A stretch of 64,000 bases of DNA, taken from assembly GCA_003999685.1 (NCBI GenBank), contig CP021222.1, positions 2,046,001 through 2,110,000 of the forward strand. Direction: 5' to 3'. The first letter of the stretch is position 1. Each line of letters starts with the position of its first letter. A program made the position numbers and the translations under genes. The notes under the pieces were generated by a model. The model saw nothing but the letters and a program-made list of their open reading frames with translations, had not been told where the DNA came from and made no database searches. Positions 1 to 64,000 of the stretch are shown piece by piece. The DNA is from Taiwanofungus camphoratus. Taxonomy: Eukaryota > Basidiomycota > Agaricomycetes > Polyporales > Taiwanofungaceae.

Positions 1-1152
1 GTGAATGAAGTTGGTCACCTTTCTACCGTTCGTAGTTCCCCTGTTTCAGTTCCTAATTAGTTCCTATCCCCCTCGTGTTCACTTCGGAGTCCATACGTTT
101 TAGTACACATTTCGGACTCGTAAGGATCACTTCGCGCAAGATTAGTTCACCTCACGCTCTCCTATTTAGTCAGAGGTAGTTTACTATGTACAAGAGAGAC
201 CCCTCAGTGCACGCTTCTCTCTTTGGAATACCAGTTCCCCTGTAGCTCCGATCTCAGGAAAGCGCCGCGAGTACAACCTTAGGAACGGTCCTAAGGTCCC
301 TAAGTCTCCACCCCAGCTTCGTTTCAGTACCTTTGAACTACATCTACGCTCGCGATATATCTACGAACTACGTCTACGCTTCCCGAACTACGCACTACGA
401 TCTACGAAGTCGCCGTGACTTCGTGCCCTTCAGCACCTCTTATAGCACCTATCCGGTGGGCCTCCACCTTAGTTATACCCTTAGGCTCACGTTGTGTCAT
501 CCCTACGTCCTACGAATAACCCTACGACTCCCCCATAGCCTTCATTACAGGCTATAGTACATCTCTCTACGCCCTCGAACTCTCCGACCCACACCTCGAC
601 GTCATCAGACACTTCAGAGCTTCCAGCAACCTCGTTCCCTCATTCCTATTCCAAGTATTAGCTCTCTGAACCATCCGACCTCTCCTACAAGTCTCCTACG
701 CCAGCCAAACCTCGCCCACCTCGCTCTAACAAACCTCTAAGCCTTACACCCTTTAGCTAACTCTAGCTAAAAGGACTTCGCAGCAGTCTCGTACCCTCTG
801 CCGCTTAGTAGAAATTATAGTCCATTGGCTTATTGCTCCCTAACTCTATACAGCCTACGAAGTCAGCTCGCGCGATTTAGCTAAAACTTCGAAGGACTTC
901 ACAGAATCTCGAAGGACTTCGCGTACTTCGGAGGGCCTCGCAAGGCCTTAGGGATAGTATAACACTTAGGAACAAGATCCTGTTGTGCAGGACCCTTGAC
1001 CCCTTACTCCCCTACTTACAAAAACAAGACATACAGGTTTCCCGGTATCATACAGGTTGTAGCTCCTACCCTCACACCCTCACAGTTATCACACTACCCC
1101 CAGCCACGTTGCGGAGCACTCCCTAGGTACCAGGGTCCCCTAGGTCGCATCA
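1..1152 (+). repeat. 5' LTR of element A1 (partial)
   Basis: The sequence from position 1 recurs at about 8849, 17835 and 20764 inside complete family A LTRs, so the window opens inside an LTR. It ends in GCATCA at 1152, directly before the internal region. The LTR is rich in short CTTCGAAGGACTTCGC-like repeats and contains no credible gene; small open frames here recur in every LTR copy and are incidental. Confidence 0.88.
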
Positions 1153-1442
1153 ACGTGTGCCTATGGATCCCAAGGCTACTCATATGGCTCAAATTATGGA
1201 ACTCTCAGACGATCTCGCTTCTAAAACGACGCTAGCAACCTCCGAACTATCGTGCCATGGTGAACCCCTTGTCCCTGGTTCGACCATCATTCCAGACCCC
1301 TACGAAACGTACTTACGACACGTACCCGGAAAGGAAGAACCCTCCGAAATCATAGTAGCCCGCGACTCGAATTCTATCCGTTCTATCGAAGCCCTAATCG
1401 ACAACAAAGAGCGAATCGAATGCATCGTGGACCCTGGGTCAC

Positions 1443-1943
1443 TGTTACTGTCGGATAGGACCAGAGACGTGTTCATTTTTTCTTTCCCTTTGTTTGTCAC
1501 ACCATGGACGCGCGGCATCCCTTCCACACCTTATTTACCCAGATTGACTGACGGGCCGACCGTCCCCACTTACGCCATGGTAGTTATGTACTTTCGGGCC
1601 GCTGACTCCTCTCACCTTATGCGGTCTCTGGGGGGCTGCTAGTATATCTGGGGGTTGATGGTGGCAGTATAAAGGGGGGTCCCACTGTTGGAGGTTCCCC
1701 TAGTCGTATTCTCTTCGTTCATCCTTTCCTAAAGTGTACTACGCATTAGTACCAATACACGCTAGTCTTCACACATCTCCTTGCACCTCAAGAAGCCCGT
1801 AAAAGACTATCGCGACTACATAGGGCTTGTAGTTGAAGACTACCGAGGACTGTGACTTGTCGTCACCGTCGCTCCTCTTCGACCCTTCGCTGCACACCGC
1901 TCCAAGCTTCTGCAGCATTATCAGGGTGAACCCCCCGGTAACA
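1443..1943 (+). repeat. Solo LTR of family B inserted in A1 protease ORF
   Basis: A 501-bp sequence begins TGTTACTGTCGG and ends CCGGTAACA. It matches the LTRs of the complete B elements at 23038 and 49246. It is flanked by the direct repeat GTCAC (1438-1442 and 1944-1948), a 5-bp target-site duplication. No B internal sequence is present, so it is a solo LTR left by LTR-LTR recombination. It retains the TATA-like box and the 11-nt primer copy. Confidence 0.95.
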
Positions 1944-2339
1944 GTCACAAGTGGTTGCGATGTCAGAGCAAGTCTGTCATGCCTTAGGGCTAATCTATGA
2001 CCCTTCTGTGCAGCTAAATATGCAGTCTGCTAATGGCAGTATTGACCGTTCCTTAGGACTGGTTCGAAACGTCTCGTTCCAAGTAGGCGACATCGTGTTG
2101 TACCTACAGATGCACGTCATACGCAATCCCTCCTACGATATCCTTCTAGGCCGACCCTTCGATGTGGTAACCGAGAGTGTGGTTAAGAACTTCGGAAACG
2201 AGGAGCAGACCATCACGATCATATGCCCGAACACGAGCGAAGTCGCGACCATCCCTACGATGCCTCGAGGACGTCAAAAGTTCTTACCAGCCCATCATCA
2301 TAGTTGCCCCCACGCAAACTCTTCGAATCATTTGCGATC

Positions 2340-2346
2340 GGGTTTT
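2340..2346 (+). promoter_or_regulatory. Putative -1 ribosomal frameshift heptamer (GGGTTTT), family A
   Basis: In the ORF1 frame the bases read G GGT TTT followed at once by TAG (2347-2349). Slipping back one base at this point enters exactly the frame that encodes RT, RNase H and integrase. The heptamer fits the X XXY YYZ rule. Copy A3 has GGATTTT at the homologous place. A weak 6-bp inverted repeat (GATTTC at 2349, GAAATC at 2365) follows, but it is closer than usual and is imperfect in A3, so no stimulatory structure is claimed. Confidence 0.6.
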
Positions 2347-5300
2347 TAGATTTCGAGGATTTGAGAAATCAAGGAGAGGTCGCCCTGGTCGTTGAGTATG
2401 AATCCGATACCCCTAAAATCGTGTCTTTCGCTGCTGTAAATGCAGCAGATAACAATTCTGTTCCTGCGCTCTATCTATCAGTCTCTAACTCTGTGTCTAG
2501 CTATCTGCAGTCTCTCTATTTTAGCGAAACTTCGAAAGTCTCGGAAGGTCCTGCTGATCATACTAGGTGGCTATCTGGCTTTCTAGCAGCAGCAACACCG
2601 CCTGAGGCTCCCTCCCTTTCACACAATAATCCGAATTCTCTCCCTATGCTTTCGCTTTCCGCCTCTAAAGACATATCCTCTATCCCCATTTCAGGTCCCA
2701 GGAACGCTACGAAGGTCACGAAATCAGCCCGAAGACCTTCCCTTGCTCCTAATCCGATGGTATCCCTTCCTAAGTTGTCAGATTCTTCCCCCATTCCTAC
2801 ATTTGCAGCATCGAAAAAGAAGTATAAGCCTGTAGCGTTGAAGACTCGCCCTATTTTGGGAGCTTTGGACGAACGATTCCGAATCATTCGCGAAATTAAA
2901 GGCGACCCTTTAGCGACGATGCCTACCCTATCACCGACTCCACCACCTTTCGAACCTACTTTGCGATATACGCGAGAACGGCACGATCTCACGGACAAGC
3001 TACACAGCGGAGACTTCCTACAACCAGCAGAGAGGGACCTCCTACATCACTTTATGACCCTGCATGCTGATGCGTTCGCTTGGAATGATTCCGAAAGAGG
3101 GTGCTTCAAGCCGGAGTACTTCCCTCCCATCGACTTTCCGGTAGTACCGCACACGCCATGGGTACAAAAGAACATTCCTATCCCACCCGGAATCTACAAC
3201 GAAGTGTGCACAATAATCAAAAAGAAGATCGCAGCTGGGGTCTACGAACCTTCGAATTCTTCCTATCGTTCACGATGGTTTTGTGTGGTGAAGAAAGACG
3301 GAAAGTCCCTACGTCTCGTACATAGTCTGGAACCCCTAAACGCTGTCACAATTCAACACTCAGGTGTTCCCCCGACTCCCGAACACCTCGCAGAACAGTT
3401 CGGAGGACGACCTTGTGGTGCTATGTTGGATCTATATGTAGGCTATGATGAACGCTTGATAGCGGAGACTTCGCGCGATCTTACGACATTTCAAACACCT
3501 TTCGGAGCTATGAGATTGGTCACTCTACCTATGGGATGGACCAACTCGGTCCCTATCTTCCACGATGATGTTACGCACATCCTACAGCCCAAAATTCCTC
3601 ACCTAACGGTTCCCTATATCGACGATGTTCCGGTCAAAGGCCCTGAAAGTTCGTACGATCTCGTACCTATTTCGGAGAACCCAGGCATTCGAAAGTTTGT
3701 TTGGGAACATTTTACGAACCTCAATAGGATAGTCACACGCATGCGCTACACAGGAGGTACCTTTTCTGGAGTTAAAAGCATTCTAATTGCCCGCGAAATC
3801 ACCGTTGTAGGGCATCGGTGTACTCCAGAAGGTCGCCTACCGGACGAGTCTCATGTTGCAGCCATACGCAACTGGGGACCTTGTGCGACCCTATCTGACA
3901 TTCGAGCCTTTTTAGAAACCATTGGAGTGGTCCGTATCTTCATCCGAAACTTCGCACATCGTGCAGATGCCTTAGTACGCCTAACGCGAAAGGCGGTACC
4001 CTTCGAATTTGGTCCAGCGCAAATCGCAGCGCAGGAGGACCTTAAGGATGCTTTGCTGTCCTCCCCAGCTCTCCGATCCATTAACTATTCGTCAGGTGCG
4101 CCCGTGATCTTAGCGGTTGACACCTCCTATATTGCAGTTGGCTATCACCTTTGCCAATGCGATGAGGACAACCCTAAAGTTCGATTCTACAATCGTTTCG
4201 GATCCATCACCCTAAATGATCGCGAGCGGAGGTTCTCGCAACCGAAGTTAGAGATCTACGGATTGTTTCGAGCACTTCGCGTACTACGAATCTACCTAAT
4301 CGGAATTAGGAACCTTATAGTGGAAGTTGACGCACAATATATCAAAGGGATGTTGCAAAATCTGGACATCGCACCCAGCGCGAGTATAAATCGCTGGATC
4401 GTATCGATTCTAACCTTCCATTTCACCCTAGTACATGTACCAGGTACGATGCATGGACCAGATGGACTATCAAGACGAACCCCCCAGCCAGGAGATCAAG
4501 AAGAGAGCAGCGAAGAAGACTTCGAAGACTGGATAGACAAAATGCACTCGTTTCTACATCACATCCAAGCCCCCCCTTCCCATCCTATACCATCAATTTC
4601 TACCCTATTCCCTTACGAATTCGCCTCTAACATTCCTATCACAACCCCCACACCTCCGATAGCTCCAACCTTCGCCTCCGAGTTGGCTGAGGACAGCCAA
4701 GGTTTCAATAGGGAGGAGGAGAGCTACAATAGCGTCCCAAGATCCGAAATGGCCAAGGAAGCTGACGCAAGACTTGACTTAGTAGCAAAATTCCTACGAA
4801 GCCTCGCGAGACCTGCCAACCTATCGGATTCAGAATACGAAGGTTTCGTAAAATACTGCCTTCTATTCTTCCTCGACGAGGACATACTATGGCGCAAAGA
4901 TCCACAAGGAGCTCACAAACTAGTTGTAAAGCAGGCAGATCGTCTACGAATCCTCCGAGAATGTCACGATGCAGTCGCGCATCGAGGAATACATGCTACG
5001 AAGGTGCTGATTTCGGAGCGGTTTTGGTGGCCCTACCATCATATCGACATTGCCTGGTATGTTCGAAGCTGCCACCTATGCCAGATTCGCCAAGTGCGGC
5101 AGATCCTAATCCCTCCTACGGTCGCTACGCCCGCTCCGATCTTTGCAAAGGTTCATATAGATACCATGCATATGCCCCCTTCTAACGGATTTAGGTACTT
5201 GGTGCAAGGCCGGTGTTCTCTAACCCAGTACCCCGAATTTCGGATGCTTCACAAGGAGACGGCTAAAGCTTTGGCAGAATGGCTCTTCGAAGACTTTGTT

Positions 5301-6158
5301 TGTAGGTGGGGCGCGCTATCGGAGATAGTCACGGACAACGGCGCTCCCTTCGTAAAAGCTACGAACTACATAGCGAAGAAGTACCAGCTATGACACATCC
5401 GAATTAGCGGATACAATTCGCGTGCCAACGGGCTGGTGGAGAGGCCTCACTTCGATGTTAGACAGGCTCTATTCAAGGCCGTGGATGGCGAAGAGTCTAA
5501 ATGGTCTCAGGCAACGTACTCAGTCTTCTGGTCCGAAAGGATCACGACTCGAAAGCGCATGGGATGTTCGCCCTATTTTGCGGTCACTGGCACCCACCCT
5601 GTTATCCCTTTGGACGTCATAGAGGCCACCTATATCCTTCCTCCTCCGTCTTCTATGCTATCCACGACCGATCTTATCGCAAGTCGAGCTATCGCATTGC
5701 AAAAGCGGGTGACTCAGGTAGCAGAACTACATTCGAAGGTCTACGAAGCGCGAAGACAAGCTGCTCTGCGATTCGAAGAAAAGCATAAGCACTCCATCCA
5801 CGATTTCAACTTCGAAAAGGGCGATTTAGTACTTATTCGCAACACACAGATAGAAAAGTCCCTAAATCGGAAGATGCGACCTCGCTACCTCGGCCCAGTA
5901 CTCGTAGTATCTAGGAACAAAGGTGGTGCTTATATCCTATGCGAATTGGATGGTTCGGTACTCGACAGGCCTACGGCAGCCTTCCGAGTCATCCCCTACT
6001 TAGCGCGAAAAGCCCTCAAACTTCCTACCGAACTCTTGGACGTGTCGACGGAGCGACTTCACGAACTAGAGCTGACTACCACCCAAGGCGATGACGAAGA
6101 ACTAGGATCGTATCCCTACTCTCCTAAGTCCGGCTCTAGTCCATCCGAAGCTCACTAA
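2346..6158 (+). pseudogene. Family A pol: reverse transcriptase, RNase H, integrase, with one nonsense codon
   Basis: One frame runs from the frameshift site to TAA at 6156-6158, broken only by TGA at 5391-5393. RT includes a Y-I-D-D active site at 3615-3626. RNase H begins near 4108 with an A-V-D-T-S motif. An integrase zinc-binding region with H..H..C-H-L-C lies near 4975-5090. The integrase core has D near 5158 and T-D-N-G near 5330, and its glutamate lies just past the stop in N-G-L-V-E. The tail carries a GPY/F-like segment but no chromodomain. The stop sits before a His-Ile-Arg stretch and is probably a CGA to TGA change. A linker between RNase H and integrase contains a second polypurine tract. 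Confidence 0.85.
4683..4723 (+). other. Candidate central polypurine tract with upstream hairpin inside family A pol
   Basis: Positions 4683-4700 form a perfect 7-bp stem (TTGGCTG / CAGCCAA) with loop AGGA. After a 9-nt spacer comes a 14-nt purine run at 4710-4723. The 3' polypurine tract next to the LTR has the same plan: a 7-bp stem, the same AGGA loop, the same 9-nt spacer and the same AGGGAGGAGG tract. It lies in the pol linker between RNase H and integrase. Its use as a second plus-strand primer is inferred. Confidence 0.6.
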
Positions 6159-6688
6159 AGAATCAGAGGAGCAATCGACGATACCCCGACTTTAGCTAAG
6201 ATTACGCTACGTCCATTTTACTTTTCGCTTACCCTTTGGTCATGTTTTACTTTCCCCAACAAGCCCCCACTCAGTGTGACAGCTACGAAGTCCCAAATGT
6301 CTACGAATTTTTACTTACAACATCTCCGACTTTTTACTATAGTGATTCAACTCACGAAGTCGCGATATCGTTCTAAAGGCTCCTAAAATGCCAAGCGGAG
6401 CGAAGATTGCGCGAGGGGCCTTAAGCCCTTCAAGGCCATGATGATTTACTGAGCCTAAATGAGTGCATTTATCCCCCTAAGTCTTCTAATTCATCTCTGT
6501 GTTGGTTGGTTACTTCACGCTCTTAGGAACCTTTTTGCAAGGACTACGTTTGCGTCCGCTATATTCAGACTACTGTACACATATTGGAAAAGGTCCCTAG
6601 CAAAGGGACGCGCAACGAGAAAGAATACAGCACATTGGTGCGACGGATACGGAATGGGCGAGACGACGAACTACGAACCCCCCACCTT
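6159..6688. other. Noncoding spacer between family A pol and the antisense gene
   Basis: About 530 bp follow the pol stop. The short open frames show no domain, and I see no tRNA, terminator or repeat structure. It would contain the 3' end and terminator of the antisense transcript as well as sense-strand 3' untranslated sequence. Nothing more can be supported. Confidence 0.5.
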
Positions 6689-8066
6689 CTAAACCTCGGC
6701 CTCAGCATCTTCCTCATCCTGCTCGGACTCACCGGAGGGACCAGGATCAGTAGAGGAGGCGGCGACGTGACGGCGAGGAAGGGGGAGAGAGCTCAAGTCG
6801 AGCGGCGCAGGCGTACGACCGGTTAGGGCGGTTTCGGCACGATAGAGCCCCGAGATGTAGTCTTCGAGACGCATCGTGCGACTCTCGGCCATCGCGCGGT
6901 CATACCAGAGGCCTTCGACAACGGCTTGATGCGCAGGGGTGAGGCCGTCCAAGTATTCAGCGCCGTTAAGGGCCAGCGAGGCCTCGAGCAACATTGTAGG
7001 CGCAGGGGTCGACTTCACCTTCTTGGACTCGCGGGCGCGAGGCGGGGACACCTGAGGAGGTTGGCCCGCAGCTAAGGGACATCCTAACATCAGCAATGAC
7101 GCGATAACGAGGGCACGAGAAGCCCTACCGCGCTTCGAAACGCGCACTCCGCGCTCCTTACCGTCTACAGAGAACCCGCCCCAATAACACCCCTGCGACT
7201 CTCGCAGACACTTGCCGCACTTCACGGCACCCACAGGGAGTTCGCACTCGAAGTCTGTTGTGTAGGTGCTGCAGCAATCGCACTAGGTAGCGATGATAAG
7301 CCGCGAACAGTCACGAAAAAGACGTGCACTCACCTTCGCATGGGTTCGCCGATGCTCTGCCGCCTTCGCCATGTTAGCCAGGGCTTCAGGCGTCGGAGGA
7401 GCCTTCGCCTTCGCAGCGTCCTTCCCCTGAGTAGGAGGGACCCCTACGAAGACACCCGAACTAGTGGACGAGGCGAGTTCGCCGACTTGGCCGCTAGAAA
7501 TGGAGGCCATGATCGAGCTGGCCTGGGAAGCCGCGCGGGTAGAAGCTGCTGCCTTGGCCTGAGCTGAGGGACGACGAGTGCGCGATGAGGTACGACTAGG
7601 GGCCGGCGAGGGAGCAGAAGACGAAGCCGCAAGTTGGGCAGCGCGTTCAAGCGCAGCGCGCTCGACCGCCTCCGCACGAAGTCGTTCGGTTGCGCGGGCG
7701 AGTTCGCGCTGTGCATCTCGCTCTTGAAGCATAGCAGCGAACTGAGGAAAACTGGTGCGGGCCCACGAGATCCACGACGAGTCCGCGAGAGGGAGGATCG
7801 CTGTCAAACCTTCGATGATGGCGGCCTCTAAGGTAGGATCGGCAGGAGCGTTCGAAGCCTGGGACAGGACCCGCCAGTTACCCTATAACGCAGTGAAGAC
7901 GATGTATCGAGCGATCGAGGAGGATACGTACCACACGACGTCCTAAGTTCCTCGCCCACCGCAGATAATCTTCGGCCTCCGCTACGCCCTCCGGACGAGA
8001 ATCGAGGAGCGCCAGGACATCGCTGTGAGCTAGGCCAACACCATCAGAGTCCATATCGTCGAACAT
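6689..8066 (-). CDS. Antisense spliced gene in family A, coiled-coil and Cys-rich protein of unknown function
   Basis: On the reverse strand three coding blocks join in frame across two canonical short introns. Exon 1 is 8066-7932, intron 1 is 7931-7883 (GTACGT...TATAG, 49 nt), exon 2 is 7882-7334, intron 2 is 7333-7283 (GTGAGT...CCTAG, 51 nt), and exon 3 is 7282-6689. Both junctions are phase 0, giving about 425 residues. Exon 1 begins MFDDMDSDG. Exon 2 encodes an Arg/Ala/Glu-rich likely coiled coil and then a Ser/Ala/Pro-rich stretch. Exon 3 opens with a Cys cluster (C-x-C-C, then C, then C-x2-C-x6-C-Y-W) and ends acidic. A further 57-nt intron near 7120-7070 is possible and frame-neutral. 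The cluster could bind zinc or nucleic acid. I do not recognise the family. Confidence 0.6.
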
Positions 8067-8197
8067 GATGGGGAAGGGAAAGGCAAAAGGGGGGAAGGAA
8101 GAAAAAGATAAGAGGCACCCACGATTAGCTTCTATCAGGATATCGCCCGCTTCGCAGATCGGACGCGATAGGCTACAAGTTCCCACGGTCGCGCACA

Positions 8198-8234
8198 CTG
8201 ACTGAGGACAGTCAGGATTTCAATAGGGAGGAGG
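8198..8234 (+). promoter_or_regulatory. Family A 3' polypurine tract with upstream hairpin
   Basis: A perfect 7-bp stem (CTGACTG / CAGTCAG, loop AGGA) spans 8198-8215. The purine tract AGGGAGGAGG at 8225-8234 directly abuts the 3' LTR. The tract would prime plus-strand DNA synthesis. The hairpin is duplicated with compensatory base changes inside pol at 4683-4700. Confidence 0.8.
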
Positions 8235-9841
8235 TGATGAGTCCCGTAGCCTCCTGGGCCCTGAATCGCGATTTTAGGAGCTTTCTAATCCCCCAACCAA
8301 CCACTCTAAGACTCTCCTACAGCCTACGACAGGAGGGATAGGTTCCTATAATATTCCTAACGCCCCCTCTCCTTCCTAAACCCTCCTAACACCCTACGAA
8401 GTCTTGCGAAGCCACACGAGGTGCTACGAGATTTCGAATGCTAGACGCGAAGTCCCTAACTCCTGCTAAGTCCACTATCGGACACTGCCGGCCCTCCCAT
8501 ACTGTTCCATTGGATCTAGGTCCTATCTACTACGTCACTCATCCCGGGCTTAGCTAAGAAGTCTTAGCTAAGTCTCTCCTAGCTCTTGTGATTGCAGCTA
8601 CCTCCGATAGGCTCCGAAACGGTCCGAAGTTCCGGAAGTTGGACTTAGGAAGCCTTGTGCACCCCCATGGGTCTCGATCCTACACCATAAGGTCATCCTA
8701 GGGCGTATCCATATGGCCCTCCACCCAGTTAGGACACCTCCTACCCCGATTAGGCCAAGTCCCGCTGCTAAGAACTTCGTGCGCTCTTAGCCCACTAAGA
8801 TAGGTGATCACGGCGCATGGCTGCTCTCGGATAGTCATCCCGCCCTCGTGAATGAAGTTGGTCACCTTTCTACCGTTCGTAGTTCCCCTGTTTCAGTTCC
8901 TAATTAGTTCCTATCCCCCTCGTGTTCACTTCGGAGTCCATGCGTTTTAGTACACATTTCGGACTCGTAAGGATCACTTCGCGCAAGATTAGTTCACCTC
9001 ACGCTCTCCTATTTAGTCAGAGGTAGTTTACTATGTACGACAGAGACCCCTCAGTGCACGCTTCTCTCTTTGGAATACCAGTTCCCCTGTAGCTCCGATC
9101 TCAGGAAAGCGCCGCGAGTACAACCTTAGGAACGGTCCTAAGGTCCCTAAGTCTCCACCCCAGCTTCATTTCAGTACCTTTGAACTACGTCTACGCTCGC
9201 GATATATCTACGAACCACGTCTACGCTTCCCGAACTACGCACTACGATCTACGAAAGTCACCGTGACTTCGCACCCTTCGGCACCTCTTATAGCACCTAT
9301 CCGGTGGGCCTCCGCCTTAGTTATACCCTTAGGCTCACGTTGCGTTATCCCTACGTCCTACGAATAGCCCTACGACTTGCCCATAGCCTTAGTTACAGGC
9401 TATAGTACATCTCCCTACGCCCTCGAACTCTCTGACCTCTCCTACAGGTCTCCTACGCTAGCCAAACCTCGCCCACTTTGCTCTAACAAACTCCAAAACC
9501 TTACGCCCTTTAGCTAACTCTAACCAGAAGGACTTCGCAGCATCTACGAAGTCAGCTCGCGCGATTTAGCTAAAACTTCGAAGGACTTCGCAAAACCTCG
9601 AAGAACTTTGCATACTTCGGAGGGCCTCGCAAGGCCTTAGGGATAGTATAGCACTTAGGAACAAGATCCTGTTGTGCAGGACCCTTGACCCCTTACTCCC
9701 CTACTTACAAAAACAAGACATACAGGTTTCCCGGTATCATACAGGTTGTAGCTCCTACCCTCACACCCTCACAGTTATCACACTACCCCCAGCCACGTTG
9801 CGGAGCACTCCCTAGGTACCAGGGTCCCCTAGGTCGTATCA
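8235..9841 (+). repeat. 3' LTR of element A1
   Basis: The LTR runs from TGATGAGTCC, immediately after the polypurine tract, to GTATCA. It is 1607 bp. Compared with the 5' LTR and with the 1764-1767 bp LTRs at 17222 and 20151, it lacks two internal blocks, near 9433 and near 9544. Confidence 0.92.
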
Positions 9842-9903
9842 CCGCTAGTCCAATATAGTGAAGAGAAATGAAAATGTATGTTCACACCATTACCGCCTTG
9901 TAA

Positions 9904-10435
9904 CACAAGCCACTTTGGATCAAATTTCCGACTTATTGTCCTTAGCCGGAGGTTCGTGGCTTCTAGCCAAACCTTGTCACCTTCCTGGAAAGGTTTCCAG
10001 GGAAAAGGGGTTCGTTCCTCCATCAGCTTCTGGGCTAGCTCTTGCGCTGCAAGAGCCTTTTTGCGGGATTCGGAGATCTGGGTCAGGCGGTCTTGGAGCG
10101 TGGGGTATTTGTCAGAGGGTCGTGGAGATTCGATGGCCTTTGGGTCGTACCCCATGGTGAGCTTGAATGGTGATTCCTTCCTTCCAGCATGCGGCACCTG
10201 GTTGTGTGCGAATTCAAACTCGGGGATGTGTTTGACCCAGGTGTGGGGGTCATTTGCACATAGGATTCTCCAGGCCGCCTCCAGTTCCTGGTTGACCCAT
10301 TCTGTACTCCTATCTGATTGGGGGTGGTAGGCGGTGGACATTGCCACCTTGACTCCTGTCAGCTTACACCATTCTCGAAATGTGGCTGCTGCGAACTGTG
10401 GCCCTCGGTCAGATATCATCCGATCAGGTAGGTCG
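9904..10435 (-). pseudogene. B' pol fragment: integrase core and C-terminal region
   Basis: The reverse-strand translation carries M-I-S-D-R-G-P-Q-F (integrase catalytic Asp region), a degenerate S-T-E-W-V-N-Q-E segment where intact B has S-T-E-R-V, and the W-L-E-A-T-N-L tail region. The block ends where element C entered and is continued by the block at 19261. Confidence 0.85.
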
Positions 10436-10989
10436 TGATACAATTTCTTTCATCGCATATCTTATCGGTCGGACCTCGGATCGGTCCCATGACCTTTCGC
10501 TTCTAGGATGGGCCTCGGGTAGGCCCAGCCTCTTCGCGCAGCGTCTTGACTTATTGCTGCTTACGGTACAGGCCCTGGACGGGCCCCGGTTACTCATGGA
10601 CTCTGACTCATATCGGGCCCCGCTTACACATTCCGTCTTACGCTTACTGATTGCTAATACGGCCCGATGACTCATATCGCCTTACTTACGCTTACTCATG
10701 CTGATTCTTAGACCACGTGCCATGGTCCGTGCGCAGAGTAGAATATGTATATAAGGCCCTGTACTTTGTAGGTCAGACCTTAAGTTCGATCTGGTTACCA
10801 AGTAGCTAGTCACCACTAGCAATCTTATACTCGTATCCTGCGACCTCTCGCTTCGTACCTGAGTACTCGCTCGACTCTATCGACTTCGCCCAGGAGGACA
10901 TACGCAGTGTCCATAAAGCCTCACTACTATCTCTAGTAGCCAGGTCCTCACGTTCGAGGCTTTCCGGTCGTTGATACCAGTTTGTATCA
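10436..10989 (+). repeat. 5' LTR of element C
   Basis: This 554-bp LTR contains GC-rich imperfect repeats of the GGGCC/GGCCC type, a TATATAA box and the 11-nt copy of the priming sequence. The same sequence in reverse forms the LTR of C' at 30933-31475. Confidence 0.93.
10748..10792 (+). promoter_or_regulatory. LTR promoter of element C: TATA box and predicted transcript 5' end
   Basis: TATATAA lies at 10748-10754. The sequence AAGTTCGATCT at 10782-10792 starts 34 nt downstream, at the distance expected for transcription start. Its reverse complement is the primer-binding sequence just beyond the LTR. The start site itself is inferred. Confidence 0.7.
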
Positions 10990-10991
10990 AA

Positions 10992-11002
10992 AGATCGAAC
11001 TT
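10992..11002 (+). promoter_or_regulatory. Primer-binding site of element C (self-priming type)
   Basis: AGATCGAACTT starts 2 nt after the LTR end and is the exact complement of AAGTTCGATCT at the predicted mRNA 5' end. No tRNA-type site beginning TGG is present. An 11-nt match to the transcript's own 5' end is the hallmark of Tf1/sushi-type self-priming chromoviruses. Confidence 0.8.
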
Positions 11003-11390
11003 TCGCTAAGTCGCCCCTAGTCTTATCTAGTAGGGCTAACCGTTAGACATCACGTCTACCATCAAGACAGTCGACCCCACCGCTTGGGGATTGCCGACTC
11101 AAGTAAACAACGCGCCGCTTCTGTACGATCGTCTTCGTTGGACCTTCGTTGATCAGAACCTCGATCCGATCTACCCGAACTCCCCACTTGCGTGGGCAGG
11201 GACAATTTTGAATCGACGAGCACAGGAGAAATTAGCCTCCTATTTCAGACGTAACCCTCCGCCAGACGGAAGAGACCCAGCTGGTTTCTTTCCCGCATCG
11301 ATACCTTCGACACCGTTGATAACCACCCCAACCACTCCCACATTCCCATCACTTCCTTCCACACCCGTAACACCCACAACCCCTACCACG

Positions 11391-12413
11391 ATGGCTACTA
11401 TCGCAACAATGACCAGGGCGGAGCTCGAGGCGCTTATAGCGCACCTTTTGGCGCAACAGCAACAGGGGAGTCGACCCCTTAAGCTCGACATTCCTGCACC
11501 GGAGCCGTTCACCGGGCAAGGAGAAGATCTGGAGCGTTTCCTCCAGCGGGTGGAGCACTACCTCACTGCCACCAACAATCAGGGATTAAGCGATGATGCA
11601 AAGATCGCTTACACAGTCGCTCTCATGAAAGGAGGGCAGGACGCACGTATCTGGCGCGATACGTTTTACGAACGGGCCGCGGGAGGGCATGCTCCCTACG
11701 CTAGCTGGGACGTATTCAAGGCGAGCTTGCGACTCGCGTTCCCCGAGCACGAAGGAGTCCAGAGGGCTCACCAGGTGCTAATGGAGTTGCCGGCCAAGCA
11801 ACTAAACAAGAAGACCAGGGTCAGTACAAAGATGTACGTGGAGAGGTTCCGACTCCTGGCAGAGAAGGCCAAGTTAAAGGACGCTTTTACGAGCCTCCAA
11901 GGCCAACGCACCGAGAACGATTACCCCACGCTGAGGGCAATCTTCATCAAGGGTCTGGACCGCCAGATCTACACTACACTCGCAGGCCGCACCAATACGG
12001 AACGACCCAACTCTATGGAGAAATGGTACACCGATGTTCTTCACCTCGACACCGTCTACAGAGGGATCGACCAAACCCTCTCCGCCACTACCGATGTTGA
12101 CTACGGCGAACCCATGGAGGTGGACGCACTCGTTACCCCGCGTCCCACATCGTTTACCAAGAAGTGGGAGGACGGATGCAACCTCAGCGAGAAGGAAAGG
12201 AAGTATCACATGGACAATCATCTATGTTTCTACTGCCACAAGAGAGGGCACGCAGTGCGCAAGTGTCCGAAGAAGACGGCCAAAACAGGCCAAAGAAATA
12301 CCTCGAAGGAACCCGAGGCGCGGTCCCCCATGGATTTCCGCTCGTACATCAAGATGCTCTCATCAGATGAGAAAAGGGCGATGTTCGAGGAGTTAGGAAC
12401 GGAGGATTTTTAA
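11391..12413 (+). CDS. gag: Element C Gag
   Basis: Gag is the structural capsid/nucleocapsid polyprotein. The frame is open from about 11041 but the first ATG is at 11391, in a good context with A at -3 and G at +4. Upstream codons encode a Pro/Thr-rich stretch, so a non-AUG or spliced start is possible. The capsid region starts near P-E-P-F-T-G and L-E-R-F-L-Q-R-V. A CCHC zinc knuckle C-F-Y-C-H-K-R-G-H-A-V-R-K-C lies near 12228-12270. Gag ends in GAT TTT TAA at 12411-12413, which forms the frameshift site into pol. The coding sequence is intact with no internal stops. Confidence 0.85.
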   Translation: MATIATMTRAELEALIAHLLAQQQQGSRPLKLDIPAPEPFTGQGEDLERFLQRVEHYLTATNNQGLSDDAKIAYTVALMKGGQDARIWRDTFYERAAGGHAPYASWDVFKASLRLAFPEHEGVQRAHQVLMELPAKQLNKKTRVSTKMYVERFRLLAEKAKLKDAFTSLQGQRTENDYPTLRAIFIKGLDRQIYTTLAGRTNTERPNSMEKWYTDVLHLDTVYRGIDQTLSATTDVDYGEPMEVDALVTPRPTSFTKKWEDGCNLSEKERKYHMDNHLCFYCHKRGHAVRKCPKKTAKTGQRNTSKEPEARSPMDFRSYIKMLSSDEKRAMFEELGTEDF

Positions 12414-12445
12414 AGGGGCAGGGTGAGCCGACGCAACCACTGCCC
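12404..12445 (+). promoter_or_regulatory. -1 ribosomal frameshift signal between gag and pol of element C
   Basis: The heptamer GGATTTT (12404-12410) reads G GAT TTT in the gag frame and is followed at once by TAA. A 5-nt spacer precedes an inverted repeat GGGCAG (12416-12421) / CTGCCC (12440-12445) with an 18-nt loop. Slipping back one base enters the pol frame, which is open from this exact point. GGAUUUU is a known -1 slippery sequence in red clover necrotic mosaic virus. Confidence 0.85.
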
Positions 12446-15400
12446 GTATCCATTTCACTGTCCCGTGTTGTACTTGTAGTTCGGAATGACAGAGCTCTTC
12501 ACATTCCGATTACTGTGGGACGAAAAGCCGTCGAAGCCCGTGCCTTTATCGATAGTGGCGCATCGGGAATATTCGTGCATCCACGATTTGTTAAGGAACA
12601 CAAGTTACGGACTGAGGCGCTACCACGCCCAATACCGGTGTTCAACGTGGACGGCACTGCCAACAAGCAAGCGCTCATTAACAGACGAGCCTTGCTATCG
12701 TACAAAATCGGGAATGAGCTCCGGTTTGTCAAAGCATACGTGGCCAGTATAGGAAACGAAGACATCATCTTCAGACATACATGGCTCAAACTCGAGAACC
12801 CCAGTATCGACTGGAAGGGGGGTCGTGTAGAACTGAAGCACCGCATGACCCTGCAAGAATCTCGGGAGTGGAAGAAGGGGATCATCGCGCAACGAGTAGC
12901 GCGACTGGAGCTGAAGAAACTAGCCGAACGAAAACAGGAGGAAGCCCTGGATCCCGTGCTAGACTATGAGGTAGACTGGTCAGCACCCCCTTGTCCACAA
13001 GTAGCGGCATTCCTCGCCGAACGAGACAAACGCCTCAAGCAACAATGGCAGCCCACCATTGAGGAGGTAGAGGACGAAGGAGACTTCGAAGTGATCGACA
13101 CCATGTCTCCTGTCTTACCAACGACAGACATGTCTAGGCAGACGACACGCCGCGACACCCCAGTCGCACTCCTGGCAGAAGAATCGGTCAACGGTATCAC
13201 ATTGGATCAGGCGATGGAAACGATCGACGACGATGAACTGGTTATAGCGTTCATCAAGGGAGACGATCGGATCACGACGTATGGACGAAACTCGTACCCA
13301 GCGTATCGAGACGCACCTCTTACGGAGGAGAAGTACCCTCTCGACGGAACCTATCGTCGTCTAGAAAACGGTCTTATCTGGCAGGTCAAGCACGACATTG
13401 GTCGACTCACCACATCCACGGAACTCGCTATCAAGGAACACGCCAAGAAAGAGGAGAAACCGGTCACGGAACTCGTCCCCGAGTACCTCCACGATCTCCT
13501 CCTGGTGTTTGACAAAGCTAAGGCGGCGAGACTTCCCCAGCATTCGGAGTTCGACCACGAGATAAATCTCAAGCCGGATTTTAAGGACTTCAAGCAGACG
13601 ACGTATTCTCTTAACCGGAACCAACGAGCGGAACTGGACAAGTTCCTCGAAGAGAATGTAGAGAAGGGATACATCCGACCGTCCAAATCGCCACTCGCCA
13701 GTCCGTTCTTCTTCGTGGATAAGAAGGACGGCGGATACCGACCTTGCCAGGACTATAGGGAACTCAACGAGGGAACGATCAAAGACAGATACCCTCTTCC
13801 CCTCGTAACGGAGCTTCTGGAACGCCTCAATAATGCCACGATCTTCACAAAGATGGACCTTCGTCAAGGATACAACAACCTTCGCATCAAGGAAGGTGAT
13901 GAATGGAAAGCGGCTTTCGGTGTTCCAGCAGCAGGGGAAGGACCTCCCTCGTTCTACGAACCCCTGGTAATGTTCTTCGGGATGTGCAACTCACCAGCGA
14001 CATTCCAACGGATGATGAACACGGTCTTCGCAGACATGCTCAAGGAAGGATGGTTGGCAATCTATATGGACGACATCCTTATCTACTCGACAGACCCCGA
14101 GGAGCATAAGAAGCGAACACGGCGAGTTATCGAACGACTTAGAGATACCGATCTGTATCTCAAACCGGAGAAATGCAAATTCGACGTGCAAGAAGTCGAA
14201 TTCTTAGGCATGATCATTAGACCCGGACAACTCGCCATGGACCCCGTCAAGGTAGCCGGCATTAAGGACTGGCCAATACCTAAGAACCTCAGGGAGGTTA
14301 GGTCGTTCATCGGATTTGGAAACTTCTACCGTCGATTCATACACAGCTTCTCGCATCTGGCCCAGCCATTGGTCTCACTTACGCGAAAGGACGTCAAATG
14401 GCACTGGGACGAGGAACAGCAGAAAGCTTTCGAGGCACTAAAGAAAGCTTTCCTGGAACAACCGGTTTTGCAGATGCCTGACCCGGAGAAGCTGTTCGCG
14501 TTGGAAACGGATGCATCAAAGTTCGCCACGGGCGCCGTCCTCAGGCAAAAGGACGACAACGGCGATTGGCACCTGTGCGGTTATATTTCCCAGAGCATGA
14601 CACCAGCGGAACGAAATTACGACATCTATGACCAAGAACTCATGGGCGTCATGAGAGGACTCAACGAATGGAGTCACCTCCTCATCGAAAGCCCATATCC
14701 AGTCACGATTTATAGCGACCACAAGAATCTGACATACTGGAAGACGGCACGGAATCTGAATCAAAGGCAAGCGCGATGGGCTCTTCGCTTGTCCGAATTC
14801 GATTACAGGTTAATTCATGTCCCGGGCACGCAAATGGTGCAAAGCGACGCGCTCTCCCGACACCCCGACCACGATGACGGTTCATCAGACAACCAGGATG
14901 TAACCGTCCTACCAGACAAGGTATGGGCAGCGGCAATTGACACGAGTCTCAGGGCTTCCATTGCGGAAGCATGCGTAGATGACTCGGTGTATACGGAAGG
15001 GATGCGCAATGCACGAAACGGCTCAAACGACCACTGGACAATTCGAGACGGAGACCTCCTCTACGATAATCGGGTGTATATTCCCCTGGATGAGGATCTG
15101 CGACGACAAACGGTCTCGAATTATCACGACCTCCCCTCCGCCGGCCACCCTGGAATTCAGAAGACCCTCTCGTCTATTCGACGAGACTACTGGTGGCCTG
15201 GAATGGCTGACTTTGTCACGCGATACGTCAAAGGTTGCGGCACTTGCCAGCAAATGAAAGTTAACACGCACCCCACCCGACCGGCCCTACTCCCGATCAA
15301 ATCCGCGCAGCACGCCACTCCGTTCAGTACATTCTGCTGTGATTTCATTACGGATTTGCCGACTTCAGAGGGCTACGATTCAATTTTGGTCGTTGTGGAC

Positions 15401-16381
15401 CACGACCTTACGAAGGGGGTAATTTTCATTCCATGCAACAAAACGATTGACGCATCAGGAACAGCCAAGACATTATATCGCGAGGTGTACAAGTGGTTTG
15501 GTCTTCCGGACAAGATCATTAGCGATCGAGGACCACAGTTTGCATCAAAGGTATTCCAGGAGCTCTGCCGTATGACCGGAGTCAAGTCGGCTATGAGCAC
15601 AGCATTTCACCCTCAAACGGACGGAGAGACGGAACGAGTCAACCAGGAACTGGAGATCTACCTGCGATGCTTCACGAGCAACAACCCGGACAATTGGTCA
15701 ACGCTGCTGGGCTCAGCACAATTTGCTCACAACTCGCGTGAGCACTCTACGATTAAGGCGTCACCCTTCAAGATCATGATGGGCTATGAACCTCGAGGGA
15801 TTCCCGTCGTACACCCCAGATCGGACACACCGAGCGCCGCTTATCGACTGCAGAACTTGCAGAAGATTCGGGAAGACGCACACTCAGCAATGGAGCTAGC
15901 ACAGGTGGTGTTAGCAAGACACGTGAAACCTAAAGGAACGGGTTTTCGCAAAGGACAAAAGGTATGGCTAGACTCACGGAATCTAAAGCTGCCATACCCA
16001 ACGAGGAAGTTGGCTCTCAAACGCGAGGGACCCTTCGAAATCACGGACGTTCTAGGACCGGTGTCTTACAAGCTGAAACTCCCAACGACGTGGCGAGTAC
16101 ACCCCGTTTTCCACGCTGCACTTCTTTCGCCATACACCGAGACAGACACGCATGGTCCCAACTACACGGAACCACCACCGGAGCTTATCAGTGGCGAAGA
16201 TAACTACGAAGTCGAAGCTCTGGTCGGACATCGTGAGAATCGCCGAAGGAATCGCCGAGAATATCGAGTCAGGTGGAAAGGTTACTCATCCGCCGATGAC
16301 TCATGGGAACCGGAAGAAAACTTAACCAGTACTGCGGACGAGCTGCTAAATGCATATAAGCAGCGCAAGAATTTACGATGA
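12410..16381 (+). CDS. pol: Element C Pol: protease, RT, RNase H, integrase, chromodomain
   Basis: The -1 frame is open from the slippery site to TGA at 16379-16381. It has no ATG near its start, which supports production as a Gag-Pol fusion. The protease D-S-G-A-S motif is at 12551. RT carries Y-M-D-D at 14063-14074. RNase H begins near L-E-T-D-A-S (about 14501). The integrase HHCC module is near 15120-15255. The integrase core has C-D-F-I-T-D, I-S-D-R-G-P-Q-F and G-E-T-E-R-V-N-Q. A chromodomain (Y-R-V-R-W-K-G-Y ... W-E-P-E-E-N) ends the protein at about 16204-16375. There are no frameshifts or stops. Chromodomain elements are known to target marked chromatin. Confidence 0.94.
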   Translation, partial: LKGQGEPTQPLPVSISLSRVVLVVRNDRALHIPITVGRKAVEARAFIDSGASGIFVHPRFVKEHKLRTEALPRPIPVFNVDGTANKQALINRRALLSYKIGNELRFVKAYVASIGNEDIIFRHTWLKLENPSIDWKGGRVELKHRMTLQESREWKKGIIAQRVARLELKKLAERKQEEALDPVLDYEVDWSAPPCPQVAAFLAERDKRLKQQWQPTIEEVEDEGDFEVIDTMSPVLPTTDMSRQTTRRDTPVALLAEESVNGITLDQAMETIDDDELVIAFIKGDDRITTYGRNSYPAYRDAPLTEEKYPLDGTYRRLENGLIWQVKHDIGRLTTSTELAIKEHAKKEEKPVTELVPEYLHDLLLVFDKAKAARLPQHSEFDHEINLKPDFKDFKQTTYSLNRNQRAELDKFLEENVEKGYIRPSKSPLASPFFFVDKKDGGYRPCQDYRELNEGTIKDRYPLPLVTELLERLNNATIFTKMDLRQGYNNLRIKEGDEWKAAFGVPAAGEGPPSFYEPLVMFFGMCNSPATFQRMMNTVFADMLKEGWLAIYMDDILIYSTDPEEHKKRTRRVIERLRDTDLYLKPEKCKFDVQEVEFLGMIIRPGQLAMDPVKVAGIKDWPIPKNLREVRSFIGFGNFYRRFIHSFSHLAQPLVSLTRKDVKWHWDEEQQKAFEALKKAFLEQPVLQMPDPEKLFALETDASKFATGAVLRQKDDNGDWHLCGYISQSMTPAERNYDIYDQELMGVMRGLNEWSHLLIESPYPVTIYSDHKNLTYWKTARNLNQRQARWALRLSEFDYRLIHVPGTQMVQSDALSRHPDHDDGSSDNQDVTVLPDKVWAAAIDTSLRASIAEACVDDSVYTEGMRNARNGSNDHWTIRDGDLLYDNRVYIPLDEDLRRQTVSNYHDLPSAGHPGIQKTLSSIRRDYWWPGMADFVTRYVKGCGTCQQMKVNTHPTRPALLPIKSAQHATPFSTFCCDFITDLPTSEGYDSILVVVDHDLTKGVIFIPCNKTIDASGTAKTLYREVYKWFGLPDKIISDRGPQFASKVFQELCRMTGVKSAMSTAFHPQTDGETERVNQELEIYLRCFTSNNPDNWSTLLGSAQFAHNSREHSTIKASPFKIMMGYEPRGIPVVHPRSDTPSAAYRLQNLQKIREDAHSAMELAQVVLARHVKPKGTGFRKGQKVWLDSRNLKLPYPTRKLALKREGPFEITDVLGPVSYKLKLPTTWRVHPVFHAALLSPYTETDTHGPNYTEPPPELISGEDNYEVEALVGHRENRRRNRREYRVRWKGYSSADDSWEPEENLTSTADELLNAYKQRKNLR

Positions 16382-16674
16382 GAAAAATCAGTCGCCTTTT
16401 CACCCCACTCATCGCCCGCATGTCTCAGTCAAACGGTCCTTCATCCTCGTTCACTCGTTACGGTCCGTGCTACCTCTGCGGTAGTACTCGTCACTCGCAC
16501 AGGACATGCCCTGACTACAAATGTCTCCGCTGTAGTCGCCCGTCACCTGGGCACCTTACGCGCGAATGCACCGCCGTCAACTACGCATTCGCTAACGACC
16601 CGGTACCGCCATATCATCCAGAGTGGTTCCTGCATGTCGTTAAACTGCGAGGGAACGACCGTGCACGTCGTTAA
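16378..16674 (+). CDS. Element C ORF3: small protein with two zinc knuckles
   Basis: The start ATG overlaps the pol stop as ATGA, a 4-nt overlap suggesting termination-reinitiation. The 98-residue product has two knuckles: C-x2-C-x4-H-x4-C (C-Y-L-C-G-S-T-R-H-S-H-R-T-C) and C-x2-C-x6-H-x4-C (C-L-R-C ... G-H-L-T-R-E-C). The old copy C' keeps the same ORF, both knuckles and the same overlap at 31794-32090. A possible internal start is M-S-Q-S-N-G. The motifs suggest RNA or single-strand binding, as for a nucleocapsid, but the role is not known. The position is where env lies in retroviruses, but there is no signal peptide or membrane segment. Confidence 0.75.
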   Translation: MRKISRLFTPLIARMSQSNGPSSSFTRYGPCYLCGSTRHSHRTCPDYKCLRCSRPSPGHLTRECTAVNYAFANDPVPPYHPEWFLHVVKLRGNDRARR

Positions 16675-16949
16675 ACTACAGCGTACGACTGACATGTCGT
16701 AAAACTGTAAAGTTTGAGCTGAAAGGATGCTCACGGTTGGAGGGGTCATCCCCTATGGGTTCAAGGGTCATCCCTTACAGGTCGCGGTGAAACACCCGCT
16801 CGTCACTTCCAGGAACGTTTTTCAAGTTCACCCTCGGAAGTTCGTCCAGTTCGTCGACAGTCGTCAAAAGTTCGACTCGGAGAAACTCGACGCGTCCCCA
16901 TTGGAGTTTAGTTGATTGACCAGGCGTTCAATCATAAGTAGGGGGGTAA
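16675..16949 (+). other. Noncoding 3' region of element C with short repeats, hairpin and polypurine tract
   Basis: Three spaced copies of GTCGTTAAACT-like sequence occur at about 16637-16712, and copies of a GGGTCATCCC motif follow near 16740-16775. A perfect 7-bp hairpin TGATTGA (16913-16919) / TCAATCA (16928-16934) precedes the tract AAGTAGGGGGGTAA (16936-16949), which abuts the 3' LTR. The same hairpin and tract are conserved in C'. Confidence 0.75.
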
Positions 16950-19260
16950 TGATACAATTTCTTTCATTGCATATCTTATCGGTCGGACCTCGGATCGGTC
17001 CCATGACCTTTCGCTTCTAGGACGGGCCTCGGGTAGGCCCAGCCTCTTCGCGCAGCGTCTTGACTTATCGCTGCTTACGGTACGGGCCCCAGTTACTCAT
17101 GGACTCTGACTCATATCGGGCCCCGCTTACACATTCCGTCTTACGCTTACTGATTGCTAATACGGCCCGATGACTCATATCGCCTTACTTATGCTTACTC
17201 ATGCTGATTCTTAGACCACGTTGATGAGTCCCATAGCCTCCTGGGCCCTGAATCGCGATTTTAGGAGCTTTCTAATCCCCCAACCGACCACTCTAAGACT
17301 CTCCTACAGCCTACGACAGGAGGGATAGGTTCCTATAATATTCCTAACGCCCCCTCTCCTTCCTAAACCCTCCTAACACCCTACGAAGTCTTGCGAAGTC
17401 ACACGAGGTGCTACGAGATTTCGAATGCTAGACGCGAAGTCCCTAACTCCTGCTAAGTCCACTATCGGACACTGCCGGCCCTCCCATACTGTTCCATTGG
17501 ATCTAGGTCCTATCTACTACGTCACTCATCCCGGGCTTAGCTAAGAAGTCTTAGCTAAGTCTCTCCTAGCTCTTGTGATTGCAGCTACCTCCGATAGGCT
17601 CCGAAACGGTCCGAAGTTCTGGAAGTTGGACTTAGGAAGCCTTGTGCACCCCCATGGGTCTCGATCCTACGCCATAAGGTCATCCTAGGGCGTATCCATA
17701 TGGCCCTCCACCCAGTTAGGACACCTCCTGCCCCGATTAGGCCAAGTCCCGCTGCTAAGGACTTCGTGCGCTCTTAGCCCACTAAGATAGGTGATCACGG
17801 CGCATGGCTGCTCTCGGATAGTCATCCCGCCCTCGTGAATGAACTTGGTCACCTTTCTACCGTACGTAGTTCCCCTGTTTCAGTTCCTAATTAGTTCCTA
17901 TCCTCCTCGTGTTCACTTCGGAGTCCATGCGCTTTAGTACACATTTCGGACTCGTAAGGATCGCTTCGCGCAAGATTAGTTCACCTCACGTTCCCCTATT
18001 TAGTCAGAGGTAGTTTACTATGTACAGAAGAGACCCCTCAGTGCACGCTTCTCTCGTTGGAATACTAGTTCCCCTGTAGCTCCGATCTCAGGAAAGCGCC
18101 GCAAGTACAACCTTAGGAACGGTCCTAAGGTCCCTAAGTCTCCACCCCAGCTCTGTTTCAGTATCTTTGAACTACGTCTACGCTCGCGATATATCTACGA
18201 ACCACGTCTACGCTTCCTGAACTACGCACTACGATCTACGAAGTCACCGTGGCTTCGCGCCCTTCAGCACCTCTTATAGCACCTATCCGGTGGGCCTCCG
18301 CCTTAGTTATACCCTTAGGCTCACGTTGCGTCATCCCTACGTCCTATGAATAACCCTACGACTCCCCCATAGCCTTCATTACAGGCTATAGTACATCTCT
18401 CTACGCCCTCGAACTCTCCGACCCACACCTCGACGTCATCAGACACTTCAGAGCTTCCAGCAACCTCGTTCCCTCATTCCTATTAAGTATTAGCTCTCCG
18501 AACCATCCGACCTCTCCTACAAGTCTCCTACGCTAGCCAAACCTCGCCCGCCTCGCTCTAACAAACCTCTAAGCCTTACGCCCTTTAGCTAACTCTAGCT
18601 AAAAGGACTTCGCAGCAGTCTCGTACCCTCTGCCGCTTAGTAGAAATTATAGTCCATTGGCTTATTGCTCCCTAACTCTATACAGCCTACGAAGTCAGCT
18701 CGCGCGATTTAGCTAAAACTTCGAAGGACTTCACAGAATCTCGAAGGACTTCGCGTACTTCGGAGGGCCTCGCAAGGCCTTAGGGATAGTATAGTACTTA
18801 GGAACAAGATCCTGTTGTGCAGGACCCTTGACCCCTTACTCCCCTACTTACAAAAAAACAGACATACAGGTTTCCCGGTATCATACAGGTTGTAGCTCCT
18901 ACCCTCACACCCTCACAGTTATCACACTACCCCCAGCCACGTTACGGAGCACTCTCTAGGTACCAGGGTCCCCTAGGTCGTATCAACGTGCCATGGTCCG
19001 TGCGCAGAGTAGAATATGTATATAAGGCCCTGTACTTTGTAGGTCGGACCTTAAGTTCGATCTGGTTACCAAGTAGCTAGTCACCACTAGCAATCTTATA
19101 CTCGTATCCTGCGACCTCTCGCTTCGTACCTGAGTACTCGCTCGACTCTATCGACTTCACCCAGGAGGACATACGCAGTGTCCATAAAGCCTCACTACTA
19201 TCTCTAGTAGCCAGGTCCTCACGTTCGAGGCTTTCCGGTCGTTGATACCAGTTTGTATCA
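16950..19260 (+). repeat. 3' LTR of element C, interrupted by a solo A LTR
   Basis: LTR segments 16950-17221 and 18986-19260 join to make a full C LTR, apart from the duplicated ACGT. The second part contains the TATATAA box and the 11-nt priming copy. Compared with the 5' LTR, a short GGCCCTGGACG-like block near 17085 is missing. Confidence 0.9.
17222..18985 (+). repeat. Solo LTR of family A inside the C 3' LTR
   Basis: A 1764-bp LTR runs from TGATGAGTCC to GTATCA. It is flanked by ACGT on both sides (17218-17221 and 18986-18989), and the uninterrupted target ACCACGTGCC is seen at about 10714. The duplication is therefore 4 bp. No internal family A sequence is present. Confidence 0.94.
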
Positions 19261-20150
19261 GGCCGTATCATCTGTATACATTGAGATGTAGGGCCTCTGC
19301 CGTCTCTACCACATCTATGTTCTTGGTGCAGGGTATGAGCACAATGCCCTTGGTGAGTTCTCTGTCGACTACTACCATGAGCACATTGAAGCCCTGTGAC
19401 TCTGGTAGATCAGTGATGAAGTCTACCGATATGTGAGAGAATGGCCTTGAATTTGGTTCTGTGGGGATGGCCATCAGGGGGGGTTTCGTGGGGTGTGTGT
19501 TGATCTTGCTCTCCTGGCATTTGGTGCACCCCTCAACATATTTCTCGATGAATGAAGACATTCCGTGCCAAAACCAGACCCTTCAGACGATGGCCATCGT
19601 ACCTTGTGCCCCTGGGTGTGCCATTGCTGGTGTGTCATGGCAGAGTTGAATGACTTCTCGGTGCAGATCATCATCAGGGGGTACGTAAACTCGGTTTTTG
19701 TATAAAATTAGTCCCTCCTGAATGTCCCAGTCTGCCAGTTTTGTGTGCACAAAGCCTGTGCCCTTGAATGGTGGTACCTTCACCCATTTTAAAGCGTCAA
19801 TCGTCTCGATGACCATTGTGTCACGACTATGACATTCACATATCTTTTTGATGATTGCGGTGTTGGTGGCGTTGACAAAGAGGTCTGTTGGTAGCAGGAC
19901 GACACCTTCGTTGTCATGCTCCCCTCCGGGGTGGTCAGGTCACCGGAAGAGTGCATTAGCGACTATGAGTTGACTGCCTTTTTTGTTTAATAGTTGCAGG
20001 TCAAATTGCGACAGGAATAACTGCCATCGGGCCTGGCATCGGTTGAGTCATTGTGCTTCTCGGAAATAGGTGAGGTTCTTGTGGTCGGTGATCACCGTGA
20101 CTGGGTGTCCACTTCTCTCAAGGTGGTGGCACCATTTCTCAAGTGCTCGG
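19261..20150 (-). pseudogene. B' pol fragment: RNase H to integrase N-terminal part
   Basis: The reverse-strand translation gives S-V-D-F-I-T-D-L-P-E, the integrase zinc-binding block C-T-K-C-Q, and the RNase H to linker region, all close to intact B pol. Stops and frameshifts break it near 19570, 19820 and 20050. It ends abruptly at the A3 5' LTR. Confidence 0.85.
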
Positions 20151-21917
20151 TGATGAGTCCTGTAGCCTCCTGGGCCCCAAATCGTGATTTTAGGAGCTTT
20201 CTAATCCTCTAACCAACCATCCTATGACTCTTTTACAGCCTACGACAGGTGGGATAGGTTCCTATAATATTCCTAACGCCTCCTTTCCTTCCTAAACCCT
20301 TCTAACGACCTACAAAGTCCTGCGAAGTCACACGAGGTGCTATGAGGTTTCTAACACTAGCCACAAAGTCCCTAACTCCTGCTAAGTCCACTATCGGACA
20401 CTGCCGGTCCTCCCATACTGTTCCATTGGATCTAGGTCCTATCTACTACGTCACTCATCCCGGGCTTAGCTAAGAAGTCTTAGCTAAGTCTCTCCTAGCT
20501 CTTGTGATTGCAGCTACCTCCGATAGGCTCTGAAATGGTCCGAAGTTCTGGAAGTTGGACTTAGAAAGCCTTGTGCACCCCCATGGGTCTCGATCCTATG
20601 CCATAAGGTCATCCTAGGGCATATCCATATGGCCCTCCACCCAGTTAGGACACCTCCTACCCCGATTAGGCCAAGTCCCGCTGCTAAGAACTTTGTGCAC
20701 TTTTAGCCCACTAAGATAGGTGATCACGGCGCATGGCTGCTCTCAGATAGTCATCCCACCCTCGTGAATGAAGTTGGTCACCTTTCTACCATACGTAGTT
20801 CCCCTGTTTCAGTTTCTAATTAGTTCCTATTCTCCTCGTGTTCACTTCGGAGTCCATGCGCTTTAGTACACATTTCGGACTCGTAAGGATCACTTCGCGC
20901 AAGAATAGTTCACCTCATGCTCCCCTATTTAGTCAAAGGTAGTTTACTATGTACGACAGAGACCCCTCAGTGCACGCTTCTCTCTTAGGAATACAAAGTT
21001 CCCCTGTAGCTCCGATCTCAGGAAAGCGTCGCGAGTACAACCTTAGGAACGGTCCTAAGGCCCCTAAGTCTCCACCCCAGCTCTGTTTCAGTATCTTTGA
21101 ACTACGTCTACGCTCGCGATATATCTACGAACCACGTCTACGCTTCCCGAACTACGCACTACAATCTACGAAGTCGCCGTGACTTCGTGCCCTTCAGCAC
21201 CTCTTATAGCACCTATCCGGTGGGCCTCCGCCTTAGTTATACCCTTAGGCTCACGTTGCGTCATCCCTACGTCCTACGAGTAACCCTACGACTCCCCCAT
21301 AGCCTTCATTACAGGCTATAGTACATCTCTCTACGCCCTCGAACTCTCTGACCCACACCTCGAAGTCATCAGACACTTTAGAGCTTCCAGCAACCTCGTT
21401 CCCTCATTCCTATTCCAAGTATTAGCTCTCCGAACCATCTGACCTCTCCTACAAGTCTCCTACGCTAGCCAAACCTCGCCCACCTCGCTCTAACAAACCT
21501 CTAAGCCTTACGCCCTTTAGCTAACTCTAGCTAAAAGGACTTCGCAGCAGTCTCGTATCCTTTGCCGCTTAGTAGAAATTATAGTCCATTGGCTTATTGC
21601 CCCCTAACTCTATACAGCCTACGAAGTCAGCTCGCGCGATTTAGCTAAAACGTCGAAGGACTTCGCAGAATCTCGAAGGACTTCGCGTATTTCGGAGGGC
21701 CTCGCAAGGCCTTAGGGATTGTATAGCACTTAGGAACAAGATCCTGTTGTGCAGGACCCTTGACCCCTTACTCCCCTACTTACAAAAACAAGACATACAG
21801 GTTTCCCGGTATCATACAGGTTGTAGCTCCTACCCGCACATCCTCACAGTTATCACACTACCCCACAGCCACATCGCGGAGCACTCCCTAGGTACCAGGG
21901 TCCCCTAGGTTGTATCA
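20151..21917 (+). repeat. 5' LTR of element A3
   Basis: A 1767-bp LTR from TGATGAGTCC to TGTATCA directly follows B' sequence ending TGCTCGG. It has more CpG to TpG/CpA changes than the solo copy at 17222. It is followed by the same internal start (ACGTGTGCCTATGG) as A1. Confidence 0.92.
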
Positions 21918-21927
21918 ACGTGTGCCT

Positions 21928-22608
21928 ATGGACCCTAAGGCTACGCATATGACTTAAATTACGGAACTCTCAGACGATCTCGCTTCTAAAACAACGCTAG
22001 TGACCTCCGAACTATCGTGTCACAGTGAACCCCTTGTCCCTGGTTCGACCATCATTCCAGACCCCTATGAAACATACTTACGACACATACTCGGAAAGGA
22101 AGAACCCTCTGAAATCATAGTAGCCCACGACTCGAACTCTATCCATTCTATCAAAGCCCTAATCGACAACAAAGAGTGAATCGAATGCATCGTGGACTCT
22201 GGGTCGCAAGTGGTTGCGATGTCAGAGCAAGTCTGTCATGCCTTAGGGCTAATCTATGACCCTTCCGTGCAGCTAAACATGCAGTCTGCTAACGGCAGTA
22301 TTGACCGTTTCTTAGGACTGGTTCGAAATGTCTCGTTCCAAGTGGGCAACATCGTGTTGTACCTACAGATGCACGTCATACGCAATCCCCCCTACAATAT
22401 CCTTCTAGGCTGTCCCCTTGATGTGGTAACCGAGAGTGTGGTTAAGAACTTCAGAAATGAGGAGCAGACCATCACAATCATATGTCCGAACACAAGCGAA
22501 GTCGCAACCATCCCTACAATGCCTCGAGGACGTCAGAAGTTCTTACCAGCCCATCATCATAGTTGCCCCCACGCAAACTCTTCTAATCATTCGCGATCGG
22601 ATTTTTAG
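21928..22608 (+). pseudogene. A3 ORF1 (N-terminus and protease), with nonsense codons
   Basis: It is homologous to A1 ORF1 without the inserted LTR. The frame has TAA near 21955 and TGA at 22177-22179, the latter being CGA in A1. The protease retains D-S-G-S near 22198. The ORF ends G GAT TTT TAG, the slippery heptamer at 22599-22605. This copy shows the uninterrupted target into which the solo LTR landed in A1. Confidence 0.82.
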
Positions 22609-23037
22609 ACTTCAAGAATTTGAGAAATCAAGGAGAGGTTGCCCTGGTCGTTGAGTACGAATCTGATACCCCTAAAATTGTGTCTTACGCTGCTGTAAAT
22701 GCGGCAGATAACAGTTTTGTTCCTGCGCTATATCTTTCAGTCTCTAACTCGGTGTCTAGCTATCTGCAGTCTCTCTATTTTAGTGAAACTTCGAAGACCT
22801 CGGAAGGTCCTGCTGATCATACTAGGTGGCTATCTGGCTTTCTAGCAGCAGCAACACCGCCCGAGGCTCCCTCCCTTTCGCACAATAATCTGAATTCCCT
22901 CCCTATGCTTTTGCTTTCTGCCTCTAAAGACATATCCTCTATCCCCATTTCAGGCCCCAGGAATGCTACGAAGGTCACGAGGTTAGCCCAAGGACCTTCC
23001 CTTGCTCCTAATCCGATGGTATTCCTTCTTAAGTTGT

Positions 23038-23539
23038 TGTTACTGTCGGGTAGGACTAGAGACGTGTTCGTTTTTTCTTTCCCTCTGTTTGTCACACCAT
23101 GGACGCGCGGCATCCCTTCCACACCTTACTTACCCAGATTGACTGACGGGCCGACCGTCCCCGCTTACGCCATGGTAGTTATGTACTTTCGGGCCGCTGA
23201 CTCCTCTCACCTTATGCGGTCTCTGGGGGGCTGCTAGTATACCTGGGGGTTGGCGGTGGCAGTATAAGAAGGGGGTCCCACTGTTGGAGGTTCCCTTAGT
23301 CGTATTCTCTTCGTTCATCCTTCCTAAAGTGTACTACGCATTAGTACCAATACACGCTGGTCTTTCTCACATCTCTTTGTACCGCAAGAAGCCCGTGAAA
23401 GACTATCGCGACTACATAGGGCTTGTAGTTGAAGACTACTGAGGATTGTGACTCGTCGTCACCGTCGTTCCTCTTCGACCCTTCGCTGCACACCGCTCCA
23501 AGCTTCTGCAGCATTATCAGGGTGAACCCCCCGGTAACA
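23038..23539 (+). repeat. 5' LTR of element B
   Basis: It begins TGTTACTGTCGGG and ends CCCCGGTAACA. The sequence matches the 3' LTR at 30257, the solo copy at 1443 and the reverse copies at 49246 and 56483. Confidence 0.96.
23263..23308 (+). promoter_or_regulatory. LTR promoter of element B: TATA box and predicted transcript 5' end
   Basis: TATAA lies at 23263-23267. AGTCGTATTCT at 23298-23308 starts 35 nt downstream and is exactly complementary to the primer-binding sequence beyond the LTR. The transcription start is inferred from this spacing. Confidence 0.7.
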
Positions 23540-23541
23540 TT

Positions 23542-23552
23542 AGAATACGACT
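23542..23552 (+). promoter_or_regulatory. Primer-binding site of element B (self-priming type)
   Basis: AGAATACGACT starts 2 nt after the LTR and is the reverse complement of AGTCGTATTCT in the LTR. The length (11 nt) and spacing (2 nt) are the same as in element C, with a wholly different sequence. Confidence 0.8.
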
Positions 23553-23605
23553 CCATAAACCCGAACCCGTCCTGGTTCGAGAGGTCACAAGAAGACAGTG
23601 CCTAA

Positions 23606-24229
23606 AAGACCCGTACCGGTCTCGAAGAAGGCGAGGTCAGCGTACTCATACGATTAGTACTGATCACCACGGATTATCAACGACCTTTTGATATCGACTA
23701 CGAACAAGAAGAAGAGCTGGATCACGCAGCATTTGACCCTACTCTCCCGACTTTAGAAGAAGTCCTGGATCGAGCTGAGCGCAACCTCAGAGCCATTCTA
23801 CACGCCGATAGTTCCACCAGCTTCCTCCCAGCTGAACAGAGGGAGCTGATCCTTTACACCCGCTCCCGCATCTCCAGAGCCAGCGACGCTTGGCAAGCCG
23901 TATTAGAAAATCACGACAGGCTGGCAAGGGAAGGGAGCCGACCGCTACCTCCCACTCCCTCTGAAGATTTTGACGAAGTCCTCGACCACCGTATCCTCAC
24001 TGCTCAGAAGGTGCTCTCAAACCCACGTTTCTCATTTCAATTGGCCGTTCCCATAATTGTGAACCTATATCAAAGGCTACTGAGTGCCCGAGATTTCTAT
24101 CGCCGGTGGCAAGCTGGATCCATCCTCCAAAACGAGGCGGAGGTCGACCCTGACGTGCGCCGGGAAGGCTCATCGCTATCAAGCGGAGAACAATCGGGAC
24201 GTACACCGACATTACACGAAGACTTCTAA
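23606..24229 (+). other. Leader open frame without ATG upstream of B gag
   Basis: After a TAA at 23603-23605 this frame is open for about 207 codons to TAA at 24227-24229, with no ATG near its start. It reads as ordinary protein: an acidic region (Y-E-Q-E-E-E-L-D), R-A-E-R-N-L-R-A-I-L and P-L-P-P-T-P-S-E-D-F. It overlaps the annotated gag start in another frame. The reverse B copy keeps the same frame open (about 55793-56415). It may be a spliced or non-AUG-initiated N-terminal part of Gag. The mechanism joining it to gag is unresolved. Confidence 0.45.
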
Positions 24230-25643
24230 CTGGAGGGTCTGCTCAACGCAACCGTGCCCTCACCGCTACGACTCTGCACTCTACAGGGGAAGTGATTTCG
24301 AACCTTGTACTCCAACCAATCGTGCCCTCATCCAGGCCCGCTGGACAACCTTTGACGAAACCGACCCACCCTCCGACGAAGGCTCCAGCTCAGAACTAAC
24401 CGATCCTGACATTGAACGGACAGAACGACAAATGGAGACTGAAGGGACAGGAAAAACATCCCCTTCCACTCCGGAAACACCCCGTGGCTTGAGCTCTTTC
24501 CGATCAGGAATAGGGGAATCAGGGCCACCGCCTGACGATGGGCTAGGGGAGGAAGGCCCCCCCGAGGGAGGACCACCTGGTGGAGGAGGACCACCTGGCG
24601 GAGGAGGAACACCTGGTGGAGGAGGAACACCTGGCGGAGGAGTGCCCAGTGGAGGAGGACTACCCGGTAGAGGAGGACCACCTGGGGGAGGAGGACCCCC
24701 TGGGGGAGGACCCCCTGGAGGGGGGCAGCCGCCTGGAGGAACGCCCCTCCCACAGGGAGCTGCACGGGTACCGGACCGAAAAGAGCCAGAAATTACTAAG
24801 TTCTCTGGAAAGCGAGAGGATGCCCGACACTTCCTCATCCAATTTGCCCGAAGATTTGACACCGAGCGATGGGCCTCTGCTTCCGAACGAGAAAAGGTCG
24901 GCAATTTCCTTGGCCACCTCGAAGGCCATGCTGGTGCCTGGGCCGATACTCTCACCGAAAAGGCACTCGAACCCCACCCCCTCATCCGAGGGGTGAGCCG
25001 GGGGTACGGCACTTTCAGGAATGTCGCTCTCGAGTTCATCAAAAGGTTCGGGGTAATAGAGGAGGAGGTCTCTGCAGCCATCGAACTACGGAACTTGGTC
25101 TACACCTACGACAAACCCATTGCCGATTTCAACGAGGAGTTCGACCGACTGGCCCGCAGGGCAGAAATCACCGAAGAAAGTGCCCTTATGGCCTGGTACC
25201 GAGAAAAACTACCCAGCACCATGCGAGTCCGAATCATGGAACGAGATGTAGCCCCCACAACCCTAGAAGGATGGAAGGAAGCTGCTGCCCAACGGGACCG
25301 GGCCTATCGAAACAACAAGGCCATCGATGCCGCTCAAAGAACTTCGAAAACCCCTCCACGAGTCGCAGCAAGGGCATTTGACAGTGGGAAGCCAGACCAT
25401 CAGCGCTTGCAAGACCGAAGGACGGGCTCCTGCTACAAATGCCACAATAAGGGGCACCTGGCCAAAGACTGCCCGGAGCGAACCTCGGGTCGGGGAACAG
25501 GACCCCCAAACCGAAGGGCCAACATGAAAGATGAAAACGAGGCGGATGATGAAGCCTCTGAGCAGGAGGAGCAGGGGCAAGAAACGAAAGGAGTAAGATT
25601 CCCCCACTTCTCTCAGCACCACGACTTTGTGGATTTTCTGTAA
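24084..25643 (+). CDS. gag: Element B Gag
   Basis: This ORF of 519 residues starts at the first ATG in frame; the first 50 or so residues overlap the leader frame and may not be real, so the true N-terminus is uncertain. An acidic Ser/Pro-rich region precedes a collagen-like run of P-G-G-G repeats (about 24560-24740). The capsid domain begins near I-T-K-F-S-G-K-R-E-D. A CCHC knuckle C-Y-K-C-H-N-K-G-H-L-A-K-D-C is at about 25431-25472. The C-terminus is acidic. Gag ends G GAT TTT CTG TAA, which includes the slippery site. The reverse copy is 525 residues because the repeat tract differs. Confidence 0.88.
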   Translation: MPEISIAGGKLDPSSKTRRRSTLTCAGKAHRYQAENNRDVHRHYTKTSNWRVCSTQPCPHRYDSALYRGSDFEPCTPTNRALIQARWTTFDETDPPSDEGSSSELTDPDIERTERQMETEGTGKTSPSTPETPRGLSSFRSGIGESGPPPDDGLGEEGPPEGGPPGGGGPPGGGGTPGGGGTPGGGVPSGGGLPGRGGPPGGGGPPGGGPPGGGQPPGGTPLPQGAARVPDRKEPEITKFSGKREDARHFLIQFARRFDTERWASASEREKVGNFLGHLEGHAGAWADTLTEKALEPHPLIRGVSRGYGTFRNVALEFIKRFGVIEEEVSAAIELRNLVYTYDKPIADFNEEFDRLARRAEITEESALMAWYREKLPSTMRVRIMERDVAPTTLEGWKEAAAQRDRAYRNNKAIDAAQRTSKTPPRVAARAFDSGKPDHQRLQDRRTGSCYKCHNKGHLAKDCPERTSGRGTGPPNRRANMKDENEADDEASEQEEQGQETKGVRFPHFSQHHDFVDFL

Positions 25644-25672
25644 GGCGACCCGACGTGACGCACGAGTCGCCT
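25631..25672 (+). promoter_or_regulatory. -1 ribosomal frameshift signal between gag and pol of element B
   Basis: The heptamer GGATTTT (25631-25637) is in the G GAT TTT phase. A 5-nt spacer is followed by a perfect 7-bp inverted repeat AGGCGAC (25643-25649) / GTCGCCT (25666-25672) with a 16-nt loop. The gag stop lies two codons after the slippery site. The -1 frame is pol and is open throughout. The reverse copy conserves heptamer and stem (54332-54373). Confidence 0.87.
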
Positions 25673-28600
25673 AAACTCTCTGTACGAAATGTAATTACCG
25701 GAACGCGCAAGCGCAATACACTTTATCTACCGGGTTACATCGTCGTAGGAGAGAAAGCCGTCGCTGCATGCCCCCTATTGGATAGTGGGGCTGACGCCAA
25801 CCTAATTCACCCCGACTTTGTAAGGAAGTGGGGACTCCCCACTCGACCGCTTCCCAGGACAGTAACCTCAACCACCATTGACGGCTCTACAAACAAAGGG
25901 GGACCGATTACCCACAGAGTCGAAGGGAGCATACGATTAGAAGGGAATGACATCCCAACCAACTTTTATGTCTCAAACATTGGAACGCTCGATGTAGTAC
26001 TCGGCAACCCCTGGCTCGCACAAGTCAACCCACGCATCGACTGGGTAGAAGGAACGCTCGAGATTGACCAAGCTCGACTCACAGAATGGCAAGGATACTA
26101 TGCCTGGATCATGAGCCAACCCACGACAGACGGAATTCCCCTGTGTCGAGCTTCCATTCATGAAGACAATGAGGAGCTTTCGGACATAATGTGTGCTTAC
26201 ACACAAGGAGAAGGGGTTCTGGGGATCTTCCAACAGAAAGGGCAGCCGCTCGTACGTGAAGACGGGCTACTGCAGGCCCTAAAGCCCACACAACTAGGGC
26301 TCAATCGACTAACACGCCTCCCTGACTCCCCACATATGGTATGGGATGTCCCAGAGCTCACGGAATTGGTGATCCCCAAGGACCCACCCCCATCCGTAGA
26401 AGACCTTGTCCCAGAATACCTGTGGGACTATAAACGGTTGTTCGAAAAGGAGGCTGCCAACCGGTTCCCAGAATCCAAGCCCTGGGACCATGCCATCGAA
26501 TTAAGGCCAGACTTTGTCCCCAGAAAATGCGCCGTAATTCCTTTGTCTCCAAATGAACAGGCAGCAATGGACAAATTTTTGGAAGAAAACCTGGCCAAGG
26601 GCTATCTCCGAGAATCGAACTCACCAATGGCGTCACCAGCCTTTTTTGTCAAAAAAAAGGATGGTACCTTGCGCCCGTGCCAGGACTACCGATACCTGAA
26701 CAAGGGCACGATCAAAGATGCCTACCCCTTGCCCCTCATAGGAGAGCTAATCGACAGGCTCCAAAGGGCCACTGTGTTCACTAAATTAGACCTCCGAAAC
26801 GGGTACAACAACGTACGGATCAGAGAGGGCGATCAATGGAAAGGAGCATTCATGGTCAAACATAGGAATCAGGACAAGATCGTCGAACCCACTGTCATGT
26901 TCTTTGGGATGTGCAACTCGCCGGCCACGTTTCAGCGAATGATGAATGACGCGTTCCAGGACATGCTGGCCGAGGGGTGGATCGCGATCTATATGGACGA
27001 CATCCTCATTTTCTCCGACAATATGGAAGCCCACCGAGAACGAACCAGACGCGTCCTACAACGGCTGCAGGAATGGGATCTATTTGTCAAGCCAGAGAAA
27101 TGCGCGTTCGATGTCGTCGAAGTTGACTTCTTGGGAATGACCATCTCACCTGGACAGGTGCACATGGACAAGGACAAACTGGCAGGAATCGCAGATTGGC
27201 CCATTCCTACTAGGGTCAAGGATGTGGAACGATTCATGGGTCTCGCCAACTACTACCGACGCTTCATCCACAACTTCTCCCACATCGCTCACCCCTTGAA
27301 TGTCATCAAGAAGAAACGCGCGGAGTGGAACTGGACCAAAGCCTGCCAGGAGGCCTTCGACGAGCTCAAACGGTGTTTCCAGAGCATGCCTATCCTTCGC
27401 ATGCCCGACCCGTCCAAACCATTCACCATTGAGGCCGACGCCTCTCTGGTAGCCACTGGTGCAGTGCTTCAACAACTTGATGAAGAAGGGCGGCTACACC
27501 CTATAGCTTTCCTCTCGAAGAGCCTGAAAGAAGCGGAGCGGAATTATCAAGTATATGACAGAGAGCTGCTGGCCATTGTCCGAGCACTCGAGGAATGGCG
27601 CCACCACCTTGAAGGAAGTGGACATCCGGTCACGGTGATCACCGACCACAAGAACCTCACCTATTTCCGAGAAGCACAACGACTCAACCGACGCCAGGCC
27701 CGATGGCAGTTATTCCTGTCACAATTTGACCTGCAACTATTAAACAAAAAAGGCAGTCGACTCATAGTCGCCGATGCACTCTCCCGGCGACCTGACCACC
27801 CAGGAGGGAAACATGACAACGAAGATGTCATCCTGTTACCAACAGACCTCTTTGTCAACGCCACCAACACTGCAATCATCGAAAAGATACGTGAATGTCG
27901 TACCCGTGACAGGATGGTCATCGAGACGATTGACGCTTTAAAACGGGGGAAGGTACCGCCATTCAAGGGCACAGGCTTTGCGCACACAAAGCTGGCAGAC
28001 TGGGACATTCAGGAGGGACTAATTTTATACAAAAACAGAGTTTACGTACCCCCTGATGATGATCTGCGCCGAGAAGTCATTCAACTCTGTCATGACACAC
28101 CAGCAATGGCACACCCAGGGGCACAAGGTACAATGGCCATCGCCCGAAGGGACTGGTTCTGGCATGGAATGTCTTCATTCATCGAGAAATATGTTGAGGG
28201 GTGCGCCAAATGCCAGGAGAGCAAGATCAACACACACCCAACGAAACCCCCCCTGATGGCCATCCCCACAGAGCCGAACTCAAGGCCATTCTCGCACATA
28301 TCAGTAGACTTCATCACTGACCTACCAGAGTCACAGGGCTTCAATGCACTCATGGTAGTGGTTGACAGAGAACTCACCAAGGGCATCGTGCTCATACCCT
28401 GCACCAAGAACATAGACGCGGTAGGGACGGCAGAGGCCCTACACCTCAATGTATACAGGCGATATGGCCTACCTGACCGGATGATATCCGACCGAGGACC
28501 ACAGTTCGCAGCGGCTGCATTTCGAGAATGGTGTAAGCTGACAGGAGTCAAGGCGGCAATGTCCACTGCCTACCACCCCCAATCAGATGGGAGTACAGAA

Positions 28601-29773
28601 CGGGTCAACCAGGAACTGGAGGCGGCCTGGAGAATCCTATGCGCAAATGACCCCCACACCTGGGTCAAACACATCCCCGAGTTCGAATTCGCACACAACC
28701 AGGTGCCGCATGCCGGAAGGAAGGAATCGCCATTCAAGCTCACCATGGGGTACAACCCGAAGGCCATCGGATCTCCACGACCCGCCGACAAATACCCCAC
28801 GCTCCAAGACCGCCTGACCCGGATCTCCGAATCCCGCAAAGAGGCTCTTGCAGCGCAAGAGCTAGCCCAGAAGCTGATGGAGGAACGAACCCCTTTTCCC
28901 TGGAAACCTTTCCAGGAAGGCGACAAGGTTTGGCTAGAAGCCACGAACCTCCGGCTAAGGACAATAAGTCGGAAATTTGACCCAAAGCGGCTTGGACCCT
29001 TCAAGATCACGGAAGTCAAGGGGCCACTGACGTACAAGCTACAGCTCCCGAGAACCTGGAAGATTCACCCGGTGTTCCATGCATCGCTGCTCACCCCATA
29101 CAGGGAAACGGCGGAACACGGACCCAACTTTCTGAAACCACCACCTGATCTGGTCGAGGGGGAAGAAGAGTACGAAGTCGAGGCCCTCCGCGGGCATCGC
29201 GCCCGACGTGGGAAATGGGAGTTTCTCATCAAATGGAAGGGATGGCCGGTCTCTGCCAGCACCTGGCAGAAGGAAGATGATCTACGGCATTCCCCTGACC
29301 TGCTGAGGCGTTATAAGAAGGCAAACCACCTAGGCATCAACCCAGTCGACAACCGTTCAACTGCCCTGCAAGGAGTCATTCCGCAGCACTTCAAAGCCAC
29401 CTCCCACCATGTCCCATCGAACCAACGCCGCCCGAGCCCGCCTTGCCGCCTCCATCCTCACCGCAGGGAATGCCCGAACACTGAATCCCTTTCTTCGGGG
29501 ACCGCAGAACCTCCCCAACTTCGCCGAGGGGATTGTCGTCCCCCTATCTCGCCAAGCAACATCTGGCCTCGCCGCCGACTTTCTGACCCCCGCCGACCGC
29601 CTCGGATGGGTGCTGGCCAACGAACGACTACGCCCGGCGGTGGACACCGCCCTCGTTGTCTGGCCCGATCTTGCGGCCCAGGTTGCCATTTTTCGACATC
29701 AGGCCGAGGTCGTCTTACACCTCGATCAGGTAATAAGGGGGTACAGAGGGGAGAGGGAGAAGGGAGAGCATGA
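25637..29773 (+). CDS. pol: Element B Pol: protease, RT, RNase H, integrase, chromodomain
   Basis: The frame is entered by -1 slippage and has no nearby ATG. The protease D-S-G-A-D motif is at 25781. RT carries Y-M-D-D at 26990-27001. RNase H begins near I-E-A-D-A-S (about 27430). The integrase HHCC module (H..H..C-A-K-C) is near 28090-28215. The core has V-D-F-I-T-D, I-S-D-R-G-P-Q-F and S-T-E-R-V-N-Q. A chromodomain (L-I-K-W-K-G-W) lies at about 29173-29330. About 145 further codons of low-complexity, basic sequence follow; 29409-29773 overlaps ORF3 in another frame. The second complete copy is nearly identical, so both are potentially active. Confidence 0.95.
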   Translation, partial: SVRRPDVTHESPKLSVRNVITGTRKRNTLYLPGYIVVGEKAVAACPLLDSGADANLIHPDFVRKWGLPTRPLPRTVTSTTIDGSTNKGGPITHRVEGSIRLEGNDIPTNFYVSNIGTLDVVLGNPWLAQVNPRIDWVEGTLEIDQARLTEWQGYYAWIMSQPTTDGIPLCRASIHEDNEELSDIMCAYTQGEGVLGIFQQKGQPLVREDGLLQALKPTQLGLNRLTRLPDSPHMVWDVPELTELVIPKDPPPSVEDLVPEYLWDYKRLFEKEAANRFPESKPWDHAIELRPDFVPRKCAVIPLSPNEQAAMDKFLEENLAKGYLRESNSPMASPAFFVKKKDGTLRPCQDYRYLNKGTIKDAYPLPLIGELIDRLQRATVFTKLDLRNGYNNVRIREGDQWKGAFMVKHRNQDKIVEPTVMFFGMCNSPATFQRMMNDAFQDMLAEGWIAIYMDDILIFSDNMEAHRERTRRVLQRLQEWDLFVKPEKCAFDVVEVDFLGMTISPGQVHMDKDKLAGIADWPIPTRVKDVERFMGLANYYRRFIHNFSHIAHPLNVIKKKRAEWNWTKACQEAFDELKRCFQSMPILRMPDPSKPFTIEADASLVATGAVLQQLDEEGRLHPIAFLSKSLKEAERNYQVYDRELLAIVRALEEWRHHLEGSGHPVTVITDHKNLTYFREAQRLNRRQARWQLFLSQFDLQLLNKKGSRLIVADALSRRPDHPGGKHDNEDVILLPTDLFVNATNTAIIEKIRECRTRDRMVIETIDALKRGKVPPFKGTGFAHTKLADWDIQEGLILYKNRVYVPPDDDLRREVIQLCHDTPAMAHPGAQGTMAIARRDWFWHGMSSFIEKYVEGCAKCQESKINTHPTKPPLMAIPTEPNSRPFSHISVDFITDLPESQGFNALMVVVDRELTKGIVLIPCTKNIDAVGTAEALHLNVYRRYGLPDRMISDRGPQFAAAAFREWCKLTGVKAAMSTAYHPQSDGSTERVNQELEAAWRILCANDPHTWVKHIPEFEFAHNQVPHAGRKESPFKLTMGYNPKAIGSPRPADKYPTLQDRLTRISESRKEALAAQELAQKLMEERTPFPWKPFQEGDKVWLEATNLRLRTISRKFDPKRLGPFKITEVKGPLTYKLQLPRTWKIHPVFHASLLTPYRETAEHGPNFLKPPPDLVEGEEEYEVEALRGHRARRGKWEFLIKWKGWPVSASTWQKEDDLRHSPDLLRRYKKANHLGINPVDNRSTALQGVIPQHFKATSHHVPSNQRRPSPPCRLHPHRRECPNTESLSSGTAEPPQLRRGDCRPPISPSNIWPRRRLSDPRRPPRMGAGQRTTTPGGGHRPRCLARSCGPGCHFSTSGRGRLTPRSGNKGVQRGEGEGRA

Positions 29774-30215
29774 CGAAGCCAAATGGTGGGCCAGCCCCAT
29801 CCGGGAAATTGGTATATCGTACTGGCAGGCCTGTAACGCTACGCGCTCCCATCTCAATTTCCTCCTTCGCACCGACGTCGTCTCCGCCCTCGAGCATCTC
29901 CTACCACCCTCCTCCGTCATCACGCGCCCAGCCCCCTCCACGCAGGACGAATGGACAGTTTGTCTCCACCCCGAGTGCCGCCCCCTGGACCGATGGGCTG
30001 GGGCCTGTGAATTCTGCATGGGCCTCGATCACGTTGCTGCTGATTGCATCCACCGGCCACGACTGGGGGAGCCGGCTGTTGAGCCCTTCGTCCCGCCTCG
30101 CTGTCTGGATTGTTTCGCTGACGATCACGACACCGACCAATGCCCCAAGGCAGGGGCCGCCTGGTCGGAAATCAGTGGGTCGAAGCAGCCTGACGAGGAA
30201 GCTACCAGGTCATGA
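29409..30215 (+). CDS. Element B ORF3: 268-residue protein with two zinc knuckles
   Basis: The ATG is in a strong context (CCACCATG) and overlaps the pol C-terminus by 365 nt in a different frame. The N-terminal 170 residues are Ala/Leu/Arg-rich and probably helical, and I recognise no domain there. The C-terminus carries two C-x2-C-x4-H-x4-C knuckles (C-E-F-C-M-G-L-D-H-V-A-A-D-C and C-L-D-C-F-A-D-D-H-D-T-D-Q-C), with an extra C-L-H-P-E-C before them. The reverse copy has the same ORF (49789-50595) with about two residue differences. There is no signal peptide or membrane segment, so it is not an envelope protein. Nucleic-acid binding is likely; the role is unknown. Confidence 0.82.
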   Translation: MSHRTNAARARLAASILTAGNARTLNPFLRGPQNLPNFAEGIVVPLSRQATSGLAADFLTPADRLGWVLANERLRPAVDTALVVWPDLAAQVAIFRHQAEVVLHLDQVIRGYRGEREKGEHDEAKWWASPIREIGISYWQACNATRSHLNFLLRTDVVSALEHLLPPSSVITRPAPSTQDEWTVCLHPECRPLDRWAGACEFCMGLDHVAADCIHRPRLGEPAVEPFVPPRCLDCFADDHDTDQCPKAGAAWSEISGSKQPDEEATRS

Positions 30216-30219
30216 GGGT

Positions 30220-30256
30220 AGGTGTCGGGGCGACACCTGAGAGGAGACGGGGGTAG
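30220..30256 (+). promoter_or_regulatory. Element B 3' polypurine tract with upstream hairpin
   Basis: A perfect 8-bp stem AGGTGTCG / CGACACCT with loop GGG fills 30220-30238. It is followed immediately by the purine-rich tract GAGAGGAGACGGGGGTAG (30239-30256) abutting the LTR. The reverse copy has the same arrangement (49748-49784). Confidence 0.8.
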
Positions 30257-30758
30257 TGTTACTGTCGGGTAGGACTAGAGACGTGTTCGTTTTTTCTTTC
30301 CCTCTGTTTGTCACACCATGGACGCGCGGCATCCCTTCCACACCTTACTTACCCAGATTGACTGACGGGCCGACCGTCCCCGCTTACGCCATGGTAGTTA
30401 TGTACTTTCGGGCCGCTGACTCCTCTCACCTTATGCGGTCTCTGGGGGGCTGCTAGTATACCTGGGGGTTGGCGGTGGCAGTATAAGAAGGGGGTCCCAC
30501 TGTTGGAGGTTCCCTTAGTCGTATTCTCTTCGTTCATCCTTCCTAAAGTGTACTACGCATTAGTACCAATACACGCTGGTCTTTCTCACATCTCTTTGTA
30601 CCGCAAGAAGCCCGTGAAAGACTATCGCGACTACATAGGGCTTGTAGTTGAAGACTACTGAGGATTGTGACTCGTCGTCACCGTCGTTCCTCTTCGACCC
30701 TTCGCTGCACACCGCTCCAAGCTTCTGCAGCATTATCAGGGTGAACCCCCCGGTAACA
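30257..30758 (+). repeat. 3' LTR of element B
   Basis: A 502-bp direct repeat of 23038-23539, with no difference that I can see. It is followed by the GTTGT duplication. Confidence 0.96.
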
Positions 30759-30932
30759 GTTGTCAGATTCTTCTCCTATTCCTACTTTTGCAGCATCGAA
30801 AAAGAAGTACAAGCCCGTAGCGCTGAAGACTCGTCCTATTCTGGGAGCATTGGATGAACGATTCCAAATCATTTGCAAAATTAAAGGCGACCCTTTAGCT
30901 ACAATGCCTACTCTATCACCGACTTCACCACC

Positions 30933-31475
30933 TGATACAAACTGGTATCAACGACCGGAAAGCCTTGAACGTGAGGACCTGGCTACTAGAGATAGTAGTG
31001 AGGCTTTATGGACACTGCGTATGTCCTCCTGGGCGAAGTCGATAGAGTCGAGCGAGTACTCAGGTATGAAGCGAGAGGTCGCAAGATACGAGTATAAGAT
31101 TACTAGTGGTAACTAGCTACTTGGTAACCAGATCGAACTTAAGGTCCGACCTACAAAGTACAGGGCCTTATATACGTATTCTACTCTGCGCACGGACCAT
31201 GGCACGTGGTCTAAGAATCAGCATAAGTAAGCGTAAGTAAGGCGATATGAGTCATCGGGCTGTATTAGCAATCAGTAAGCGTAAGACGGAATGTGTAAGC
31301 GGGGCCCGATATGCATCAGAGTCCATGAATAACCGGGGCCCGTACCGTAAGCAGCGATGAGTCAAGATGCTGCGCGAAGAAGCTGGGCCTACCCGAGGCC
31401 CATCCTAGAAGTGAAAGGTCACAGGACCGATCCGAGGTCCGACCGATAAGATATGCAATGAAAGAAATTGTATCA
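30933..31475 (-). repeat. 3' LTR of element C' (reverse)
   Basis: Starts TGATACAAACTGG and ends AATTGTATCA on the + strand, the reverse of the C LTR. It retains the TATA box and the 11-nt priming copy in reverse. Confidence 0.93.
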
Positions 31476-31793
31476 TTACCCCCCTACTTATGATTGAACG
31501 CCTGGTCAATCAACTAAACTTCAATGGAGGAACGTGTCGCGTCCAGAATAGAACTTTGATGAGCGACAACGGACTTGACGAACTTCCCAGGACGAACTTG
31601 AAGACTTTTCTGGAAGTAACGAGTGGGTGTTTCACCGCGACCTATAAGGGATGACCCTCCCAACCGTGAGGATGTTTCACCTCGACCCATGAGGGATGAC
31701 TCTCGAACCCATAGGGGATGACCCCTCCAACCGTGAGCATCCTTCCAGCTTGAACTTTTACAGTTTTACGACATGTCGGTCGTACGTTGTAGT
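31476..31793 (-). other. C' noncoding 3' region with polypurine tract and hairpin
   Basis: The complement of the tract lies at 31476-31489. The hairpin TGATTGA (31491-31497) / TCAATCA (31506-31512) is unchanged from element C. Short repeats around GGGATGACCCTCC and CAACCGTGAG occupy about 31645-31735. No coding sequence is seen. Confidence 0.75.
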
Positions 31794-32090
31794 TTAATGA
31801 CGTGCACGGTCATTCCCTCGCAGTTTAACGACATGCAGGAACCACTCTGGATGGTACGGCGGTTCCGGGTCGTAGGCGAATGTGTAGTTGACAGCGGTGC
31901 ATTCGTGCGTAAGGTGCCCAGGCGACGGGCGACTACAGCGGAGACATTTGTAGTCGGGGCACGTCCTGTGCGAGTGACGAGTGCTACTGCAGAGGTAGCA
32001 GGGACCGTAGCGAGTGAACGAGGATGAAGGACCATTTGACTGAGACATGCGAGCGATGAGTGGGGTGAAAATGCGACTTATTGTACTCAT
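31794..32090 (-). CDS. C' ORF3: two-zinc-knuckle protein, still open
   Basis: It is the 98-residue homologue of the ORF at 16378, with both knuckles intact (C-Y-L-C-S-S-T-R-H and C-L-R-C-S-R-P-S-P-G-H-L-T-H-E-C). Its start overlaps the pol stop by 4 nt as in C. It stays open although the adjacent pol carries three nonsense codons; at 98 codons this could still be chance. Confidence 0.7.
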   Translation of the reverse strand: MSTISRIFTPLIARMSQSNGPSSSFTRYGPCYLCSSTRHSHRTCPDYKCLRCSRPSPGHLTHECTAVNYTFAYDPEPPYHPEWFLHVVKLRGNDRARH

Positions 32091-35000
32091 CGTAAATTTT
32101 TGCGCTGCTTATATGCATCCAGCAGCTCGTCCGCAGTACCGGCTAAGTTCTCTTCCGGTTCCCATGAGTCATTGGCAGATGAGTAACCTTTCCACCTGAC
32201 TCGGTACTCTCGGCGATTCCTTCGGCAATTCTCATGATGTCCGACCAGAGCTTCGACTTCGTAGTTATCTTCACCACTGATGAGCTCCGGTGGTGGTTCC
32301 GTGTAGTTGGGACCATGCGTGTCCGTCTCGGTGTATGGCGAAAGAAGTGCGGTGTGGAAAACGGGGTGCACTCGCCATGTCGTCAGGAGTTTCAGCTTAT
32401 AAGACACCGGTCCTAGAACGTCCGTGATTTCGAAGGGGCCCTCGTGCTTGGGAGCCAACTTCCTCGTTGGGTATGGCAGCTTTAGATTCCGTGAGTCTAG
32501 CCATACCTTTTGTCCTTTGCGAAAACCCGTTCCTTTGGGTTTCACGCGTCTTGCTAACACCACCTGTGCTAGCTCCATTGCTGAGTGTGCGTCTTCCCGA
32601 ATCTTCTGCAAGTTCTGCAGTCAATAAGCGGCGCCCGGTGTGTCCGATCCAGGGTGTACGACGGGAATCCCTCGAGGTTCATAGCCCATCATGACCTTGA
32701 AGGGTGACGCCTTAATCGTAGAGTGCTCGCGTGAGTTGTGAGCAAATTGTGCTGAGCCCAGCAGCATTGACCAATTGTCCGGGTTGTTGCTCATGAAGCA
32801 TCGCAGGTAGATCTCCAGTTCCTGGTTGACTCGTTCCGTCTCTCCATCCGTTTGAGGGTGAAATGCTGTGCTCATAGCCGACTTGACTCCGGTCATACGG
32901 CAGAGCTCCTGGAATACCTTTGATGCAAACTGTGGTCCTCGATCGCTAATGATCTTGTCCGGAAGACCAAACCACTTGTACACCTCGCGATATAATGTCT
33001 TGGCTGTTCCTGATGCGTCAATCGTTTTGTTGCATGGAATGAAAATTACCCCCTTCGTAAGGTCGTGGTCCACAACGACCAAAATTGAATCGTAGCCCTC
33101 TGAAGTCGGCAAATCCGTAATGAAATCACAGCAGAATGTACTGAACGGAGTGGCGTGCTGCGCGGATTTGATCGGGAGTAGGGCCGGTCGGGTGGGGTGC
33201 GTGTTAACTTTCATTTGCTGGCAAGTGCCGCAACCTTTGACGTATCGCGTGACAAAGTCAGCCATTCCAGGCCACCAGTAGTCTCGTCGAATAGACGAGA
33301 GGGTCTTCTGAATTCCAGGGTGGCCGGCGGAGGGGAGGTCGTGATAATTCGAGACCGTTTGTCGTCGCAGATCCTCATCCAGGGGAATATACACCCGATT
33401 ATCGTAGAGGAGGTCTCCGTCTCGAATTGTCCAGTGGTCGTTTGAGCCGTTTCGTGCATTGCGCATCCCTTCCGTATACACCGAGTCATCTACGCATGCT
33501 TCCGCAATGGAAGCCCTGAGACTCGTGTCAATTGCCGCTGCCCATACCTTGTCTGGTAGGACGGTTACATCCTGGTTGTCTGATGAACCGTCATCGTGGT
33601 CGGGGTGTCGGGAGAGCGCGTCGCTTTGCACCATTTGCGTGCCCGGGACATGAATTAACCTGTAATCGAATTCGGACAAGCGAAGAGCCCATCGCGCTTG
33701 CCTTTGATTCAGATTCCGTGCCGTCTTCCAGTATGTCAGATTCTTGTGGTCGCTATAAATCGTGACTGGATATGGGCTTTCGATGAGGAGGTGACTCCAT
33801 TCGTTGAGTCCTCTCATGACGCCCATGAGTTCTTGGTCATAGACGTCGTAATTCCGTTCCGCTGGCGTCATGCTCTGGGAAATATAACCGCACGGATGCC
33901 AATCGCTGTTGTCGTCCTTTTGCCTGAGGACGGCGCCCGTGGCGAACTTCGATGCATCTGTTTCCAACGCGAACGGCTTCTCCGGGTCAGGCATCTGCAA
34001 AACCGGTTGTTCCAGGAAAGCTTTCTTCAGTGCCTCGAAAGCTTCCTGCTGTTCATCGTCCCAGTGCCATTTGACATCCTTTTGCGTAAGCGAGACCAGA
34101 GGCTGGGCCAGATGCGAGAAGCTGTGTATGAACCGACGGTAGAAGTTCCCAAATCCAATGAACGACCTAACCTCCCTGAGGTTCTTAGGTATCGGCCAAT
34201 CCTTGATGCCGGCTACCTTGACTGGGTCCATGGTGAGTTGTCCAGGTCTGATGATCATGTCTAGGAATTCGACTTCTTGCACGTCAAATTTGCATTTCTC
34301 CGGTTTGAGATACAGGTCGGTATCTCGAAGTCTTTCGATAACTCACCGTGTTCGCTTCTTATGCTCCTCGGGGTCTGTCGAGTAGATAAGGATGTCGTCC
34401 ATATAGATTGCCAACCATCCTTCCTTGAGCATGTCTGCGAAGACCGTGTTCATCATCCGTTGGAACGTTGCCGGTGAGTTGCACATCCCGAAGAACATTA
34501 CCAGGGGTTCGTAGAACGAGGGAGGTCCTTCCCCAGCTGCTGGAACACTGAAAGCCGCTTTCCATTCGTCACCTTCCTTGATGCGAAGGTTGTTGTATCC
34601 TTGATGAAGGTCCATCTTTGTGAAGATCATGGCGTTATTGAGGTGTTCCAGAAGCTCTGTTACGAGGGGAAGAGGGTATCTGTCTTTGATCGTTCCCTCA
34701 TTGAGTTCCCTATAGTCCTGGCAGGGTCGGTATCTGCCGTCCTTCTTGTCCACGAAGAAGAACGGACTTGCGAGTGGCGATTTGGACGGTCAAATGTACC
34801 CCTTCTTTATATTCTCTTCGAGGAACTTGTCCAGTTCCGTTCGTTGGTCCCGGTTAAGAGAATACGTCATCTGCTTGAAGTCCTTAAAATCCGGTTTGAG
34901 ATTTATCTTGTGGTCGAACTCCGAATGTCGGGGAAGTCTCGCTGCTTTGGCTTTGTCGAACACTGGGAGGAGGTCGTGGAGGTACTCAGGGATGAGTTCC

Positions 35001-35297
35001 GTGACCGGTTTCTCCTCTTTCTTGGTGTGTTCCTTGATAGCGAGTTCCGTGAAGGTGGTGAGTCGACCGATGTCGTGCTTGACCTGCCAGATAAGACCAT
35101 TTTCGAGACGGCGATAGGTTCCGTTGAGAGGGTACCTTTCCTCCGTAAGAGGTGCGTCTTGATACGCTGGGTGTGAGTCCCGTCCATACGTTGTGATTTG
35201 ATCGTCTCCTTCGATGAACGCTATGACTAGTTCATCGTCGTCGATCGTTTCCATAGCCTGATCCAATGTGATACCGTTGACCGATTCTTCTACCAGG
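32087..35297 (-). pseudogene. C' pol, truncated and carrying three nonsense codons
   Basis: The reverse frame covers the pre-RT linker, RT (Y-M-D-D near 34400), RNase H, integrase and chromodomain. TGA codons occur at 32621-32623, 34343-34345 and 34790-34792 on the reverse strand; each is CGA in the intact C pol. The protease and the gag are missing through truncation. Confidence 0.92.
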
Positions 35298-35874
35298 GTA
35301 GTGTTGCCGCGGCTTCGGCTTGAAGCCGGCTGATAGCCGCAAGTCGAGCCACGACTTTTAGCGACTCGGCTTGATTCGGCTATGTCAATAACCGGCTTTA
35401 TCCATACCGGCTAAAGTTGTAACTGTAACTTTGCAGTCGACTATAGCCAGTAGAGCTGAGTCACATGACTTAAACACTTGCAGTCCAGAACCTCTGCCAT
35501 CGACACCTCGTCTCCTTCGCCGCCATTGCCCTCACCGTTGTCTGGGAAATTCTAGTGAGTCCTTTATTTGCTCCATACTCCTATATCTGGCACTCTTATC
35601 CACTGCAGAACAAGAGAACGTATTCCGCCCTCCGCTATCCTCCGACAATCACTTCTGGTCTCGCTGCCAGAGGAGCTCAACAATGAGTTTCCATTTGCGT
35701 TCACAACACCACATGGCTTCACCGGCTCTAATCGCAAGCCGTCCGTGCGATCAAGATGTTCCATCACATTGGCCTCCACCTCGACATCTGCGTTTCGCTC
35801 ATTGTGCAGGGTGCGCAGCTCTACATGACGCTTTCGGACGTCCCCTTCAGCATTGACCCAGGCATTCCCGTCAA
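35298..35874. other. Junction region with a possible hAT-type terminal sequence; otherwise no gene recognised
   Basis: C' similarity ends at CTACCAGG. The following sequence starts G then TAGTGTTGCCGCGGCTTCGG, GC-rich and followed by repeated GGCT/AGCC motifs and the odd palindrome CGGCTTGAAGCCG. This resembles a hAT terminus with subterminal repeats, but I find no matching far end. From about 35480 the sequence may be upstream or 5' sequence of the glucan synthase relic. Confidence 0.35.
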
Positions 35875-38800
35875 CTGTGCGCACGCGCTCAGAGGTACTA
35901 CGATAACGACTCCGACAACTATGGCCGTTGCGACACGTACATGTCTGACGGCAGCAACACTGGCTTGAATGATGACGACCGCTATTATGACCACCATGGC
36001 GCGTACGACCCGTACGGACGTGAGTGATGATTGAGCGCCATGCACCGGGGGCTTTAACGTTCTCTGTTCTACCTTTTGGTCCTTCTCTGACCGATACTCC
36101 ACAGTTCGATTTCACGATGCAGCTTCTGGATAGCAGAGCATCGCGGATGTCGCCGAACCAGGCGCTGCTGACGCTGCACGCAGACTATATCGGTGGGCAG
36201 CATGCGAACTACCGGAAATGGTACTTTGCAGCACAGCTGGACCTCGACGACGCAGTGGGTCAGACGCAGAATCCGGGTCTGCAGCGACTGAAGACGGTGA
36301 AGAAGCGGGGGCCGAAGAACGCATCAGAAAAGTCGTTGAGCGGTGCGATGGACCGGTGGCGGCAGGCAATGAACAACATGAGCCAGTACGACTGTATGCG
36401 GCAAATCGCGCTGTGGCTATTGTGCTGGGGCGAGGCGGCGCAGGTATGCTTCGTCCCCGAGTGCTTGTGTTTCATCTTCAAGTGCGCGGACGACTATTAC
36501 TAGTCCCCCGAGTGTCAGAACAGGGTCGATCCGGTACCGGAAGGTCTTTATCTTCACTCAGTGGTCAAGCCACTGTACAGGTTCATTAGGGATCAGGGAT
36601 ATGAGGTTGTCGAGGGCAAGTTCGTGCGGCGCAAGAGGGATCATGAGAGCATAATTGGCTACGATGATGTGAACTAGCTGTTTTGGTACCTAGAGGGTAT
36701 TGCAAGGATTGTGCTTAATGATAAGGTCGACATTCTTTCGCCATGTCCTGGTCATTTTTGCTGATCTGGACACTATATAGACTCGACTGGTCGACTTGCC
36801 TCCTGCTCAACGGTTCATGAAGTTCGACAGGGTTGACTGGAACAGGGCGTTCTTCAAGACCTATTATGAGAAATGGTCTTTTGGACACCTCTTAGTCAAT
36901 TTCAACCGTATCTGGGTCATCTATATCGCTATGTACTGGTTCTACACTGCGTACAACTCGCCGACGATCTATAAGGGAGATAGGTCACCTGCCTTGACAT
37001 GGTCTGCGACCGCGTTGGGTGGCACTGTCGCCACTGTCATCATGATTGCGGCGACGCTCGCCGAGTTTTCGTACATCCCTACAACATGGAACAACACGTC
37101 TCATCTCACTCGTCGGCTTCTCTTCCTAATTGTCACTCTCGCACTTACGGCTGGTCCAACTGTCTACGTCGGCATCTCAGAGAGTAGTTCTCCAGGCAGC
37201 TCGTTGGCGCTCATCCTCGGTATTGTGCAGTTCTTCATTTCGGTTGTCGCGACGGTCCTCTTTGCCATTCTTCCATCGGGCCGCATGTTCAGCGATCGTG
37301 TCGCGGGCAAGTCAAGGAAGTATCTTGCTAGCCAGACGTTTACTGCCAGCTATCCTTCGCTTAAGCACACTGCGCGATTAGCGTCGATCCTCCTGTGGAT
37401 CCTTGTCTTTGGCTGCAAATTCACAGAGTCTTACTTCTTCTTGACGCTCTCATTCAAAAACCCGATCCGCGTCATGATTGGCATGAAGATCCAGAATTGC
37501 AATGCAAAATATTTTGGCAATGGGCTCTGTCGCAACCAGGCTGCGTTCACCTTGACCATTATGTACACAATGGATCTTGTCCTGTTCTTCTTGGACACTT
37601 TCCTTTGGTGGATCATTTGGAACACAGTCTTTAGCATTGCACACTCATTTCTTCTGGGATTATCAATCTGGACGCCTTGGAAAGATATCTATACTCGGCT
37701 GCTGAAGAGGATTTATGCGAAGTTGCTTGCGACGTCTGATATGGAAACTAAGTACAAACCAAAGGTTGGGATCTCTGTGTTATTGGTATTCTTGCTTCTT
37801 ACCGTTGTCAATACCTAGGTCCTGGTCTCGCAGATGTGGAACGCTATCATCATCTCTATGTATCGCAAGCATCTGCTCTCTATCGATCATGTTCAAAGGC
37901 TTCTCTACCACCAAATCGATGTTGGTCAGAAAGGTCGTCGCAGCCTTCGAGTACCTCCGTTCTTTATCTCGCAGAGCGATAAAGGCTTCAAGGGCGAATT
38001 TTTTACACCCGGTAGCGAAGCAGAGCGCCGTATCTCCTTCTTCGCACAGTCTCTTACTACTGCTGTTCTGGAGCCTTTGCCTGTCGATGCGATGCCGACC
38101 TTTACAGTCCTCACGCCGCATTATAGCGAAAAAGTAATCTCCTTCTCGATCTCATAGTACTTTGTGGTTAACATATTTCGTAGATCTTACTTTCGCTCAG
38201 AAAGATCATCAGAGAGGAAGACCAGAACACCCGAGTCACTCTTTTGGAATATCTCAAGCAGTTGCATCCAGTGGAATGGGACAATTTTGTCAAGGACACC
38301 AAGATTCTCGCAGAGGAGTCCCAGATGTACAATGGTCCAAATCCATTTGGTTCAGACGAGAAAGGCCAATCGAAGACAGACGACCTGCCGTTCTACTACA
38401 TCGGTTTCAAAAGCACTGCGCCTGAATTCACATTGCGAACACGAATTTGAGCCTCACTTCGTGCAGACTCTGTATCGTACAGTCTCGGGTATGATGAATT
38501 ACACGAAGGCCATCAAGCTACCTTACCGCGTCGAGAACCCGGAGGTTGTTCAGTGTTTCGGTGGCAACACGGACAAGTTGGAGCGAGAGCTAGAGCACAT
38601 GGCGCGTCGCAAGTTCAAGTTCGTTGTTTCGATGCAACGCTACTCGAAATTCAGCCGAGAAGAGCAGGAGAACGCAGAATTCCTTCTTCGTGCTTACCCT
38701 GATTTACAGATTGCCTACCTCGAGGAGGAACCTGCACGCAAGAAAGGTGGTGAGGTTCGCTTGTTCTCAGCTCTGATCGATGGCCATTCCGAATTCATTC

Positions 38801-39090
38801 CCGAGAGTGGGCACCGCCAACCCCAAGTTCCACATTGAGCTACCTGGCAACCCTATCCTCGGCGACGGCAAGTCAGATAACCAGAACCATGCTATTATCT
38901 TCTACCGTGGTGAATATCTGCAGCTCATTGACACCAACCGGGACAACTATTTGGAAGAGTGCCTCAAAATTTGCAACGTACTTGATGAGTTCGAGGAATA
39001 CACAGTTTCGAGCCAGAGTGCATATGCTCAATAGGGCCACAAGGAGTTCAAGAAAGAGCCAGTTGCTATCGTTGGCACTCGTGAGTACAT
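35875..39090 (+). pseudogene. FKS1: 1,3-beta-glucan synthase (FKS) pseudogene, 5' half only
   Basis: FKS is the plasma-membrane subunit that makes cell-wall beta-1,3-glucan from UDP-glucose. The N-terminal Tyr/Asp-rich segment (D-D-D-R-Y-Y-D-H-H-G-A-Y-D-P-Y-G-R) ends near 36022. A deletion then joins to L-L-D-S-R-A-S-R-M and the conserved N-domain ([19 protein letters not shown]). The first membrane block is 36796-37818. The segment [14 protein letters not shown] and the K-F-V-V-S-M-Q-R-Y region of the catalytic domain follow. It is broken by TAG at 36501, 36675 and 37816, by a Trp to TGA near 38448, and by a 2-nt deletion just after. It stops after R-E-Y-I near 39085, so the rest of the catalytic domain and the second membrane block are missing. 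Introns (for example 38132-38183) are retained. Confidence 0.9.
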
Positions 39091-39359
39091 TTCCGAATCT
39101 TCTCGAGCTCATGGTGCTTTGTGATTAAAATGTTCACCCGTTTATTCAAGTTGCTGACTCCATGGTACAAGAGGCACGGGAGAAGGCTGAGAAGGCTGTC
39201 GCGCTCACCGGCGTCACTGAAGTGACATCATGATCGTGATGACGCTCGCCGAGTTCTCGTACTTCCCCACGACATCCTCAGTTTCCTTTTAACTACGACG
39301 TTTCACGCTTTTTACATCCTCAATAAGAACCCTCACGAAGATTCTTAAGACCAAGCAAA
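39091..39359. other. Scrambled sequence containing a short second copy of an FKS segment
   Basis: About 39226-39275 encodes M-T-L-A-E-F-S-Y-F-P-T-T, a diverged duplicate of the FKS segment at about 37045-37090 (A-T-L-A-E-F-S-Y-I-P-T-T). The rest shows no gene that I recognise. Confidence 0.5.
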
Positions 39360-42300
39360 GTGCAGAATACACTACCTCTCTTGTCTCGTGCAGCTACTCC
39401 CAATGCTCCATCATCGACACGTTCGCCTTCGCCCGTGTCTGCTAATGGGACTCCAGCTCAACATGTTCCTACCATTTGTCTTATCTCCGCCACACCGTCT
39501 GCGACGGGCTCAGCTTCCGATGCCAGTACATCTTTTTCTTCAGTTGCGCCTTTTGCATCATCGCCTCTCGCTCCACGCACTGACTCGCAAGCTCCTCGCA
39601 AACGTTTGGTTCCAAAGAAGTCCAAACTAGGACTGCTCGGAGGAGCGGGGAAAGCGAAGGAGAAGACAACCAAGGACTTCTCAGATGTCGTATGACGTGT
39701 GGGTGGCGGAACTGCATCAACGGGTCGGAGCGGGTTCGAGATCTATGTAGACCATGCAGACGACTCTGACCTCAGTGAAATTGTGGTAGTTAAGAAGAAG
39801 AAATCGAGGTTGGGCCTAGACGGCATGAAGTGGGGCGCGCTCAGTGAGGTAACGAACATCCCGTCTGTACCGAAGGAAAGTAAGCAGCCTACGGAGCATC
39901 TATTGAAAGTGAAAGGAGATGAGAGCCAAAAGTGGTGGAGCATCGGGTGTGGAAGGAAGGATTCGAAAGAAAAGAGCAAAGAGAAGACCTGCGAGAAATC
40001 GCAGCCGCAAATCCGCTCACAGAGTAAGTTGACTCATGTATTGGGGGCTATACCGCTGACTGATTTGTGCCTAGCTCCTGAGCCCGCGAAGTCACTAGAA
40101 ACGCGTGCCCGCTTCAATTCGCTGGACTCCGGAATCATGCTCTCAAATCTGACACCTAAAGAAGTACTCCAGGATACTACTTCGTCAGTGCGAACCACGC
40201 CGCAACCCCCTTCAGTTATCTTGGATGCCAGTGCTGGAAAACCTTTCAGACACCACCAACGACCTTCTGGCTCCAGCCGCTGTTCCAGCTAACGGTTCAA
40301 TTGCAGTGCGGGCTATCAAGTCCATGAGGTCGTTAGCACGGATGGCCAGTTGGGCACAATTGACGAATACTAACAATGGAGAGAAGGAGGGAGGTGGGTC
40401 CACTAACGCCAACACGAACACCATCAACAGCACTAAGGTGAAAGCGAAGGAGAAAGAGAAAGATAAAGGGGATGGGGAGAAAAAGAAGAAGAAAGAAAAA
40501 GAAAAAGAGAAGGAGAAGGAGAAGACGATCCGTTACTCGGGGAGTAGCTTCGAGGCGGGTGCTCTGAGCACACAAGGGAGCCCTGCACCGCTACCTGCCA
40601 TCTCTAGAGAAGAACCGACCAAGGCCCTTGGCAAGAAGAAGCAGAGCGTCCTAGGCCTTGGTTTGCCCTCAACTATGAGGTTGATGACTGTCCGCAACAC
40701 TTCGTCGTCATCACACTCGTCAGCGGATCCGCCTCCCGCTTCGAGCCAGCTGTCTGTTGACTCAGCCCATCTCATCATGAATGCCCAGGGTCGGCCTACA
40801 TCTGTTGCTTCGAACGGCTCCTCGCTTTGGCCCCCATCTACCGCCTCTGCTGTGTCCGTATTCTCGGGACGCTCGGCGTGTTCATCCTCGAGCTCCGTCG
40901 TTTCTGTGCGCTGGGATGAGGCAGGGATCTGGTCCTCGAAGGAGATGCAGAGGAAAGAGAGGAAGAGCCGCGAAAAAGAATCCAAGACTACAAGAGGTGT
41001 TAAGGAAAGTCACAGAAGCTCGGAGTCTAGGAAGCGCAAGACCATTATGGAAATCTTCCCTGAGGCTGAGCTACAGAGACCTCCATCCATGTCGCCTCCG
41101 TCGGTGGCTGAGCAACCCATAGTCACTGTCGAGGAGGCAACGATGAATGGTCATTCAGATCATACTGAAGAGCGTAGTATTGAGACTCCCATGAAGCATG
41201 CCCGTCTTCGACCTGTCTCTGAGCAAATGTTGGGTAGAGCGAGGCCTCAAGCAATATGTGATGATGGAGACGGTCAGTATCTGAATTTTTGCTGACAGTT
41301 TTTGGTGCTCAATCTTTGTTGTTCAGGCGTCCTATCAATCCTGGATGCTGCGACTAACGATCTAGCTTCTTTAATCAACCGTTTGGATTTGGAGGCCACA
41401 CCAGCCAGCAGTACGAAGACATCACTGGTCAAGCCTGTCTGGCCGTAGAACAATGATGAGAGTCCCATCAAGAAGCGAATCTTTGGTACAGGTAGTCCTT
41501 TGAAGACCGAGTTACGCGAGAGTAGTGCCTCCATCAGCTCTCTTCGACCTTATGGCCAAACCTTCACAGCAGGCGCCGCAGGAATGCAGCAACCATCGTA
41601 TCCCAAACCCATGATCGGTCAACAGATTGCTCCGTGGTCTGAGCTCAACTGGGAAGTATCACCCAGGAAAGCACCCACGAGAACTACGGTGACTACCCGT
41701 CTGACTCACAAGCGTACCTTGACGCCGGTTCCTGCAGCTGAACCTCCTCTTGTGTTCCAGCCGCTACGCCCTGCGAAAGCCAAGTCTCCACCCATAGTGG
41801 CTATGGCGCCATCACCATCTCCGAGTACGGTCACGCCACCTGTCAGCAATCCTGAGGGGGCCGCTCCTTCATCAGCCACGTTCGGTTCGAGGCCCTCTAA
41901 GGTCGGATTGAGATCATCGAACAACGAAGACGAGTCCGTGCCTTCGCCGACTCCTGTATTCAAGAGGAGCACTGGTGATGTCGGGAGGGGCTCATCTCTG
42001 GTGGCCATCAAGGGCAAGATCAACCAGAGAAGTTTACGGAAGTCCCTTGATAATAGTGGTATTCCCATCTCTCCTGAGGCAAGGAAGGGCCTGGGACTAA
42101 CCGGGACTATGGGAGGGTCTCCTTCTACTGAACCTCCTGTAGATCCTGAGGATCCGGATTCTGATATTCCTGATGAGTTGCAAGTGATCCTATCCGGCCA
42201 GTCCGATGAGGAGTGCACGAAATGTTTAGATGACACGCTTTCCTTCTGAGGACTTTCCGCACCGTCGTCTCCAGTTGAATCACCCGAATTGCCGCTTCCG

Positions 42301-45300
42301 CAGACTGAACTTCCAGGGGACACCGCCAATGTTCCGCCTGTCCCGCTCTTCCAGCTCCATGATGAGGAAGCCAACCAAGCGGACATTGATGAAGGAGGGA
42401 ACGGATCATCTTCTGAGGATGACACCAAGAAGTCTTTTGACTTCACAGGGGAGTTACAGAAACTCAACGAGTCTGGTGCCTCGGACAGGCGCAGCTTCGT
42501 GGAGCAGTTGGAAAATGCTTTCCGTACCCCTGCAAGGATTGAACTCGGTTATGGCTTAGGTGAGCAGTTAGGCCTCAAGGAGAAATTTTTGGCGGTACCT
42601 CCAGTGCCGGCTCTTCCGCCTGCTTTCCGTTGCGCCCCACCAGAAGATGTAGCCCCGCAGAGCGATCCAGACCCGGAAGGCCGATCAGCTCTGTATGACG
42701 ATTTGATGAGCCCTCCATGCCTGGATTCTGGTGTTTCTGAGGATTTTCGATTCTTCATGGACGAAGGGACGGAGGACGAATGTAGAGTTTATCCGGCAAG
42801 TACGCGTTCTGGCTCCATGCGCTCTAAGGCATCAGACGGGTAGTTGAACGTCGATTTCAAGTTCGGCGGCAAGCCATCTGTTCCTGAGACTGTTGAGGAG
42901 AGGCAGGCAAAGCCTATGACATTGTCAGATATTATCCCGCCACTGTCTCACATTCGCTCTCCATCTCAGCCGTCCGATGTCGAGGAGGACAGTTCTGTGC
43001 TCAGATCTATCATGGCGAAGGCATCAGAGATTGCACCAGCCGTTCCCCGGCCTCGACTTCATTCTGATTCCAGCTCCAAACGACGTGCACGAGAGGTAAG
43101 GCAAGTTCCACAAACCTCTGAGTCCCATTCGAGTCATTCTCGAAATGCATCTGAAGCGAGTTTCACTGGTTTTGAATCTTTCGACGAGGTTAGACGAGGG
43201 TTCGAATTTGGTCCCAATCAACCAGCATTCTATCCGTCTCCAGGTGCATTTTCGCGACCGACGCATGGGCGGGAAGATTCGGTATTCAGCATCGCATCTG
43301 AATCGTCGTATGGTGCTGTCGTGCACTCTGGCTCCGCGGATCCATTTGGCTATGGTCCCAGTCGTCCTCCGTCGATCGACGCGATGTTAATGTCCATGTC
43401 AGTAGATGACACATTCTCCTTCATCCACAGAGACTACCGTCGTCAACGTGTGGACAGCGACGCCTCGAGCTTTTACTTCCGAGCTCCTGGATCTACCCAG
43501 GTGTCATATCCTTCCAGGCGTGGTCATCGTCGTCATGAGTCCGGCATGTCTATCGCGTCAAACGGACCGCCGATCAGTTTATACAATCGTAGCTTCGGGG
43601 CACACAGACGGAATGACTCTGGTACCAGTGTCAGCTCTGTGGCGCACTCGTATGCTATGTATGGTGCTCATGGGGGTCGTGCGGCGTGGGCTCGTCATCG
43701 CCACGACGCTTCGATCGATTCGCAGTGGAGTGACTTCTCAGCGCATCGGCTTGGTCGTCCTGGGCTAGGAGACAAGATGTTCGATAACGATCATGGCATG
43801 CCCCTCACCGCAATATCAGCCTCTCCGCCTGAGAGCGTCGCGGGTGAATCGCTCAATCACCGCCCGTCTTGGGAGTCATTCTCAGACGAGGCCAGGAAGT
43901 CGTTCATGGATGGTTCACTATTCGAAAAGACCACAAACCGGACATCGGTCTCCTCAGATTCGGTCTTTGGTTGCGATCAATCTTATTCGCAACATGGTCA
44001 TCAGCTACCGACTCATCAGTTCCACCCTCTTTCCATGATGAGCAAAGCAAGTGTACATAGTCCACGGAAGGAAGATGACACAATGATCACTGTAAGTTTC
44101 TCTATTTACATTTTATGAATCAATCTGATGTGTCTCGATAGATGCTAGACGGTGATCGCGTTCGTCGTCGGTCAATTAGCTGGTTGATTGGGACTTCTCC
44201 TTGTGTCAGGGTTGAGAAAATGCAGCGCTCAGCGCTGCCCCAGGCTGTTCTTCAATTCAGGCAGGAAGATGTCCAGAAGGTTGACTCTCCAAACAAAACG
44301 AGACTGATAGAGAAGCCTTCAATCGCCTCTACATCATCTCGTCAATTCGGTGGAGAACGGATGATCATGGCACGCAAGGGGCTCTTAGAACGGCAGAGTC
44401 TAGAGGATAGTGCTTTCATGGCTCACGGAGAGGATCTACTCGTGTCTTGTGAGTCGCAATCATTGTATTGGAAACATGCCCCGTTCATGTATACTAATAT
44501 GACATTGAAGTACGCTCGCGTTCCATCTTCTCTCGACCTGAACCTGGCTCACGGTCGCGTTCAAGCACTGTCTCCAGTTCGGGAGCTGAGACGCCTCCCT
44601 TGTCGAGTTCAGATGGTTCTTCCCAGTCTAGCGGTTCACAATCTAGCATTGATCTTGGCCATTTAAATGCCCTCCTGACCAACTCCACGTATCCAAGTAG
44701 TGGTGTCGCAAGTGCCAGAGCCAGAGCCAGAGCTCGAGGTACTGGGCACTGTCATCGTATTTCTCAGGCACGTGCATCACGATCATCGGTTTATGAGATT
44801 ATCCAGGAGGAATCCTCTGTGGCAAGTTCACCATCTCCTATCAAGCCATTAGGGCCGGAGACAGCTTCTCCTCTCGTCTGTGACTCAGTCTTCATTGTTG
44901 ATGGTGACACTGAATCCATGCCGAGCGATTGGGACGAGGAGCATGGCATAACAACCTTGCAAAGGTATTATGCCCTGCGAGATGAGGCACAGGAAACAGT
45001 GGTTGAGAGCAAACAGACCTGGGTGGACACCCCGTTCTCAATTTTCGCAGTCCAATGTGAGTGTCGAGCGTCTTCGTCTAGTCCTCTGCTGAATTTCATA
45101 TTGCAGCTTTCCATCCTCCCAGAAACCGAGGGGGAATGCGAGCAATGCTAGAGCATTCCCAAAAGAATTACGGACCACTTCCCTCGGACCTCCATCCTCG
45201 TCGTGTTCGTTCTCGCACTTCATCAAGAGCGTCGCCGTACCCTATCCGAATCATAAGGTCGTCACTATCTCCCGAACAGTCGTGACGGTCGGTTGGGGAG

Positions 45301-45618
45301 CTTCCTCACGACGTTCCTACCAGCGAACATCTCGCAATATCCTCTCAAGCTGTCCTTCAAAAGGTTCCTGTCAACGGCAATGTCAAGACAGTCTCCCCAC
45401 CAGCCGCTCTGGAGGTGATCAAACCTTTTACACCCTTCGCCATTGATTTCGAGCCATCCAAGCTGGGCAAGAACCTCGGCCAGCCGCCCCTTCCTACACA
45501 CCCACGAGCGACATCTAGTGCTCGTTGCACCACTCATGGTCGGTCTAAACGCAGTACAGGAAAGTTCAATTCCAATGATCAGAAGGAGAACGTCAGTCAA
45601 GGAACGCCCTTTATGTAA
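39360..45618 (+). pseudogene. Large Ser/Pro-rich protein relic, family not recognised
   Basis: Long consecutive frames joined by short canonical introns (40024-40074; one starting near 41273; 44093-44141; about 44449-44510; about 45058-45107) encode a very Ser-rich, low-complexity protein of roughly 1,900 codons. It has a K-E-K-E-K run near 40440-40520, many R-x-x-S-like stretches and a segment with S-W-L-I-G-T-S-P near 44170. In-frame stops occur at 39693 (TGA), 41446 (TAG), 42247 (TGA), 42841 (TAG) and 45283 (TGA). A frameshift lies near 40215-40230. The stops are isolated in otherwise well-kept sequence and fit C to T or G to A changes. The 5' end is not found. No enzymatic domain is visible. 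Confidence 0.7.
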
Positions 45619-45946
45619 GATTCTTTGCACGTAACACAATACCATTTCTCATGACTTTGCAAGTCCCTCTGAGACTCTCAGACTCAATCGCCTTTTGACG
45701 TCTTTGCACACGAGTATATGTAGCGGTTCTGATAGTGGGGTCATAGGGGTCGGTTAGGTACGTCAGATGCTCTTTCACTTACGTGACTTCTCTTCTAAGT
45801 GTGTTCTATTACTCTTTACTTATTCTTAGAAAGCTACGAGAATCAAGGCCTAGTCATCAGGCGCAAATGCTGGTGGCAAATTGTGTACGCACTGTATATA
45901 TTTACACTAGCATGAGAAGGCCCGTAGTCCCAACTCCCATTTCTCG
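45619..45946. other. Intergenic sequence after the Ser-rich relic
   Basis: About 330 bp, AT-richer than its neighbours. I see no gene, repeat or RNA structure here. Confidence 0.4.
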
Positions 45947-46718
45947 ATGCAACGCTCCACTGACACAACCCGTTCTCAGCCCAACAACAATCCATCAGGG
46001 CTATTGACGGACGTATGGATGAATGGTCCACACAGAAGCTTAGCCGTAACAGCGATATCTGTCCCAGAATCGGACTCTTTTGTACGTGATTCAAAGTATA
46101 TAGGAAGTGTCTTCACACTTACAAGAAGTCATTCACAGATACATCTCTCCGCTACTGATCTGGTCGTCCCACCTGACAGACGGCTCAACCATCCTGTCAT
46201 CCTTGCGAAAATGACCGAAGCACAGCAACAATTATTAAAGGATTTTTTTGACCTTTTGCATTCCTCTGTCACGAGAGCTCACAGACGGGTGGATTGGTGT
46301 CATGTCTGGCACATGCTACAATCTGTTGTTCTTCAAGACAATTGTGAACATGAGCTAGATTCATTTCTGAAGTGGGTCCGAATTGAATATTTTGTAAGCT
46401 TACATTTATCTCTCAAGATGTTACGTCTGAGATAAGAACAAATTTAGAGGCTGTTGCACGCTGACTCAAACATGAACGCAGATTCATCTACTGCGGTGTC
46501 TGTCAATTTGAAATCTGATACTAGTACTACTGTCGAAAACGAGGAGAATTCTCTAGGTAGCTGCACTAATGAAGATATGGACTTACCTCAGCTATTGACG
46601 CCATCAGACTTGGGTGAAGAGGATGAGATTGATGGCAGATTTGAATGTACGTAGAGTACAATTTCTCCATTATTACGTGAATCACAGTGAGGTTCGGGCA
46701 TCTTCGCCTCGTGTAAAT
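45947..46718 (+). CDS. Small hypothetical gene with two introns
   Basis: The ATG at 45947 opens a frame ending in an intron with GTAAGC donor and TTTAG acceptor (46394-46447, 54 nt, phase 0). A second exon, acidic and Ser/Thr-rich, ends at a GTACGT donor (46647). A third short exon after CACAG at 46687 reaches TAA. The product would be about 225 residues. It contains M-T-E-A-Q-Q-Q-L-L-K-D-F-F-D-L-L and W-C-H-V-W-H-M-L-Q. I recognise no family. It lies just upstream of the hAT gene and could be a hAT-borne second gene or a host remnant. Confidence 0.35.
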
Positions 46719-49245
46719 CTTGCGGAAGGTGTGTGGCTTGCCAGGCATTTTTGCCATATATACTGAGATGTTACTTGTAAGTTAGGTGCAATACTACTAA
46801 CATGGCTAAGCACCAAAATGGACATGGCAGACACAGCCGCAAAACTCGTATAGCATCCTCTAAGGCCTCGTCAGAAGAGGATTTTAACCTTGATGTATCT
46901 GGCGGATCCGAGTCATCTTGAAGAGAGATGATGCAGAGCAAGAATCCCCAGCCTCATCCCCGTGGTCATCTGGATTCCGCAGCTGCAACTGCAACTGGTT
47001 CAGTTGCCGATTCTGAACCTACTCCTCCTAGTTCTAGAAGCGCGGCCCATGACATTAATTTCTTTTTTGAGAAAGTAGCTCCTCACGACAGAAATGACAA
47101 GACCAAGCGAACTGTTTGTAAGCTGTGCAAGTAAGTCAATTCAGAACGTATTGAAGCTAAAGTTCAACTAATATTGTTATGACGGCTTAAAAAGACAGTC
47201 ACACGAGTCTACCTTGTCAACATGGCCCGAGAGCCGTAGATACACGTTCTCAACCTCAACCTCAAACACATCCTTACGCGTTCACTTGGAGAGATATCAT
47301 GAAGATATCTACTTATCGAAGTGTACCGAGTTCGGCTGGTTGATGCAACTGCCGAAGAGAAGGGAGCGCGAAAAGGAGGCCAAGGCTCTCTCAGTGAAGG
47401 CGGAGCAACTCGCAGCCATCAACCAGAGTGGTGTCAGTCGGGGGTTATTCTCTTTGTCGGAATTTCACCAGCACCTAATAAGATTCATAGTTGCTGATGA
47501 CCAAGTACAGAGTCAATTTATTATTTCTGCTTCCCAGTGCTAATAAAAGTTATCTAGTCACTTAATGTTGTCCAATGCCCAGAATTCCGCAGTCTTCTCC
47601 TATACCTGCGTGAAGATCTGCAGGAGAAAGATATACCCCGTCGCACGAAGGTTCGTGAGTTGATAATCAAAGCTTGGAAGATAGGGTTTGATATGCTTAA
47701 GGATGATCTCACGGTACGTTTTCAAAACCATTTGCGTACTTATGGCACGCTCACAGCTGTGCTTCCCAGCATGCGATCGGCAAAATCAGCTTCACTCTGG
47801 ACATTTGGTCTGATCAAAGACGTCGCCCATACCTTTGCCTCACAGGTCACTGGATAGCCAGGGACAAGTTAACAAAATCTCTACTTCTAAAAGCAGGTCT
47901 GCTGGCCTTCCATCGTATATTCGGAAAACACGATGGAAAAAACCTTGCCAAGATTGTTTTAAAGCTGCTTGATCGTGCAGGCGTGACTGTCAAGGTAAGC
48001 ACCCCACTCCCTTAGTCAGCTCCATTGTTGACCGCTCAAAACACGTTCAGATCGGACATTTTACACTCGACAACGCCAGTAACAATGAAACATTCCTTAA
48101 GGAGTTTGAGACCTTGCTTCGCCCTCGAGAGATTATCTTCGATAGCCAGGATAATCGAATTATGTGTTTTGCTCACGTTATCAATATTGCTTGTCAACAT
48201 GTCATTGATGAAATGACAGATAACAAGCACCCTGACATGAACACTGACGATTCTGATTCAGAGCTCTCGACGGACTCTCTTGTCACCCATCAACGTGAAC
48301 GCGAGCGTCATCCAATTGCACTGGGTCGCGCAATCGTGCAAGCATTACGTTCTTCTGGAAAGCGTCGTGACGACTTCGATGATCTGATCAGTAACGGTAA
48401 TGCGAAGGGCTGGTTCCAGGTCGGTGACCCTCCTATCATAGTTCGAGTGCCCCCACTCCAACTATTGAGAGACGTCAAGACTCGTTGGGACTCAGTATAT
48501 TATATGATTAGACGTTTACTTGAATTGCGTCCGGTAAGCTCATCCTGCGACTTGTAATTTGCGGCTCTCATTGTCTCTAAATAGGCAATTGATCATTTCG
48601 TTGAGAGCCCTAATCAGAAGGACCTGTCACAACTCAAATTGACTGAGTTGCAGTGGTCTGCATTAACTGATTTCGGAGTTATCTTATGTGTGAGTTTTGC
48701 GTTATAGCTTCACTCAAGCACCACTGACAGCCTGAGCAAATTTCAAGATTCCCCATCGTGTACAACAGATCATGTCTAGTGAACTCAATCCAATTCTGTC
48801 AGGCTCGATTCCGTCATTTGAGACCTTTATGACGAGTTGGGAGCGACTTGCTGAGAAGAAACCTCATCTCGGAACATTCACCAAAGTCGGATTAAAATGG
48901 GCAACAAAATACTATTCTCGCATGGATTGTACACGTGCATACATCATTTCAATGCGTGAGTTTTCTATTCTATCATTGATTTTATCCTTATTCTTATGCC
49001 GGAGGGCATAGTTCTAAACCCCACTGTGCGTTTGTCTTGGATTCACAACCATTGGGAGGACAGCTACGTTACTGATGCGGTTTTCAAAATCAAATCCATG
49101 GTATGACTTACTTTTACTCAAACCCTGGTAAATCCTGACTTATAAAAAATTAGATGAACGAATACCGTGAACGGGCAGAGCATGCCAGAACAATGCGTGA
49201 TACAGATGTGGGCAGGGCCAGTGGGACCAATCGGTCCAATCCCAC

Positions 49246-49747
49246 TGTTACCGGGGGGTTCACCCTGATAATGCTGCAGAAGCTTGGAGCGGTGTGCAGC
49301 GAAGGGTCGAAGAGGAACGACGGTGACGACGAGTCACAGTCCTCGGTGGTCTTCAACTACAAGCCCTATGTAGTCGCGATAGTCTTTCACGGGCTTCTTG
49401 CGGTGCAAAGGGATGTGAGAAAGACTAGCGTGTATTGGTACTAATGCGTAGTACACTTTAGGAAGGATGAACGAAGAGAATACGACTAAGGGAACCTCCA
49501 ACAGTGGGACCCCCTTCTTATACTGCCACCGCCAACCCCCAGGTATACTAGCAGCCCCCCAGAGACCGCATAAGGTGAGAGGAGTCAGCGGCCCGAAAGT
49601 ACATAACTACCATGGCGTAAGCGGGGACGGTCGCCCCGTCAGTCAATCTGGGTAAGTAAGGTGTGGAAGGGATGCCGCGCGTCCATGGTGTGACAAACAG
49701 AGGGAAAGAAAAAACGAACACGTCTCTAGTCCTACCCGACAGTAACA
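49246..49747 (-). repeat. 3' LTR of B''
   Basis: A 502-bp reverse B LTR, preceded on the + strand by the CCCAC duplication and followed by the complement of the polypurine tract (49748-49765) and hairpin (49766-49784). Confidence 0.96.
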
Positions 49748-49788
49748 CTACCCCCGTCTCCTCTCAGGTGTCGCCCCGACACCTACCC

Positions 49789-50595
49789 TCATGACCTGGT
49801 AGCTTCCTCGTCAGGCTGCTTCGACCCACTGATTTCCGACCAGGCAGCCCCTGCCTTGGGGCATTGGTCGGTGTCGTGATCGTCAGCGAAACAATCCAGA
49901 CAGCGAGGCGGGACGAAGGGCTCAACAGCCGGCTCCCCCAGTCGTGGCCGGTGGATGCAATCAGCAGCAACGTGATCGAGGCCCATGCAGAACTCACAGG
50001 CCCCAGCCCATCGGTCCAGGGGGCGGCACTCGGGGTGGAGACAAACTGTCCATTCGTCCTGCGTGGAGGGGGCTGGGCGCGTGATGACGGAGGAGGGTGG
50101 TAGGAGAGGCTCGAGGGCGGAGACGACGTCGGTGCGAAGGAGGAAATTGAGATGGGAGCGCGTAGCGTTACAGGCCTGCCAGTACGATATACCAATTTCC
50201 CGGATGGGGCTGGCCCACCATTTGGCTTCGTCATGCTCTCCCTTCTCCCTCTCCCCTCTGTACCCCCTTATCACCTGATCGAGGTGTAAGACGACCTCGG
50301 CCTGATGTCGAAAAATGGCAACCTGGGCCGCAAGATCGGGCCAGACAACGAGGGCGGTGTCCACCGCCGGGCGTAGTCGTTCGTTGGCCAGCACCCATCC
50401 GAGGCGGTCGGCGGGGGTCAGAAAGTCGGCGGCGAGGCCAGATGTTGCTTGGCGAGATAGGGGGACGACAATCCCCTCGGCGAAGTTGGGGAGGTTCTGC
50501 GGTCCCCGAAGAAAGGGATTCAGTGTGCGGGCATTCCCTGCGGTGAGGATGGAGGCGGCAAGGCGGGCTCGGGCGGCGTTGGTTCGATGGGACAT
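49789..50595 (-). CDS. B'' ORF3: 268-residue protein with two zinc knuckles
   Basis: It matches the ORF at 29409 except for about two residues (for example E-P-L-L-P against E-H-L-L-P), with both C-x2-C-x4-H-x4-C knuckles intact. It overlaps the pol C-terminus. Intactness in both young copies indicates it is a regular part of the family. Confidence 0.82.
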   Translation of the reverse strand: MSHRTNAARARLAASILTAGNARTLNPFLRGPQNLPNFAEGIVVPLSRQATSGLAADFLTPADRLGWVLANERLRPAVDTALVVWPDLAAQVAIFRHQAEVVLHLDQVIRGYRGEREKGEHDEAKWWASPIREIGISYWQACNATRSHLNFLLRTDVVSALEPLLPPSSVITRPAPSTQDEWTVCLHPECRPLDRWAGACEFCMGLDHVAADCIHRPRLGEPAVEPFVPPRCLDCFADDHDTDQCPKAGAAWSEISGSKQPDEEATRS

Positions 50596-53500
50596 GGTGG
50601 GAGGTGGCTTTGAAGTGCTGCGGAATGACTCCTTGCAGGGCAGTTGAACGGTTGTCGACTGGGTTGATGCCTAGGTGGTTTGCCTTCTTATAACGCCTCA
50701 GCAGGTCAGGGGAATGCCGTAGATCATCTTCCTTCTGCCAGGTGCTGGCAGAGACCGGCCATCCCTTCCATTTGATGAGAAACTCCCATTTCCCACGTCG
50801 GGCACGATGCCCGCGGAGGGCCTCGACTTCGTACTCTTCTTCCCCCTCGACCAGATCAGGTGGTGGTTTCAGAAAGTTGGGTCCGTGTTCCGCCGTCTCC
50901 CTGTATGGGGTGAGCAGCGATGCATGGAACACCGGGTGAATCTTCCAGGTTTTCGGGAGCTGTAACTTGTACGTCAGTGGCCCCTTGACTTCCGTGATCT
51001 TGAAGGGTCCAAGCCGCTTTGGGTCAAATTTCCGACTTATTGTCCTTAGCCGGAGGTTCGTGGCTTCTAGCCAAACCTTGTCGCCTTCCTGGAAAGGTTT
51101 CCAGGGAAAAGGGGTTCGTTCCTCCATCAGCTTCTGGGCTAGCTCTTGCGCTGCAAGAGCCTCTTTGCGGGATTCGGAGATCCGGGTCAGGCGGTCTTGG
51201 AGCGTGGGGTATTTGTCGGAGGGTCGTGGAGATCCGATGGCCTTCGGGTCGTACCCCATGGTGAGCTTGAATGGCGATTCCTTCCTTCCAGCATGCGGCA
51301 CCTGGTTGTGTGCGAATTCGAACTCGGGGATGTGTTTGACCCAGGTGTGGGGGTCATTTGCGCATAGGATTCTCCAGGCCGCCTCCAGTTCCTGGTTGAC
51401 CCGTTCTGTACTCCCATCTGATTGGGGGTGGTAGGCAGTGGACATTGCCGCCTTGACTCCTGTCAGCTTACACCATTCTCGAAATGCAGCCGCTGCGAAC
51501 TGTGGTCCTCGGTCGGATATCATCCGGTCAGGTAGGCCATATCGCCTGTATACATTGAGGTGTAGGGCCTCTGCCGTCCCTACCGCGTCTATGTTCTTGG
51601 TGCAGGGTATGAGCACGATGCCCTTGGTGAGTTCTCTGTCAACCACTACCATGAGTGCATTGAAGCCCTGTGACTCTGGTAGGTCAGTGATGAAGTCTAC
51701 TGATATGTGCGAGAATGGCCTTGAGTTCGGCTCTGTGGGGATGGCCATCAGGGGGGGTTTCGTTGGGTGTGTGTTGATCTTGCTCTCCTGGCATTTGGCG
51801 CACCCCTCAACATATTTCTCGATGAATGAAGACATTCCATGCCAGAACCAGTCCCTTCGGGCGATGGCCATTGTACCTTGTGCCCCTGGGTGTGCCATTG
51901 CTGGTGTGTCATGACAGAGTTGAATGACTTCTCGGCGCAGATCATCATCAGGGGGTACGTAAACTCTGTTTTTGTATAAAATTAGTCCCTCCTGAATGTC
52001 CCAGTCTGCCAGCTTTGTGTGCGCAAAGCCTGTGCCCTTGAATGGCGGTACCTTCCCCCGTTTTAAAGCGTCAATCGTCTCGATGACCATCCTGTCACGG
52101 GTACGACATTCACGTATCTTTTCGATGATTGCAGTGTTGGTGGCGTTGACAAAGAGGTCTGTCGGTAACAGGATGACATCTTCGTTGTCATGTTTCCCTC
52201 CTGGGTGGTCAGGTCGCCGGGAGAGTGCATCGGCGACTATGAGTCGACTGCCTTTCTTGTTTAATAGTTGCAGGTCAAATTGCGACAGGAATAACTGCCA
52301 TCGGGCCTGGCGTCGGTTGAGTCGTTGTGCTTCTCGGAAATAGGTGAGGTTCTTGTGGTCGGTGATCACCGTGACCGGATGTCCACTTCCTTCAAGGTGG
52401 TGGCGCCATTCCTCGAGTGCTCGGACAATGGCCAGCAGCTCTCTGTCATATACTTGATAATTCCGCTCCGCTTCTTTCAGGCTCTTCGAGAGGAAAGCTA
52501 TAGGGTGTAGCCGCCCTTCTTCATCAAGTTGTTGCAGCACTGCACCAGTGGCTACCAGAGAGGCGTCGGCCTCAATGGTGAATGGTTTGGACGGGTCGGG
52601 CATGCGAAGGATAGGCATGCTCTGGAAACACCGTTTGAGCTCGTCGAAGGCCTCCTGGCAGGCTTTGGTCCAGTTCCACTCCGCGCATTTCTTCTTGATG
52701 ACATTCAAGGGGTGAGCGATGTGGGAGAAGTTGTGGATGAAGCGTCGGTAGTAGTTGGCGAGACCCATGAATCGTTCCACATCCTTGACCCTAGTAGGAA
52801 TGGGCCAATCTGCGATTCCTGCCAGTTTGTCCTTGTCCATGTGCACCTGTCCAGGTGAGATGGTCATTCCCAAGAAGTCAACTTCGACGACATCGAACGC
52901 GCATTTCTCTGGCTTGACAAATAGATCCCATTCCTGCAGCCGTTGTAGGACGCGTCTGGTTCGTTCTCGGTGGGCTTCCATATTGTCGGAGAAAATGAGG
53001 ATGTCGTCCATATAGATCGCGATCCACCCCTCGGCCAGCATGTCCTGGAACGCGTCATTCATCATTCGCTGAAACGTGGCCGGCGAGTTGCACATCCCAA
53101 AGAACATGACAGTGGGTTCGACGATCTTGTCCTGATTCCTATGTTTGACCATGAATGCTCCTTTCCATTGATCGCCCTCTCTGATCCGGACGTTGTTGTA
53201 CCCGTTTCGGAGGTCTAATTTAGTGAACACAGTGGCCCTTTGGAGCCTGTCGATTAGCTCTCCTATGAGGGGTAAGGGGTAGGCATCTTTGATCGTGCCC
53301 TTGTTCAGGTATCGGTAGTCCTGGCACGGGCGCAAGGTACCATCCTTTTTTTTGACAAAAAAGGCTGGTGACGCCATTGGTGAGTTTGATTCTCGGAGAT
53401 AGCCCTTGGCCAGGTTTTCTTCCAAAAATTTGTCCATCGCTGCCTGTTCATTTGGAGACAAAGGAATTACGGCGCATTTCCTGGGGACAAAGTCTGGCCT

Positions 53501-54367
53501 TAATTCGATGGCATGGTCCCAGGGCTTGGATTCTGGGAACCGGTTGGCAGCCTCCTTTTCGAACAACCGTTTATAGTCCCACAGGTATTCTGGGACAAGG
53601 TCTTCTACGGATGGGGGTGGGTCCTTGGGGATCACCAATTCCGTGAGCTCTGGGACATCCCATACCATATGTGGGGAGTCAGGGAGGCGTGTTAGTCGAT
53701 TGAGTCCTAGTTGTGTGGGCTTTAGGGCCTGCAGTAGCCCGTCTTCACGTACGAGCGGCTGCCCTTTCTGTTGGAAGATCCCCAGAACCCCTTCTCCTCG
53801 TGTGTAAGCACACATTATGTCCGAAAGCTCCTCATCGTCTTCATGAATGGAAGCTCGACACAGGGGAATTCCGTCTGTCGTGGGTTGGCTCATGATCCAG
53901 GCATAGTATCCTTGCCATTCTGTGAGTCGAGCTTGGTCAATCTCGAGTGTTCCTTCTACCCAGTCGATGCGTGGGTTGACTTGTGCGAGCCAGGGGTTGC
54001 CGAGTACTACATCGAGCGTTCCAATGTTTGAGACATAAAAGTTGGTTGGGATGTCGTTCCCTTCTAATCGTATGCTCCCTTCGACTCTGTGGGTAATCGG
54101 TCCCCCTTTGTTTGTAGAGCCGTCAATGGTGGTTGAGGTTACTGTCCTGGGAAGCGGTCGAGTGGGGAGTCCCCACTTCCTTACAAAGTCGGGGTGAATT
54201 AGGTTGGCGTCAGCCCCACTATCCAATAGGGGGCATGCAGCGACGGCTTTCTCTCCTACGACGATGTAACCTGGTAGATAAAGTGTATTGCGCTTGCGCG
54301 TTCCGGTAATTACATTTCGTACAGAGAGCTTAGGCGACTCGTGCGTCACGTCGGGTCGCCTTACAGA
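50231..54367 (-). CDS. pol: B'' Pol: protease, RT, RNase H, integrase, chromodomain
   Basis: It is the same as the copy at 25637, with a handful of substitutions such as D for N in G-Y-D-P-K-A and C for R in K-K-K-C-A-E-W. Protease D-S-G-A-D, RT Y-M-D-D, integrase and chromodomain are all present. It is entered by -1 slippage at the heptamer whose complement is 54367-54373. Confidence 0.95.
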   Translation of the reverse strand, partial: SVRRPDVTHESPKLSVRNVITGTRKRNTLYLPGYIVVGEKAVAACPLLDSGADANLIHPDFVRKWGLPTRPLPRTVTSTTIDGSTNKGGPITHRVEGSIRLEGNDIPTNFYVSNIGTLDVVLGNPWLAQVNPRIDWVEGTLEIDQARLTEWQGYYAWIMSQPTTDGIPLCRASIHEDDEELSDIMCAYTRGEGVLGIFQQKGQPLVREDGLLQALKPTQLGLNRLTRLPDSPHMVWDVPELTELVIPKDPPPSVEDLVPEYLWDYKRLFEKEAANRFPESKPWDHAIELRPDFVPRKCAVIPLSPNEQAAMDKFLEENLAKGYLRESNSPMASPAFFVKKKDGTLRPCQDYRYLNKGTIKDAYPLPLIGELIDRLQRATVFTKLDLRNGYNNVRIREGDQWKGAFMVKHRNQDKIVEPTVMFFGMCNSPATFQRMMNDAFQDMLAEGWIAIYMDDILIFSDNMEAHRERTRRVLQRLQEWDLFVKPEKCAFDVVEVDFLGMTISPGQVHMDKDKLAGIADWPIPTRVKDVERFMGLANYYRRFIHNFSHIAHPLNVIKKKCAEWNWTKACQEAFDELKRCFQSMPILRMPDPSKPFTIEADASLVATGAVLQQLDEEGRLHPIAFLSKSLKEAERNYQVYDRELLAIVRALEEWRHHLEGSGHPVTVITDHKNLTYFREAQRLNRRQARWQLFLSQFDLQLLNKKGSRLIVADALSRRPDHPGGKHDNEDVILLPTDLFVNATNTAIIEKIRECRTRDRMVIETIDALKRGKVPPFKGTGFAHTKLADWDIQEGLILYKNRVYVPPDDDLRREVIQLCHDTPAMAHPGAQGTMAIARRDWFWHGMSSFIEKYVEGCAKCQESKINTHPTKPPLMAIPTEPNSRPFSHISVDFITDLPESQGFNALMVVVDRELTKGIVLIPCTKNIDAVGTAEALHLNVYRRYGLPDRMISDRGPQFAAAAFREWCKLTGVKAAMSTAYHPQSDGSTERVNQELEAAWRILCANDPHTWVKHIPEFEFAHNQVPHAGRKESPFKLTMGYDPKAIGSPRPSDKYPTLQDRLTRISESRKEALAAQELAQKLMEERTPFPWKPFQEGDKVWLEATNLRLRTISRKFDPKRLGPFKITEVKGPLTYKLQLPKTWKIHPVFHASLLTPYRETAEHGPNFLKPPPDLVEGEEEYEVEALRGHRARRGKWEFLIKWKGWPVSASTWQKEDDLRHSPDLLRRYKKANHLGINPVDNRSTALQGVIPQHFKATSHHVPSNQRRPSPPCRLHPHRRECPHTESLSSGTAEPPQLRRGDCRPPISPSNIWPRRRLSDPRRPPRMGAGQRTTTPGGGHRPRCLARSCGPGCHFSTSGRGRLTPRSGDKGVQRGEGEGRA

Positions 54368-54373
54368 AAATCC
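54332..54373 (-). promoter_or_regulatory. -1 frameshift signal of B''
   Basis: On the reverse strand the heptamer GGATTTT (54373-54367) is followed by a 5-nt spacer and the 7-bp stem AGGCGAC (54361-54355) / GTCGCCT (54338-54332). It is identical to the forward copy. Confidence 0.87.
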
Positions 54374-55938
54374 ACAAAGTCGTGGTGCTGAGAGAAGTGG
54401 GGGAATCTTACTCCTTTCGTTTCTTGCCCCTGCTCCTCCTGCTCAGAGGCTTCATCATCCGCCTCGTTTTCATCTTTCATGTTGGCCCTTCGGTTTGGGG
54501 GTCCTGTTCCCCGACCCGAGGTTCGCTCCGGGCAGTCTTTGGCCAGGTGCCCCTTATTGTGGCATTTGTAGCAGGAGCCCGTCCTTCGGTCTTGCAAGCG
54601 CTGATGGTCTGGCTTCCCACTGTCAAATGCCCTTGCTGCGACTCGTGGAGGGGTTTTCGAAGTTCTTTGAGCGGCATCGATGGCCTTGTTGTTTCGATAG
54701 GCCCGGTCCCGTTGGGCAGCAGCTTCCTTCCATCCTTCTAGGGTTGTGGGGGCTACATCTCGTTCCATGATTCGGACTCGCATGGTGCTGGGTAGTTTTT
54801 CTCGGTACCAGGCCATAAGGGCACTTTCTTCGGTGATTTCTGCCCTGCGGGCCAGTCGGTCGAACTCCTCGTTGAAATCGGCAATGGGTTTGTCGTAGGT
54901 GTAGACCAAGTTCCGTAGTTCGATGGCTGCAGAGACCTCCTCCTCTATTACCCCGAACCTTTTGATGAACTCGAGAGCGACATTCCTGAAAGTGCCGTAC
55001 CCCCGGCTCACCCCTCGGATGAGGGGGTGGGGTTCGAGTGCCTTTTCGGTGAGAGTATCAGCCCAGGCACCAGCATGGCCTTCGAGGTGGCCAAGGAAAT
55101 TGCCGACCTTTTCTCGTTCGGAAGCAGAGGCCCATCGCTCGGTGTCAAATCTTCGGGCAAATTGGATGAGGAAGTGTCGGGCATCCTCTCGCTTTCCAGA
55201 GAACTTAGTAATTTCTGGCTCTTTTCGGTCCGGTACCCGTGCAGCTCCCTGTGGGAGGGGCGTTCCTCCAGGCGGCTGCCCCCCTCCAGGGGGTCCTCCC
55301 CCAGGGGGTCCTCCTCCCCCAGGTGGTCCTCCTCTACCGGGTAGTCCTCCTCCACCGGGCACTCCCCCGCCAGGTGTTCCTCCTCCGCCAGGTGGTCCTC
55401 CTCCACCAGGTGGTCCTCCTGAGGGTCCTCCACTCTCGTCATAAGGTGGTCCTCCCTCGGGGGGGCCTTCCTCCCCCAGCCCATCGTCAGGCGGTGGCCC
55501 TGATTCCCCTATTCCTGATCGGAAAGAGCTCAAGCCACGGGGTGTTTCCGGAGTGGAAGGGGATGTTTTTCCTGTCCCTTCAGTTTCCATTTGTCGTTCT
55601 GTCCGTTCAATGTCAGGATCGGTTAGTTCTGAGCTGGAGCCTTCGTCGGAGGGTGGGTCGGTTTCGTCAAAGGTTGTCCAGCGGGCCTGGATGAGGGCAC
55701 GATTGGTTGGAGTACAAGGTTCGAAATCGCTTCCCCTGTAGAGTGCAGAGTCGTAGCGGTGAGGGCACGGTTGCGTTGAGCAGACCCTCCAGTTAGAAGT
55801 CTTCGTGTAATGTCGGTGTACGTCCCGATTGTTCTCCGCTTGATAGCGATGAGCCTTCCCGGCGCACGTCAGGGTCGACCTCCGCCTCGTTTTGGAGGAT
55901 GGATCCAGCTTGCCACCGGCGATAGAAATCTCGGGCAC
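54361..55938 (-). CDS. gag: B'' Gag
   Basis: A 525-residue ORF with the same order as the forward copy: acidic N-region, P-G-G-G repeats, capsid and a CCHC knuckle. The repeat tract differs by insertion of Y-D-E-S-G-G-P-S-G-G and loss of other units. The leader frame without ATG lies upstream (about 55793-56415) and is open here too. Confidence 0.88.
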   Translation of the reverse strand: MPEISIAGGKLDPSSKTRRRSTLTCAGKAHRYQAENNRDVHRHYTKTSNWRVCSTQPCPHRYDSALYRGSDFEPCTPTNRALIQARWTTFDETDPPSDEGSSSELTDPDIERTERQMETEGTGKTSPSTPETPRGLSSFRSGIGESGPPPDDGLGEEGPPEGGPPYDESGGPSGGPPGGGGPPGGGGTPGGGVPGGGGLPGRGGPPGGGGPPGGGPPGGGQPPGGTPLPQGAARVPDRKEPEITKFSGKREDARHFLIQFARRFDTERWASASEREKVGNFLGHLEGHAGAWADTLTEKALEPHPLIRGVSRGYGTFRNVALEFIKRFGVIEEEVSAAIELRNLVYTYDKPIADFNEEFDRLARRAEITEESALMAWYREKLPSTMRVRIMERDVAPTTLEGWKEAAAQRDRAYRNNKAIDAAQRTSKTPPRVAARAFDSGKPDHQRLQDRRTGSCYKCHNKGHLAKDCPERTSGRGTGPPNRRANMKDENEADDEASEQEEQGQETKGVRFPHFSQHHDFVDFL

Positions 55939-56469
55939 TCAGTAGTCTTTGATATAGGTTCACAATTATGGGAACGGCCAATTGAAATGAGAAACGTGGG
56001 TTTGAGAGCACCTTCTGAGCAGTGAGGATACGGCGGTCAAGGACTTCGTCAAAATCTTCAGAGGGAGTGGGAGGTAGCGGTCGGCTCTCCTCCCTTGCCA
56101 GCCTGTCGTGATTTTCCAATACGGCTTGCCAAGCGTCGCTGGCTCTGGAGATGCGGGAGCGGGTGTAAAGGATCAGCTCCCTCTGTTCAGCTGGGAGGAA
56201 GCTGGTGGAACTATCGGCGTGGAGAATGGCTCTGAGGTTGCGCTCAGCTCGATCCAGGACTTCTTCTAAAGTCGGGAGAGAAGGGTCAAATGCTGCGCGA
56301 TCCAGCTCTTCTTCTTGTTCGTAGTCGATATCAAAAGGTCGTTGATAATCCGTGGTGATCAGTACTAATCGTATGAGTACGCTGACCTCGCCTTCTTCGA
56401 GACCGGTACGGGTCTTTTAGGCACTGTCTTCTTGTGACCTCTCGAACCAGGACGGGTTCGGGTTTATGG

Positions 56470-56480
56470 AGTCGTATTCT
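56470..56480 (-). promoter_or_regulatory. Primer-binding site of B''
   Basis: AGAATACGACT on the reverse strand, 2 nt inside the 5' LTR. Its complement lies in that LTR at 56714-56724, with a TATA box at 56755-56759. Confidence 0.8.
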
Positions 56481-56482
56481 AG

Positions 56483-56984
56483 TGTTACCGGGGGGTTCAC
56501 CCTGATAATGCTGCAGAAGCTTGGAGCGGTGTGCAGCGAAGGGTCGAAGAGGAACGACGGTGACGACGAGTCACAGTCCTCGGTGGTCTTCAACTACAAG
56601 CCCTATGTAGTCGCGATAGTCTTTCACGGGCTTCTTGCGGTGCAAAGGGATGTGAGAAAGACTAGCGTGTATTGGTACTAATGCGTAGTACACTTTAGGA
56701 AGGATGAACGAAGAGAATACGACTAAGGGAACCTCCAACAGTGGGACCCCCTTCTTATACTGCCACCGCCAACCCCCAGGTATACTAGCAGCCCCCCAGA
56801 GACCGCATAAGGTGAGAGGAGTCAGCGGCCCGAAAGTACATAACTACCATGGCGTAAGCGGGGACGGTCGGCCCGTCAGTCAATCTGGGTAAGTAAGGTG
56901 TGGAAGGGATGCCGCGCGTCCATGGTGTGACAAACAGAGGGAAAGAAAAAACGAACACGTCTCTAGTCCTACCCGACAGTAACA
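56483..56984 (-). repeat. 5' LTR of B''
   Basis: A 502-bp reverse B LTR followed by the CCCAC duplication and the second half of the hAT gene. Confidence 0.96.
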
Positions 56985-57742
56985 CCCACTGGCATCGGTG
57001 GAGATGCGTGGACAACGCTTGCGTCGCAGTATGGGTTTAGTGATCTGGTAATCGGCGATGATGAGAGTCAATCCCACCAGCAGACGGTCGAAGAAGAGTA
57101 CATGGCGTACACGACCGCTGCACCCTCACCAAAAGGGATGAACATTCTCAAATTCTGGGAGGTCAGTGTTTGACCGTTGCTGATCCAGATACACATGCTT
57201 ACCTTGCGCACATTAGGCTAATGAAACCACATTTCCGACGCTCTACTCGATGGCAATGGACTACTTACCAATCCAGGCCTCTTCTGTTCCAAGCGAGCGT
57301 ATCTTCTCATCCAGCGGTGAAACGGACACCAAGAAGAGGAACCGTATTAAACCAGTCCTGATGGAAGCCCTTCAGATGCTGAAGTTCATGATCAAGAAGG
57401 AGCGCCTGAACTTCACCGCTGATTGGATTACGTCTGAGAAAGCAATGTTGGAGATGGAGAACGTCGAAGACCAGGACCTTCTTGCCCAGCTATTCGAGGG
57501 CAACAAGGAGGATTCCATCGACAAACTTATTGGTGTTCTTGGTGAGGATGACTCTGATGATGACTTGGACATCGAGCCGTCTCAAGTTCAGTTGTAATTA
57601 TGATACTTTCAGTACTGAACCTGAATCTCGTCACCTCACTCTGGCTTATGGTATGTAGATTGGTTTATGATGTACTTCTACACACTACCTTATCTACCAT
57701 ATCGATACGTTTTTCTCCCGTCTTCTCGAGAAGCCACCCATC

Positions 57743-58733
57743 ATGGCTGCGGTGATGACACCGACGACTGTGAGAAATGGTTTGGTAAGCGCTGCAGGCT
57801 ACCACGTCGAGATTGCGAGTGGCGGACACCACAACTTCTGTGTTGACAAGCCTCAAGCATTCATAGAGGAGTTTTTCAAGAGTTATCCGCTGGTGACTGA
57901 GCAACTTCTTGCTTCGGAGGGCAAAGCTTACTTCCTCACCATCTCGCAGTGGCCTGGACAGAAACCAGTCCCATTCATTCCGGTTCTTGATGCTGATTTT
58001 GAGGTTTGGTTCAAGAAGGTACGTAACATCACAGTACTGTGTGCGTCGATTATAACATCAGCTTCAGGATTCGCTGTGGGCAGCTGAGGACATCGAGGCT
58101 GTCTTTGACCAGGACGGAGATACATGCAAAGCTGAGGCCCGCATCATCTCTGTGATAAACACTGATGCTGGGAAAACGGTGAAGGTCAAAGGCTTCGTGA
58201 TGCGAGATTCTAAGCCCGTTGTGGAGGTCGTTTCTGCGTTCTTATACTGTGGCCACTATTCTGACTATCACAACACGTTCGAGCTTATTGAGGAGCCTGA
58301 TTACGAAGTCGAACTCGCGACTGAAGCTGCTGTTGGTGTTTTTGCAATCGAAGGAATGGTTCGACTGGGACGATGAGTCGAAACCGCTTCAGGCTGGCAC
58401 AACCCTCATTTTCTGTGTCAAGTCTGAGGTGACGTACCGTAACAAGACTTGCTACAAGTCAGTATCGGTTTCTGGTGACGTTTTCGTACGTGATCAAATT
58501 CAGCAGCCGGTGAAGGTTGGCTCCGTGGATTTCCTCCAGGACGACAGTCGAGGCAACCCTGTTGTTGCATATCTCCAGCGCAACGGCAAACCGCAGGGTT
58601 TGCCAAGCCCCTTGTCAAACGATGGTTACACAATGACCACATCGGGCGCCACAGTCTTTGGCTCCCCGGCTTCCAATGAGCCATACTCCAAGGTTTTGGG
58701 CGATTACAATCCCATCCATGTAGGCACATGACA
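57743..58733 (+). pseudogene. fas: Fatty-acid synthase fragment: enoyl reductase start, then dehydratase
   Basis: The cytosolic fungal type I synthase builds long-chain acyl-CoA. This piece begins V-M-T-P-T-T-V, with [13 protein letters not shown] of the reductase. It jumps to F-E-V-W-F-K-K | [16 protein letters not shown] across a 49-nt intron (58019-58067), and then in frame to A-E-A-R-I-I-S-V-I-N-T-D-A-G-K. The normal intervening hundreds of residues are absent, so at least two internal deletions occurred. A one-base insertion near 58340 shifts frame before K-E-W-F-D-W-D-D-E-S. It ends at G-D-Y-N-P-I-H, the hot-dog dehydratase catalytic motif, where BRR2 sequence starts. Confidence 0.85.
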
Positions 58734-58978
58734 TTGTTCGCAGTGCCGCAGACACCGTATTGGAGACGCTGAAAAATGAGAACCTGAAGGACTTCGACAA
58801 GAAGAAGGAGGTACAAGAAGTTGTCGGGCCCATCTCAAATGAGTCTTTTGCTCAGCTTCTCAACTTGTCGAAGAAGATCACGGATTACGGTGCGGAGGAT
58901 GAGACAATGGTCGATCCCGACATGGAACGCAAAGACGTCGAGATAGACGACGAGACGGGCGTTGCAGCCGTATTTGAT

Positions 58979-59009
<31 letters not shown>

Positions 59010-62000
59010 GCTATGAGATTCAAGACGAGTCGGACGAAGAAAATGAGGAGGAGGCAGCCGGGGAGGGCCCGCCCGAGTCCTTGGAAGGAGATGACGAACT
59101 TGTCATCGGGAACAGTTCCGCTGCGCGGCAGGGCAGGATGCATATTGACAAAGATATCGTTTCGCCTCACTCTATCGATGGTTTCTGGGTCCAACGACAG
59201 ATTTCTGAAGTCTACTCTGATCCAGTTACTGCTGCTGATAAAGCAGCTTCAGTACTTTCCATCCTAGGCTCAGAATCCAACCTGCGCGATTGTGAGAACC
59301 AGCTCATGGAGCTCTTCGAATACCAAAGCTTCCATGTCATTACGAAGTTTCTCAAAAACCGTGACGTTATTGTGTGGTGCACCAAACTTATGCGCAGTGA
59401 TGCTGATGAGCGTGTCAACGTCGAGGTTGCCATGCGGGAGAAGGGTCTCGGTTGGATCTTGAGGGAGCTCGCTGGAGACAGGAAGGCGAAGGCACGGACC
59501 GATGTCATGGACGTGGACGAGAAGCCGAAAGTAGAGCAAGTACCGAAGACTGCAACTCTTGCGCTGGGTTCGACGGTCCAACCGAAGAAAACCGTGGATC
59601 TGGAAGGTATGGCATTCAGTCAAGGTGGCCATCTCATGTCGAATAAGAAGTGCAAGCTGCCGGAGGGCTCGTTCAAGCGGGCGAAAAAGGGGTATGAAGA
59701 GATTCATGTCCCTGCTCCTAAGCAAAAACCGGTCGCTCCGGGAGACTTCGTTCCGATCACTGATCTTCCAGCCTGGGCAAGAGAAGGCTTCCCAGGCATC
59801 AAGAACCTCAATCGCATTCAGAGCAAGCTCTATCCTGTCGCGTTTGGCACAGATGAACCAATCCTCCTTTGTGCGCCTACTGGAGCTGGCAAGGTATGTT
59901 TATTTAACATTAGATTGTTGCGGTATCACTCAAGCTAAGTACCAGACAAACGTCGCTATGCTTACGATATTGAACGAGTTATCGAAATACCGGGATGAAG
60001 AAAGCGGTGTTTTTGATCTCAACTCATTCAAGATTATCTATGTCGCTCCTATGAAGGCTTTGGTGCAGGAAATGGTTGGCAACTTCAGCTCTCGGCTCAG
60101 CGTTTATGGTGTCAAGGTCGGCGAACTAACCGGCGACGCACAAATGACCAAGCAGCAAATCGCCGAGACACAGATAATCGTCACGACGCCGGAGAAATAC
60201 GATGTCATCACCCGCAAGAGCACGGATACCAGTTACACCAATCTCGTGCGTCTCATCATTATTGACGAGATCCACTTGCTGCATGACGAGCGTGGCCCTG
60301 TCCTCGAGAGCATCATCGCGCGAACGATTAGACGGATGGAACAGACGTCTGAGTATGTTCGCTTGGTTGGCCTTTCTGCGACGTTGCCGAACTACCAGGA
60401 CGTTGCCACATTCCTTCGAGTCGATCCATCAAAAGGTATCTTCTACTTCGACGCGTCCTATCGACCATGTGTCTTGCAGCAACAGTTCATCGGTGTTACA
60501 GAGAAGAAGGCCATCAAACGATACCAGGTGATGAATGAAGTTTGCTACGAGAAAGTGCTTGACCAGGCGGGCAAGAATCAGACGCTCGTCTTCGTACACT
60601 CGCGGAAGGAGACCTCAAAGACGGCTAAGTTCATCCGAGATATGGCCATCGAAAAGGAGACTATTACACAATTCGTCAAGCCTGAAGGAGCTACGAGAGA
60701 GATTCTTCTCGAAGAATCAAACAATGTGAAGGATACAAATCTGAAGGACCTGCTTCAGTTTGGTTTTGGTATCCATCATGCTGGAATGTCGAGGGAGGAT
60801 CGTGGGTTAGTAGAGGAGCTCTTCGCCGATGGGCATCTCCAGGTCCTCGTCTGCACCGCCACACTCGCTTGGGGCGTCAACTTGCCCGCGCACACAGTTA
60901 TAATCAAAGGCACACAGATTTACAACCCAGAGAAAGGTCGGTGGGTTGAGCTATCATCTCAGGATGTGTTGCAGATGCTCGGTCGTGCTGGTCGTCCGCA
61001 GTATGATACCTACGGAGAAGGTATCATCATCACGAATCACTCAGAATTGCAGTACTACCTGAGCTTGATGAATCAGCAGCTGCCTATCGAGTCGCAGTTC
61101 GTGTCAAAACTTGCGGATAATCTCAATGCTGAGATTGTCCTGGGGACAATTCGAAACCGAGATGAAGCCGTCCAGTGGTTAGGATATACATATTTGTAAG
61201 TTCAATGTCTCATCCTGGTCATAAGCTCTCGCTTACTGAGATCGTGCTTTAATCAGATATGTTCGAATGCTCAAAGATTCAGCGCTGTACAGTGTCGGAA
61301 TCGACTATCTAGAAGATGATCCGACGCTGGTTCAGAAGCGTGCGGATATTGCTCACACTGCTGCAGTCTTACTCGAGAAGTGCCATCTAATCAAGTACGA
61401 GCGAGCATCGGGGAGATTCCAAAGCACTGAGCTAGGTCGCATTGCCTCACATTACTATGTCTCGTACACTTCAATGGCGACGTACAATCAGCATCTCAGA
61501 CCAACAATGTCAACTTTGGAGCTTTTCAGAGTGTTCGCTCTGTCAAGCGAGTTCAAGCTACTGCCAGTGCGTGCTCATTTTTATCACCGTGTTATGCACA
61601 GGATTGATGCCACAATTATTACAGGTGCGACAAGATGTAAGTTCCTTTTACGTCGCTTGTAATATGCATCTTGACAATCATATGCACGCAGGAAAAATTA
61701 GAATTGGGCAAGCTGCTGGAGAGAGTTCCAATTCCTGTCAAGGAAAGTGTGGAAGAGCCTGCTGCCAAAATCAATGTTCTGCTTCAAGCCTACATCTTGC
61801 AACTCAAGCTTGAAGGCTGGTACACCGTTTCAATCTGCAGTACACCTACTGATCTAGGCACTATAGGCTTTGCTCTTGTTGCAGATATGGTCTATGTCCA
61901 ACAGTCGGCTGGACAGTGAGTTATTCTCTCCCCGATCATCGCCTATGCCTGACTTCACCGCCTCAAATTAGTATTTTACGAGCCATGTTTGAAATTTGTC

Positions 62001-62350
62001 TCAAACATGGTTGGGCCATGCCGGCAAAGGCTGTTCTTGATCTATGTAAGATGGTCGAGAGACGGATGTGAGTAGGAATAGCTGTCCATGATTGATGCAA
62101 TGCTAATACTCCATCTTAGGTGGGGATCCATGACTCCATTACGGCAGTTCAAGGGTGTTCCATCCAAAATCATCAGGAAAGCCGAAGGCAAACAGTTTGT
62201 AAGTGATCAATTCCTAGTCGATCAATCCCAGTCCTTGACCATTATGTTTGTGTAGCCATGGTATCGCTACTTCGACCTAGTGAGTAGATGTTTAAAAATC
62301 GAATATGATTGTTTCTTACGCACCCTTAGAACCCTCCTGAAATTGGAGAA
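58730..62350 (+). pseudogene. BRR2: BRR2 (spliceosomal Ski2-like RNA helicase) fragment embedded in the fatty-acid synthase gene
   Basis: Brr2 is the U5 snRNP helicase that unwinds U4/U6. The piece begins at D-I-V-R-S-A-A-D-T-V-L-E (roughly residue 120 of the family) and runs through the acidic N-terminal region and the whole first helicase cassette. Landmarks are A-P-T-G-A-G-K (split by intron 59896-59943), D-E-I-H, L-S-A-T-L-P-N, H-H-A-G-M and Q-M-L-G-R-A-G-R-P. It ends at W-Y-R-Y-F-D-L | N-P-P-E-I-G-E, before the second cassette of a normal protein of over 2,000 residues. Exons are free of stops and introns are retained, so it was copied as genomic DNA. One intron near 61815 lacks a normal GT donor. 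A 12-nt microexon lies at 61625-61636. Called a pseudogene because both ends are missing; the cassette itself reads intact. Confidence 0.85.
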
Positions 62351-64000
62351 ATCAAAGGTCAGGCAATATGCCAGCAGTACATGGATATGACCTACGATAC
62401 GATGGATAAGGACGGCAATGTCAAGACTCTTCCTCTGTTTGGTGATATTAATGTCAGAACCCAGCGGTACACTTTCAGTCATCCTTCCGGCTTGTTGCTT
62501 GCTACACAATTCGCTCAAATTGCCCTCGTCGTCACTGAGCGCGCTGCCTTCGAGGACATGCGTTCCAAAGGCCTCGTTCAGAGAGATTCGCCTTTTGCCG
62601 GCCACTCCCTTGGTGAATACTCTGCTCTCGCTTCAATCGCCGGAGTCCTTGCTATTTCGTCTCTCGTCGACATCGTCTTCTATCGTGGGATCACCATGTA
62701 GCGGGCTGTCGAACGGGACGCACAGAATCGATCCAATTATGCGATGTGTGCAGTCAATCCAAGTAGGATATCGAAGACTTTCAACGACGCTGCTCTGCGT
62801 GAGGTAGTTGACGATATCGCTCATCGAACCGGCTGCTTGCTTGAGATCGTCAATTTCAATGTCGAGGTATGGGATGTTTTTCAGTTGATTGGTTAAATTC
62901 TGGCTGAATTTGCCATTCTCACTAGGGCCAACAATATGTTTGCGCCGGCGAACTGATTGCTCTTCAGACTTTAACTAACGTGCTGAAATGGAGAAGGTTG
63001 ACATTCAGAAGGTATGCGATGAGGTGCCTCGCTTCCTAATTTGACACTGATCATTTACCAGTTAACCGAGAAATTTACTGTCGAACAAGTCAAGGAAATG
63101 CTCAGCGAAATTGTCGACTCATCGTTTACCCGGGCAAAAGAACAGCAGGCCTCTGAAGGATACATCAAGTTGGAGCGTGGCTTTGCTACCATTCCCTTGC
63201 CTGGGATTGACGTTCCGTTCCACTCCCGTTATTTATGGGCAGGAGTTATGCCGTTCAGAGCTTGTACGTCCTTGTTTGTCTGCAGAAGTCATCATTTTGA
63301 AATGAATTTTGTTTTCTTAGATCTGTCCAAGAAGATCAATCCTGCACATCTGAACCCGGATACGCTCATAGGGAAGTATGTCCCGAACCTCGTCGCCAAG
63401 CCTTTCGAAGTTAGCAGGGAATATGCACAGATCATCTACGACCAGACTTTGTCCGCACGTCTTGACAAAGTCCTTCGAAAATGGGATCAAGAGAATTGGG
63501 GTTCCCCCGAGCAGCGGCAAAAACTCGCTTATATTATTCTCGTTGAACTTTTGGCATATCAATTCGCGTCGCCGGTGAGGTGGATCGAAACGCAGGACAT
63601 ATTATTCACCCGTTATGATTTCGAACGTTTCATTGAAATCGGCCCCTCTCCCACTCTCACGGGCATGGCAACTCGAACGTTGAAGGCCAAGTATGAAGCA
63701 CAGGACGACTCCGTCAGCCATGTTCGAGCCATTTTCTGTCATGCGAAGAACGTCAAAGAGGTATATTACCAGTTCGAGGACGAGCTGGAGGCCTCTACCA
63801 ATGAAGCGTCCACTTCCAATATTGACTCGATATCGCCCAAGGATATAACTTCCTCCCAAGTAGTTGTGCAAGCACCTCCTGCAGTCGCTAATGTGGTGGC
63901 CGCAGTGGCTAGCGTCGACGACGTTCCGGTCAAGGCGACGGATATTCTCACTGTCATTGTAGCTCAGAAGCTCAAAAAGAAGGTAGAAGAGATACCTCTG
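62351..64000 (+). pseudogene. fas: Fatty-acid synthase: malonyl/palmitoyl transferase domain running into the alpha-type N-terminus
   Basis: K-G-Q-A-I joins directly and in frame to the BRR2 end. The MPT domain follows with the acyl-serine motif G-H-S-L-G-E (62600-62617), F-H-S-R-Y-L-W and G-P-S-P-T-L. The sequence then runs into D-V-P-V-K-A-T-D-I-L and V-A-Q-K-L-K-K-K-V-E-E-I-P-L, typical of the start of the alpha subunit, so beta and alpha parts are fused as in many basidiomycetes. TAG at 62699-62701 replaces a Gln (M-Q-R-A-V-E), and a small deletion shifts the frame near 62983. Short introns (from 62868; 63012-63061; near 63263) are kept. The gene runs off the window. Confidence 0.85.

Follow-up and report, generated by a model that had tools for sequence, protein, structure and literature searches.

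A GGAUUUU heptamer and bulged hairpin at the gag-pol junction of gypsy-like retrotransposons of Taiwanofungus camphoratus: a probable and conserved -1 frameshift signal

The window analysed here is a 64,000-nucleotide stretch of the Taiwanofungus camphoratus genome (assembly GCA_003999685.1, contig CP021222.1, positions 2,046,001 to 2,110,000), in which three Ty3/gypsy-like families, designated A, B and C, figure in the analysis of the gag-pol junction; copies were searched for in the whole genome of 33.19 Mb in 15 contigs. The family C element lies on the forward strand. Its gag ORF (11040..12413, stop to stop) has a CCHC zinc knuckle near the end and terminates in TAA at 12411-12413, and its pol ORF (12371..16381), in the -1 frame, comprises protease, reverse transcriptase (RT), RNase H, integrase, SH3_Tf2-1 and chromodomain, the protease match being below the Pfam cut-off. 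Family B is represented by copy 1 on the forward strand, with a gag ORF at 24084..25643 (Retrotrans_gag, CCHC) and a -1 frame pol ORF at 25562..29773 that includes a chromodomain, and by copy 2 on the reverse strand, with its pol ORF at 50231..54442. Pfam matches to RT, RNase H, integrase and chromodomain were obtained for the pols of both families, and the order protease, RT, RNase H, integrase, chromodomain is in both that of a Tf1/sushi chromovirus. The CCHC knuckle of Gag is a zf-CCHC Pfam match in B and a CX2CX4HX4C pattern read by eye in C, the Pfam search of the C gag having returned no match.

The 5' LTR of B copy 1 (23038..23539, forward strand) is identical over 502 nt to its 3' LTR (30257..30758, forward strand) and the element is flanked by the 5-nt target repeat GTTGT, while the LTRs of copy 2 differ at 1 of 503 nt. 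Judged by this LTR identity (502/502 and 502/503) both B copies of the window are young; the LTR dating of C is weak, with a 283-nt stretch aligned at 94.3% identity and 11 gaps. A putative self-priming complement of 11 nt is found in B, 2 nt past the 5' LTR (within 23540-23575), which would pair with LTR positions 261-271; a complement of this length was reached in 2 of 2000 shuffles. In a protein search with the C pol the top matches that carry a species name are fungal (Rhodonia placenta, Lyophyllum shimeji), and the R. placenta relative possesses a dUTPase domain ahead of RT (Pfam E 5e-32). Two scans of viral contigs yielded no relatives. The window also contains a BRR2-like helicase gene at 59535-61199.

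In both B and C the gag and pol ORFs overlap, and GGATTTT is the sole slippery heptamer in gag phase within each overlap when both the strict and the GGN forms are considered. In C the heptamer G_GAT_TTT (12404..12410, forward strand) abuts the gag stop, so that the junction reads G GAT TTT TAA. It is followed by the 5-nt spacer TAAAG (12411..12415), which contains the stop, and by a 6-bp stem formed by GGGCAG (12416..12421) and CTGCCC (12440..12445) around a loop (12422..12439) with a predicted short upper stem and a bulged A, all on the forward strand. In B copy 1 the heptamer (25631..25637, forward strand) lies 3 nt ahead of the gag stop TAA (25641-25643; G GAT TTT CTG TAA); the spacer is CTGTA, again 5 nt, and the 7-bp stem is made of AGGCGAC (25643..25649) and GTCGCCT (25666..25672), both on the forward strand. 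The heptamer of B copy 2 occupies 54367..54373 on the reverse strand. The earlier note on this DNA had placed the heptamers at 12404, 25631 and 54373 in the phase G_GAT_TTT, followed by a 5-nt spacer and a perfect stem of 6 or 7 bp, and all of this was confirmed. Its description of pol as open in the -1 frame from the exact heptamer base holds for the frame but not for the opening point, since the pol frame is already open upstream, from 12371 in C and 25562 in B. Pol was said to have no ATG, and this is correct up to its first methionine, which is residue 146 in C and residue 159 in B, counted from the shift; in both families this residue lies downstream of a DSG motif that we take to be the protease active site. 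The predicted Gag-Pol junction peptides are ...GTEDF-LKGQGEPTQPLPVS in C and ...DFVDF-SVRRPDVTHESPK in B.

A structure that stimulates -1 frameshifting is expected 5-9 nt from the heptamer. In dinucleotide shuffles, with the same stem length and loops of at most 20 nt, a perfect stem at exactly 5 nt arose in 24 of 5000 cases for C and in 6 of 5000 for B; with any spacer of 4-8 nt allowed, the counts rose to 126 and 23 of 5000, respectively. The 40-nt folds reach -18.1 kcal/mol (z -3.4) in C and -13.8 kcal/mol (z -3.2) in B, the z score dropping to about -1.3 (C) and -1.2 (B) in folds of 60 nt, and in both families the predicted fold is a two-part bulged hairpin. Pseudoknots at the junction were considered by eye only.

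The conservation of this arrangement was assessed by reading the junction in all scored copies that cover approximately the whole of pol, 35 of C and 33 of B, drawn from 762 and 703 first-look candidates. GGATTTT is intact in every one of them (35/35 and 33/33), even where pol is interrupted by as many as 12 stop codons, and it is also kept in the two young B copies of the window, so that the loss of the heptamer from young copies, named beforehand as an observation that would speak against its function, was not seen there. TGA accounts for almost all stops that interrupt pol in the decayed copies (57 of 62 in C and 48 of 51 in B, by hand count), which is the pattern expected from methylated-CpG loss in CGA. 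The genome was also searched with cassette patterns, an approach that is blind to more decayed copies: the B pattern, with 3 or fewer mismatches allowed, occurs at 47 places, with GGATTTT at 44 and AGATTTT at 3, and the C/E pattern (E being the sister family described below) at 124 places, the heptamer being altered in 2 among the 100 listed. No pair of the lower stem is broken in 32 C and 10 E copies with separate gag and pol frames or in the 33 B copies; single changes to G-U occur in 1/32, 0/10 and 3/33, respectively, and compensatory double changes are absent from the same copies. The stems are nearly invariant, and the check for conservation and covariation suggested in the earlier note bears out the former, the lower stem varying too little to show the latter.

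Twenty further loci were taken from 150 RNase H matches. Eleven of them (L103-L111, L113 and L122) are relatives of C with both gag and pol at the junction; they form a sister family, E, in which the 42 nt of the cassette are near-identical to those of C while the flanking codons differ widely. Another locus, L112, has the cassette with no open gag beside it, six (L115-L120) belong to a family D considered below, and L121 is a B element by its cassette. L114 resembles E but is broken up by unrelated insertions of sequence, and the cassette is absent from the 2.7 kb of it that were examined. With the 12 E-type copies, GGAUUUU with a 5-nt spacer and hairpin is documented in about 80 copies (35 C, 33 B), the downstream structure at 5 nt being conserved in B, C and E alike.

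Between C and E the cassette differs at 0 or 1 of 5-6 fourfold sites in each pair compared, as against 39-55% of such sites in pol codons 61-600. Ten C copies were compared with 10 unfused E copies over those codons for which all 20 specify one amino acid. Among the 12 codons that follow the heptamer, 10 are of this type and 9 of these are identical in nucleotide sequence, vs 78 of 390 elsewhere in the part of pol that was aligned (Fisher p 6e-6); with the last three gag codons included the figures are 11/12 vs 98/516 (p 2e-7). The longest run of identical codons, 7, starts right after the heptamer, where the alignment anchor partly determines the first codon, and the next longest runs are 4 in pol and 2 in gag. 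The conserved patch extends from the heptamer to the 3' arm of the stem, with varying codons on either side, and the synonymous variation inside it (CCA/CCG) falls on the predicted bulged base. Double coding does not explain the constraint, because from codon 2 onward the patch lies past the gag stop. In single C-E pairs, 12-codon windows as conserved as the patch are found at 13 of 597 positions for L108 and L105, 13 of 596 for L103 and 58 of 597 for L107, and an identical patch could also stem from local C-E gene conversion. The layout and its conservation are plain in B, C and E, and so is the restriction of synonymous change between C and E; this constraint at the RNA level provides strong indirect evidence for frameshifting.

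Family A is a separate case. Its heptamer G_GGT_TTT (2340..2346, forward strand) abuts the TAG stop of an ORF that ends in a protease, and the -1 frame ORF (2304..5393, forward strand) contains RNase H and an integrase zinc domain and is 1029 aa long vs 1284 aa in most other copies. A second piece, near 22587, has GGATTTT at 22599..22605 on the forward strand. Both heptamers had been correctly located in the earlier note, which went on to attribute one cassette to all three families; this we reject for A. GGATTTT at 22599 is a single-copy G-to-A variant, as the heptamer is GGGTTTT at 61 of 64 places in the genome, AGGTTTT at 2 and GGATTTT at 1 (60, 2 and 1 of 63 with a narrower pattern). No 6-bp stem is found in A at a spacer of 4-8 nt, the fold is unremarkable (z -0.34), and a 6-bp match 2 nt past the heptamer is broken, uncompensated, in the copies with GACTTC. 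The upstream ORF of L016-L018 ends in an aspartyl protease (Pfam E 4e-10), so the shift of A would fall between protease and RT and not after gag. A probably shifts at GGGUUUU at this point, without the hairpin of B and C.

Copies in which gag and pol share a single frame, the existence of which had been anticipated as an argument against frameshifting, do occur, in a minority of 3 of 35 C copies and 1 of 11 E copies. The fused C copies have an ORF of 1776-1780 aa; in two of them (L057 and L062) an A has been inserted ahead of the heptamer and in the third (L060) a C after it. The E copy L109 owes its fusion to a different insertion and has an intact stem. We read the fused copies as derived by 1-nt insertions. 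The L057-type junction is present at three places, two on contig C1 and one on contig C4, and the other two fused junctions at one place each, for which an assembly error is possible. Of 14 substitutions in the fused C copies 4 affect the stem, whereas the 32 unfused C copies together have 47 substitutions, 1 of them in the stem (Fisher p 0.008), in a comparison that was chosen post hoc and concerns few copies, two of them related and one of the three without any stem change. It is conceivable, although we consider it doubtful, that C is equipped with a natural switch from one of two expression strategies to the other and that the genome records the loss of gag-pol frameshifting. Under such a scenario the frames would have been joined by 1-nt insertions within about 10 nt of the heptamer, with two insertion sites in C and a different one in E. 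The fused form that occurs three times, on two contigs, may have multiplied as a lineage with a single ORF, and in fused copies, which could do without the shift, the stem would have decayed. The help of normal copies would suffice for the mobility of the fused ones.

In family D (L115-L120) the CCHC knuckle, protease and RT lie in one ORF of about 1595-1667 aa. Its pol is approximately 70% identical to that of B over 583 residues, GGATTTT was not found in the 2.7 kb examined of the six copies, and the B gag matched D at the knuckle only (2.7 kb of three copies); D possibly depends on other elements for Gag. Given the fused C and E copies and the single ORF of D, the shift is not indispensable in every lineage. 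A search for further gag families with PF03732 gave 5 places, and the gag matches at G000:C8:1708402-1708674 and G000:C14:980245-980517 lie within open frames of 1617 and 1020 aa; these two elements are perhaps single-ORF families.

A shift of this kind has precedent. Frameshifting by -1 is given as the predominant gag-pol strategy of the Tf1/sushi elements outside fission yeasts in PMC10085805, where marY1, MAGGY, Tcn1, skippy and Cgret are among the elements tabulated, and pol is placed at -1 in gypsy elements of Verticillium (PMC3441728) and Paracoccidioides (PMC4427930); a 2003 survey is summarised in PMC5009743. B and C resemble the Tf1/sushi chromoviruses in the CCHC Gag, the -1 pol and the chromodomain after integrase, and B also in the self-priming complement; the likeness is one of layout. 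The heptamer itself is that of the S. cerevisiae totivirus L-BC (PMC8780742, PMC9391438) and is proposed for the Xanthophyllomyces dendrorhous totiviruses XdV-L1A and L2 (PMC3561658), dsRNA viruses that were compared with our elements by the gag-pol heptamer alone. With these reports in print, the view that such a signal is little described in fungal gypsy elements is too strong. The literature searched, which omits most subscription papers and the 2003 survey, gave no title that links GGAUUUU to a gypsy element of a fungus.

A match in layout is found with certain plant RNA viruses. The umbravirus PEMV, as described in PMC4737148, has G_GAU_UUU, a relaxed slippery form, with a stop 3 nt on, a 5-nt spacer and a bulged stem-loop tested by mutation, which is the layout of B. 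The dianthovirus RCNMV, like BYDV, is reported in the same paper with a 5-nt spacer and the stop directly after the site, and C matches RCNMV in heptamer, stop at 0 nt and spacer; the mention in the earlier note of GGAUUUU as the -1 site of RCNMV is borne out there and in PMC3561658. In both PEMV and RCNMV, however, the signal is described as pairing over a long distance with the 3' region of the RNA (PMC4737148), while no such partner beyond chance was found in the window copies of B and C, where the longest complement of the loop is 7 nt, a length that shuffled loops reach in 1765 of 2000 cases (C) and 1733 of 2000 (B). These viruses are a different kind of element and we do not claim common descent. 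As judged from sequence comparison, the signal of B, C and E, leaving A aside, is a real conserved recoding signal of a known kind.

We consider -1 programmed ribosomal frameshifting at GGAUUUU with the bulged hairpin to be the best explanation for B and C, and with them E, at a probability of about 0.88; the frameshift reading of the earlier note is thereby upheld for B and C, and A becomes a GGGUUUU case without the hairpin. Ribosomes would translate gag to its end, and at G_GAU_UUU the two tRNAs would re-pair one base back (GAU to GGA, UUU to UUU), with the assistance of the hairpin 5 nt downstream and probably also of the stop codon 0 or 3 nt past the heptamer. A minority of ribosomes would continue into pol to make a Gag-Pol fusion with protease, RT, RNase H, integrase and chromodomain, and the remaining ones would stop and yield Gag. 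The slippage itself, its rate and its stimulation by the hairpin we infer from the features described above. The contribution of the hairpin is where another explanation has most to offer, namely that slippage needs no more than the heptamer with its neighbouring stop and that the hairpin is no stimulator, its conservation reflecting another RNA function such as packaging or stability, or else C-E gene conversion. This would accord with family A, where heptamer and stop occur without such a hairpin, with the lack of covariation in the stem and with the other pol stretches that are equally conserved in single C-E pairs. Nevertheless, we find it unlikely, as the conserved patch runs from the heptamer to the stem's 3' arm and is flanked on either side by variable codons, and as stem changes are concentrated in the fused C copies, small and post hoc though that difference is.

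The two explanations that dispense with slippage appear far less probable. If an intron removed the gag stop and restored the frame, Gag-Pol would be made from spliced RNA, and in the window C copy one GT-AG pair would restore the frame and has a motif resembling a donor site. That candidate lacks a branch-site motif, however, and the same consensus gave no frame-restoring candidate in the window copies of B and A or in the 8 E copies examined of the 11; splicing would, moreover, leave the retention of the heptamer unexplained, and the idea now seems to us very improbable. An intron across the junction was dismissed, the consensus scan having given no plausible candidate. No greater weight can be given to separate initiation of pol, or reinitiation past the gag stop. 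The immediate vicinity of pol to that stop and the position of the hairpin after it would suit such a process, but, AUG starts being considered, the first methionine in the pol frame comes at residue 146 (C) or 159 (B), beyond the DSG motif, and separate initiation would have no need of the heptamer.

On the frameshift reading, these families possess a compact, conserved 42-nt recoding signal in a fungal retroelement, with a layout matching that of certain plant RNA viruses. The signal is also of relevance for genome annotation, as in Cryptococcus Tcn1, where a wrong intron is reported to have been annotated at a junction of this type (PMC10085805). The many copies in the genome amount to a collection of natural mutants, among them copies in which the junction is bypassed in frame, and it is these fused copies that would be the part most worth following.
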